DNA from: Hypomesus transpacificus
Lineage: Eukaryota > Chordata > Actinopteri > Osmeriformes > Osmeridae
DNA: 64,000 nucleotides
Assembly (NCBI RefSeq): GCF_021917145.1
Contig: NW_025813703.1
Location: 496,001 to 560,000, forward strand
Direction: 5' to 3'
The notes below the pieces were generated by a model, which had not been told where the DNA came from, made no database searches, and saw nothing but the letters and a program-made list of their open reading frames with translations. This document shows positions 1-64,000 of this stretch, one piece after another (within the stretch, counting starts at the first letter, position 1; every line of letters starts with the position of its first letter). The position numbers were made by a program, and so were the translations under genes.

Positions 1-379
1 GATAATATCTATGCAGGTATCTAGGAATTTTATATGGCTCCGAAATATTTTATGGAATACAAAGTGGACACAATTGTTTATTTACTCAACTTCAGAAATT
101 AATACAATAATGTAAATGCTAACTCAAATGAAAGTAAAACACTACCAGCTGCTGGAGGTAGTCCTGGACTGTGTTGGGGTAAACCACCACACTAATGGCT
201 ACCAAGGTGTTAAGGGCAAAGTCAAAGATTTGGTAGCAGAAGAAGGGAATGATCCAAGCGGCATGTTGCTAAAGAATGAAAATAGAAACAATTTAAAGTG
301 TGTTTTGGGTATTTGAATGCAACAATGATTTTGAATCATTTTGTATTACTGGTGTTTGTGCGTGTGTGCATTTCCTTAC
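1..379. other. laptm4b intron 3 (left edge)
   Basis: This is intron sequence downstream of the third laptm4b coding exon on the minus strand. I see no exon for the next expected part of the protein, so the remaining exons lie to the left of the window. Nothing else is recognisable. Confidence 0.6.
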
Positions 380-3300
380 CTTGTAAGCACCATAGGTTGC
401 CATACCACATATAAGGATCATGACCAGGGAAATGGCTGTGGCTATACACATGTCTGAGTCAAACAAATCAGAAAAACTATTGTTATAATCTTTCATTTCA
501 ATGGCCATTATCAATGACCAAAGACAGGTGTTATTATCCAGTTATGCTTTAAAATGCACCCTGTAACAAACTGGTTCCGTTTTCATTTCACAACAAAGCA
601 TCAACCAAACAGTCTGGATCAGACTGTTTCACGACAAATTTCCATTTCACAGATCAGCGTACACTATACGTTACATAAACCACTCTGGTATATAGCTGCA
701 GTATCCACAGTGAAGGACTCGATATTTGGCCTGGTAAAGTGATTACAGCTTGACACTTAAAAACATAGTTGATACTTTATTCTCCTTAATACTCTCCTCT
801 CCCAGGTGCAAAGCACCACAAAATATCGACGTGACTTCCCTTCCTTCTGTCTCTTATAAAACCAAGACACTACATCATCATCATCATCTACATAGAGAAC
901 AGAGTCAATATGGCGCTTTATAATCCTGTGGAATTAGAATAGTCCATTTTAATCACCACTGTCAGCGCCTCTGGCAAGGAGTCCATGATGGTGATGGTGA
1001 ATGCCAAGGGGAGATGCTGAAAATACACACTCAGCTAACTTGTATACGACACAGAGCTACAGCAGTTTTGTCTGTTGTGAGGCAGATTTTTGGAGTCATG
1101 GTTAGAACATGTGAAGGGATGGTACATCTGACTTGAGGATTCTCTAAATTCCTTAGTCTCCCTAAAACTAACGTAGGGAGTGAAGACAAAATATTTCATA
1201 TTTGTTCAATGTTATGTTCAAACACCCTTAGCCTAGGATCGAGCAACCTTTGACATTCACAGTCACCAAAGTATAAAGTTAAAATTGAAATCCTCCCACC
1301 CCCCACATAGGATGAACTCATTTCATGCATGCTATAGACCAATTATTTGTTTGTAAACAATCGGGATGCGCGCGCACTGTGGCTGCAGAAAACCGGGAAA
1401 GGATAGCATTTTAAATGGCAAAAGGACCACACGGATAATACAAATAGTTAGATTTAAAAAGACCAAAAGCGTCGAGGAGGACATGCCTATAGGAGAGAAA
1501 GCGATAACCCAATGATCTGTCGCATCAGAATTTTGATTTGGGTCACGAAAGTCTTGAAATTTGAGTGAGAATGTCGCCCGGTACAGACCGCATAGTCGAG
1601 CGGCAACCATGTCTTCACGTCATGTCACAAAGTTCGTAATTTTACACTTTTACAGTCAATTCTACATTTAAAAAGTCGAGCAGGGCAGCTTTCAAGAGAT
1701 ATGGGAATTCTGCTTTTAAAGTCAGCTGGTCCGATTATTTTTCTGATTTGTTTAAACTGGCTATCTGAGTGAGACTACATCCCAGTTACACTGTTTTGAC
1801 GTTAGCCTCAGTCAGACTCGCTCACTGGCAGTGTGCACAATGTTGTATTTCACTCCATTCTACACCAGAAACGTCAGGGAGGACTGCCTAATGTAGATAC
1901 GAGTCTGGTGAAGATAGCCAGAACCTCGGATTTCTTTAACCTGTCTGTTTCATTCGTCATTTGCCTGAGAAAGCAACCTCCGTTAGCCAGGCTAGTTTTG
2001 CCCGATCACTTGGACAGGCTTTTTAAGGGTATCGGGGTCAAGTGACTTTTGTGCATAGACAAGTGAACGTAAATGTATTTGTCCAAAGGCCAAGAGCCTC
2101 AAAAAGTTAATATCAAGCCCTGCAATCCAGTGGCCAGAGATATATGATGACCTGAATGACACTCCAAGAGTAATAGAACGGGGAGAAGTTCGTATTTTGC
2201 AACCCACATGCGCGTTTGAGCCTGCTTGACAGTTGTGTGACGTAGGGTGATAATTGGTGTATAGAGTTTAGAATAAGACAACCACCGGAAGATGACTCTT
2301 ACTTGCATCATCCATGACATCAGAATCTGTGCCCAGCTCAGCGCTGGTAAGGTGGTAGCGGTATTGCACCGGGTCATGGAGAGCAGACAGGAGGATGAGT
2401 AGAACCACTGCATTGATCAACTGTTGAAAAGGAAAACATGACAACAGCATTAGGATTAGGGGGTTAAACCATAGCTATGCTTTATGACAATTATAAGGGG
2501 TCAACAAAACGAAAGGTCTTGGGGGTGAAATGAAGAGATCTGAATGTTAGTTATTTAAAGTACTTTGCCGTGCAGCGCGAAAACCAACTCCCATACACAG
2601 ACATCATAAATGGAGACCAAATGTCTATCTTCATATTGCTCTAAATCCATTTGTGCCCCATATTAGCACTGCAATTAATTAAGGCAATTCAGCATTTGTC
2701 CAAGTCAGTTCGGAGTAAATCTGACTACTGACCTCTTGACCTGCTCCACTTTGTGGTGACATACGCAGTTAAATACACTGCCAGTGACATTCTAGCCTTT
2801 TAATTGAAATTGCACTTAATAGGTTAATTAATCGTAGTCTGTCCGTCAATGGGTTTTTCATTACCGACCTTACAACTATCCATGTGACATCAATAATAGT
2901 CAAAAATAGATCAGCCGCTTTAGCAAAGATCAAGGACTTACCTGACTAAGTAACGCTATTTTAAAATGTAGGCGAGTCGTTTCGTGTCTAAATACAGAAG
3001 CTAAACCAAAAATACCTCGATAATTTCATGTATGCTAAAACAATCAACTGAACATTGACGTCACTTGCAAAAGCATTTTGCTTGAGATTAAATTATTCAA
3101 TAATGTTCGTGAATAGAGGCTACCAAAAACATAGCGAGCGAGGTGCATATAAATCTATATCAATGGACCTTGAATACATTTTTTTATTTATCACAAAATG
3201 GAGAAAAAGGTGCCATAGTCCATCCGTGTGACACCGTGGCAGCTCCTTTGCAAAATACTAAATCCAGACAAAATTACGTTACTAATACAAACAACCCCGC

Positions 3301-3436
3301 AAAAACTACACTAAAAACATATTTGAATTAATATATGGCTCACCATGTACCAAATACCAAGGATAATGGTGCCCGTCCGGACATGGCAGCAAAGGCAGCA
3401 GCTGGTGGAGTACCACCGGTCCCACGGGGAAATCAT
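380..3436 (-). CDS. laptm4b: LAPTM4B, lysosomal-associated transmembrane protein 4B, N-terminal part (3 exons, partial)
   Basis: LAPTM4B is a four-pass late-endosomal/lysosomal membrane protein linked to receptor trafficking and ceramide export (family knowledge). Coding exons on the minus strand are 3344-3436 (31 codons, starting [10 protein letters not shown]), 2303-2420 and 380-453. Phases join as 0 and 1 and give 95 codons. Visible signatures are the cysteine-rich start ([13 protein letters not shown]), a first membrane segment ([13 protein letters not shown]), the DDANMCIA junction and a second membrane segment ([17 protein letters not shown]), matching LAPTM4B rather than LAPTM4A. Splice sites are GTGAGC, GTAAGA and GTAAGG donors with CAG acceptors. 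The start has no upstream extension typical of the long mammalian isoform. Exons for the last two membrane segments and the PPxY tail are off the left edge. Its neighbour upstream, beyond the duplicated block, is mtdh, as in mammals. Confidence 0.93.
454..2302. other. laptm4b intron 2
   Basis: This 1.85 kb intron lies between coding exons 2 and 3 of laptm4b. No further exon, RNA gene or named repeat was recognised. The short open frames in it have no family resemblance. Confidence 0.7.
2421..3343. other. laptm4b intron 1
   Basis: This 0.9 kb AT-rich intron lies between coding exons 1 and 2 of laptm4b. I see nothing else in it. Confidence 0.7.
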
Positions 3437-4600
3437 TTTTCCAAATTTGATAACAACTATTTCATGAATGCCTCTAACACAATTATGAAGCTTAAAATTA
3501 GCAAATAGTTTTCTGTTATTTGGTTTGCCCTAGTCGCTTTCAGAACCACCTCTGTCTGTTCGTATCTGCGTCGTTTCCGTTATGCACTGACCAACAGCGA
3601 AATGTTAATCGAATTTATCCGGGACACGTGACCGCTACAGGATTTTGACAGATTAGAAACATTTTACACTAATGGGACCCGGCAAATAAACTTGTATCTT
3701 ATAAATTGCATGCACGATATGTAGGGTTATAAATGGCTGAAGAAAAAAAAAACTAAATTTTTACAAATCTTCAACATAAAATATTCGTTGTGAATATAGC
3801 CATGAATATTACCATTAAAAAGGCCAAATAAATCCCGAAAGAATGTGTATTCATGCTTCATAGCCTACTTTATAAAGTGTCCACTACAATGTAACACATA
3901 AGTCTATGCAACACTTTGGCTATGTCATGAGAACTGCTATCCTAATATAATAATATATTTACTTTTGACAGCACCAGTCTTACACAACATACCCCACACA
4001 AACAGATGGACAAGCCAGATGAGCTCTCTTAGGCCGAAGAATCCTCTTCATTATTGTCACATGAAGGGGATTTTACTCTGCAGAATTGTGTTTCCTCTAA
4101 GCACGGACTTAAGATCAGCTCATCATGCCTATATCCTGCCCTTTATCCGCCACTTAAATTCAAACTCAGACCTCATTGAGAACTTGACAATTCATTGACA
4201 ATTACATTCAGTGCACTACATGTGTCATATTGATTGTGCTGCCAATGTAGGTTATGATTACACAACCTGAAACTGAAGTAGAATAAGACAAAATATAGCT
4301 GCAGGCAGCAATGACATTCCTCCTGACATTTGCTTCATATCCAAATGTACATGGTACAAACATGTCATTCACACATTAACACAACAATTTTCCTTATTGC
4401 TATATAATACACAGGAATACACTATCCTACACATCTGTACCGAGTTTCAAGTCAATGGGAGCAATAGTTTATGAGAAGAGTGACCGTGCCGGGAGGCTGA
4501 GCGGAGCGGAGGCTGGGGGCACAGTGGGGGGGCATCTACTGAGCCACGCTGGGTGGAGCCAGTGTGGTTATGTGGCCTGACGGGGGCAGCCTTTCATTTT
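3437..4600. other. laptm4b 5' flank and intergenic sequence
   Basis: This stretch contains the presumed laptm4b promoter and 5' UTR just right of 3436, then AT-rich sequence without a recognisable gene. A G-rich patch at about 4485-4590 stands out from its AT-rich surroundings and ends where similarity to the duplicated units begins. I could not assign the patch to a family. Confidence 0.4.
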
Positions 4601-5264
4601 TGAGATATTTGTATTTACAAAGAATACCATCATTATACAACAAAATTCTGGTAACTGCAGTTTACATTTATTTGTTTAGCACTTTTATCCAAAGCAACAT
4701 ACACAAACTCCATAAATGTATTTCTGCCATTAATCAAACTTGCATTTGGATGGTAACTATAAGAAATTTCAATGCACCTACTGCACACTACAGGTTAAGG
4801 CAATAGAATTAAATTCCTGATATACCGTTAAAATGACTTTGACATGAAATGAAAGCTGCTGTAGACTCCTTCAACTCAGTACCTGCCCCTTTAAATCACA
4901 TTGACGTCCATCACAAAAGTGACTAACCAGGAATTACATGTCGACATTCCGCAATAAGGTCTAAATGAATGAAAACATCAAGGAACTCAATACAGCCTTT
5001 GCACAGTGCAATCACAACTCAACATTAGAAAAAGCCCTTTGAATCTGTACATATGGCATGGCTTTTCTATCACAGAGGTTGGAAGAACGCACAAGTAAAT
5101 CAGTGACAGAAATACCACTACAGTGCCACTACAGAACAACAAAAGTCAACTTCCTCTCAAAACTGAATTGCTTAAAAAAACTATTTTCCACATTTGGGTT
5201 GATAAGAAACAAATAACTTCAAAAAGTTACTTTTGATGCCTTTGAAAAATAACAATATATAAAC

Positions 5265-5429
5265 TTTTCCCATATCCAAAAATGCAAGAGGGAAAACTAA
5301 CAATGGGTTGGACTGGCTTGGCAAGGAGTTCAGTGAACATATGAACTGGGTCTAACTGATGTGCACTATATACTTAACTGCAATGAAGCGAGTGTTGTGG
5401 AAGAGATTGATTTTCAGCAGAGGGTACAA
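5265..5429. repeat. Inverted segment in the mtdh-type 3' UTR of unit 1
   Basis: About 165 bases here are the reverse complement of the matching sequence in unit 2 (about 12120-12285), unit 3 (about 17190-17350) and mtdh itself (about 24290-24450), while flanking sequence on both sides stays collinear. Three of four copies agree, so the inversion is the derived state and belongs to unit 1. Confidence 0.9.
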
Positions 5430-5531
5430 GAGTACAATACACTTATGTATAAAATTCTGTACCCAATAATTATTGCATTCAACAGAATGAACAATCCTTT
5501 CGCATATGAATTAAATGGAATCTGGTTGACT

Positions 5532-5599
5532 TCATGTTTCTCTCCGAACCTTCTTCTTCTGGGTCAGATTTGGAGCCTCTAGGATCGGGTCAGACTTTA
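5532..5599 (-). pseudogene. Duplicated mtdh terminal coding exon, unit 1
   Basis: This is a copy of the last mtdh coding exon (24556-24623), with the same CAG acceptor, length, frame (KSDPILEAPNLTQKKKVRRET, then stop) and following UTR. The upstream mtdh exons are absent in this unit. If spliced directly to the ZNF106-like exon ending at 6628, its first in-phase codon would be TAA. It would therefore serve as 3' UTR rather than coding sequence. It is intact but probably no longer translated as mtdh. Confidence 0.85.
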
Positions 5600-6089
5600 C
5601 TGTGAAGAAACCAGTAAAACACAATGTTATCACCATCAAAACATTAGTATTTAAATCAGTTGTAGCTCTTCACTATAGGTATAACAACTGGACTGATTAT
5701 ATAATTGACAACAAATCTTCCAACCATGTTACACATTTCAAACTGCACTAACCCTAACCGATGGTTCTGTAGCTTACTTCTTTAATATAAAATACATATT
5801 AGTTTCAATCAACCACATGCAGAAGTTGCTCAACCACAGATAAAATATTTTTTCCAAATTAGGATTAAGTATTGAAATGGAGTCTAACTTGCTGTGTTAA
5901 ATAAAATCATCCTCTTTTCCCCCAGCGGTAGCTCACATACACACACGTTTCTGTGTGATGGAAAGGGTTGGGTGGGACATCAAATTATTTTTGTAGTTCA
6001 CAAGCTAGAACATTTCGACAAAACATGACCTAAACAAATGCTACCCAACCCTCGAGAAAATATGATTACAGCATATTCCTCTCTTAAAA

Positions 6090-6450
6090 CCAAGTGTATG
6101 TACCCGTTTCCAGACTGGGTGGGAAAGCTTGTCCATCTGACTTGGCAACCTGGAGAGGGGTAGGTGTTGGGGGGTCAGGGTTGACTGTGGAGGGCAAGGC
6201 AGGGTGCAAGGGGCCCAGTGTGTGCAGAGACAGTCAGAGAGGGAGGAGAGCAGGCCACAGGGGGCAGGATGGAGGAGGCCACGAAGGAGTATGACAGCAC
6301 AAGAGGAGTAGGAAGGGAGTTGTGGGTCAACAGTGCTGTAGCTATGTCGTCGTTAGTAGTTACCACAGAGTATCCACTTGCAGATCAGAGGTGGCAGACA
6401 GGAAATGACATCACTGGGTCTCGTTATTGTTTTTGTTCGAAAAAGGAATT
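6090..6450 (-). pseudogene. Decayed continuation of a ZNF106-type exon, unit 1
   Basis: Beyond the TGA at 6451, a second open stretch (about 6175-6366) reads SLPTPLVLSYSFVASS and later SLTVSAHTGP. This resembles the ZNF106 sequence that follows the coiled coil (LPTPFFPLFLEPPSS and onward). Stops separate it from the main frame, so the ancestral large exon seems to have been cut short by frame disruption. The match is short and proline/serine-rich, so it is weaker than the coding exons. Confidence 0.5.
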
Positions 6451-7786
6451 TCAAAAGACGGTGTTTCCCAGAGAAGATTCTTCAACACGCCTGGCTCGCA
6501 GACAATTGATCTCTGTAACCACCTGGGGGAAGAGCTTCCATTTAGAACCATGTACAAAAAAAAAGCCATCCATGAAAAAACAACACAGGTCACACTGCAC
6601 TGACAGTGAAAGGAGGTTTGTGCATACCTGCTGTTTGGTCACCAGGAGCTGCTGAACTTTGATGAAGGCAGCCTGCAGTGAGCTTTGGGCCTGGTTAAGA
6701 GACGTGTCCAAGGCCAGCATGGATTGGCTCAGCTCCTCTTCCTTCAGAGACACGGCCAACAGCTGACCCACCTGGTCTGCTGCACAAAGCACAGTTCATC
6801 AGAGTACAGCCACTGGGACAGTCACACACTGGTAAAGACAGATGCAGCTGGTGCCGATTACAGCCTGAATGCAAAGACAAGTAAAAAGCATATTTTTAGC
6901 ACTGTCCCAATGACCTGATAACATGCCCGAACAAACATTAGCTGCAATAGGGGAAACATTGTATGGACAGGTTAACATACCATTCTTTAGTTTCACTTTC
7001 TGCCTTTTCCCGCTGTGGTCAGCAGATACACCAGGTAATCCGCTATCCTGTAGCAAACAGCAAAAACTGTTGTTGTAAATGTTGCTGGGGGGGTATTTAA
7101 CATGTAAATATACACAAACATACATATCAATGTATTTTTCTCTCTATTTTATATAAACACACACAGAGTATGTAACAAAACCTTCCTGCTCACAGTGTTA
7201 CACCTCTTCTTCTTCTCAGCTCTGTGGACCACTTCTCCATTGTGGCCATGACACAAGTTAGGGTCCTCCAGAGAGACAGGGGACCCTGACACTACTCTGG
7301 GCTGTTCCACCCTCTGAGCCCTGAGCGCTCTCTCTCTGTCAGGTGAAACCCGGGCTGGGGGAGGGGATGGGCCATGGAGCCCAGGCAGGGGAAGGTCCTC
7401 GTCAACACCCAAGCCCTCTGGGTTGGAGAGATGTACCAGCTCAATCCCAAACCTGGAGCAAGATTTAAAGCTAAATCAAACAAAATAACTTTTTCTTTTG
7501 TTCACTCGGTTTGTCACTGGTTCAGTCTGTGAACGCCTCTGAGCCAAAAGTGACTTGTTCACCTGGGCATGCCTTTGACCTCCTCCCTGTTGGCCTCCTG
7601 GGACATCTCCTTCAGGTTGACCTTCGTCTGGGAGTCAGACGAGATCATCAGCTTCTGCAGAGTGGGCTTCAGCTCCGCCTCCTTCTCTTCCAGGGCCTTT
7701 GCCATTTCACTGGCTTTTAAGATCCTGCGTGCTACAGCAGCAACCTTCAAATTAAGCCCTCTGCGCGAGCGCTTCTTCTTTGGCAT
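6451..7786 (-). CDS. ZNF106-derived truncated protein, copy 1 (5 coding exons, 257 aa)
   Basis: Coding exons on the minus strand are 7563-7786, 7194-7452, 6981-7047, 6628-6779 and 6451-6522. Phases match at every junction, with GTGAAC, GTGAGC, GTATGT and GTATGC donors and AG acceptors. The ATG is the first base of its exon, and the upstream untranslated exon ends at 8843. Residues about 40-90 (LKPTLQKLM, then KGMPRFGIELVHL) and about 170-235 (KRQKVKLKN, QVGQLLAVSLKEEELSQSM, KVQQLLVTKQQ, TEINCLRARR) follow human ZNF106 in order and spacing. Zinc fingers before and WD40 repeats after this region are missing. The C-terminal part looks like a coiled coil, and a basic N-terminus (MPKKKRSRR) could be a nuclear signal. 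Full-length ZNF106 binds RNA, but no function can be assigned to this fragment. The frame ends at TGA after NTVF. Confidence 0.72.
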
Positions 7787-8842
7787 CTGAAAAACAGGGA
7801 AAAGCTATTAAGTAAGGAAGAAAAACTATACGTCAGCAATACTAGTCTTCATAAAGCTACATTATATTTTGCTTCTCAAGTGTAGGTAATCATTTAACAC
7901 CATCATGCCCATGTCTTTATATAGGGTGAATACAGGTAAACAACTCTTAATACAAAAAAGGAAAACATTTGGAATGCCATATAGTGTTATTGTGTGTATT
8001 TTGTCAGTACAGGAACATGGTAATCCAAGTATAGCATTAGAGGACAGTTTGATTGATGACCATGAAATATGACATTATAGTGACTTTTATTGAATCATGA
8101 TTCGGACAGTGACTTTCCGAACCATGGACATTAGAAAACATTAGAGGGAATCAAGTGTTGTCTCTGATCACTGTCAAATGATAAACTGTCCTTTATATAC
8201 TTTTGACACTTCCGGTAGATTCCTTCAGAAAAGACATCTAGTTTACTGCGAACAGTAGTCTGCGACGTCATTCACCAACAAAATCCGATTTCGCGTCACT
8301 TCATAGCTGATCTCAAAGCACATGTCATAAGATATTTTTAATTTCGTCCTTCCATTTGTTTTTCTAACTTGACCATTTCACTCAATCAAGGTTAACAGGA
8401 AGTGCCAACAGTGGTTTCCGACTAGCTGCGAAAAGTTGCAATAGAAAAAAACGTTCCACCCAGAACGTTCAGATTTCTGTGCATTCTTAAAGAACTTTCA
8501 ACCACTTGATATTTCTCCGATATTTTATTTTTTGTATGTCGTCTAGAGATACCTCATTTTGAAGAAAACAACCTAGTCTTTCGTTTAAGATGTGTCTCCT
8601 CGTGGTTTTTCCCTTCTATCCAAGGTCGCAAACAAGAACAATGTTAAAGGTTTGATGGCCTATCCATTGCTAGCCTGCACCTATGTAGAGCTACAGTAGC
8701 AAAGACAAATCCTTAGTAGCTGCTAGGTTGCACCAAACACGCATACAAAACTGTATAAAATATAGTGCTAAACTTATCACGCGAATGAAATGCAAGAACA
8801 CATGTTTAGTATCGCCGATGTAGTTAGGCTCTTATTACTTAC

Positions 8843-8910
8843 TGTCAAAATCAAATTTTAAGCTGAGGGCGGCAGGAGTCTCGTGAGTTGTTTTCTTGAC
8901 GTCTTCAGTA
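8843..8910 (-). promoter_or_regulatory. Untranslated first exon and CRE-like promoter site, ZNF106-like copy 1
   Basis: A strong donor (GACA followed by GTAAGTAA) at 8842-8843 lies about 1 kb upstream of the ATG exon. It is kept in copies 2 and 3. Just upstream is TGACGTC at 8897-8903, seven of eight bases of a cAMP-response element, also kept in all three copies. Joining this exon to the coding exon puts A at -3 of the ATG. The transcription start was not determined, so the exon's 5' limit is a guess. Confidence 0.45.
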
Positions 8911-9596
8911 CAGTGGGTAAAATTAAATTGTGATCATCTCTGGGTCTTGCATTAGTGCCAAAGAGTATAGAAGAACAGTTTTAACCTCGAGGAATAATCA
9001 CTAAAGAGTTTGGAAGACTTGTAATCGTGGTACCAGTTGTTGGAACACCAACAGATAGAAAATCAGGAAATGACGTACCTGAATTTAGAGCGTGCACGTA
9101 ACACCTTCCAACTACTGTGGATGACTGATTCTCTCATCTTTTTCCACCTCTTTGTATTTCTTTTGCACCTTTACATCGGGGCAACTGTATTTCTTGAAAA
9201 TAACAAAGTGAACCACGCCTTTCTTTTTACTTGTCTCGCCTTTACTCTTGTTAATTCTTTATTTGCACATCATAATAATGTGAGAAATACCATTATTAAC
9301 ACAATTATGGCAAATACACAGTTTACATGTATTTGCTTAGCATACTTTTGTCCATAGCAACATACACATACTGCATACTAGTGCAGCACATGGACTAGAA
9401 GAGCACAGTTGGAACAGTAGGCTATTACAGTGATTAGTACCAACGAATAAGGTTAGCAAGACAGTACAACAATAGCATCATCCTAACTATGGATCTCATC
9501 TCAACAGTAGCAGTATCAACTATAATATTGTTTATTATTATATTAGATAATATTGCATAATTCCGCTGATGAGCCAGTGGAACAACATTATCATAT

Positions 9597-11840
9597 CAAG
9601 TTCAAGTCTTTTAGGTACAAAGACCAACACAGGGTTAGGCTGGGCACTGAAATTCTTAGGAAAAGACAACGCAAAGCAACCTGGCATATCATGACATATC
9701 AGTACTCAGAACAAATTTACACCTAAGACAAGCATTAACATATAATACAAGAAACCTCCTAAACATACAAAATAATAAACAATAGAGTAAACTGAACCTA
9801 TAATACACATAATATCCTAACTTTATAACCTAACCTAGAGACAAGGGTACACTGTGCAATATTGCTGTAAAAAAACTGTAGTCCAATCTACGTGTGCGAG
9901 ACCGAATGAATCGGTATCGCCAGCCAGAAGGCAATGGGGTAAAAAGACTAATGGGTGGGTGGTAACAGTCTCTTCGGATTCTGCCAGCTTTCCTGATGCA
10001 TCATGTGTGGTAGGTGTCCTATAGGGCAGGGAGAATTCCTGCCGATGATGAAATCAGCAGACCTGTCTACATAGGGCTTTGCGGTCCCTGTCTGTGCAGC
10101 TCCCATACAACACTGTGATGCAACCAGACAGTATGCTCTCTATAGTACATCTGTAGAAGTTAGTGAGGATGACTGGGTCCATGCCAAAGTTCTTCAGTCT
10201 CCTCAGGAAGAAGAGGTGTTTCCAGGCAGCTTTGACCACCTTGTCCGTGTCAGCAGACCAGGTGAGATCATTCCTGATGTTCACCCCGAAGAACCTGAAG
10301 CAGCTGACCTTTTCCACTTCGGATCCGTTGATGTGTAGGGGTGCATTCTCCTCCTCCTGAGGTTATTAAGAGAGGTTATTGTCCTGACACCATGATGTCA
10401 GGGTATCAACCTCCTCTCTGTACGCTGACTCGTCACTGTCAGAAATGAGGCACACGATAGTTGTGTCGTCAGCAAACTTAACAAGGAGGTTGGAACTGTG
10501 CTGTGCCACACAGTCGTGCGTGAACATGGAGAACAGTGTTGGTGATCAGTGTGGATGAGGTGCGGTCACCGATTCTCACCACCTGTGGCCTTCCTGACAG
10601 GAAGTTGAAGATCCACTTGCAAAGGGGGGGTTCTTAGTCCCAGGTCCACCAGCTTGGAGACCAGTCTGGAGGGGATGATGGTGTTGAATGCAGAGCTGTA
10701 GTCAATGAACAGCATCCTCACATACGTATTCCCTTTGTCCAGGTGGGAGAGAGCGGTGTGCATTGGGAGAATGAAGGCATCGTCTTTAAACCTGTTGGAC
10801 CGGTATGCAAACTGCATAGGGTCCAGGGTGGGAGGCAGCGAGGAGCAGATGAATGATTTAATTAGCCGCTCCAAGCACTTCATGATGACAGAGGTCAGTG
10901 CTATCGGGTGATAGTCATTCATGCAGGTGACCTTGGTGTTCTTGGACACAGGGACAATGGTGGTCCTCTTGAAGCAGGTGTGGAGTAGAGACAGGCTGAG
11001 GGAGAGGTTGAAGATGTCACTGAAGACCCCTGCTTGCTGTTCTGTGCAGCCCCTGAGGGCCCTACCTGATTTGCTGTCTGGGCCAGGTGCCTTGCAAGTT
11101 TTTTTTTTTTAAGCAACGCCTCACCTTAGCTACAGTTAGTATAGGCACGCCACTGGCTAGGCCTTCAGGTAGCTCTACTGCAGGAGTGTCACTGTCCCTC
11201 TCAAAGTGAGCGTAGAAGGCATTCAGATGTAAGCCCATTTTGATGCATTGATGGCCTTCAGAAGGTCGTATCTGGCCTTCCTGTACTGATCAGGGTCCCC
11301 AGAGTTAAAGGCGACACACCTGGCTCTCAGGTTGGCCCGGACCACGGCACCAACCCAGGGCTTCTGATTGGGGAAAGACCGGACAACCTTCTTGGGGACA
11401 ATGTAATCGATGCAGTGTTGAATGTAGCTGGAAACAGTATCCGTGTATTTGTTTATGTCTCCATCTACTGTTTCCCTAAATATCAGTCAGGCGGTGGTGT
11501 CAAAACATTACTGTAGGGTCGCCACACTCTCGCCACTCCATAGGTGAACTGTCTTCACAACTGGTCAGACTTCTTTTAGCTTTTGTTTGTATGCGGGAAG
11601 CAGAAGGATGGAGGAGTGATCAGCCTTGCCAAAAGCAGGCCAGGGGTTTGTAGATGCCCCGGAATGTAGTATAACAATGGTCAAGGGTCTGGCCTCCAAG
11701 TGTGGGGAAGTCAATGTGCTGATAGAATTTGGGCAGGACCTTTTTCACCTTGGCTCTGTTAAAATCTCCAACAACAATGGAGGATGCTTCTGGGTGCACC
11801 TTCTCCAGACCATTGTCACATACAGTTCATCCAAAGCATT
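9597..11840 (-). mobile_element. L2/Maui-like non-LTR retrotransposon, 5'-truncated and degenerate
   Basis: Minus-strand fragments of reverse transcriptase are visible. At about 10566-10949 the palm region reads NDYHPIALTSVIMKCLERL and FIDYSSAFNTI. Near 10440-10480 an FADDTT catalytic motif occurs. At 10054-10317 the C-terminal part reads FFGVNIRNDLTW and TNFYRCTIESILSGCITV. Frames are interrupted, so it is inactive. The endonuclease domain is not seen. The minus-strand 3' end near 9600 has two AACTTG-type repeats. The element separates unit 1 from unit 2. The unoccupied join is visible at 22864-22872 in unit 3, where ATCATAT runs straight into GATGCATC. Confidence 0.8.
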
Positions 11841-12382
11841 TGATGCATCTTTTTATTTTCACACTGAGTGGCACTACAGTGGCATTAACTAAATCATCTG
11901 CACATTTATTTAAACAATGTACGAGTTTGGTTATCAAAGTGAATCAAATTTGCAGTTGGATGGTAACTATATTAAAAAAAATACAGAACAACAACACAAG
12001 TAAACTTCCCCCTCAAAACTGAATTGCTTAGAAAACTATTTTCTACATTTGGGTTAATAAGAAACAAATTACTTCAAGAAGTGACTTTTGATGATTTTGA
12101 AAAATAATAATATATCAACTTGTACCCTCTGCTGAAAGTCAATCTCTCCCACAACACTCACTTCATTGCAGTTAAGCAAATAATGCACATCAGTTAGACC
12201 CAGTTCATATGTTCACTGAACTCCTTGCCAAGCCAGTCTAACCCATTGTTAGTTCTCTCTTTCATTTTTGAATATGGGAAAAGTATAATACACTTATGTA
12301 TAAAATTCTGTACCCGATAATTATTGCATTTAAAACAATGAACAATCCTTTCGCATTTGAATTAAATGGAATCTGGTTGACT

Positions 12383-12447
12383 TCATGTTTCTCTCCGAAC
12401 CTTCTTCTGGGTCAGATTTGGAGCCTCTAGGATCGGGTCAGACTTTA
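12383..12447 (-). pseudogene. Duplicated mtdh terminal coding exon, unit 2
   Basis: Same exon as at 24556-24623 but 65 bases long: one lysine codon of the KKK run is missing, so the frame is kept. Acceptor and stop are preserved. No mtdh exons precede it in this unit. Confidence 0.85.
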
Positions 12448-12937
12448 CTGTGAAGAAACCAGTAAAACATGACGTTATCATCATCGTAACATTAGAATTT
12501 AAATCAGTTGTAGCTCTTCACTATAGGTATAACAACTGGACTGATTATATAATTGACAACAAATCTTCCAACAATGTTACACATTTCAAACTGCACTAAC
12601 CCTAAACGATGGTTCTGTAGCTTACTTCTTTAATATAAAATAAATATTAATTTCAATCAACCACATGCAGAAGTTGCTCAACCACAGATGAAATAGTTTT
12701 TCCAAATTAGGATTAAGTCTCTAAATGGAGTCTAACTAGCTGTGTTAAATAAAATCATCCTCTTTTCCCCCAGCGGTAGCTCACATACACACGTTTCTGT
12801 GTGATGGAAGGAGTTGGGGGGAACATCAAATAATTTTTGTAGTTCACAAGCTAGAACATTTCGACAAAACATGACCTAAACAAATGCTACTCAACCATCG
12901 AGAAAATATGATTACAGCATATTCCTCTCTTAAAATC

Positions 12938-13296
12938 AAGTGTATGTACCCGTTTCCAGACTGGGTGGGAAAGCTTGTCCATCTGACTTGGCAACTTGGA
13001 GAGGGGTAGGTGTTGGGGGGTCAGGGTTGACTGTGGAGGGCAAGGCAGGGTGCAAGGGGCCCAGTGTGTGCAGAGACAGTCAGAGAGGGAGGAGAGCAGG
13101 CCACAGGGGGCAGGATGGAGGAGGCCACGAAGGAGTATGACAGCACAAGAGGAGTAGGAAGGGAGTTGTGGGTCAACACTGCTGTAGCTGTGTCGTCGTT
13201 AATAGTTACCACAAAGTATCCACCTGCAGATCAGAGGTGGCAGACAGGAAATGACATCACTGGGCCTCGTTGTCGTTTTTGTTCGAAAAAGGAATT
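12938..13296 (-). pseudogene. Decayed continuation of a ZNF106-type exon, unit 2
   Basis: Equivalent of 6090-6450, with the same proline/serine-rich open stretch (about 13021-13212) separated from the main frame by the same stop. Sharing the defect with unit 1 puts the truncation before the duplication. Confidence 0.5.
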
Positions 13297-14632
13297 TCAA
13301 AAGACGGTGTTTCCCAGAGAAGATTCCTCAACACGCCTGGCTCGCAGACAATTGATCTCTGTAATCATCTGGAGGAAGAACTTGCATTTAGAACCATGTA
13401 CAAAAAAAAAGCCATCCATGAAAAAACAACACAGGTCACACTGCACTGACAGTGAAAGGAGGTTTGTGCGTACCTGCTGTTTGGTCACCAGGAGCTGCTG
13501 AACTTTGATGAAGGCAGCCTGCAGTGAGCTTTGGGCCTGGTTAAGAGACGTGTCCAAGGCCAGCATGGACTGGCTCAGCTCCTCTTCCTTCAGAGACACG
13601 GCCAACAGCTGACCCACCTGGTCTGCTGCACAAAGCACAGTTCATCAGAGTACAGCCACTGGGGAAAGTCACACTGGTCAAGACAGATGCAGCTGGTGCT
13701 GATTACAGCCTGAATACAAAGACAACTATAAAGCATATTTCTAGCACTGTCCCAATGACCTGACAACATGCCAAACAAACACGAGCTGCAATAGGCAAAA
13801 CATTGTATGGACAGGTTAACATACCACTCTTTAGTTTCACTTTCCGCCTTTTCCCGCTGTGGTCAGCAGATACACCAGGTAATCCGCTATCCTGTAGCAA
13901 ATAGGCAAAACCTGTTGTTGTAAATGTTGCTGGGGGGATTTAACATGTTTATGTACACAAACATACATATCAATGTATTTTTCTCTCTATTTTATATAAA
14001 CACACACAGAGTATGTAACAACACCATCCTGCTCACAGTGTTACACCTCTTCTTCTTCTCAGCTCTGTGGACCACTTCTCCATTGTGGCCATGACACAAG
14101 TTAGGTTCCTCCAGAGAGACAGGGGACCCTGATGCTACTCTGGGCTGTTCCACCCTTTGAGCCCTGAGCGCTCTCTCTCTGTCAGGTGAAACCTGGGCTG
14201 GGGGAGGGGATGGGCCATGGAGCCCAGGCAGGGGAAGGTCCTCGTCAACACCCAAGCCCTCTGGGTTGGAGAGATGTACCAGCTCGATCCCAAACCTGGA
14301 GCAAGATTTAAAGCTAAATCAAACAAAATAACTTTTTCTTTTGTTCACTCGGTTTGTCACTGGTTCAGTCTATGAACGCCTCTGAGCCAAAAGTGACTTG
14401 TTCACCTGGGCATGCCTTTGACCTTCTCCCTGTTGGCCTCCTGGGACATCTCCTTCAAGTTGACCTTCGTCTGGGAGCCAGACGAGCTCATCAGCTTCTG
14501 CAGAGTGGGCTTCAGCTCTGCCTCCTTCTCTTCCAGGGCCTTTGCCATTTCACTGGCTTTTAAGATCCTGGATGTTACAGCAGCAGCCTTCAAATTAAGC
14601 CATCTGTGCAAGCGCTTCTTCTTCTTTGGCAT
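13297..14632 (-). CDS. ZNF106-derived truncated protein, copy 2 (5 coding exons, 258 aa)
   Basis: Coding exons are 14406-14632, 14037-14295, 13825-13891, 13474-13625 and 13297-13368. Lengths are identical to copy 1 except for one extra in-frame lysine codon at the start (MPKKKKRLHRW). All donors and acceptors are intact, and the third donor region reads AGTG followed by GTATGT. The last exon starts with ATG ATT instead of GTG GTT, giving MITEINCLRARR. The ZNF106-like blocks (LKPTLQKLMSSSG, GMPRFGIELVHL, QVGQLLAVSLKEEEL) are present. It lies between the untranslated exon ending at 15699 and the mtdh-type terminal exon at 12383. Function is unknown. It lacks zinc fingers and WD40 repeats. Confidence 0.72.
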
Positions 14633-15698
14633 CTGTAAAAAAGTGAAAAGCTATTAAGTAAGGAAGAAAAACAATGCGTCAGCAGTACTAGTCTTCATAA
14701 AGCTACATTATATTTCACTTCTCAAGTGTAGGTAATCATTTAACACCATCATGCCCATGTCTTTATATAGGGTGAATACAGGTAAACAACTCTTAATACA
14801 AAAAAGGAAAACATTTGGAATGCCATATTGTGTTATTGTGTGTATTTTGTCAGTACAGGAACATGGTAATCCAAGTATAGCATTAGAGGACAGTTTGATT
14901 GATGACCATGAAATATGACATTATAGTGACTTTTATTGAATCATGATTCGGACAGTGACTTTCCGAACCATGGACATTAGAAAACATTCACAGTAACAAG
15001 AGTAGAGGGAATCAAGTGTTGTCTCTGATCACTGTTAAATGATAAACTGTCCTTTTTACACTTTTGACACTTCCGGTAGATTCCTTCAGAAAAGACATCT
15101 AGTTTACTGCGAACAGTAGTCTGCGGCGTCATTCACCAGCAAAATGCGATTACGCGTCACTTCATAGCTGATCTCAAAGCACATGTTATAAGACATTTTA
15201 AATTTTGTCCTTCTATTTGTTTTTCTAACTTGGCCATTTCATTGAATCAAGGTTAACAGGAAGTGCCAATAGTGGTTTCCGACTAGCTGCTAAAAGTTAC
15301 AATGGAAAAAACGTTCCACCCAGAACGTTCAGATTTCTGTGCATTCCTAAAGAACTTTCGACCACTTGATATTTCTCCAAATTTGTATTTTTTTCTATGT
15401 TGACCAGAGATGCCTTATTTTGAAGAAAACAACCTAATCTGTCGTTTAAGATGTGTCTCCTCGTGGTTTTTCCCTTCTATCCAAGGTGGCAAACAAGAAC
15501 AATGTTAAAGGTTTGATGGCCTATCCATTGCTAGCCTGCACCTATGTAGAGCTTGCAAAGACAAATCCTTAGTAGCTGCTAGGTTGCACCAAACACGCAT
15601 ACAAAAATGTATAAAATATAGTGCTAAACTTAACACGCGAATGAAAGGCAAGAATACATGTTTTGTATCGCCGATGTAGGTAGGCTCTTATTACTTAC

Positions 15699-15765
15699 TG
15701 TCAAAATCAAATTTTAAAGCTGAGGTCGGCAGGAGTCTCGTGAGTTGTTTTCTTGACGTCTTCAG
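15699..15765 (-). promoter_or_regulatory. Untranslated first exon and CRE-like site, ZNF106-like copy 2
   Basis: The GACA/GTAAGTAA donor at 15698-15699 and TGACGTC at 15754-15760 are conserved with copies 1 and 3. The 5' limit of the exon is not known. Confidence 0.45.
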
Positions 15766-16447
15766 TAGTGGGTAAAATTAAATTGTGATCATTAGTCGGA
15801 TCATTGTCTTACATTAGTGCCAAAGAGTATAGAAGCACAGTTTTAACCTCGAGGAATAATCACTAAAGAGTTTAGAAGACTTGTATACTCTTTGTAATCG
15901 TAGGAACGGTTGTTGGAACACCAACAGATAGAAAATCAGGAAATGACGTACGTGAATTTAGAGCTTGCACGTAACATCTTCCAACTACTGTGGATGACTG
16001 ATCCTCTCATCTTTTTCCACCTCTTTGTATTTCTTTTGCACCTTTACATCGGGGCAACTGTATTTCTTGAAAATAACTTGAAAATAAGTGAACCATGCCT
16101 TTCTTTTTACTTGTCTCGCCTTTACTCTTGTTCGTTCTTTATTTGCACATCATAATAATGTCAAGAAATACCATTATTAACACAATTATGGCAAATACAC
16201 AGTTTACATGTATTTGCTTAGCATACTTTTGTCCATAGCAACGTATACATACTGCACATTAATGCAGCACATGGACTAGAAGAGCACAGTTGGAACAGTA
16301 GGTTATTACAATGATTAGTACCAAGGAATACGGTTAGCAAGACAGTGCAACAATAGCATCATCCTAACTATGGATCTCATCTCAACAGTAGCAGTATCAA
16401 CTATAATATTGTTTATTATTATATTAGATAATATTGCATACTTCCGC

Positions 16448-16920
16448 AGACATTTTCTTGATTATTTTATGCATACTGTTGAGGTAACTGACATTTGCCC
16501 ATTATTACTGTCATTATGTTATTACTGAATGCAAGTGTAGGAATTGGAATGTGTTGCACTGGGGAACTGAATTAGTGACAAACACTTGACCAAGCAGATG
16601 GCAACCACGGCACTCCTGTGTAGCATGCTCGTACAGCATAAGCATCATCAGTGCTCATTGATAGTTCAAGTTTAAAGTTAAAAGAAAGCTAAGAAAATTA
16701 CAACAAGTTTAACCTACTCCCTTTGGTTGTGCGGCCAATGAAATGTATGTCATTTCAATTTACATTACGTTTAGCTATACGTTTCTTTGTGTAGTGTGTA
16801 AATTAATATGTTTTATGTCTTTTTATTTCTCACGGCAAAACAAGACCTTGTGTGTGTTGTACATACAATAAATTGCCAGTAAAAGGAATTCTCAAGTTGT
16901 CATTGAACTGGGGGGAGCTA
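16448..16920. repeat. Unidentified insertion between units 2 and 3
   Basis: About 470 bases interrupt the unit join: they follow TTCCGCAGA of unit 2 and precede CATGATGCATC of unit 3, replacing a short sequence kept in unit 3's own upstream end (22840-22866). The segment has AATAAA near its right part on the plus strand (about 16867), which could mark a retrotransposon or LTR 3' end. I could not name a family. Confidence 0.45.
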
Positions 16921-17457
16921 CATGATGCATCTTTTTATTTTAACACTGAGTGGCACTACAGTAGCACTAACTAAATCATCTGCACAATTATTTAAACAAT
17001 GTACGAGTTTGGTTATCAAAGTGAATCAAATTTGCAGTTGGATGGTAACTATATATATAAAAAAAATACAGAACTACAACAAAAGTAAACTTCCCCCTCA
17101 AAACTGAATTGCTTCGAAAAACTATTTTCTACATTGGGTTGATAAGAAACAAATTATTTCAAAAAGTGACTTTTGTATAATAATATATCAACTTGTACCC
17201 TCTACTGCAAGTCAATTTCTCCCACAGCACTTGCTTCTTATTGCAGTTAAGCATATAGTGCACATCAGTTAGACCCAGTTAATATGTTCACGGAACTCCT
17301 TGCCAAGCCAGTCTAACCCATTGTTAGTTCTATCTTTCATTTTTGAATGCGGGAAAAGTATAATACACTTATGTATCAAATTCTGTACCCGATAATTATG
17401 GCATTTAACACAATGAACAATCTTTTTGTTTATGATTTGTATGGAATCTGGTTGACT

Positions 17458-17518
17458 TCATGTTTCTCTTCGAACCTTCTTCTTCTGGGTCAGATTTGGA
17501 GCCTCTAGGATCGGATTA
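17458..17518 (-). pseudogene. Duplicated mtdh terminal coding exon, unit 3 (frameshifted)
   Basis: The copy is 61 bases long instead of 68. Seven bases are missing just after the acceptor, which shifts the frame relative to mtdh, though the QKKKVRRET coding part and stop are still visible in another frame. This supports the view that this exon is not under coding constraint in the duplicated units. Confidence 0.85.
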
Positions 17519-17989
17519 CTGTGAAGAAACCAGTAAAACATGACGTTATCATCATCATAACATTAGTATTTAAATCAGTTGTAGCTCTTCACTATAGGTA
17601 TAACAACTGGACTGATTATATAATTGACAACAAATCTTCCAACCATGTTACACATTTCAAACTGCACTAACCCTAAAATAAATATTAGTTTCAATCAACC
17701 ACATGCAGAAGTTGCTCAACCACGGATAAAATATTTTTTCCAAATTAGGATTAAGTATCTAAATGGAGTCTAACTTGCTGTGTTACATAAAATAATCTTC
17801 TTTTCCCCCAGCGGTAGCTCACAAACACATGTTTCTGTGTAATGGAAGGGGTTGGGGGGAACATCAAATAATTTTTGTAGTTCACAAGCTAGAACATTTC
17901 TACAAAACATGACCTAAACAAATGCTACCCAACCATCTAGAAAATATGACTACAGCATATTCCTCTCTTAAAATCAAGTGTATGTACCC

Positions 17990-18223
17990 AGTGTGTGCAG
18001 AGACAGTCAGAGAGGGAGGAGAGCAGGCCACAGGGGGCAGGATCGAGGAGGCCACGTAAGGGTTTGACAGCACAAGAGGAGTAGGAAGGGAGTTGTGGGT
18101 CAACACTGCTGTAGCTGTGTCGTCGTTAGTAGTTACCACAGAGTATCCACCTGCAGATCAGAGGTGGCAGACAGGAAATGACATCACTGGGCCTCGTTGT
18201 CGTTTTTGTTCGAAAAAGGAATT
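17990..18223 (-). pseudogene. Decayed continuation of a ZNF106-type exon, unit 3
   Basis: Counterpart of 6090-6450 with the same open stretch but truncated by a deletion of roughly 100 bases at about 17991. The same stop precedes it. Confidence 0.45.
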
Positions 18224-19906
18224 TCAAAAGACGGTGTTTCCCAGAGAAGATTCGTCAACACGCCTGGCTCGCAGACAGTTGATCTCCGTAACCACCTGGA
18301 GGAAGAGCTTCCATTTAGAACTACGTACAAAAAAAAAGCCATCCAAGAAAAAACAACACGGGTCACACTGCACTGACAGTGAAAGGAGGTTTGTGCGCAC
18401 CTGCTGTTTGGCCAACAGGAGCTGCTGAACTTTGGTGAAGGCAGCCTGCAGTGAGCAGCGGGCCTGGATGAGAGAAGTGTCCAAGGCCAGCATGGACCGG
18501 CTCAGCTCCTCTTCCTTCAGAGACACGGCCAACAGCTGACCCACCTGGCCCGAGTCTGCTGCACAAAGCACAGTTCATCAGAGTACAGCCACAGGGGACA
18601 GTCATGCGCTGGTCAAGACAGATGCAGCTGGTGCCGATTACAGCCTGAATACAAAGACAACTACCGTATTTTCCGGACTATAAGTCACACCTTTTTTCCC
18701 TAGTTTGGCTGGTCCTGCGACTTATAGTCAGGTGCAACTTATATATAAATATATATATAATTTAACATGTTTTTAAATGTTAATTCATACAGACTGACAT
18801 GAACCAATGAGTTCAATGGATTCAGTGATGTGGAATGAGATTGGGAGTTTAGCGAAAACTCTCTTATCGGTATCTTGCTTGTTGGACTCGCTAGTTTGTT
18901 ATGTTAATTTAGCCTATTCAGCCTTCCAGGTATGTTTTTTATGCTATTGTGTAGCTGAATAACTGTTAATGTGTTACGTTAATATACCGGACACCTATTC
19001 ATCCTGTTGTTCTGTGTGCTATTGTGTAGTTGAACAACTTGCCTTTCCAGATTAAATGTCTGTTTAAACATTCTACGGACAGGTTAACATACCACTCTTT
19101 AGTTTCACTTTCTGCCTTTTCCTGCTGTGGTCAGCAGATACACCAGGTAATCCGCTATCCTGTAGCAAACAGGCAAAAACTGTTGTTGTTGTAAATGTTG
19201 CTGGGGGGATTTAACATGTAAATGTACACAAACATACATATCAATGTATTTTTCTCTCTATTTTTATATATACACACAGAGTATGTAACAACACCATCCT
19301 GCTCACAGTGTTACACCTCTTCCTCTTCTCAGCTCTGTGGACCACTTCTCCATTGTGGCCATGACACAAGTTAGGGTCCTCCAGAGAGACAGGGGACCCT
19401 GACGCTACTCTGGGCTGTTTCACCCTCTGGGTCCTGAGCGCTCTCTCTCTGTCAGGTGAAACCTGGGCTGGGGGAGGGGATGGGCCATGGAGCCCAGGCA
19501 GGGGAAGGTCCTCGTCAACACCCAAGCCCTCTGGGTTGGAGAGATGTACCAGCTCGATCCCAAACCTGGAACAAGATTTAAAGAAAAAAACAAAATACAT
19601 TTCTTTTGTTTTTGTTCACTTAGTTTGTCAATGGTTCAGTGCAGCCCTATGAATGCCTCTGAGCCAAAAGTGACTTGTTCACCTGGGCATGCCTTTGACC
19701 TGCTCCCTGTTGGCCTCCTGGGACATCTCCTTTAAGTTGACCTTCGTCTGGGAGCCAGATGAGATCATCAGCTTCTGCAGAGTGGGCTTCAGCTCCGCCT
19801 CCTTCTCTTCCAGGGCCTTTGCCATTTCGCTGGCTTTCAAGATCCTGCGTGCTACAGCAGCAGCCTTAAGATGAAGCCCTTTGCGCCAGTTCTTTTTCCT
19901 TGGCAT
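18224..19906 (-). CDS. ZNF106-derived truncated protein, copy 3 (5 coding exons, 259 aa)
   Basis: Coding exons are 19683-19906, 19307-19565, 19093-19159, 18401-18558 and 18224-18295. Compared with copy 1 the only length change is six extra bases in exon 4 (AADSGQVGQLL instead of ADQVGQLL). The fourth donor reads GTGCGC, and all other splice sites are standard. The N-terminus MPRKKNWRKG differs most, while the LKPTLQKLM, RFGIELVHL and SLKEEEL blocks are kept. The frame ends at the same TGA after NTVF. Intron 3 contains a pogo-type terminal sequence and intron 1 a broken pogo element, so the gene spans more than copies 1 and 2. No function can be assigned. Confidence 0.72.
18663..19065. mobile_element. 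pogo/Tc1-type non-autonomous element fragment
   Basis: The block begins TACCGTATTTTCCGGACTAT and continues with an inverted partner GCGACTTATAGTC. This terminal sequence is widespread in vertebrate TA-targeting DNA transposons. Units 1 and 2 show the unoccupied site: unit 2 reads GACAACTATAAAGCAT at about 13720, and the break falls at its TA. The right end is not a clean inverted repeat, and about 75 bases of the unit are missing there. Confidence 0.65.
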
Positions 19907-19994
19907 CTGAAAAACAGGGAAAAGCTATTAAGGAAGAAAAACAACACGTCAGCAGTATTAGTCTTTCCTAAAGCTACATTAGAATATTTCACTT

Positions 19995-21335
19995 TATCCA
20001 TATTTTTCTGAAAATAAACCGCTTTAAGTATAAACCGCACCCCACCAGAATGGGAGCTTTGTGTTTGTAAATCTGAGGATAAGCCACGCTGGAATATAGG
20101 TCGCACTTGATATGGGAACAATGAAGCAATGCACGAGTATAGGCGATCTGACAGCATGCCGTTGTGTCACACACTTTAGTGGATAGTATGTCCAGAAATG
20201 TTTCGTGTATTGTATAAATATTACAAACATTTATTTTACAGTCAATGTTTATTAGCAATTAAATCACCAATGCTGGCAACTGTCCGAGTTTGGGGAGCAT
20301 AAAAAAACATGGGTAGCCTACTTCATCCATGTTCTCAACTTTACTTGGTGGGAAATTGTGTTCTCTTATTATCCCATGGACCAATGATTTTAAAATCCTG
20401 TATGCCTACTTTTTCCTCCCAGCCATCAGGTAATTTCTGTCCAACATCTGTTCGGGCTCTGATAGATAAATTGTTCCTCTTCAGAAAGCGGAAACACCAA
20501 GATGGGCTAGACGTAAAATCTCTATGTCCCATTTCCTTTGCCATTACACTGGCTTTTAGTCGAATAGCTACCGTACTCCCGGTTCTCCCGGCATCTTGCT
20601 GGGCTGTGATCCAGGAAGCCATATTCTTCTCTAAATCAGGCCAGCGGCACCGTTGACCTCGACCAGCGGCTTTGGCAGTGGTTTTCTGCTTTTTCAGGTC
20701 ATCTTCGCGTAGTCTCCACTCACGAACCTGTCTTTCATGTACTCCATGTTCTCTTCCTGCGGCACGGTTTCCTTTATGTTTCGCAAGTTCAACTACCTCC
20801 AGCTTCTTGGAATTTGTATAAGATCTTCTAGAAGATGATAGCGCAGCTACAGATTTATTGCAAGGCATTTTTTATATTTAAACTTTTCTTTTAACACGAG
20901 GGAATGTGAATACAAAGTGACTGCTAGTCTGCAGTAAGTAGTGATGAGTTGTTGGATTCAAGGACTCGGGAGTACAGTCCTCTCAAAGAGTGATTGGTTC
21001 CTTTTTCTCGTGGCCGCGCATCGGGAGTTTTACATAGGCTCATTCAGGCTCGAGGAAACAAAAATGATTCGTTCATTTCCCGACCGGGTCTTCGGATCCT
21101 TTTGTTCATTCATCCTTGAATGAACGAGATTCAAAGAACCGTTAAGTCCGTAAAATGTTACTATAAAACTTCCAGCAGTGACTGCGGACAACCAAAACTA
21201 GCCTATTTCACGGCAGGCTGGAAATGGCAGAGCGAGTGAAACGAAACGTCTGCATTAATTTGTTCCGTCTTTATTTACACGGACATGGCTAAAATTGCAT
21301 GGTCTTATTGACAATAAAGTTGACTTTGACATTAA
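19995..21335. mobile_element. Composite insertion in intron 1 of copy 3, including a pogo element
   Basis: Comparison with unit 2 puts the left break right after TTTCACTT (19994), where the sequence turns into TATCCATATTTTTCTG, a diverged version of the pogo-type terminus at 18663. Unit sequence resumes at about 21335 (CAGTTTGATTGATGACCA), with about 170 bases of the unit lost. The block contains a transposase fragment at 20341-20868. A matching right terminal repeat was not found. An imperfect inverted repeat (ATTCGTTCATT and GAATGAACGAG) occurs at about 21060-21130. Confidence 0.6.
20341..20868 (-). pseudogene. pogo-family transposase, N-terminal DNA-binding half only (175 aa)
   Basis: Open frame of 175 codons. 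Residues about 16-60 (YTNSKKLEVVELAKHKGNRA, then HERQVREWRLREDDLKK) form a Brinker/Psq-like helix-turn-helix, as in POGK-type proteins. Residues about 80-150 (WPDLEKNMASWI, SPSWCFRFLKRNNLSIRART) form a CENP-B-type helix-turn-helix. The DDE catalytic domain that should follow is absent: the frame stops 26 residues after QKLPDGWEEK. It is most likely an internally deleted element. The DNA-binding half itself shows no break, so a repressor-like product is possible but unproven. Confidence 0.75.
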
Positions 21336-21597
21336 AGGGCAGTTTGATTGATGACCATAAAATATGATATTAGTGACTTTTATTAAATCATGATTCGTAC
21401 TATAGCCATATGGATATAGAAATTGGTTCAGCATCAATCTGCATTAAAACATTCACAGTAATAAGAGTTGAGGAAATCAAGTGTTATCTCTGCTCACTGT
21501 TAAATGTTTAACTGTCCTTGTTATACTTTTACTGATCCTACAGATCCTCAGAAAATACATCTCGTTTATTGCAAACAGTCTGCGACGTTGTCTATAA

Positions 21598-21812
21598 CAG
21601 TGGTTCCCAACCCTGGTCCTTAAAGCACCCTGTCATACCTGTTTTAGATGTTTCCCTGCTCCAACACACCTGATTCAAATGAATGGTCATAAGAAGGCTT
21701 CTGCACAGCTGGATAACGACCCATTCATTTGAATCAGGTGTTTTGGAGGAGGGAAACATCTAAAACATGCAGGACAGGCCAGTGCCCTGAGGACCAGGGT
21801 TGGGAACCACTG
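21598..21812. mobile_element. hAT-like MITE (215 bp) with 8-bp target duplication
   Basis: Long terminal inverted repeats: CAGTGGTTCCCAACCCTGGT at the left and its complement ending at 21812, with further internal inverted pairing (ACACCTGATTCAAATGAATG and complement). Flanks GTCTATAA (21590-21597) and GTCTAGAA (21813-21820) match at seven of eight bases and have central TA, as for hAT insertions. It lies in intron 1 of ZNF106-like copy 3 and is absent from units 1 and 2. Confidence 0.88.
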
Positions 21813-22249
21813 GTCTAGAATGATTCACCCACAATGCGATTTGGCGTCACTTCATAGCAGATATCAAAGCACATGTGATGGCCAGCCACATTTTTAACTT
21901 CGTCCTTCTATTTGTTTTTCTAACTTGGCCATTTCACTCAGTTTACAGGAAGTGTCAACAGTGGTTTGTTGACTAGAGATAGCCTGCGTTATTTTGAAGA
22001 AAACAACCCAATCTTTCGTTTACGATGTCTCCTCGTGGTTTTGCCTTTATCAAAGGTAGCACGCAAGAAAGGTTTGATGGCTTATCCATTGCTAGCCTCA
22101 AATACACACTGTAGCCGATGTAGAGCTATGAGAACTCATAGTAGCTGCTAGCGGATAAAATCCTGTCTAAAATAAAGTGCTAAACTTATCATGCAAATGC
22201 AAGAACAAATGTTTTGTCTCACCGTTGTAGGTAGGCTCTTATTACTTAC

Positions 22250-22305
22250 TGTCAAAATCTAATTTCAAAGGTGAGGGCGGCAGGAGACGTTTTCTTGACG
22301 TCTTC
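22250..22305 (-). promoter_or_regulatory. Untranslated first exon and CRE-like site, ZNF106-like copy 3
   Basis: The GACA/GTAAGTAA donor at 22249-22250 and TGACGTC at 22296-22302 are kept as in the other copies. The intron to the ATG exon is about 2.3 kb here because of transposon insertions. Confidence 0.45.
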
Positions 22306-22876
22306 AGTAGCTAGTAGTAGGCTACTGTTGAATTAAATTGTGTTCTTCTCTTGCGTTAGTGACAAAGACTATAGAAGCACAGTTTTAACCTCAAGGAATA
22401 ATTGTCAGAGTTTAGAAGACTTGTATAGCCTACTCTTTGTAATCGTGGTACCGGTTGTTGGAACACCACCGGATAGAAAATCAGGAAATTACGTAGCTAC
22501 CTGAATGTAGAGCGTCCACGTAACATCTTCCAACTACCGTGGATGAATACAGCACAAAAACAACTATACAGCACAATTCAGGTAACTACACAGTTCACAT
22601 GTTTTTGTTTAGCACACTTTTGTCCATGCGAACGTATACATACTGCACACTAGTGCAGCACATGGACTAGAAAGGCACAGTTGAAACAGTAGGCTATTAC
22701 AGTGATTAGTACCAAGGAATAAGGTTAGCAAGACAGTGCAAAAATTGCATCATCCTAACTATGGATCTCATCACAACAGTTAGTATCAACTATAATATTG
22801 TTTATTATTATATTAGATAATATTGCATAATTCCACAGATAAGCCAGTGGAACAACATTATCATATGATGCATCTT

Positions 22877-22882
22877 TTTATT
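22877..22882 (-). terminator. Candidate mtdh polyadenylation signal (AATAAA)
   Basis: AATAAA on the minus strand within GATGCATCTTTTTATTTTC, about 1.67 kb downstream of the mtdh stop. The same block is present at 11841-11860 and 16923-16942, at the downstream ends of units 2 and 3. The duplication boundary therefore coincides with the mtdh gene end. Confidence 0.5.
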
Positions 22883-24555
22883 TTCAGTATTTTTTTTCCA
22901 TCAAATTTCAACAAACATAGAAATATCATTGCAATTTATCAATAAACAGAAATCTTTTTGAAAATCATATTCTACGGACAGGTATAAATACATTGACTGG
23001 ATCATCTCAATAATCATTCATTACAAAGACAATTATGTATGCAGCTACACCAGAACATCTCCATGATGACTCATCTAGTCTACAAAGATGGGCAAAAAAA
23101 TACAGTGCCTCCGATCAACATCTTGCCGCACTTAGTCTTCTTACCGACTCGAGGTCTACTCCATACACATACAGTCCTTGCGATTTCAACAGAAGCATTA
23201 TGTACAAGTCAAAATGCTCATGCTCACTTTGCCACCCCTCAGTAAAGGCTATTTATACACACTGAGTGGCACTACAGTGGCACTACCTAAATTATCTGCA
23301 CTTTTTCTTTTAAAACAATGTATGAGTTTGGTTATCAAAGTCATGCACAAGTAAAATTTATTTCTGACATTAATGAAACTTGAAGTTGAATGGTAACTAT
23401 AAAAAATGTCAACGCACTTACTGCACACTACAGGTTAAGGCAATAGAATTAAATTCCTGATATACCGTTAAAATGACTTTGACATGAAATGAAAGCTGCT
23501 CTAGACTCCTTCAACTCAGTACCTGCCCCTTTAAATCACATTGACGTCCATCAAAAAAGTGACTAACCAGGAATTACATGTTGACATTCCGCAATAAGGT
23601 CTTAAATGAATGAAAACATTAAGGAACTCAATACAGCCTTTGCACAGTGCAATCACAACTCAACATTAGAAAAAGCCCTTTGAATCTGTACATATGGCAT
23701 GGCTTTTCTATCACAGAGGTTGGAAGAAAAGACAAGCTTTAAGAAATAATTTCATCAGCTGAGTGCAATAAGACCAGAATATCTCTACTTAAGATGGTCA
23801 ATGCACAAGTAAATCATATCCTTAAAATGATAAAATGCACTGAGAAAATACATAGCGTCATTGCAGCGCAAGAAATCCAACAACCGCATATTTCCATAGT
23901 GGTGTCCATTGAGTGTCTAAACAGTTACAGTGCCTCTATGTGGTTGACAATAGTCACTGCCACATCTCAGTAAGCGGAAGTCTTCTATTGTTAATCTAGG
24001 ATCAGTTTACCCATCCCAAAATCCTGAGATTTGTCACTGGAGGGACATGAGTTCAACTGAATGGAGATCCCCATCAACAGGCAAACTTAAACCACTTATA
24101 TAATCAATAACTGTGACACATTTGCACACAATCTACCAATACCAAGTGCCACTACAGAACAACAACAAAAGTAAACTTCCTCTCAAAACTGAATTGCTTA
24201 GAAAAACTGTTTTCTACATTTGGGTTAATAAGAAACAAATTACTTCAAAAAGTGACTTTTGATGCTTTTGAAAAATAATAATATATCAACTTGTACCCTC
24301 TACTGCAAGTCAATCTCTCCCACAACACTCGCTTCATTGCAGTTAAGCATATAGTGCACATCAGTTAGACCCAGTTCATATGTTCACTGAACTCCTTGCC
24401 AAGCCAGTCCAACCCATTGTTAGTTTTCTGTCTTTCATTTTTGGATATGGGAAGAGTACAATACACTTATGTATCAAATTCTGTACCCGATAATTATTGC
24501 ATTTAACACAATGAACAATCTTTTTGCATATGAATTAAATGGAATCTGGTTGACT
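22883..24555 (-). other. mtdh: mtdh 3' UTR
   Basis: Non-coding sequence downstream of the mtdh stop, of which shortened versions occur in units 1-3. About 375 bases at 22884-23257 are absent from units 2 and 3, and about 420-700 bases in the middle are absent from the units to different extents. No other gene is seen. Confidence 0.65.
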
Positions 24556-27500
24556 TCATGTTTCTCTCCGAACCTTCTTCTTCTGGGTCAGATTTGGAGC
24601 CTCTAGGATCGGGTCAGACTTTACTGTGAAGAAACCAGTAAAACATGATGTTATCATCATCATAACATAAGTATTTAAATCAGTTGTAGCTCTTCACTAC
24701 AGGTATAACAACTGGACTGATTATATAATTTACAGAAAATCTAAAATTACCAACCGTGTTACACATTTCAAACTGCACTAACCCTAACTGGTCGTTCTAT
24801 AGCTTACTTCTCTACCATTAACAGAAATATTTGATTTCAATCAACCACATGCAGAAGTTGCTTGACCATGGATAAGATATTGTTTCCAAACTTGCATTAG
24901 GTAACCGGACAAATATTTTTTTTGTTCACAAGCTAGAACATTTCTACAAACTTGATGGTCTTAACAAATGCTGCCCAACCATTTAAAAAATATGACTACA
25001 GCATTAATAAAGCATGATTGTATATTGCTAGTTTAAATCTAGTTTACATTTTTCCTTTTCGAAGACAAGGAATTCATACACTATTCTACTGTGAAACCTA
25101 CTTCAAAGCTTGCAGTTTTTTCTGTGCATATTGGTCAGCATTGGCAAGAAAGCGGTCTTACTCTGAGAGCATGGCATGGTGGCTAACTGCTTGGTAGAGT
25201 TTACTGCTGGAGGAAGCGCTTCGCTTATTTGGGTCTTAGGTAACATGTTAGTCACTGGTGGGACAGAACTCTCAGGGTTCACCTACGCAAACAGAAGTAC
25301 AATCAACCCGTAATTTTCCTGATTCTAACGTCTTTGTTTAGTTTTTTTTGTACACATCTAACTACAGATAGGATCTTTCGCTCTCAATCGTTTTTTGTTC
25401 AACTGTTCTTACCTGTGCTGGAACACCCTCATCCTCCAGTTTCTTCTTCTTTTTCTTCTTCTTCTTTGATTTGGCAGCTCCCCCACTGGCAGCATCCTCC
25501 ATTTCCTCATCCGACATCTGGGTTGTCAACAAACATCAGCCAATTAGGAACTCTTCCACCAGGCTTCTGAATTTGACATGGACAAAGCCACCAGAGAACA
25601 ACACAAGATTCGACGGATACACAATCAACAGAGTGTCTGGATGAACTGGATTTTGTGTAACTTAATCTTTAGATTTAGAACAAGAGACTAGAAGATGACT
25701 CATTTCATGAACATTGATTCAGATGCTTTTATGCGTAACTGTGAGTGGACAGCCACGTCCGACCTGGCCCACCTGGGGTGCAGCCTGCTCCTGTGGGGGC
25801 GGGGCCGGGGCCTCCACCACCACGGGCTCCTCGTAGTTCCCCCACAGCTCAGTCGGGGCGTTCCAGTCAGAGCTGGGGTCCGCTGCATCGATGCCATCTG
25901 GTGACACACCATGTCATTACAGATTGATATGAAAACAAACTTTTCAGGTGTTGAACACTTCAAACTTTGACCAAAACAAATAAACCACAAAATGTTCAGT
26001 GAAGCTGTGCTCAGACTTGACCTCAAATTAAGGACAAGTCGTTCCAGGTTATTTTCCTTCAGTTGTAGGCATAATTGCGTGCATGCGCTAGATTATATGG
26101 TATGCTAGATTTTAAATCTACTAATCGTTACCATGCCCTCGTTGGATTTTAAAAACTGAGCTCTGCTTCCTTTGATTGTTAGAAAAATTTCAAGGTAAGG
26201 ATGTGCTTACTGGACCAAACGTCCTCACAAGCGGGCTGATTATCCCGTTGCCGATCAACAGGAAAATGGGGCTTGGGCTCCGAGGCTAGAATTAATACAA
26301 AAATAAAAGAATGAAGAACACAAAGAGACCATAAGCATATTTCAATACATAAAGCCATTAAATAGTCGGATAATGTGATTTTGAACTTGACTTTTATTTA
26401 CCTGTTGTGTTCATTCCGGGCACAGAGAAAGTCACAGGTTTGAGTTCAGGCTTGATCCTGCTGTCAACCCCACTCCATGTCCCTGATTTGTGTAACGCAT
26501 TGTTAATATGCAGTACAAACTAACTTGAACTGATTTTCACCATTGAGATAGCTTGACAACTGGCAAGAAAATCCAATTATGGCATAGTCTTGACCAAATG
26601 GGTATTTGTATTGATATTGGTACAGAACTGTTTAGTCAGAGCATTTGCTCTGAACGCTTAGACCCTTCCACATCCAAAGCATTCCAGTTCCCAGTAGTGT
26701 GACAATAGTATAGTATTTTTGCTATGAGCATTTGATTTATATTAGCCAGGACAGTGGATTCATTGGAATTTTCACAATCATACAACCAATGTTCATTGAC
26801 CTACCAAATAGTTTTTTTAAATGATTGTATGTGAAACTATTTGTCTTTAGACCAGCTTCCGGTACCTTCCATATCTGGCTTCCAGGTCTGGGACTCAGGG
26901 TTTCTGTGTCGGGGGCCAGTGGTTATGGCCGGCCAATCTTTGATGGCCATCTGGGTGGGAAGTTTTGTGGACACATCTGCCCATCCTCCCCCGTTTACTG
27001 AGGGCTCCTCTCTCCAGTGGGGGTTCACTGAGTGTGAAAAGAGCGCTGTTAAATTATTACCTCAATGAGACATTGTGCTGTGTGTTGAGAGAAACACTTT
27101 CACAATAGTTGGGCCATTTTGCTGGCTGAATTAAAAAATGACATATGATTAATAAAAAAGGCCTCTGAAATGACAGTTATTTTCTCCCTCAGCCTCCACT
27201 ATGTAACAATAACAAGGATGAGGAGAAGAGATAACCTGGTGCAATGGAAACATCTGCTTTTCCACCAGTCCTTGTCCGCTGGGGTTCTGCAATAAATTAA
27301 GGCAGCGTTTAATTGACTGAGTGTCTTTGGATTTCAGACTTTTAGATGCATAGTCCATCCGAAGGTTCAATATGATTAAAACAGACAAAATAAGGTATAA
27401 AAACAAACACAAATTCCATGTTATTTTTATGACAGACCAACTGTGAGCTATAGGGGTGCTAGTTGGAAACAAGGAAGCAGAAAAACACTTCTCGGAACCA

Positions 27501-29532
27501 GCCTCACTGATATCTTACCTTTGTTTTTTCTGTTGGTATGGAGGGGGACAGTGACAGTGGGTGGATTTGTATGATAGCTAGGAGTCTCCACACCACCTGG
27601 ACTTCCTGAGTCATCTGGACCCTTGTCCTTCCGCCGCTGTTGTTTTTTCTCTCGGTTACTCACCTTTGTCTCCCATGCCCCTAAGGAAAGACAGAGTGTT
27701 TGTGAAGAGCTTTGAGTAGATTTAAAAGCCAAGTCTGTGACTGTAGATTCATTTGCCACAGCCTCTTTTATTTTTGCCTTCGACATCTGTGTATTTTTCT
27801 TTATATAGCCTATATTTTCATCAGGACACTGCATAGGCTTTTCAATAGATCCCTGAAATCTAGTTTCAACTAATCATTTACAAACAGAGATTGCAAAATT
27901 GAAACTAGGATAAACAATTGGTAGATAGTGCCCGAAGCCCTATTTGGAAACTAGACCTATCCCATTGGATTAAGGCCACGTGTCTAATAACCTTTCACCT
28001 GTTTGACTCAGCAATAGCCTAGCTAGTGAGTTATGGGTCATGCCTGATTCCCTCAACAATGCCATTGTTGCCTTAAGCAAGTTCCTTAGATCTGTGAAAA
28101 TACTATACTACTGCAGAATATACTGCAGGCTGAACCCTGAAAGTACAGCGGTTTTACAGCTTTACTCCATTTAATTCACAGCTTGTGCATGCCGTAAAAT
28201 ACGAACCATGCAGTTTAATCTTATATTTTCTGATTGGTATTTTTAGATTTCCCAATACAATATAGATACAACTGATATATTTGCATACAGGATTCATTAA
28301 TATACAAAATATTCAGACAAACGTAAGGAAATAGGTACATACCATCATCTGACTCCTTTCCAATCGACACTAACACATTCTTGCCTGGCTTTACCTCCTG
28401 TTTAGGTTTCTTCTTGCTTTTCTTTACCTGTGTAAGTACAGGCTACAAAAATGTGATATATGGCACTGGCTACATTCAGATTACTTTTTTTCAGTGCACC
28501 AAAGATCTGTGGGGGCACTTTCAAATGTACTTACTACATACCTTCTCGGTTTCAACCTCTGGTGCCAATATTGGAGATGATTTGGGGATTTCTTCACTAG
28601 CTCTCACCTCCGCTTTTGGCTCTGGTACAGTTCGACCATTGGATTGAGCCTATACAGGGGAAAATATACATGTGAATAAGTATCAGAGATGTCAAGCTGT
28701 AGTTACAGTTAACAAATAGCTAAATGATGCTGGTTGACTGGCTCACTAACTAAATGAAATACGGGCCAACAACGTTATACTCACTGAGGTCGCTGGCAAC
28801 AATATTACGTTTTCGAAATAGTTAAATACATACACTAATGTTCAAATAATGATATTACAGTAGCTAACTAATGTTCAAATAAGATTACACTATTGATCAA
28901 ATAAGCAAAGAAACAGATCTGGAGACAAAGTTCGTACAAATACACCAGCTAAATATATTTTACAAGGGAAAGCAAGTTGCCAGTAGACATTATTGATCAG
29001 AGCAGAATTAGCCAGCTAGCTAATTTTTGCTTATAAGTTATTTGGTTTATCAAAGCTAGCTAGCTTTCGTCTTGAGGATGCCACGACGTCATTGCATTTG
29101 CTCAGCCAGGTTGTCGACAACAGCTAGCTAGTAAGAGCTCGAGGCTAAGCAGCTAACTAGCTAGGTAAATGTCTTGAACTAGATATTTACCTTATCAACA
29201 GATTTCTTTTTGATCTTTTTCTTTTGTTCCTCGGATTTGACAGTCTTGATCACTGGACCCTTCACTGGTTCACCACCACTGCCGTGTGTGGCAGACGTTA
29301 TACGCTTTTTCCCACTGCCACATAAAGCGGCCCACGACATCACAAGCACTACCAGCACACCAACGACCGCCGTTAAGAGAACAGCCCAAGACGGGTAGAG
29401 CTCAGGCCTCAGTCCTAGTTCAACTCCAAACTGCGATCTCATATATCCCTGTCCAGAGGATAAGAGCTCTCTGAGACGACCAGAGATCAATTCAGCTTGC
29501 TCCATAGCTAGGGCTCGCCAGTCCGTTGCCAT
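24556..29532 (-). CDS. mtdh: Metadherin (LYRIC/AEG-1), 12 coding exons, 494 aa
   Basis: Metadherin is an ER/nuclear-envelope membrane protein that binds SND1 and acts in RNA-related and NF-kB signalling (family knowledge). Coding exons on the minus strand are 29191-29532, 28542-28649, 28343-28427, 27519-27680, 27236-27286, 26866-27027, 26402-26482, 26211-26285, 25773-25897, 25413-25517, 25162-25282 and 24556-24623. All phases join. Signatures are the N-terminal membrane segment (WAVLLTAVVGVLVVLVMSW), GAWETKVSNREKKQQ, SVNGGGW, the SND1-binding-like DPSSDWNAPTELWGNY, a run of nine lysines and the C-terminal QKKKVRRET. It is shorter than the human protein (about 580 aa). I chose the ATG at 29532, which starts MATDWRALAMEQAE, rather than 29601, because it matches the family N-terminus. 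Its last exon and 3' UTR have been copied three times downstream. Confidence 0.95.
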
Positions 29533-30390
29533 TCTCTCAAGCTGCCAGGACAGTAGCTCAAGATTGATTGAAGCACAGCTACGAAGTTGTCTGCTAGCCA
29601 CCTAGCACTGCCAGCCACCGTATGCTAACAAGGGGTGGAGCTTGACCTGAAATGAACGGCCTGGGAAAAATGCCAAACATTGACAACAACATGACAACAT
29701 ATTTACGTTAATATGCATATTTCATGTGTGTATTATACATTGTTTAATGGTATATTAAAATGGCAATCATGTGAAGTCAGTATGTGAACGGTGTGCAGCT
29801 AAGCACAATAGATATTAACCATAGATAACACACAACTACATTTTCAGATGACATTTTTTGATTTATACTTTATTTATATATAGCACATTTCATACAAGAA
29901 TCGCAGCTCAAGGTGCTTTACGTAATATCAATGAAAACAATAATACAAGTAATACAAATAATAAAAAATGTAACTCAACTACAACAGGCCGCAGTCTTTG
30001 CGAGAATCCAAAACACATAAACCGGTGTCTTGGCGGTATCTTTGCAGTATCACAGTCTGTTTCCCAACAAATAAAAATGCCACTCAACAAAATACAAGCA
30101 TCAGAAAGTTGCGGGAATTCAAAACACACAAGTCTCACGCAGTCTTTGCGGTATCTCGAGCCAGTCTTTATCTCAACCACAGGTTTTCCAATAAAATATG
30201 TAACTCAACAAAAACGTAACTTTGTGGTTTCCCAATATAAATAAAAATGTAACTCAACAGAAATACATAAATATGTGCATAGTACAGTGTCATTCAAATA
30301 TCTGAACTCTTTGTCATGTGTGGACTGAATTCACTGTTTGTTAATAAATGTGGATAAAATAATTATATAAATCAGTGTGTGCCAGTCAGC
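29533..30390. other. mtdh promoter region and rrm2b 3' flank
   Basis: The right part should be rrm2b 3' UTR; an AATAAA on the minus strand is near 29870. Between about 29960 and 30270 a diverged tandem repeat is visible: TAACTCAAC-type starts at about 29971, 30080, 30201 and 30249, and CAGTCTTTGCG at about 29992 and 30140. No gene was recognised. Confidence 0.5.
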
Positions 30391-33430
<3,040 letters not shown>

Positions 33431-34554
33431 TTTTAAACAGAACAACTCCACTGCTCTTTTTCCATGGCACCTCCATACAAAATAAATGCTGACCACTGTT
33501 GGTTTATAGCGCCTCCTCTGGTTCTTAATGCATACCAATCATTTCATTTTCAAATATAAACTGTGCATTGGGAGCCAGAATGAAAGCTTTGAGTTTGAGA
33601 TGAAAAACAATGGTTTTCATCGCCATCCATCGATAAAATGAAAAAATAAACATCACAACAAAACACATTTTCTAGTTCGTCGTGGGTTAGGCTAGGCCTT
33701 TTTAATCCTGTATTACTGTAGGCCTGTATGTCTGAAAATGAAAAAGGAATTAGTCCTACGGCTTGTCTTCTGGAATCTCTAGTTGGGTATTTTTCACATG
33801 AAGTGTTTCTCAAAATGTCTCTTAATATCTTGAAAAATCTTTATTGTGGGAGGACGCCTCTGCAGATCCAACAGGTGTTGTGTCAAACTGTTTCCTCCAT
33901 TACTCCATCATCTACATTAGCCTACACATAATAGGAAAGTGTTTGTCAGGTTGTTTGTTTATTCTTAATTTGAAAGGGGGTACTAGTGAGGACCATAATC
34001 TTTCCTTTTTAACCAAATGCCCTTATAACTGAGTGATCTGAGGAGATTGCTCTTCCTTTTCTATAGTTTTTGGTCTCACCATCATCTTTTTATCCTAACC
34101 ACTATCTTTTTATGCCTCCTCCCCCACATTGTCACCCTTATCCCACTAATGAACGCAATCTGCACATTGGAAAAGGTCCATGCTCGTTTGATACAATATC
34201 GCTGTAGTCCAAAACCTTTTTAAAGACTTTTAGGCAACTTACTATAACTAATCCTAAAAGTGCATGAATGCCACACGAGTGGTCAGTTGCCAGGACCAAC
34301 TGCACGAAACAAAACATGAAGCAAGAACAAAAATACTGTGGGATTACTTTTATTCTAATGCCTTGCACATTCACACCCATTGCTATACATTGTGACAAAG
34401 ACACAAAAAATGGCCACTGAGTTTATTACAAATGGTGTAATACAAAACGTCCTTACATAAACTAAAATACACACCTTTAAACAATGTATTTATAAAGGCT
34501 TAATTACGTGGAATGCCAGGAAAAGGGACAATGCAGGTAAGAATGTTATCCCTC
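33431..34554. other. Intergenic, rrm2b to NTF2 gene
   Basis: This should contain the rrm2b promoter on its left and the 3' UTR of the NTF2 gene on its right. No further coding exon, RNA gene or named repeat was recognised. Confidence 0.6.
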
Positions 34555-35516
34555 CTATGCCCCGAAGTTATGAAGTGCCAATCTGAACATGTCATTCACA
34601 CATATCCAATTGTTCCCAACTTGCTTCAGCAGGAACACTTGATGAAAGCCCATAACATGGTCGTCATCAGCCTATCGAAAAAAACAAAAACAAGAATAAA
34701 TTTATTACAATCAACTGCCTATACACCGTTTCTAAAAAAGGATGACATCAGTTCAACCAACAACCTAAAGGTTTCTTCAGATTTAATCTATTGTCCAGGA
34801 AGTCAGGGTTGTTAAGTAAAGATACACTTTTATATGAGTCAGATGGCTGAGCGGTGAGGGAGTCGGGCTAGTAATCAGAAGGTTGCTGGATTCCCCGCCG
34901 TGTCAAATGACGTTGTGTCCACTTCACCATACTTGCCTTGGGGGAAATGTCCCTGTACTTATTGTAAGTCGCTAAGGGAGTTTGCTAAATGGCTAAATGT
35001 AAACTCCTTCAAAGATTACCTTTAGCTGCCCCATCACCATGCTGACAACACAACTGTCGGGTGTGGGCTGGTGGTCCTGTGCAGTGATACTGTGCTTGAT
35101 AGACTTAAAAGGCAAGCTCTGCAGAAAGAAGAGAGGCTATGAGAAAAACAACCAGAGGTGAGGTTTTTACAGCGATAGTGAAACTGAAAATGCGTCACTT
35201 GCAATTAGTTTTTTCATGATGACTTCCCTCCCCGGGAATCCTTCTCCTTCCCATGTCAAACAGGAAAAATCCGCCTGTAGTAACAGCACATAGACAATTT
35301 AATTACACCTGGAAAAGAATTGGCACTTATAATTTAACAGTTTGGGCATATTTACAGATGCGGATGAGATGGTTACAAGATTAGAATACGAAGATAAGAA
35401 CTGACACGGATACTTACATACAGGTCTAAGAGTTTAGTTCTGTCGCTGTCAAACAGATTATAATAGTGTTGCACAAAGCCAGACCCAATCAACTCCCACA
35501 CTGGTTTCTCGGACAT
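34555..35516 (-). CDS. nutf2: Nuclear transport factor 2 (NTF2), 4 coding exons, 128 aa
   Basis: NTF2 carries RanGDP into the nucleus and binds FxFG nucleoporins (family knowledge). Coding exons are 35418-35516 (starting [14 protein letters not shown]), 35203-35274, 35020-35118 and 34555-34671. Signatures are [39 protein letters not shown] and [13 protein letters not shown] before the stop. Length is one residue more than human NUTF2. Exon 2 can only join exon 3 in frame if it ends at 35203, where the intron begins GCAAGT, giving a GC-AG intron. The nearby GT at 35198-35197 would shift the frame to an early stop. Intron 3 holds a SINE. It could be the nutf2 or nutf2-like paralogue of fish. 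Confidence 0.93.
34837..35002 (+). mobile_element. tRNA-derived SINE in NTF2 intron 3
   Basis: The plus strand has a Leu-tRNA-like A box (GATGGCTGAGCGGT) and B box region (GGTTGCTGGATTCC), then a body shared with the elements at 53775 and 55674 (CCTTGGGGGAAATGTCCCTG, GTAAGTCGCTAAG). It ends near TGCTAAATGGCTAAATGTAA. Confidence 0.85.
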
Positions 35517-37337
35517 TTTTTAAACAGGCAGACTTGGACCTATTGACATTAGGGAGTGTCCATGTCAGGCAGGGCGTCAGTTCCAACAACATGACACAGT
35601 AAAGCACCTAGCTGCTAGGCAGCTAGCAATTAGCTAGGCTTGCAAGAGTGCAGCTTTTATCAACCATGTAGTTATACATTGAAAGGATAACAGCTTTGAG
35701 ATTACATTTACACACTTTTAGTTATGAAAAAGCATTTCTAAATGACATTGTAACCATCATTTGGGATAGTGTGCTGACAGCTCTGTGAATTAGCCTTTTA
35801 CAATGCACGTGTTGCTATGAAGTTAGCTCGCTGTAGGTAGTGCTACCAACACAGTGATGATTAACTGAAAACGTGTCATTTTTCATCACACAATGCAATA
35901 TTACTCAACATACAATCTTTGCGTTGCAAATTTGACTACCCAATGATTTACTGTGAGATTAAAATGACTTAAATTTACCTTCAGATTTGGGTACTAATCT
36001 AATGAACTTGTGTAGATGCACGCCCTAGACTTTCCAGCAGGGTGAAGCCAGCCTCAATAAGGAAGCTAATTTCCGGTTGATAATTTAAAACAATGTCAGA
36101 ATAAAGGCCACAGAATGTTATGTGAATTATTTGATTATGACCAGCACTTTATTTCCGAAAACGGTAGAGTATTAGACAGAGGTCACATAACAAATTGAAT
36201 ACTTTAATTTAATCATTCTAAAATGAACTCACTACCTACATGATGATATATAGGAACAATTAGAGTCTGGCAGGACTAGCTATCCTGCCTCAACATAGGT
36301 TACCTAATATAGGTGAGCACTTTGAGATACAAAGAAATACAAATAAAATGTATTACTATTATTACCTATTAAATTAAAGTGCGAGTAGTCAGATTAGTAA
36401 AATAATGTTAACCATCTGCATAGGTGGGAGGAGTTCAATTATGGATGCCATTAATATTGAGTTGAAAAACTGATATGTCTATCCCTATCACACTTTGATT
36501 CGGGCCGTTTCTCCCAAGTTGCTAACATAACTTCTCAACCTATCAGTTTGGATCGAGAGCATCAACTTGAACTAGTTTCTTCAGGCATCAAGTACATTCA
36601 GAGACTTGTCCCGAAGCCACTCCTGCTTTACGTAAGCTCTCAACCTTAATCGTGAGAACCTTCCACATTTTTGGCACATGCTCTTATATTGAAGGAAAAC
36701 CAGAGCCGTCTAGGACAACCTTCCCTGATTCCCGCTTAAACTGCAGTGCTTCAACTGGACTCAACTTGTGATGTCAAGTCCGAGAAAAACAATAACGTTA
36801 TTTAGTTCTGAGTTTGACCATTAACATGATAGCCTGTGCGATTACCACACAGCACCACACTAGTCCCCAGCTTGAAGCAAAGGCCATATGGATCTTGGTG
36901 GTATTTGCATTTCTGTTGTCACTCACACCCGTCTTGTTCAAGTCATTTCATTAACAACCGTGTAAATATCCAAAACAATATTCCCCGATATATATTTTTA
37001 TGTTCTTGAACCTGGCAAAAATAATAGTTTTTTCCTAGTTTTTTGTTGTTGTTGCTAAAGACAGATTAGTTTTAAAGATATCAGAATTGAGAAACTAGCA
37101 CCCAATTTTATTTTGCTTATGCCAAAGAAAGCATATCTTTAGTGTTGGGTGAGTTGTAACTTTATTAATCATTTCTTTATGATATAAAACGTGGTGTTTA
37201 TCTGGGACAGATCAGTTGGATGTAAAAGAGCATAAGCTGTTTGACAGTCATCCCCTGACCCTCTCAGGCACCATCAACCAATTACTTGCAGTGACGTGTC
37301 TGTTGATCAACTACCAACACGGACCTTTAGTCAAGTC
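35517..37337. other. NTF2 gene 5' flank and intergenic sequence
   Basis: The NTF2 promoter and any 5' untranslated exon should lie in the left part (35.5-36.1 kb), but I could not fix them. The remainder is AT-rich with no recognised gene. Confidence 0.5.
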
Positions 37338-37448
37338 ATGTCATTTTTGAAGCCGCACGACTGTGACCAGTGTGGGAAGATCTTCAGTCGGTCAGGACAT
37401 TTAAAGAAACACTTTTGTTCTGGGAAGACTGGAGACCCTGAACTCTAG
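37338..37448 (+). pseudogene. Orphan single C2H2 zinc-finger remnant (36 codons)
   Basis: A plus-strand frame from ATG to TAG contains HDCDQCGKIFSRSGHLKKHF, clearly a C2H2 finger (C-x2-C, F, L, first H). After the first zinc-binding histidine the expected second one is replaced: HFCSGKTGD instead of H-x3-H-TGE. The frame ends a few codons later, and no other finger was found around it. It is the only protein-family match on the plus strand in the window. Confidence 0.6.
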
Positions 37449-38955
37449 ATCTCACTTAAGAATTAAACATACTGTTTATGAACATAGGAAATGTATGTAT
37501 TTGTATTCATTATTTAAAGTAGAATTATACATAAGATGTTTGATTTATACTGAAAATGTATATTGTATATAAATTTCAACATAAAATACAGGCTATGTAT
37601 GATTGTTTCATTGTTTATTATATAATTGTTTAATAATAATTAATTCTGTATGACTTGATATATATTTTACTTTTAAACAAACTGAAATAACATGCTATAT
37701 TATTTCATGCACACATATGAGCTTCAGTGCCCCTGGGCTCTTTGGGGTACTTATCTGGCCTTGTCTAGACTGTTTAGCTGCAACTATAAACTCGGCAGAA
37801 GAAAAGTAGAATAAAGTTGTGGAATATTTTGTCAGAGGATAATATCTCCTCTTGCTAATCCCCATAGTATCCTATCCCTTCTAGCTCAATAGGAGAAGGT
37901 ATGGAAGAAGAAGATCACACCTCGGCTTGGTCTCCTCTCCATCCCAAAAGAACATGGTGCTGGTCTAAGTTGTTCATGTTCTTAATAGTCAAGTGAGAAC
38001 GGGAGTCAGAAGTATAACAAAGCAGGAGTGAAGCGGTGCTATTATGAAGCCAGATGGTCCTACCAGGGCCACCATGTGCACACCAAGATTAGGTTTAGTT
38101 CTACAGTTTAGCGCCACAATAGGAAATCTGACAAAGTAGGACAAATTGCCACAACAGGGGCACACTCGGACAAGGGCTGCTATGCATTTGGTGCTTTTGT
38201 AGACAGTAGTGTATTACCGTGATAGAACAGAACAAACAACACATTGAGAATACTTTTGTATTGATAAGTAGGTGAATTTTCAATCACACTGTGCTACATT
38301 TCAAAAGGAGATTTGCCTAAGAACTAATACAGTTGAAACTTAAAAAGGTGGTGACACTAAAGGTTAGTGTGATGTGGATGAAGAAATGCAGATGGGAAAA
38401 GAAACAAAAATGATAAACTATTAACTATAAAAAAACACTTATTCTTCATATAATACATTGTGGAGCATTGTTAAGCTTGGATGATTTCCAGGCAGGATAT
38501 GTCTTTGTGGAGGCTAAAAGAGTTGTGCATTTTATGTTTTCAGCAAAAGGTGAGCATGAGGGCATAAAAGTATGATCCATAATTGAGGCACTTTCTCAAG
38601 AGTCTTCAAAACAATCTTTACCATCTTTAAAATCAAGGTTGTCATTTTGCTTGTCAAACTCTTGAGCAAACTTTTTACATGGTTACATACTTGATTTGAG
38701 AGAACAGTACACTTAGTATTGCTTGTTGAGTTAATTGCACAGTTGACTTTTCAGGTGGCAGTAAAGTCATCCTCTCTACAGTAACCAGTGTATTTGGCTA
38801 TGAGTTGGGCTAATTCACCAATCCAGGATCTGTTTTGAATTTCTCCCTCTGATGGTAAGGGTTAGGATTTGAAGTTCAAAAAACTCATCGTACATTTGCC
38901 ACAGTTCTGTGTGTGCTGTGTTTGTGCAGTGAGGTGTGAAGGTGTGGACTTGGTG
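37449..38955. other. Intergenic and bloc1s4 3' UTR
   Basis: The right part should be bloc1s4 3' UTR on the minus strand. I recognised no other gene or named repeat. The small open frame at 38101-38283 has no resemblance to a family. Confidence 0.5.
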
Positions 38956-40539
38956 TCATTGCTCAGGGTGTGATGGGAAATAATCGTCTGTCCGGAACAC
39001 AGTGGGCGGCTCCAGCGGCTGGTGGTGTGCTCTCCTTGGGCTGGGTGTTTTCTGCAGATACAACCAATGATTACAATTTGCTTTCATAAACCTCACTTAG
39101 TCAACACAATCCCAGCTACACCTCCACTGACATCCATAACAACGCAGGAACTGGTTAAACGTTTTGTCTTACGTTGAGAAATCCAGGGACACTCATTGTG
39201 CGAAACATCTTTTTGAAAGCACCGGGTAAGGTCGCCTGTTCACCCTCCGCTTGTGTGACCTGCTCCTCCATAGCATTCACATTTGCACCAACCGTCTTGA
39301 CAAAGGTCTGTTAAACAAACCCATCAATGTTTACCATCATATAATGGGTGCATTTTGCATTTTCTAATAATAAAAATACTATTTGGTACTGAAAGAGTTT
39401 TACCTCTAACTTATCAATTCTTCTGTATATTTGTCTCATTTCCTCTGATTTTCTTTGGATTTGGGGTAGGTTCTCATTCACAATCTGGGAGGTGTCATTG
39501 CGGGTCTGTAAAAGGAGGTTAGAAAATAATATCACTTCTACCCATCTATTACCAGTCTGTGTTTATTTAATAGGGTCTCATATGTCTTATATATTTCTTG
39601 GTAAGCATCAAAACTGTCAACTTTCCAATTCCAGTCCCAACTTTGCAAGAAAGACAATAACTTGGGTATCATTGGTGACAATCAGTTGGAAGTTACTGTT
39701 ATAAAGTGAAGTACCATGTCCAGCATTCCAACAAACTCATCCACTCTAGTCAGCATTTCCTCCAAGCTCTTCTCCAAGCAAAGGATCTAATGTGAAAACA
39801 GTTGTTTTTAACAGAAATGTCAGAAGTCACACTATTCAGTAAATTCCTCCATGGTGATAGCACACCCTCACTGTGACATGCAGGAGGAGCAATGGCTCAG
39901 CAACAGTGACTTTCAACAAGTAGTTCCAACAAAACGTAGCCTAACAAACCTTTCATATCACAACCGCAGGAAGTAATTGTATGTGGGTACAGTACCCATA
40001 CTGTGTGACACATAACGGTTTATTCAGAAAGCCCTACTAATCAATTCAAGACGTCTACCATGCAAAACAAGAGACATGACGAGGACACAGGTTCTTTGTA
40101 TGTGTTTTGAAGTAGAGGTAGCTATCTGTGTAGCCTATCACGCTTTTGTAATTACTACAAGCTGCAATCTAACCTAGCATGAATAAGGAGGGTTGTGAAT
40201 AACGAGATCGATTTGTACGTTAACTAGAACTCTCACCTCGTCGCCTGCAGTCGCTCTTATGTATGAGGAATAATGAAGGGCAGTTTGTCTCAGGACATCA
40301 TCGTCCTTGTCTTGGTCCGTGTCGGGCTCAGCGACGTTGAAGCTCGGACTGTGGGAGACTGGAGCGCCGAAGCTGGGGCTTTGGGACACAGTACCACTGC
40401 TGCTCAGAGTCTCGCTTACCATCGACAGACTGCTCGCACTTTGGGACACGATACCACTGTCCCTACTAATTTCGGCACTGGACTCCTCCAGAGGTGACAG
40501 AACACCTACTCTGTCCATCAGATGATGCATTTCACCCAT
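38956..40539 (-). CDS. bloc1s4: BLOC-1 subunit 4 (cappuccino homologue), 5 exons, 235 aa
   Basis: BLOC1S4 is a coiled-coil subunit of the BLOC-1 complex, needed for biogenesis of lysosome-related organelles such as melanosomes (family knowledge). Coding exons are 40237-40539, 39715-39786, 39404-39505, 39173-39307 and 38956-39051, all phase 0. Visible matches are SRDSGIVSQS with a serine-rich N-terminus, LTRVDEFVGMLDM, KSEEMRQIYRRIDKLE, MEEQVTQAEGE, and the C-terminal VFRTDDYFP. Length is close to the human protein (217 aa). The start at 40539 is the first ATG of the frame. As I recall, the mammalian gene is a single exon, so the four introns here are noteworthy. A start-proximal frame on the plus strand is only its shadow. 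Confidence 0.95.
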
Positions 40540-42012
40540 AAACTTTCATAAACACTGAGTCCCCTCTCGATTTCCTGTACGTCACTAAAGACTCATCACG
40601 TGACATTCACTGTGAGTGGAGGCTCGTAAGGCTCAAATCGAACGATGGGAAATGGTGCAAATGTGTATTGCGCAACATTTTTGGAAGTATGACCATACCA
40701 AAACCATTATTAACAAAGCTCAAATTGTTGAATCTAAAATCACATTTAACATACTATGCAAAATGTAAAGTTGTAAAAAATCGGGAGTGAAATAAACATC
40801 CATATTAAAGTACATAAACAAACTTTATTTTAGACAGCTTAAAACATTTAGAAAAGAAAATAATTTGATAAATCAACAAAATATATACAATATAATTCAA
40901 AACCAAATTCACAAAGACAGGAATGGGTATTAGACACTACAATATAGAGTTAGAAAAGTATGACTTGAAAATGATATCAATCATAAGAATACAAGCAGCA
41001 TTTTACTTTTAACATCACTACTTTTCTTCGTGGATAAAAAGGCACTTAGAAACATGGTGTAGACAACGTCTCGGAAAAAATATGTTTAATTTACTGGGTA
41101 AGAGTAATTCCAGAATGGAATATTTAAAATATTTTAATAACTAATTTAATACTAAACCTGTAGTAAATGGTCATGTGGCTTTTTGATGTGACCCACACAA
41201 CCAGCAGAGCGCAGCAAACACCACAATATTGCACTGAACTCAACAGGATTTTGCCAGGCCCTGAATACAAATGAAACCCAATTATCCCAGTCTATGACCT
41301 TAAAATGAATGCCCGATAATTGAAGAGTAAATGAAAGAGATTTTATTGACAAATATACATACCAGCTAGCCATAGCGTATTATTTAGACAACAGGACCAA
41401 TTTCTTTAACATTGTGGTATGCAAGTAAGGACTGAAACAACCCATCCAGAAGATTCCTGCTTTGTCTAGTCCACGTGGTATCTGCTAGTAGGAGGTCCTA
41501 CATGTCACTAAAGTAATAACTGCTTCACAAGCACAGTGTCACAGTGTTTGAGTAAACAGCAGAGATAAGATGTTCATTAGAGAAGAGGTGAGAATGTGCG
41601 GCTGCAAGGGGTAAAGCTGCATTCCATGGACTGGAATCCCTTTTGGGAGGACAATATTAACAAAATAAAGCATTTACCAGGAAGTGTCACTGCATGCAGG
41701 GTAAAATGTCCAGTAATTGTCAGTGTCAACATAGTAACATAAAAATGTGACTGATGGGAAAATACTGCCCAAATATAAACATCTATTAGCAAACATTATT
41801 GATGGCGTGAACTAGATTTTCCCTACAGCGGAAAACATTATTGGGTGAGTTGCTCACAATAAGATTCAGGTTTGTATGTGAAGATGGAATTCATTATTAA
41901 AATGGTACATATGACCATAATCAATAACAATGATATTCCTGCTTGCATCTCCATACTGCAAGTCTAGATTTTGTGTATTTTTTTAAACAAAACTCCTTAA
42001 GACTTAGAATAA
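40540..42012. other. Intergenic, bloc1s4 to pard6g
   Basis: The bloc1s4 promoter should lie on the left. AT-rich sequence without a recognised gene fills the rest. Confidence 0.5.
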
Positions 42013-42018
42013 TTTATT
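42013..42018 (-). terminator. Candidate pard6g polyadenylation signal (AATAAA)
   Basis: AATAAA on the minus strand about 490 bases downstream of the pard6g stop at 42509. No closer AATAAA was noticed. The interval between is taken as 3' UTR. Confidence 0.45.
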
Positions 42019-42508
42019 GGAACAAAATACAAACTTAAAAATGTTTTATCCATGGTTAAGAGATTGAAGAAAATAATTAGACAATCTACACAGCATTGAT
42101 CAGAAACAGAGTTACAATTTAAAATGTTCTTAATACACAAAACCTTAAAGTTGGTCCTGAAAAGGAGAGTGAAAGAAAAGTAATCAGTGGTTTCCAAAAG
42201 TTGGGGGTGATTTAAGACTACACAACAGTGGACTTGCCTAAAATTGTGAAATGCATGAATGTACTTTACATTAAAAAAAAATCTTTGATGCAAGACTGAG
42301 AAAACATTTAAAAACACAAACAATACAAAATGAACTCTCCTCGTTTCCTGATTTGAATTCATAGTCGTGTTATTGTTGGATTTAGATTTTTAAAAGTAAC
42401 ACATTTAGTTAAGAAAGTTTGAGGAAGTGTGTTTATTATCATACACCCAGCAAGAAATGTTCCACAGTCTCTGGGTAGCCAGGAGGTTTGAGTGTCTCTG
42501 AGTGTGTA

Positions 42509-43563
42509 TTATAGAGTAATGACAGTGCCGTCCTCTTCCACGCCTCCTCTGGGCAAGGCAAGGCTGTGTCGTGGGTCCGTTCTCATGGTACTGAGGATTT
42601 TATGCAGGCTGCCATTGCTGTGTCGTAGGGCAGGGTTGCTACTGTGGTGCTGGGGCTGGTAGCCCGCCTGCTGTTGGAGCGTCAGGTCTCTGTGGAGCTG
42701 GAAACTGAGACTGCTGTGATGGGTCCCCCCATTCAGGCTTGGCTGGGAGTGGAATGAGGCCGTGGACACCATGGAGGCAGGGCGCGTGGGGGGGCTGGGG
42801 GGGACGACAGGGGGTGGAGCCGGTGGAGGGGCCACCAGGGCTTGAGTTGGAGCCAGGGAGCGTGTTGTCGTTGCTGAAGTTGTTGAGCAGTTAGAACGCC
42901 GGGACGGCCTCTTCAAGCTGCTCTCGATGACGATATCAGATTCCTCGTCGCTCTCCAACTCGTCCGGGTAGCCGTGGTGAGCCCCTGGGTTCATTGCCAG
43001 GGCAATTGTGGTGGACAGGCTGGGGTAGCCGGTGGAGCCACCGCTGTCTGATGACTGGCCTGAGCTGCCAGAAATGCGGCTGCTTCGCACAACGTTGTTG
43101 CGCTGGTTGACTGGCTTGACCGTCACAATGAGGTTATGGCTGTTGGCAATCATCATGTCCGTCACTTGGTCTAGGGACTTACCAGTCACCTCAATGCCGT
43201 TCACCTCCAGAACCTCATCGTTCACCGCCAGCAGTCCCGTGCTTTCCGCCAGGCCGCCGGGAACCATCCTGGAGATGAAGATGCCCGGAACCTTCTCCAG
43301 CCCGTGTGGCGTCACCCGGACGCTTGTGCCGTCGCGGATGTAGAAGCCCAGTGGCTTGTCGGAGCCGTGGCGGTACAGCCGGACGCGGCGGTGGGACTCG
43401 GGCAGGATGTCCACGTCGATGATGGAGGAAACGGGCCGGAAGTCTTGCGGCATGCCGATGCGTATGTGCGGCCGCTTGCGGTTGACGTCGTTGCGGAGCA
43501 CCACCGCTGCCTTCTTCCTGCGCGTCAGCGTGTTGGTGCCAAAGTTGGCGTAGTCCACCTCTT
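42509..43563 (-). CDS. pard6g: PAR-6 gamma polarity protein, last exon (CRIB-like motif, PDZ, tail)
   Basis: PAR6 links Cdc42-GTP, aPKC and PAR3 in apical-basal polarity (family knowledge). This 351-codon exon begins with the second and third bases of a Glu codon completed from the PB1 exon at 60228. It holds the semi-CRIB motif ([18 protein letters not shown]), then the PDZ domain ([20 protein letters not shown] to [14 protein letters not shown], with the [17 protein letters not shown] core). A proline-rich linker follows, then a tail ([20 protein letters not shown], ending VITL). The [15 protein letters not shown] tail is typical of PARD6G and not of PARD6A or B. The C-terminal VITL resembles a PDZ ligand. 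Fish have pard6ga and pard6gb, and I cannot tell which this is. Confidence 0.95.
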
Positions 43564-46500
43564 CTGCAAGGCAGAGAAAGAGGGAGATACAACTTCAGAA
43601 CATGTCACATTTCATGACTAGAAACCGCATGCAGTCTAGCATTGGCATATGTATGTGGATACAAGCAGAGAGTAGAGGCTAGAGACTTTCATACAGAATT
43701 GATCCCTAGTGTGCCATTTATAATCATAAATTAAAGTTGAGAAAATTGGCCTAGCGAGTCAAATGCTGAAATGTCAACTTTGAGGCCACTGAGAAAAGGG
43801 GGGTCTAGCTACTAAATTCCAGCTAGGAGTCATTCATGACATGCCGAGCCTGTGAATGTGTGTGCATAGTGCTGAGTGAGCAGTCCCTTCTGTGACACGT
43901 CCCGTCGCTGCTGCTTTCGGAGCCGTTTGCGGGAGCCTATCCTGCAAATCTGTGCATGTGCACAGAAACAGCTGTTAACTAAGTAGGAATGTACCATATA
44001 GGAACCTAGAGAAAACAAGTAACAGTCACACTGGCCAGCGAACATGAGAAAGCCATCCTATGATCATATCAAACTAAGCTGCCGTAATGGTCAACGGCTT
44101 GGCCAAAGTCATACTCATAGTATGATGCCAAGACATGAAGATTAAAGCCTTTCAGGAGATTTACAAAGTCAGACATGCTTTCCACTTCACTTTCAACACA
44201 GCATTAACTGAACAGAATTTGTGGAAGGTAACATAATACTGGCCTCTCGACAGCATACAACAAGCTGTCTGTCTGGCAAAACTACAATGTAACAGAAGAT
44301 AAAGCTTTAAAAGAATGGAAAACTAGAACTGTATTGTCCACACCAAGTGGAAGTTGCCCTTCTGTGCCACAAGGAAACAATGGCAAGACAAACCACTCAG
44401 GAGCACTACAATCATAATCCTCATGTAAGATTGCTGTCTCTCTAAATGTTACATTTGAAGTTTATTAAATTAGCAGACACAAATCAGAATGGCAGAGGTT
44501 CTAACTGTTTTTCAGTGGTCAAAGAACACAGTCTATATTTTTCCAGACAACGATAATATAACCAACAGATGTCCTAATCTCACATTATCAATAGAACGGA
44601 AGGGAGAAAGAGTGTCATGAGGTTTTTATCAAAAAACTTTCTGCTTGATTCTTTTTTCCTGTTGGAAAACAGGAAATCTGGACACCATGGGACAGGAAGT
44701 CCCTGAGGGGGAGGGGGGCACTGCCTCCGTGACAATCGGAATGAGTCACAAACCTATGGGAAGACACCTGCCTTGTATAAAGTGTGTATTTGAGCTTCCA
44801 AGCTTAGATACGTGTACGGCACAGTACACACAACATACTTTGTGCAAGCAAGCACAATAGAAAGCATCAAGCAACAATGTGTTAAAACTGTCAAAATCCC
44901 CAACCCGTCATGTTGACTGGCTTCTCTGGTCTCTTTATTCATGAGGAGAAACATGATGAACAAACATTTCCTTCCTTAGAATTTCCTCAGTCTGTTAGCG
45001 CTAACAGTTCATCTGTGGAGGCCCTCTGTGTCTGTACCATATTAAGGCTCTTCTCTGAGTGAGTCTGTACCATATTAAAGCTCTCTGTCAGACAGCTGAC
45101 TCAGGAGAGTTCTATTTCCCTCCTCCTCCTGCTGGAATCTAATTACGAGGCAAAATACACTGTTTTAATATGGTGGCCCTGGGACCAAATGTTATTATGC
45201 AGCTTGCTGTACACCATCTAGACTCCCGAGCACATAGGTGGAACAGAAGACCACAGGTATTGAAGGTGGAAAACCACAAATACAGCCCGGCCTGGCTTGT
45301 CTACTACTCTGTATGGCTCGGGTCAAAGCTAGCCAGCTAACTGCCTAGCAAGCCGTTTTAGATCAAACAAGTCTGGAAAACGCCTCCTCTGAAGTTCAGT
45401 GCATTAGACCATTTTCAAAATATGCAATTTCTAGCAGAAAGCTTCTGAATGTCATCAAAGTGGGTTGCTGCAGTTATTCAGAGATTTTTAAGGAGGTTAC
45501 CAGGGTGGAGGCATGGTTGTTTTGATTGAAACCAGACAGGCGTTTATTATGGGGTGGAATTTCTGGCCACAAGTGCAAGTCTGGCTGATGGGAAACATAT
45601 TGGAGAGTTTGCTGCTTTGTGTCATTACAGACCCGTGCACTGCTACTCAATGACGAGCAGTGTTGGTCAGTAGCATCGCTACAAGTAGAGTGTGTTATTT
45701 TGATAAACAAAATGTTTGATAAACAAAATGTTTTCCCTATTAACTGTCAAATAAGAAACCAAAGTGTATCAGTATGTGAGTTCTTAACTCTCATATTGGC
45801 ATAGTTTTCAACTAGCCCATATACTACAACAGCATAATAGAATTCCTGAGATTCTGTTATGGTTTGGATTTTGGGGTGCCATCCCAAGATTTTCAGTGGC
45901 CCCATCTGGCCACCCCCATGTCTGGGGGTGCCACTGATGTGGAGCCAACAGAAGCACTTGTATGAGGGTGACATCACGTCCCAATCGTTGGGCTGATGCC
46001 CGCTACAGACACGGCACCTTGAGTTTACTTGATGGAAAGATGGTGAGGATGCCAACCACGCTAATCACCACCACTTAGTGCAGTCTGCAAACACAACGTG
46101 TCAACAGCTAACCACTACCAGCAAAAACTAAAATCACTGCTGACAGAAAATAAAATACAAGCGTGGGGATGTGTGTGTGGGTTGCAAAAGACAAACTTAA
46201 ACAAAAGAAATACATATAAGGAGGGAAGAGATAAATATAACTTGTAGGCTGCAAATCCATTCAAACACAAACACAGGTGCACATGCACTTCTGTTTGGTT
46301 TTGTTTCCAAATTGGTTCAGGAGCAGTAAGAGCAGAGAACACAGTTTATTGTTTAATAAACAATTGAATGGAAAATGTTTCACCTGCTTATCTGTTTGAC
46401 TGACTTGTACTGATCACTGAGATTCCATTGACTTGGATTAGGGCAAGATGAGAAGTTAAGTTTGAGTTGTTTTGGCTACCTAATTGATGTATTCCCATCA

Positions 46501-48230
46501 ATGGTTTTATGGATACACTCTTGGGATAGCTCCTGACTTGAGGACATGCACCAATGAGACTCTCTCCACCAAACTGACATTCTGCCCGGTAACATGATCC
46601 CTCAGACCCTCTGCAGTTTTAAGAATAAAATAGAACCTGGGAATGCGGCAGGAATTGTGCTTCAGAGTAACAGCTCGCGTCTGGCAGCAGGACCCTGTCT
46701 GCTGGTCTGTGGGACAGCGTCTGCCCTGTCAGCATGCCTGCTGGGCCTCACCACGACTCAAAGCCAACGCTCGGCCTGGCTGGTCCGAGTTCAGTTTGTA
46801 TAAAAAGTGAAAACAAGACCCTGAAAATACTGTGATTTCAATATTTGGGCTGACAGTGTGTGCATTGCGGTTCAAGGTTCTCTGAGGATATATTCAACAC
46901 AACGGTCTCATGTAAAAACTTTGGGATAAATGACAAAGAACCACAAGCCAGTAGTATTTTCTTTCCTTCCATTGTCTGACTAATTCCAATGATGCATGGC
47001 ATTCTCATTCTGAGCTTGTTGACTCAACTAGAGCCCTTCACACACAGGTTAACTTAACAACCCCCTCATAGGAGTAATCCTTATTGCACTGAGGCATGAT
47101 GAGCAAGTGAAATTCAAAGTTGTGGATCAAAGGCTCCCGTTGTAATTGCCAGACATGTGAAGGCTCAATGAACTCATGGATTTTTACACTCGGACTAATA
47201 AGGAAGCAAGAGCCTTTTCAAAAGATAATGGGAACGTTTTCGAAATTGAACCGAAGAAAGTTTCCAAATTAAATGTAACTTCAGAGTGAAATGTACAGTT
47301 ATGACATTGTAAATGTAAACAGTTACAGTTACTTTTTAACTACACCCAAATGTGCACAGAGTACAGACACACCAGTTGCATGTGGAAGAATTAGCACTGG
47401 TGATGAGACGTCTCAAGAGAGTACTGGCACACAGAATGAGCAAACTTAACAATGACAGCATGTGATATCAACGAGTCACCTGGTCGGACACCACGCCATA
47501 AAGGAGTCAGGGGTTAAGGGGTCAGGGGTGTGGAGGGCTCGGTGGGTCAAGAACCCTGTGTGTGGGTGTGCGTGTGTGTGCACGTGCGTTCATGCATCTG
47601 ACTCAGCAGTGCTGTAGCGGTCAGGAATGGGGCTGTGGGAGGACCCAGATTCCCCAGGCCTCTGGTAACAGGTATCTGTCACTCAAGTCTGAATAGCTCA
47701 ATGTAACTAGCCGACTGGAGGCTATTTTAAGATTTCTAGAAGAGCGGTTTAGGAGCAGCTTTTCATCTGAAGGCTGCTAGCTGTCAAATCATCCCTTTCT
47801 CCTGTATCCTGTATGCAAGGTACGAGGCTGGAATGAACCCAAATGCAAAACAAGTCCTCTTTATTTTCTCTTGTTTATCAAAGCCCACATCTACTTAACT
47901 GGGGCAGGGAGGATGAGCCCCTTTCAAGTTCTACAGCATTTTTACTTGCTCTAATAAAAAGCCAAGTATCTTAAGAGTTTTATGATTGCCCATTAGGCCT
48001 CTGCTCTCACTTTGTTCTCTTGTTCAAAGCTGAGGACCAGACAAACGCACCCGTGAACGCCAGATGAGGAAAAAATACCTAAACAAAAACCAGAGAAGGG
48101 CTTCTATTTTGAGCCACTACTTTGAATCCTGCAGCGGTAATCTATGAACAGTTTGTCCTCTGTGAGTAATGTGGATGAAAGTATGGGACAACGAACAGGG
48201 ATTACAGTATAAATTAAGTGTGTATGTGGT

Positions 48231-48256
48231 AGTGTGTGTGTGTGTGTGTGTGTGTA
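48231..48256. repeat. (GT)n microsatellite
   Basis: A short GT dinucleotide run in the pard6g intron, in a wider GT-rich patch to about 48300. Confidence 0.8.
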
Positions 48257-49517
48257 GGACTAGGTGTGTTTGTGCATCTGCACGTGCAGGCATAGGGGTG
48301 GTTTTCAAGCAAACAAAAGCAGAGACACTGGGTGAAAAAGAGTAGCGTAGGTCCCACAAAGGCAAGTTTAGAACTGGGGATTCAAACTAATGGGAGCGTG
48401 TCTGTCGATTACTTTAAAAACCACGCAGTATGAAGAATGGCAAACCGTTTTTGGGGCTACCAGTAATCTTATGCTGTGAGGTTATTGAATTTAGAGTAGT
48501 AATTTTGAATGAGGAATTTACAGGTGAGGGGCACTGGTATGTGTGCCACTTCAAGTTATTTTGGACAACTCAGGTAACAGGGTCCATGTTCTGTTTCTAT
48601 CTGCGAGTGTGTTTATAACTATGGTTAGTCACAGAACTGACCGGCCATGACATTGGGCTAAGTGCTAGGTCTCAACCCGTGTCCACTTTCTTAAAAGAGT
48701 TCAGAAAGAAAGATTTGGCAAAATGTAGAACTCATGGAACCATCCCTTTCTCTTTTCTACACAAACAGATTCACCTCCACAGCTTCAGTAGAACGCAGAA
48801 TACCATGTCACAACCCTGTTTTAGATGTATTTTAAATGTCGATGCAGCTTTGTGGGTGGCATGCCACTAGGGATGGGTTCAGTTCAAGGTTGAACGTTGA
48901 CGGAACACTTCACGTCTCCACGCTGTCTTTTCAAAACATTAGGGAGGTCTGTCTGGGAGACTAAGGCTGCCAAGACATCCAGCAAATGCTAACACACAGA
49001 CAAAAAGAAATTTGGCAAAAGAAGAAAGGCAACCTCTTGTCAAGAGAGAGAAAAAAAAAAGGTTAAATAATCAGACATGGTTCACATTCTTGTAAGGGTG
49101 CTCACGGCCAGGATAGAACTTGAGGTCTTAGAACATCCAGACAATGACAGACAGGGGAGGAGGTTTAACTCGTAATCTATTATAAAGTTCCTACTCATTC
49201 TAGTTCCCATGTTTAGAGTTCCCTTTATGGTTGTGGACATGTCCTACAACTTAGTTTCACTACTATAATATGACAACCACCAGGGACCGTGAAGCTGAAA
49301 AGTGAACCGAGATCAGAGACAGCCAGCACATAGTATTGAATGGAAGGACAGTTCAGAGTTCTCTGTTTGGGGCCAAGATGAGTGGAAGAGCAGCCCCCAC
49401 TGCCCTCCCTTCTCCACCCACCCTTACTGTTAGCATGGTGTATGGGCCGCCACACATCTGGGACAAGTTAAGGAGAGCTGCCTGGTCTGCATAAGTGTGG
49501 AGAGTGTGCCTCAGGAT

Positions 49518-49668
49518 TAAGAAGCTCTCTCTACCTCTCTCTCCCCCCCCCTCTCTCTCCCTCTCCTCTCTCCCCCCCCTCTCTCTCTCCCCCCCCTCTC
49601 TCTCTCCCCCCTCTCTCTCTCCCCCCTCTCTCTCTCTCCCCTCTCTCTCTCTCCCCTCTCTCTCTTTT
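49518..49668. repeat. Polypyrimidine (CT/C) tract
   Basis: About 150 bases of CTCTCT alternating with runs of five to nine C on the plus strand (purine-only on the minus strand). Open frames across it on both strands are low-complexity artefacts. Confidence 0.9.
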
Positions 49669-50845
49669 GGTTCTGCGCCGCCACCCCTTTTCTTCATACG
49701 CAGCACATTTCTGCCACAGGTCATGGCAGAGGACTCAGTGGGTTACGAGACAGGGAGTGAGGAGTGAAAAATAGGGCGGGGGCAGATGGAGCCAAGAGAG
49801 GGAGTGATAGAGGGAGGGAGTGAGGACTCAGCGAGCTGGCAGGGTGGGGGGAGGGAAGTAATAGGTGGTGGTGGTGGTGGGGGGGGGGGGCATGTCTTGC
49901 ATTCCTCTATGGGAGACAGACAGGAGAGAAAAGGGGGGAACGAACAGAGAAAGAAATGCTTTTTTCCTCCCATCTACCTTTATTAAAACACACGGAAAAT
50001 GTGGTTTTCTGTGAGAATGCAGGGTTTAATCCGCAGTTTCCTAGTCTGAGGTCAAAGTGAATTATTGGCACGGCTGCACTGTCTGATTTGTATTCAAACC
50101 ATCTTCAGACTTTCAGATAGATGTTCTCCACCAACAGTTGTTCTCTGACCATGTTGACGAGTTCTCTTCCTCGCATATGTTCTACAAGAGTATATTCACT
50201 TTTACATGGTATACACATGAACTTAATACAATGGGTACATGCTGGATCTGTGCACATAGAATCAAATTGAACTTTTTAACTGAGTGGAAAATGATTTGAA
50301 GTGCTATAGAAGTAAGCAGTAAACAAGAGTTGTCATAGGTGATGCTCAAGACATTCAATCATGTCCACAAGCTGTTTTGCGTTTTGTTGAGAGAAAATAA
50401 GGAGGCAAATAGGTTCCAATACATTCCCCCAAACAAACCAATGCACTGATTCCTAAGTGCCAACCTAAACGATAGAATGTCCCGAAAAAGTGGTAAAAGG
50501 CCACGTGCACGTCGTCCATCTGAGAGTGAAAGTCCCGAGCGCCGATTAGAGACAGCTGTTCCACCGCAACAGAGAAAGCCATGCTGCTGTTCTGGGAACC
50601 ACATGAGAGTGATGAGGGCCAGACAACAAAGTACCTCACGCTCCAAGCTCTTGAGCCCTCTAACATTCAACAAGACCGAGCTGAAAGACGCGTTTAAAAT
50701 TGGACACGCTTTGTGATTGTTCATTCAAATCAGAGCTATTTGTGTGTGTGTCCTGTGTGGATGGAATTCATTTCGAGTTAATGTGTGATGATGGAGTACG
50801 GTCCATTCATAAAGCCAGTGGGAGATCAAGGATTGAGTCAATGTT

Positions 50846-51115
50846 TATATGTAGGGAGTCATTGTTTCAGTTCTGATTCCTATATGTAGGGAGTCATTGT
50901 TTCAGTTCTGATTCCTATATGTAGGGAGTCATTGTTTCAGTTCTGATTCCTATATGTAGGGAGTCATTGTTTCAGTTCTGATTCCTATATGTAGGGAGTC
51001 ATTGTTTCAGTTCTGATTCCTATATGTAGGGAGTCATTGTTTCAGTTCTGATTCCTATATGTAGGGAGTCATTGTTTCAATTATGATTACTATATGTAGG
51101 GACTCGGGAGTCATT
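50846..51115. repeat. 35-bp minisatellite, seven full copies
   Basis: The unit starts TATATGTAGGGAGTCATTGT and has period 35, with starts at 50846, 50881, 50916, 50951, 50986, 51021 and 51056. The first six copies are essentially identical. The seventh has several changes, and a partial eighth starts at 51091. Confidence 0.95.
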
Positions 51116-53774
51116 GCAGTTGAACCGTGATAATGGGGGAGGAATGACATCTAGGAAAAGGGACAGTATTTTAATTGGACAAAAGAGCATTAGGGACCCA
51201 GAAGAGAGAGCAAGAACATAACCATGTGTTGTGTACAGCTCACTAATGAACAAAGACTCCTCATTAACATGGCCAAGCCCTGCTGTGCTTACCATCCCTG
51301 TCCACAGACCCACCACAATGTCTGACAGTAAACACAAAAAGTCCTGCACTCACCATACCGATGGGATTTCTTTCAAATATGAACACATATTTTGGTGAAT
51401 TGTAGTCACCAGTGCAACCACACCTATTAAAGTGAGCCTGGAAGCTCCTAAGAATGTGGACCAGTTAGTCAGTCCTTGCCTGGTCTGACCCCTCCACCCC
51501 CACACCGTCCTGTCAGTGATTTGAGCCCTAACCCTGCTCCAGGGGACAAACACCAGGTCCAGGGGATTACAGATCCACACTCACCACGTAAGCACCTCTC
51601 AACTTTGGCGAGTTAGCCAATGCGGTCGTTAGAATTCGGTGACTGAGGTGGAGATGGTGCACAGACGGTTCCATCCCCTACTGGCACAAGACAGTCATCG
51701 TCATTAACAGTAATGAAGAGAGACGATGAGAGATTTCTCCTAAGCTACTTCGGAAAATGGCTTACTAAAACTACAGTCACATTGCTTTCTACGTGATTAA
51801 GTCACCCTCGACTCAAAAAAGAACAAATGCCCCATTTGAACAATATTACTGCACACAGCACACAATCTTACATCCATTTAGCACGTTCCCCTGCTGGGTA
51901 CACTTTATTTATTTATTTTAATGCCTCCCGGTTGTAATTTCCAAACACGCAGCGTGCCACAGAGCCTTTGACCACTTGGAGCAGTCACACCCCATCTCTT
52001 CCCCCATGTTCCTCTTCCCTGGGGAAAGTTGAGAAACAGCTCTGCATGCTTGGACAGGTTTGTGCTCATGACTACGCACCTGAAGCAACCACACCCAGTT
52101 TTTGGCAACCCTGTGGAACAGTATGCTTCCTGAGTGTGTTGACACAAGCATGTCCTGTTCTCTACTCCTTCCTTGCTCCACCGATTTTCTTAACGGTGGT
52201 GATGTGACACACGAACACCCACACATATAAGCAAAGGTCAGCCATCATCCAACCCGTATTCATCCACATTCCACAATCTGAGCATACAAAAATTTAAAAT
52301 CATTGGCCTGTCTTCAACTCTATAACCACTAGAGGGAAAAGCAAGTTACTCGTGTTTTAACTTAAAGGCAGGATCGGTACGTTTTATAAACCTGGCAATG
52401 GCTTGAGTTCAAAAGGATTCAAATCAAAATATCTCACCCCCTCCGTTCAAAGACACGCCCCCAAAACACATTAACTGACTACTGCCAGGTAGGTAGGTAG
52501 ACAGACAAGAAGCCTGTCCAATCATTATATTCGGTCCGAATGCAGTCCAATCATTATGCTTGGTAAACTAAATTATTGGTTGCGTTTCTTATTGTCCGGA
52601 GATGCTGACAAATATCGGATTTATTTAATGTTACTGTCAAACCTTTAGATGTATTGGTTGCTACCAGGATGTGTTCATTTCAGCAAACATGACAAAAAGT
52701 TTCTCAAGAACATTTACGACCCTACCTATGAAAGTAAAATGAAGCAGAAAAAAAAATCTAATGAAATTAGTCTCACACTTAAACTGTCATAAACCTTGGT
52801 AATTGTACCTCTAAGGAGATACTAACCATTATAAATTATTTTAAGCCTCCTGTTCCCATAACTTTGGTTTAGCACGTACTTGCTAATCAAAAGGTGGTCA
52901 CAAATTCATCACAGCTCCCAAAAATGATGTAGCCAGTCAAGTCTTATTTTAGGCCTCTGTCCGATACGGGTTTGAGCTCAACCAATCGGATGTTCCCTCA
53001 TTCAGCTCTCCTGATCCTCCATAGCCAGTCAAACACACTTGAGGACTCTAGGCAGCCAATCAAGTACTGTAACTGATCAGCGAGTTGTAGTTAAACAAGT
53101 CTCTCCCTGCGTAGGGGGGCTCTGACAGCTTGTGTCATTGTTTTAAAGCCCTGACCTATATCTGCCTGTCCTAGCAACAAGGACTTGATCTGAGCTTAAT
53201 AGTTGCTTTAATTCCTCTTGAGCACCCCCTCCCACTCCCACCCTTCAGCCACCCCACCCCCATAACCTTCCAACCATCCCAGACCATGACTGTGTACAGT
53301 ACAGTAGGGTAGAACAGAGGCTAGTGCATACAAGTTTGTCATTGTTAATCTCCCCAAAATCCACACCATTTTCAAGACGAGACAAACCAGGACAAATGGA
53401 ATTTCCAAATGACACAGGATAATTGAGATTGTAAATGATGTCGATTAAACACACACCTCCCTGAGCTACTCTTCTCGCCCCCCCCCCCTCCCCCGCCCCC
53501 CAAAAAAGGAAATAACAAATGTGGATTTCCGACTCAGCCCCAGTACTATTTCACCAGGGGATTATAACATAAACAAACTGGAACCACCTCTTTTCCAGAT
53601 CTAAATGCAGCTCAATTCGACAAACTCAGTCTTTCCAGGGATAAGATATTACCGGTCTACATGAAAAGCAAACAACTTCTTGCAGTCATGCTCTGGGTGA
53701 ACATGTATTATGTAAGATCAAGTAATTGCAAGAGTGGGGTTTATGTGAGTTTGACCAGATCACAGATCCAGTTC

Positions 53775-53965
53775 TACATTTACATTGTCATTTACCAGAC
53801 GCTCTGACCCAGAGCGACTTACAGTAAGTACAGGGAAATTCTCCCGAGGCAAGTAGGGTGAAGTGCCTTGCCCAAGGACACAATGTCATTTTGCATGGCC
53901 GGGAATCAAACTGGCAACCTTCTGATTAATAGCCTGATTCCCTAACCGCTCAGCCATCTGACCCC
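53775..53965 (-). mobile_element. tRNA-derived SINE (minus orientation) in pard6g intron
   Basis: The minus strand reads A box (GATGGCTGAGCGGTTAGGGA), B box area (GAAGGTTGCCAGTTTGATTC) and a tail CTTACTGTAAGTCGCTCTGG ending near ACAATGTAAATGTAGAAC. The body matches the SINEs at 34837 and 55674, and the tail resembles the shared 3' part of V-SINE-type elements. Confidence 0.85.
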
Positions 53966-54701
53966 TGCCAGCTTTGACTTCTCAGCTTCACAAACACATG
54001 CATAAAGATGGAGAGAGAGAGAACCACAGGCACATACACACACTAAGTGAATTAGAGTCTTGACACAGATCATCCCTGCATTTGAGATGGTGGAACTTGT
54101 GACCCTCTCAAACCCCAGAAAATAAACAGAGCTGTAAACAACATTCAGATTTCATCACATGTACAAGATTTCGCGTCACCTGAGGCCCTGATTGGATTCA
54201 GGTGATGAGATGGGGAGTTCCCCTAGGAAAAGAAAATGACTCATAAACAGGTCAGAGCCCCCACACTGCATAGAATAATCCATGATTTTAATGAGCTACA
54301 GAGGCTGATTCCAAGTCCAAAGTGAGTTTGATGTTGTGACCAACAATGAATGCAAGTGTACTGCACAACATTTTTCATTTTAGATGTTGACTAAAAGCAG
54401 ATGTCCATGCAAAGTATAGCCAAACCTCAAAAAGTCCAGAAAGTATCCAGAATGTCATTAATTACATGCACACAAATGCATCCCTCGCTCTCGGATTCAA
54501 AAGAGAGAAGCAATCAGTGAAATTAAATTTTAAAAGTCCACATCATATGGAAATGAGCTACATCAATGCTAAATACAGCCAAGCCAACATGAATGTGTGG
54601 CATGCCTCAATGAAGGTAAACGACTTCAATCAGTCTCAATTGGAAGCAATGAAGCAAGACAGGCTTGCACTTGTGTTCACAACTCTGTAGCAAAGTGCCT
54701 A

Positions 54702-54706
<5 letters not shown>

Positions 54707-54759
<53 letters not shown>
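54707..54759. repeat. (CA)n microsatellite
   Basis: About 26 CA repeats without interruption in the pard6g intron. A shorter CA run lies at about 55050-55074. Confidence 0.95.
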
Positions 54760-54760
<1 letters not shown>

Positions 54761-55673
54761 TCTGCACAGTAACACAACAGAAAAAAAACACACCACATGC
54801 CTAACCTTGTCCTACAGTCAGGCTGTAATTAGGAGGGACCAGAGTGCACAGCCTTCCACCAGGCAGCCTTTACGCAAAACAGCAGCTCCTCCCTTGAAGA
54901 ACTCACAAACCCCATGCTAACCACAATGCACCTCTCCCAGGGGTCCACCCTGCAAAGAGCCATCTCCTCCTGTCTCTCTTCCTAAACCACGTCAGACTGG
55001 GTCAAATCCAGTAGCCACAAAACACTGGAATTAGAAACTACAAATTAAAAAACACACACACACACACACACACAATGCAAATGTGTGTGTTTGTGTGTGT
55101 TACTAAGCCTGTGACTTGCGGTTTGGGTCGCTTCCTCTGAGGAGAGGAGGCATGGAGAGGGACTGAAGGATTTTTGTTTTCTCTGCTGGATGAGTTGGCA
55201 GTGGCACATTATTGCAATTGCAGTGCAAGTATTATTTGGTCGGTTAGGACATTGTTGCCTGCCGGAAAATCAATATATCGACATCTTCATCCAGGTGATT
55301 ACCAATAAATACATTTCTAAGGACCTATCTGTGTATGTATCTATCCATGTATCCAACCAACATCACATCGACAATTCGGGGAAAACGTCACTGGGACGTA
55401 GCGTCCATGTCAAGATGAGAAAGAACAAATCCAGATTTCGGTGGTAGTTATCTGGAAACTTCATTGTGGGAGAGCAGAGGCACTTTCCAAGCAGGCTCGT
55501 AAAACAAAATGAAGCAGAGACACAACCCCCGCCCTACTTCAAACATGACTGACCTGAAGGTTTAATTAAAGTGAACCCAGGCCTCCCCCAACCTACTTTA
55601 AGACTGGGAGTAGACGTGCGTGTATGCAAAAAAATGTGTGTGTTCGCAAAAGACTGCTTCTGTGCCCACAAGG

Positions 55674-55838
55674 CATTTACATTTAGCAGACACTCTTATC
55701 CAGAGCATCTTACAGTCAGTACAGGGACATTCCCCCGAGGCAAGTAGGATGAAGTGGACACGTCATTTTGTACCACCAGAATCAAACCGGCAACCTTCTG
55801 ATTAATAGCCCCATTCCCTAACCGCTCAGCCATCTCCC
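55674..55838 (-). mobile_element. tRNA-derived SINE (minus orientation), second intronic copy
   Basis: Same family as the element at 53775, with the A box GATGGCTGAGCGGTTAGGGA and the tail TGGATAAGAGTGTCTGCTAA followed by ATGTAAATGCC. It lacks about 20 bases of the body relative to the 53775 copy. Confidence 0.85.
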
Positions 55839-56534
55839 TACAAGACAGTTTGTGAGCTGCAGTGTAAGGAGCCGTGACCTCCTAAGTCACAACTCTAAAA
55901 ACAACAGAGCAAGCAACAAACAAGGAGGACTGACCAAAGAAAAGGAAGCACCGGGGAAACGTTCAGAAACCACTACAAATAAGGATGCAAAATAGGTTTT
56001 TACACCGTCACCATATCTGCCTCGAAAGTCAAACTCCTTCTAGTTCACACACAGGCCACCCCAAAGGGGCGCGAACACAAAACCACACGGCTGCAGGTCA
56101 AGAAAATCCACCAAAAAGTGTGTGTGTGGTCATCGGATTCTGTGTGTTAGCAAGACCAAGTGGTTGATTTAGGGCCTATTTAATGGCCCTTCCACAGGGG
56201 ACCAGGCTGACTGGGACACAAAGAGGGAGCATCTCAATCAGGCATGCTGTTGTTCCTCCACTCTGCTCCTCGCAGGCACCAGGCACCTCCATTGCACTCC
56301 CCACAGCTTTTATTGTGAGAAGATTGCAGCAAGAGGAGGCCACACACATACACCTCCATCCAGTCTGCTACGCATATTCACTTGGCACGGCACAAGAGCA
56401 CACGCACGCACACCGCAAAGTGACTAAGAACAGTCTCGGCAAGAGAGTCATACAGAGTAGAGCCAAACAGTAGAATCGCTTTCGAAAAAGGAGAATTCCC
56501 TTCACTTTTGTGAAACTGCCTAACAATTGTGTTT

Positions 56535-56536
<2 letters not shown>

Positions 56537-56571
<35 letters not shown>
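56537..56571. repeat. Poly-C tract (35 C)
   Basis: An uninterrupted run of 35 C on the plus strand in the pard6g intron. The length may be imprecise in an assembly. Confidence 0.9.
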
Positions 56572-56574
<3 letters not shown>

Positions 56575-57736
56575 CCATGGAGGCTTTCCACTTACTGAAT
56601 TATTATTGTATCCACGTGGCCAAACTGGATGAACTAGGCAAGGGGGTCAGTCTGTCTGACAGCGGTTTTCATCTGGCACGAGAGTTTAGTTGTATAATCC
56701 ACAGAAGGATTATGTAAGGGGGGAGGATAGGTGGGGGAGCCAGGGTTCTTGCATGAATACATTTGACATTAAATTCATCAGAGATGGAATCTGACCTGTA
56801 TGGACAGAGGGAGGCCAATGCTGATTTCTGTGGTCTGAAAGGGAAAACGGGCTAGTCCTAATTACCGACCTGCCTCTCTCCCTTTTTCGCCGACCCCCCT
56901 CACCAACATTTCCTTTTGAAACTGTATTCGTTTGAAAGAATTACATATATTTTTGTGCCAGCACGGATTTAAATCACATGTTTATAATTTAATTTAACTT
57001 ACAATATGAGCAGGTGGATTACTTTATTTACTAAATGTAGGCAAGCAAGCAACCAGTCAGTCTGGGATATACTATGGGCACTGCACAAGTCAGACAAAGT
57101 GGGTGTTTCTTCAAGTACTGACCAACATACAGAACTCTGGGATTGTGAGTTTGTGACTGGCCGGTCAACTGGGTCGACTGGCCCGTGACTGGGCAGATTG
57201 TACAACACCCACACAAAACATGGGGCCCTGCCTAACTTCAACAATGTTCACTTAGATTGAAAATCTCTCTCGCTCTCAGCCTGGAGACTTGTTGGGTTCC
57301 TCCTCCCCTCAGTGAACTGCCAATTGGTCCATGACACCCTAAATCCAACCCCCCCCCCCTAAAAGAAATGTCAATACAAAATCTAATCTGAACTTTTCGT
57401 TAATCATTATTGTGCAAACACTGGTGACTCCAAGAGTTGGGGATTAGAAAATGATGCAAGGGAATTGAAGCCAGACTCCAGTGTGGAGGGAAAGGCTCCA
57501 TCAAACTTATGTTGTGTGCGAAGAAACGACTCATAGGTCTGGACACATCAGGATGTTGACCTCTCTCTGTGATAGCTAGATGAAGTGCATGTAAGCACAA
57601 CATTGAGCAATGCAGATAATAAGGCCCCTATCAGGAGAAAGGAGAGACAATGACAGCGAGAGATGGCATGAGAGCGATGGAGAATTCCAACACGGGTCAA
57701 GTACACACACTAACAAGAGAAGGGAAATATGAAGGC

Positions 57737-57773
57737 GGGTGGGGGGGGGGGGGGGGGGGGTGGGGGGGGGGGG
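57737..57773. repeat. Poly-G tract with two T interruptions
   Basis: GGG-T-G20-T-G12 on the plus strand, opposite in strand to the poly-C tract 1.2 kb away. It could form quadruplex structures. Confidence 0.9.
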
Positions 57774-60227
57774 TTAAATTAAAAAGGGAGGAAGTCTGTC
57801 CTCAGCAGGGGTTCTTCCAGGTTCAACTTCCCCTTTGAACCTCGATGAGTCATTACCCAGAGTTCTGAGGGCTACCAGTCATCCCTGGGAGGACCTGAGG
57901 GAACAGCACCTGCACACATCAATGGGCCTTTCTAGCGCATTCAACCTTGACGGTGACCCGTTTTAGCGAGCATAGACAGACACACACACAGTCACAAAAC
58001 GGCCTGTGCATGGACACACAAACATATGTTTATACTAAAACAGCCTTAGGACAGTCTTTGCTCAGAGAAGATTTGAGAAACTCTCTAAACAAACCTGAGC
58101 TAAATCAAAAGCAAAGAAGGAGAAGGAGAAAGGCCATGTCTGGAGGGTTGTCGGTGGGCTAAGCTGCCATGTTTAGCTTTCTGAGACGCTGCCCTGTTAC
58201 GTGTTAGCTCCATCGGTGGGATCTGGTCTGGAGTGGTTGGCAGCTGAATGGACCCCAGTGTGACAGGGCAGGGAGTCAGTCTGTCACTGAATGATGCACC
58301 AGGGCTTGAGCACCAGCCGTCCTGGGAGGCCCGGTGACGATGGGACAGTGTGTGACCTTCACAAGCTCAAACACAGAGCACTGGAAGGACTTCCATGGTA
58401 CCGGTTGGCACCACTCATCACTGGGATTACCGAAGGCACACTCGTGTGCTCGTAGCCCGCATCACTACATCATTTTACAACAATTAGACAAGGACTATCA
58501 CTTGTTGAAATGTATCAGGACAGGAGAGACACACACATTTACTTCAAAGTAAATGTTGTTTTTTTTTGTTAAAACAACCCAAAGAAAAACCACTTGATAG
58601 TAGGCACAAAGTCAAAATTCATCGTTGGTGTAGTGCCTTTGACCATGGGAAACTTAGTTTGAAATATGCGTCATTACCACACATGATTGGCAAATTGAGA
58701 CTTAGTACATGAACCTACATAGACTTAGTGTTCCTAGTATAGTTTTACCTCATATTTAAATTGTTAAGATTCCTATATGTTTAATGTATGCATGTATGCA
58801 CCTTCCTGCCAAAGCAAATTCCTCGTCTGTGCAAACTTTCATGGCAATTAAAAACCCATTCTGATTCTAGTGTTTTAAGTGGTGTGTAATGAAAACGAAT
58901 TCTGCAGTCTGTTCTGGATGGTTCTGGGTCCAAAGCGCAATCAAGCAGATGACAGAACATTCGAGAGGGAGGATTAGACCTTAACCCTTGTGTGGTGTTT
59001 GGGTATGTGGGAACCATTTTCAACTTGAGACACAGCTCATTTTCTGTGAAGAACGTGCTAATGTCATTACGTGCACACTCTGCATGCCCCCTACATGTTT
59101 ATATGACATATGTGGTGGTAAAGGCCCACCCAGGGGTGTGTGTGTGTAGGTGAAAATAAAGTAGATATTCAATTCAATGTTTGTTATGTGGCTTCAGTCT
59201 TTCTCTCATCCCTGGGCCTGCTGTTTCAGCAACATAACATCCTGTCTGTCTCCCTGCATGTCTCCTGCTTTTGTTACACATTTACGATTTGTCGTGTGTT
59301 AAACTACAAAATGTCTTGCGGGATCCTGCACAAAGTTAATGCTGATACATCATTTTGAAACGTTGTGCATATTTACTAATTTCTCTCACGGGTCGATGAC
59401 GATGGACTCATTTGTATGCTGGAAGTGGCCTTTTCAATCTAGGCAACTGTTATAGACAAGAGATAGAGAGCAGTCTCTGGACACACACACACACACACGG
59501 TGAGGAGCCTCTCTTTCACGCAGGTCTTTTGTCTCTCAGTAATGTCTGGTATGCCGACACACAGGCTTTGCTCAATGACCTGATTTTCAATGGCTGCATT
59601 CGCTTGCAAGCTTTTCCTTTGGATAAGACACAGGACTTAAGCGGCAGACAGACACAGACCGACCTAGCCAATAAGAGGACAGGAAACCCCCACCCCCCTT
59701 CCCCCGTCCTCGTGTGAGGTAAACAAAAAGACCCTGATGGCTAACATTGTGAATTCCGGCAACACATAGCATACCCATGTCAGTTACTTAAGGTTACTGA
59801 CAATGTGGGAAAATGTATTTTCGATCAAATTGTTTTAAACTGAGTAAAACACATCATTCTTACATAGTCAATGCACAAATATATACATTACATTTAAAAA
59901 CAATCAAAACTACACAAACATTTCTGTGTGAGTTGTAATACTGACATTTTATGAACAATGAAAAGGAAAGTAGGTCAACAGTCAACTTTGTACGCATCAA
60001 CTATATATGAGTTAACGATACCAAATGAGAAGCAAATACCCCAAAGAATATCACAAGATAAAAAAGTGATTTTAGTGCTCAACCTAACTGTATATGTCAG
60101 CCGATGGGAAGGTTGTTGTAAGGTGTAGTGCAACACAAAGTCATTCCAAAACGTTTGTCATTTGAGCCCTATGCAAAAAGGGAAAGAAGGGATGCGAGGA
60201 AAGGAGGAGAGAAAGGGGAGCTCTCAC

Positions 60228-60450
60228 CTTGTCTTTGTATGAAGACGCGGAGCAGGGGATGTGCGGTGGACACGGCCTTGCAGAAGTTATCGTCGTTGTT
60301 GATTGGCAGCAGGTCGCCATGGATGTCGGCATAGCCAATCATCACCTCCATGTTGGCGATGCGGTGGATGTGCATGATGAGCTTGAGGAACTCCTCAAAC
60401 TTGCCCGGTTTGAAGCGGTCCACGGAAAAGCGCCGGAACTCAGCCCCATA
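60228..60450 (-). CDS. pard6g: PAR-6 gamma polarity protein, PB1 exon
   Basis: 74 codons plus one base encode most of the PB1 domain, which pairs with the PB1 domain of atypical PKC. It starts [20 protein letters not shown] and includes the OPCA motif [18 protein letters not shown], then [17 protein letters not shown]. The acceptor is CTGCAG (60451-60453 on the plus strand as CTG) and the donor GTGAGA, and phase 1 joins exactly to the exon at 43563. The first exon, which should end with a KSK/KSR-type sequence, was not found to the right. Confidence 0.93.
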
Positions 60451-63400
60451 CTGCAGGAGGGAGGGGGGGGGGTGTAGGAGGATCAAAGAAGAAGAAAGTG
60501 AGCAGGACTTTCTCCATGATGACTGAAACAGGGACGAGACACTGGGGCTTTGGTCTCAGTCATTCTGGAATCTTCCTGTACTGAGACAAACATACACCGG
60601 ACCATTCCAATGAAGCCCTGTGCAACAGCGTTAGTTCTGGGTTTTGTTGACAACAACTTTAAATTGAAAGAGTTTATTATTAAAGGAGTATTTTTCTAGG
60701 TTAGGTTTTACAAATCCCCAAAACCTATGAAAGCCACCATATTAAATCTCCCCGAAAATGCACTAGCCTACTGATTTTTTCAATGAGTTGAGACTATACA
60801 AACACTGTTAAAATTGTTAATTCCTTTACAAATATTATGGTAATTACTAACTATTGCAAACGTAACTTTTTTTATTTTGGTTTTTAATTGTTTTTCAACC
60901 TCACTGCTTTCCTAATCTGTGCTCAATCTATACACAATCATCCACATTTGTTTATTTTATATATATTCTTTGTATATTATTAGTTGTCACAGTTCTTGAA
61001 AATACTTGTTTTTAGAGGGCAAATACTTTTTCACATCACTGTACATGCAACAACGTTTTGTTGCTTCGAGACAAGAACAACATCTGCTTGTTGCTGGCTG
61101 CCAAGGTTCTCCCCTCCATAACGAGACACAGTATTCTTGACAAGCCTAAACAATGATAGTTTACTGACCTCCATAGAATGGCATATCCAAAATATCACCT
61201 TAAACACCAAACAAACACTCACAAAATATCTAAGTGACTCGGCTCATATTACCAACAGTGTACAGTCAAATAGGCCACATACATAATAATAACATATAAT
61301 AATAATAAAATAGGACAAATATGTCATATGTTACCAAAGCCTTGACTGGCAAAATCATTGGAAGAAGGATTTACACAAAGAAGAGGAAGATTTTGAAAAG
61401 GGTTAGTAAGCTGTCTCAAGACTATGGGAATAACAGCAACAGCCCACTACACAAAGGTCTAGCCAGTTTAACATGGTGACTACTCTCTGAGCAATATGGC
61501 AGAGTTGAGTAGGCTGGACAATGAAAAAGTACACACGCAAGCACACACAGCTGACGGGAGCATAGGGCAGCAATTGTCCAGTGCTATTCCAGCCCTGTCA
61601 TTGGACCACCAAGTCAGAACACAGCAGGAGGTTGCCCTGAGGTCACATGACACATAGGGCAAGGGAGAACGCATGAGGCAAGGATGTGTGTGAGTAGCAA
61701 GTGCGGGATGGAGGAAGAAAACGAGGACGGAGATACACGCCAGGCTTTGCCTCTCACAATAGCAACGTCCCTGAATCCCACAGGGGTAATTTGTGGATCG
61801 TGCTGCAATGCTGTAATCATGCAGTCAGGGAGGGAGGCGGGCCCTAGTCAGGAGCAGCATGTCATTAGTCGATGAAATATGATTGTCATTGCAGGGGAGG
61901 TGTATTGGTGTGATGCCATGTGTATTATGGCCGATCGACACTGATGCCAAACACAAGGACACAATCATATATGCCTTTGAGCTCACTTGTAAACATGCAT
62001 GCACTGACACAGACTTTATAGTGTGAATAATATTGTGCAAATAGTCCAACTTGAAAACTAAAACCAAAACATTTATTTGAACTATGATCTTCTCCGTAAA
62101 ACACAAGTGTTAATTTAGTTACTCTGAAGTAATTTCAGTTAAGTCATGAGCCTTCTTTGTTCAGTGATAGAATATGGAAGTAAAAAAAAAGAAGCAATTG
62201 CTTCAACAATCTGATTTCAGTGTGAAACTATGGAACATTGCTTAACGCAAGTCTGGACAAGATAAACGTCACAGGTCTAAATTTGAAACATTCCTTGAAA
62301 ATGCATAACCTGAACATTGACAGGATTCTCCGCCCTCTTGTATAAAAATGTTTTGAACAAGTTCAGGCAGGTACTACACTAAAAAAAATTACCTCAGACT
62401 TGTGGCAACAAGCCAAGCTAAGCTAACTGGAATTTTTTATTTTCTCATTTTAAATCTTTAAAACTTAAATTTCACCTTTACATAACAATTTGTAAGCCAT
62501 ATTTTACATTCAATTTCTAACCATCCCCACAGACCACATATTTTGAAATCCGCGCAAGGTGTGCGAGTGCTGGGCCAGACCAGTGTTTTAGCAGTTGGGT
62601 GTGGGTGGAGGGAATTCTAAATTTGGAGTTTAGACAGACTGTCCAAGTAGAAACAGAAGTTTAAGAAAGTACCAAGTTGACTTCAGAAGAGGATTGCTGA
62701 AAACGAAAACAATACTGAATTGAGAAGGAGGAGGTAGCTATGTCAAATCCCATCTGGTAACAAAAAAGCAGCTTGACAACAAAAAAACAACAACAACAAA
62801 ACCACAGCTTTCAACAGATACCTCCTGTGCCTTTTTGCTATTGTCTTAGTCAAAGTGGTTCCCCCTCCCATACCCTTAAACTGGGGTCAGTGAGAAACTG
62901 TCAACCCATAATGGTTGCCTTGTCTTTCTCGTCTCTGAGATGATAAGGAAAAGATGGAGACGCTGAGATGGAAGATAAGGCGAGGAGGCCATTTTAGATT
63001 TAGACATCTCTGCCTGCCATCACAGTGGGTGTGTTTTGAGTCTGATACTCACTCAACCTGATTAGCCGTTGACAGATGGTGCCTGGTGTCACGCTTAAAG
63101 GAAAAGGCATGCACAGGCACATCAACAGGATGATAAGCAAGATGATGGGTCACAATGTACCCTTAAGAGTTTATAATAGACTTCTGAATCATCACACCAA
63201 CGGTTGTTCGTTTCATGGCGACATTTGCCTTACCCATATTTCAAACCCTTTAACCAGTTTTAGGCTATCCCCACAAATGCCAGTCAAAGCTAGACTTCTC
63301 CAAACTTTAAAGATGAGTTCAGTGGTCTTACTTTGCGCACAAGAGAGGGAGGGGGGGCTTGCCAACTCTTACTGAACCGCCATCCTGGTCCCTTCTCACG

Positions 63401-64000
63401 TACAGTGGTGGCAGCAGCATTCCAAGATACTCTGCCCCATGTTAGACAATACAAGCAGGGGGGGAGGGGGGTTCCACATTGGGCATGGTGCCCATGCACT
63501 TCATCAATGAGAGCCTTGATAAGAGCCATTGGCTAGGCTAACAACATAATCACTAATGTTTTGGAACCTTGCTGACCAGGTTAACTTAACCCAGGCATGA
63601 GTTTCTTTGATTGTGACCAATGACAATGCTATGAGAGTACATTTACTCATTTAGCAGACACTCTTAGAGTAGACAAGAGGAACATGTATTGATTCAAACA
63701 ACCATCCCCCATGGTCTTTACTTATGTAGACACCAGTGGGTTTACTCTTATGTACTGTACCTCCAAGTGTCTGTGAGTGTGTGTTGTCGAAAACTGAACA
63801 CATACCTCTCAATGGCTTAAATGCTGTGAGGCCAGGTTATCTGATATTTTTATAGATAAATCAAGGGAACCTAAACAACCATCTCCTTTCTCATGTCTGG
63901 GAGCACTGAACTGTTGCCTGCTTCGGTTTGGCTGGGTTTGTGTTCACATTCAAGACATATTTTAACTGTTCTCCAATTGTTGTGATACAAAAGCGTGTGT
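60451..64000. other. pard6g intron 1 (right edge)
   Basis: No coding exon was recognised on either strand. At about 61015-61045 the sequence GGGCAAATACTTTTTCACAT followed by CACTGTA looks like the end of a Tc1-type transposon with no partner end visible. A short SINE-tail-like fragment (ATTTACTCATTTAGCAGACA) is at about 63642-63665. The first pard6g exon is presumably beyond the window. Confidence 0.6.

Follow-up and report, generated by a model that had tools for sequence, protein, structure and literature searches.

The 64,000-nucleotide window analysed here comes from the delta smelt, Hypomesus transpacificus, and carries three tandem units in which ZNF106-like exons are followed by the 3' end of mtdh. 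These units raise the question of how such a combination was assembled and whether it represents a family of working protein-coding genes. All three are collinear on the minus strand, with mtdh upstream of them and laptm4b downstream, at the place between these genes that the first-pass annotation had given from the sequence of the window (Table 1). The name laptm4b is taken from that annotation; Pfam gave no confirmation of it in the one exon tried.

Table 1. Positions in the window of the features of the three units and of the mtdh exon related to them.
Unit	Feature	Position	Strand	Remarks
1	Predicted 5' exon; donor at 8843, TTGACGTCTTC at 8896	8843..8906	-	Repeat-related DNA
1	Coding exons, stop in E, 257 aa	6451..7786	-	Spliced frame; NCBI LOC124488096
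1	Individual exons	A 7563-7786, B 7194-7452, C 6981-7047, D 6628-6779, E 6451-6522	-	
1	ZNF106 intron E-F and exon F remnant past the stop	6104..6450	-	F donor kept at 6104
1	mtdh-derived last intron, terminal exon and 3' UTR	4714..6074	-	Terminal exon acceptor before 5599
2	Predicted 5' exon; TTGACGTCTTC at 15753	15699..15763	-	
2	Coding exons, stop in E, 258 aa	13297..14632	-	Spliced frame; NCBI LOC124488095
2	Individual exons	A 14406-14632, B 14037-14295, C 13825-13891, D 13474-13625, E 13297-13368	-	
2	mtdh-derived pieces	11860..12920	-	Terminal exon acceptor before 12447
3	Predicted 5' exon; TTGACGTCTTC at 22295	22250..22305	-	
3	Transposon-derived stretch	20001..21282	-	Inside insertion of about 1.3 kb, 19995-21329
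3	Transposase DNA-binding reading frame	20410..20868	-	BrkDBD and HTH_Tnp_Tc5
3	Coding exons, stop in E, 259 aa	18224..19906	-	Spliced frame; NCBI P0003, P0004
3	Individual exons	A 19683-19906, B 19307-19565, C 19093-19159, D 18401-18558, E 18224-18295	-	
3	mtdh-derived pieces, terminal exon degraded	16943..17958	-	Acceptor before 17518 kept
mtdh	Terminal coding exon, source of the units' 3' part	24556..24623	-	

Composition and origin of the units

Exons A to E have canonical splice sites in all three units and, when spliced, form one open frame, which contains no stop, whereas either of the two remaining frames contains 10-14. Their source is ZNF106 (Zfp106), of which an intact copy, NCBI 'zinc finger protein 106 isoform X2 [Hypomesus transpacificus]' (P0008, 1352 aa; contig 9,256,486), sits on a contig other than that of the array. 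The ZNF106-derived part of the units was copied from genomic DNA, over about 1.65 kb, and is 72% identical to this locus; units 1 and 2 each give a single alignment of about 1.77 kb at 72%, introns included, and unit 3 gives two pieces at 73-74%. Since introns were kept, a retrocopy origin is ruled out. The unit proteins share between 152/229 and 159/231 residues with the central region of smelt ZNF106. Both DNA and protein bear out the earlier proposal of five exons homologous to central ZNF106, although a sixth exon, F, is also present beyond the stop.

A 38-nt deletion common to the units took away the exon E donor, and the protein therefore has ten new residues as its C-terminal tail, DESSLGNTVF in unit 3 and EESSLGNTVF in the other two units. 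The N-terminus is basic and NLS-like (MPKKKRSRR in unit 1), without a match in ZNF106. The units differ from ZNF106 also in what they lack. No WD40 repeats, which the parent has, were found by Pfam at E 0.1 in P0001, P0003, P0004 or P0005, and no zinc-finger family was found by Pfam in the unit proteins, where it should be added that one zinc-finger exon of the parent also gave no C2H2 call. The absence of both, as proposed earlier, is in agreement with these searches; C2H2/CWCH2 zinc fingers are among the features described as defining ZNF106 (PMC4706115, in part). Among the exons of unit 1, Pfam gave two weak matches below the cut-off for A and none for B or D-E, and a search of solved structures returned only 2 matches, at E 0.93 and 0.95.

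The 3' part of the units matches the last intron, the terminal exon and part of the 3' UTR of mtdh, in pieces of 82-95% identity. It had been suggested that each unit carries the mtdh terminal exon and 3' UTR; mtdh pieces are indeed present in all, but the long 3' UTR piece (4714-5095, 95% over 383 nt) is found in unit 1 only. In unit 1 a stretch at 5263-5430 is inverted relative to mtdh, and in unit 3 the mtdh exon has lost sequence while keeping its acceptor. As the stop lies already in exon E, the mtdh-derived exon is not coding and can only be 3' UTR, which rules it out as a coding part of the product. The LYRIC domain that Pfam places at 29182-29601 in the mtdh of the window has no Pfam match in P0001, P0003, P0004 or P0005, so that the units share with MTDH (LYRIC) these 3' pieces but neither its domain nor translation of its exon.

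The ZNF106/mtdh junction and the 38-nt lesion are the same in all three units, so the chimera formed once. This agrees with the order of events envisaged in the first-pass annotation, in which a ZNF106 fragment joined to the mtdh 3' end was then amplified in tandem.

In the predicted 5' exon, TTGACGTCTTC and a GTAAGT donor occur in 3/3 units, as expected for the conserved exon with a CRE-like site described earlier, but its location in repeat-related DNA had been overlooked. In a first similarity search at least 42 matches were obtained, of which 5 fall in the units; the 37 others, from elsewhere, all align with the window within 8396-8648, at 69-72%. A second search likewise gave at least 42, with 3 from the units and 39 from elsewhere; among the 39 listed, parts of 8640-8931 are matched by 9, at 69-78%, and a separate stretch at 9026-9102 by 30. 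These related copies elsewhere rule out unique promoter DNA. In copy L031, the sole alignment inspected, the donor is kept and TTGACGTC is not.

All three genes have already been modelled by NCBI: P0001 is the unit 1 protein less one residue, P0002 corresponds to unit 2, and P0003 and P0004, named 'zinc finger protein 106-like', to unit 3. The earlier statement that no such gene had been described holds for the papers searched, which gave no match to its identifiers and names, but not for the databases. Furthermore, Osmerus eperlanus has an annotated relative of the chimera, LOC134040805, with the same tail (EESSLGSTVF), on a 14.4 Mb contig as against a 20.9 Mb contig for Osmerus ZNF106. An assembly artefact, in which sequence was falsely duplicated (as is known from other assemblies; PMC9516828, in part) or a fragment of ZNF106 misplaced, is hardly credible and is rejected, as is the misassembled full-length ZNF106 locus that had earlier been considered. 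ZNF106 is intact elsewhere and the Osmerus relative exists; moreover, the divergence between units 1 and 2 is 5.7% over 4.2 kb, that of unit 3 is greater, and there are private insertions. The ZNF106-mtdh units, we conclude, are a real lineage-specific chimeric gene family.

Transposase-derived domain of unit 3

Between exon 1 and exon A of unit 3 lies a Passer-type pogo transposon (family definition in PMC7386202, in part), within an insertion that is missing from units 1 and 2. Its frame contains Passer-type BrkDBD and HTH_Tnp_Tc5 domains (Pfam, E 3.3e-9 and 4.5e-14), which were overlooked in the first-pass annotation. In two NCBI isoforms of unit 3 the DNA-binding region is spliced to exon A with the frame kept. 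In isoform X2 both domains are included and the last transposon base is 20410, and in isoform X3 the transposon part ends at 20572 and contains BrkDBD only. Transposase-derived and host-derived domains are thus found in one frame in P0003 and P0004, according to the NCBI models and to the frames and donors read in the window. Pfam detects no DDE_1 catalytic domain in the unit 3 models; it is present in the C9 relative (E 1.1e-19). Against that relative the captured domain has dN 0.114 and dS 0.148 over 152 codons, a ratio near neutral.

Unit 3 has apparently acquired the DNA-binding portion of a transposon and, at the level of gene models, is a host-transposase fusion resembling POGK and POGZ. 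Like the fusion genes treated in PMC12062965 (in part), it has an intronic transposon whose DNA-binding exon is, in the NCBI models, alternatively spliced to host exons; unlike them, its host part is itself a recent chimera, and it is known here from gene models. With the Passer-derived POGK and POGZ (PMC7386202 and PMC11887677, each in part) it shares Passer-type DNA-binding motifs fused to another domain, BrkDBD and HTH_Tnp_Tc5 in the case of POGK. These two are reported in the same sources to retain DDE_1, which the unit 3 models lack, and the fusion in unit 3 is an independent event with a different partner domain.

Probable constraint on the reading frames

It is likely, with a probability of about 0.72 on the sequence comparisons, that the units are protein-coding genes under constraint. 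The chimera is about 88% identical between Hypomesus and Osmerus (198/224, 199/224 and 201/226), and the corresponding region of ZNF106 has 210/236. In neutral simulations, with Ks 0.15 taken from PMC12083275 as a genome-wide value for H. nipponensis, the expected identity of the chimera at d 0.15 was 73.7% (sd 1.9), and 88% or more was reached in 0/2000 runs at each of d 0.10, 0.13, 0.15 and 0.20. The probability that both lineages would stay free of stops under neutrality was 0.034 at d 0.15, counting substitutions alone. Gaps between copies are of 3 or 6 nt only in coding exons and of other lengths too in introns.

The main competitor is an array that is transcribed but decaying, which never gained a selected function, owes its similarity to recent duplication and gene conversion, loses its transcripts to nonsense-mediated decay and acquired the transposase domain by passive exonisation. 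The dN/dS ratio is 0.54-0.74 among copies and 0.80-0.93 to the parent, and its 95% interval includes 1 in 6/6 cases, as such an array would give. The exon block of unit 3 is 92-93% like that of unit 1 while its 5' flanks are at 71-83%, a pattern that conversion would produce. Exon F debris is followed by a spliceable intron past the stop, the F donor and mtdh acceptor being retained at a junction 347, 347 and 236 nt beyond it in units 1, 2 and 3. A spliced junction far 3' of a stop predicts nonsense-mediated decay, which is thus predicted here. We nevertheless consider decay improbable, as Osmerus keeps the same frame and tail at an identity well above the neutral value and the chance of stop-free frames in both lineages is small.

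Two further results weigh against constraint. Three stop-free copies arose in 20% of 5000 neutral runs. Among copies, exons have no consistent excess of conservation over introns (exon A 92%, intron B-C 94-96%). In relative-rate comparisons the units had more private changes than ZNF106 in 16/16 cases (chi-square 0.61-4.90, above 3.84 in 3/16), but these are not independent and do no more than suggest that the units have changed faster. For the tree, alignment ends with scattered ZNF106 columns were left out. The predicted structure of P0004 is a poor model (mean pLDDT 48). It contains a long helix encoded by exons D-E, where residues 351-400 have pLDDT 63-87; the HTH region has 60-83.

A further possibility is that the units act as noncoding RNA, up to 95% identical to the mtdh 3' UTR, which would titrate regulators of mtdh. 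The long 3' UTR-like stretch of unit 1 speaks for this, but it is kept by that unit only and the reading leaves the kept frames unexplained, so that we regard it as very unlikely. Taken together with the rivals, the comparisons indicate that the reading frames of the units are probably constrained.

History, proposed role and significance

The sequence shows the following history. A ZNF106 segment of about 1.65 kb, from the interior of the large exon to just past exon F, was copied beside a partial mtdh duplicate, and the 38-nt deletion took out the exon E donor and fixed the new stop. The chimera has a start codon with the basic N-terminus, and the predicted 5' exon, in repeat-related DNA, and the whole module was multiplied in tandem. 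Intron 1 of the third copy was entered by a Passer-type pogo transposon, whose DNA-binding region is joined to exon A in the NCBI isoforms.

It may be proposed that the units are expressed and that their products are small nuclear proteins, helical in the N-terminal part and disordered in the middle, with the long C-terminal helix from ZNF106. They might bind some ZNF106 partners without zinc fingers or WD40 repeats, as an adaptor or competitor, although this role taken alone is rather unlikely. In unit 3 the fusion would bring the module to the DNA sites of the Passer transposase, as POGK and POGZ do with other partner domains. We suggest tentatively, as a possibility still short of probable, that unit 3 is a working and very young vertebrate transcription regulator, with a Passer DNA-binding domain in frame on a lineage-specific ZNF106 coiled-coil protein. 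Its two sister genes without the fusion, at distances of roughly 4 and 10 kb, could share its partners.

The case also shows that a name such as 'zinc finger protein 106-like' can be assigned automatically to a gene where searches find no zinc finger. The array is a recent example of new-gene assembly in a vertebrate, with separable steps of segment copying, splice-site loss, a new first exon, amplification and domain capture. In many transposase-fusion genes the initial state can no longer be seen. Here one genome holds the parent gene, two unfused tandem copies, a fused copy and relatives of the captured transposon, and Osmerus has a relative of the chimera, so that each step is separately testable. 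If the reading of unit 3 is true, the array would offer a natural series from before to after the capture of a transposase, on a gene that itself combines ZNF106, mtdh and repeat DNA.

Source and architecture of the chimeric units

As the first-pass annotation had proposed, each of the three minus-strand units contains five ZNF106-like exons (A-E). Their splice sites are canonical, and the joined exons read as a single open frame in every unit: 257 aa in unit 1, 258 in unit 2 and 259 in unit 3. NCBI models all three (LOC124488096 for unit 1, LOC124488095 for unit 2 and 'zinc finger protein 106-like' for unit 3), its versions of units 1 and 2 being one residue shorter where exon C meets exon D, at a NAGNAG acceptor; isoform pairs of this kind are usually called from RNA reads. 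The earlier view that no gene of this form had been described must be qualified by these models, although no publication was found in the open-licence literature under the units' gene identifiers and names, and in a search on ZNF106 and on chimeric or tandemly duplicated teleost genes the best 12 of 1,290 open-licence matches contained no mention of ZNF106.

Searching the genome with exon B returned the three units and a single further place, C26, while exons D-E returned the same four and, more weakly, a fifth on C3. C26 holds a full ZNF106 gene (contig 9,256,486), modelled by NCBI at 1352 aa with WD40 repeats. A more distant ZNF106-like place, C3:6547389-6547553 (55% over exon D), is perhaps the other teleost ZNF106 paralogue. 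Units 1 and 2 each match the C26 gene as a single stretch at 72% identity, running from inside its large exon to slightly beyond exon F, of which the units keep a remnant past the stop; the match of unit 3 is split into two pieces. Because introns match too, the ZNF106-derived part is a copy of genomic DNA, and an mRNA source is ruled out. In all three units 38 nt with the parental exon E donor are missing, and reading continues past exon E into the former intron, giving the tail EESSLGNTVF (units 1 and 2) or DESSLGNTVF (unit 3) before the stop. The first ~10 residues, for which ZNF106 offers no DNA counterpart, resemble a nuclear localisation signal.

Beyond exon F the DNA matches mtdh in pieces of 82-95%, across its last intron and terminal exon and over part of its 3' UTR. 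The mtdh-derived ends described earlier are real as homology, the 3' UTR only in part, but the exon is untranslated since the stop codon lies in exon E. The ZNF106/mtdh junction is the same across the units, so the chimera arose a single time. The exon F donor and mtdh acceptor are preserved, and their predicted junction falls 347, 347 and 236 nt downstream of the stop (units 1, 2 and 3). A splice junction well past the stop usually leads to nonsense-mediated decay, which is therefore predicted here. In unit 1, the mtdh 3' UTR piece at 5263-5430 has the opposite orientation to its counterpart in mtdh (24290-24457), to which it is 95% complementary.

The 5' exon (exon 1) is a prediction, made both here and in the first-pass annotation. 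A strong donor and TTGACGTCTTC are present in all three units, but the DNA is related to dispersed repeats: at least nine places elsewhere in the genome match parts of 8640-8931 at 69-78%, and at least 37 match within 8396-8648 at 69-72%.

In order of increasing coordinate, the minus strand carries laptm4b, the three units, mtdh and a further gene that has exons for PDZ and PB1 and that we take to be of PARD6 type. The name laptm4b is that of the first-pass annotation; the one exon tried in Pfam returned no family. Between units 1 and 2, minus-strand fragments at 9838-11826 resemble a LINE and include a reverse transcriptase match (RVT_1, 10569-11108, E 8.2e-8).

Neighbouring genes and relatives of the unit 3 transposase frame
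Feature	Location	Strand	Match to unit 3 frame	Remarks
LYRIC domain of mtdh	29182-29601	minus		Pfam
PDZ/PB1 gene beyond mtdh	42512-60555 (PDZ 42512-43594; PB1 60172-60555)	minus		Pfam
Relative of unit 3 frame	C9		88%, full length	DDE_1 also present
Relative of unit 3 frame	C7		86%, bases 1-369	frame broken
Relative of unit 3 frame	C356		92%, 89 bases

A transposase frame in unit 3

In unit 3, ~1.3 kb (19995-21329) absent from units 1 and 2 lies between exons 1 and A and contains an open frame with the DNA-binding motifs BrkDBD and HTH_Tnp_Tc5. Counting itself, this frame has four matches in the genome. The same combination of motifs is reported for Passer, a pogo family, and for its descendant POGK (PMC7386202). 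In NCBI isoform X2 (411 aa), which starts in the transposase frame and retains both motifs, the in-frame junction to exon A follows 20410; in X3 (358 aa), which retains BrkDBD alone, it follows 20572. Pfam found no DDE_1, the catalytic domain, in either. At the level of gene models, X2 and X3 are built like the host-transposase fusion genes described in PMC12062965.

On C9, two Passer-like frames stand head to tail at 5257592-5260418 (2592-5418 of locus L035). The second (589 aa) follows on from the first frame's tail by way of an acidic linker, and its first 320 aa comprise a DDE_1 tail, BrkDBD and HTH_Tnp_Tc5; the pair could be a domesticated double gene. Unit 3 has two smaller insertions: one in intron C-D (18664-19065), starting near TACCGTATTTTCCGGACTATAAG, recalls a short DNA transposon, and one in intron 1 (21589-21822), with inverted ends CAGTGGTTCCCAACCCTGGTCC ... 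CAGGGTTGGGAACCACTGG, resembles a small DNA transposon.

Age, constraint and possible role

Among 2223 candidates (6 clusters, E up to 10), a protein search found the chimera in delta smelt and Osmerus eperlanus, together with a protein read from an unspliced copy on one further contig. Another search, with 5297 candidates in 6 clusters, added a Denticeps ZNF106 alone. Both searches reach only proteins of similar length and, because clustering was at 90% identity, an O. mordax copy could be hidden inside the three-member cluster of the O. eperlanus relative (P0005: 247 aa, 83% by BLAST, tail EESSLGSTVF). In Osmerus the chimera relative lies on a 14.4 Mb contig and ZNF106 on a different one of 20.9 Mb. 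The Hypomesus/Osmerus split is placed at ~24 million years ago with Ks 0.15, from H. nipponensis and O. eperlanus (PMC12083275).

Between the units and parental ZNF106, dS is 0.26-0.31; for unit 1 against unit 2 it is 0.040, and for either of them against unit 3 it is 0.083-0.084. Compared with unit 1, unit 3 is 92-93% identical over the exon block, 71-83% in the 5' flanks and 91% in the farthest flank; with flanks more diverged than exons, gene conversion may make unit 3 seem younger than it is. A tree groups units 1 and 2 with support of 91 and, more weakly (72), the three delta smelt units against Osmerus; stem lengths are 0.198 for the units and 0.064 for smelt ZNF106.

Hypomesus-Osmerus identity is 198/224, 199/224 and 201/226 for the chimeras, near the 210/236 of ZNF106 over the same region. 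With unit 1 as the start and genome-wide Ks assumed to hold, 88% identity was reached in none of 2000 neutral runs at each d of 0.10, 0.13, 0.15 and 0.20. These comparisons suggest constraint on the frames. Counted against it, none of the six dN/dS intervals, whether between copies or against the parent, excludes 1; exons are not consistently more conserved than introns among copies; and three stop-free copies occurred in 20% of 5000 neutral runs.

Structure prediction for a unit 3 fusion model (P0004) was poor overall (mean pLDDT 48) but placed a long helix over exons D-E, with pLDDT 63-87 at residues 351-400, and predicted the HTH region as helical, with 60-83 at residues 71-140. ZNF106 is described as having roles in RNA metabolism, as localising to the nucleolus and as producing a short isoform from an internal promoter (PMC4706115, PMC5283830). 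As a mapping of its central region was not found in the available sections of these papers, it is by inference that the units would act as an adaptor or a competitor.
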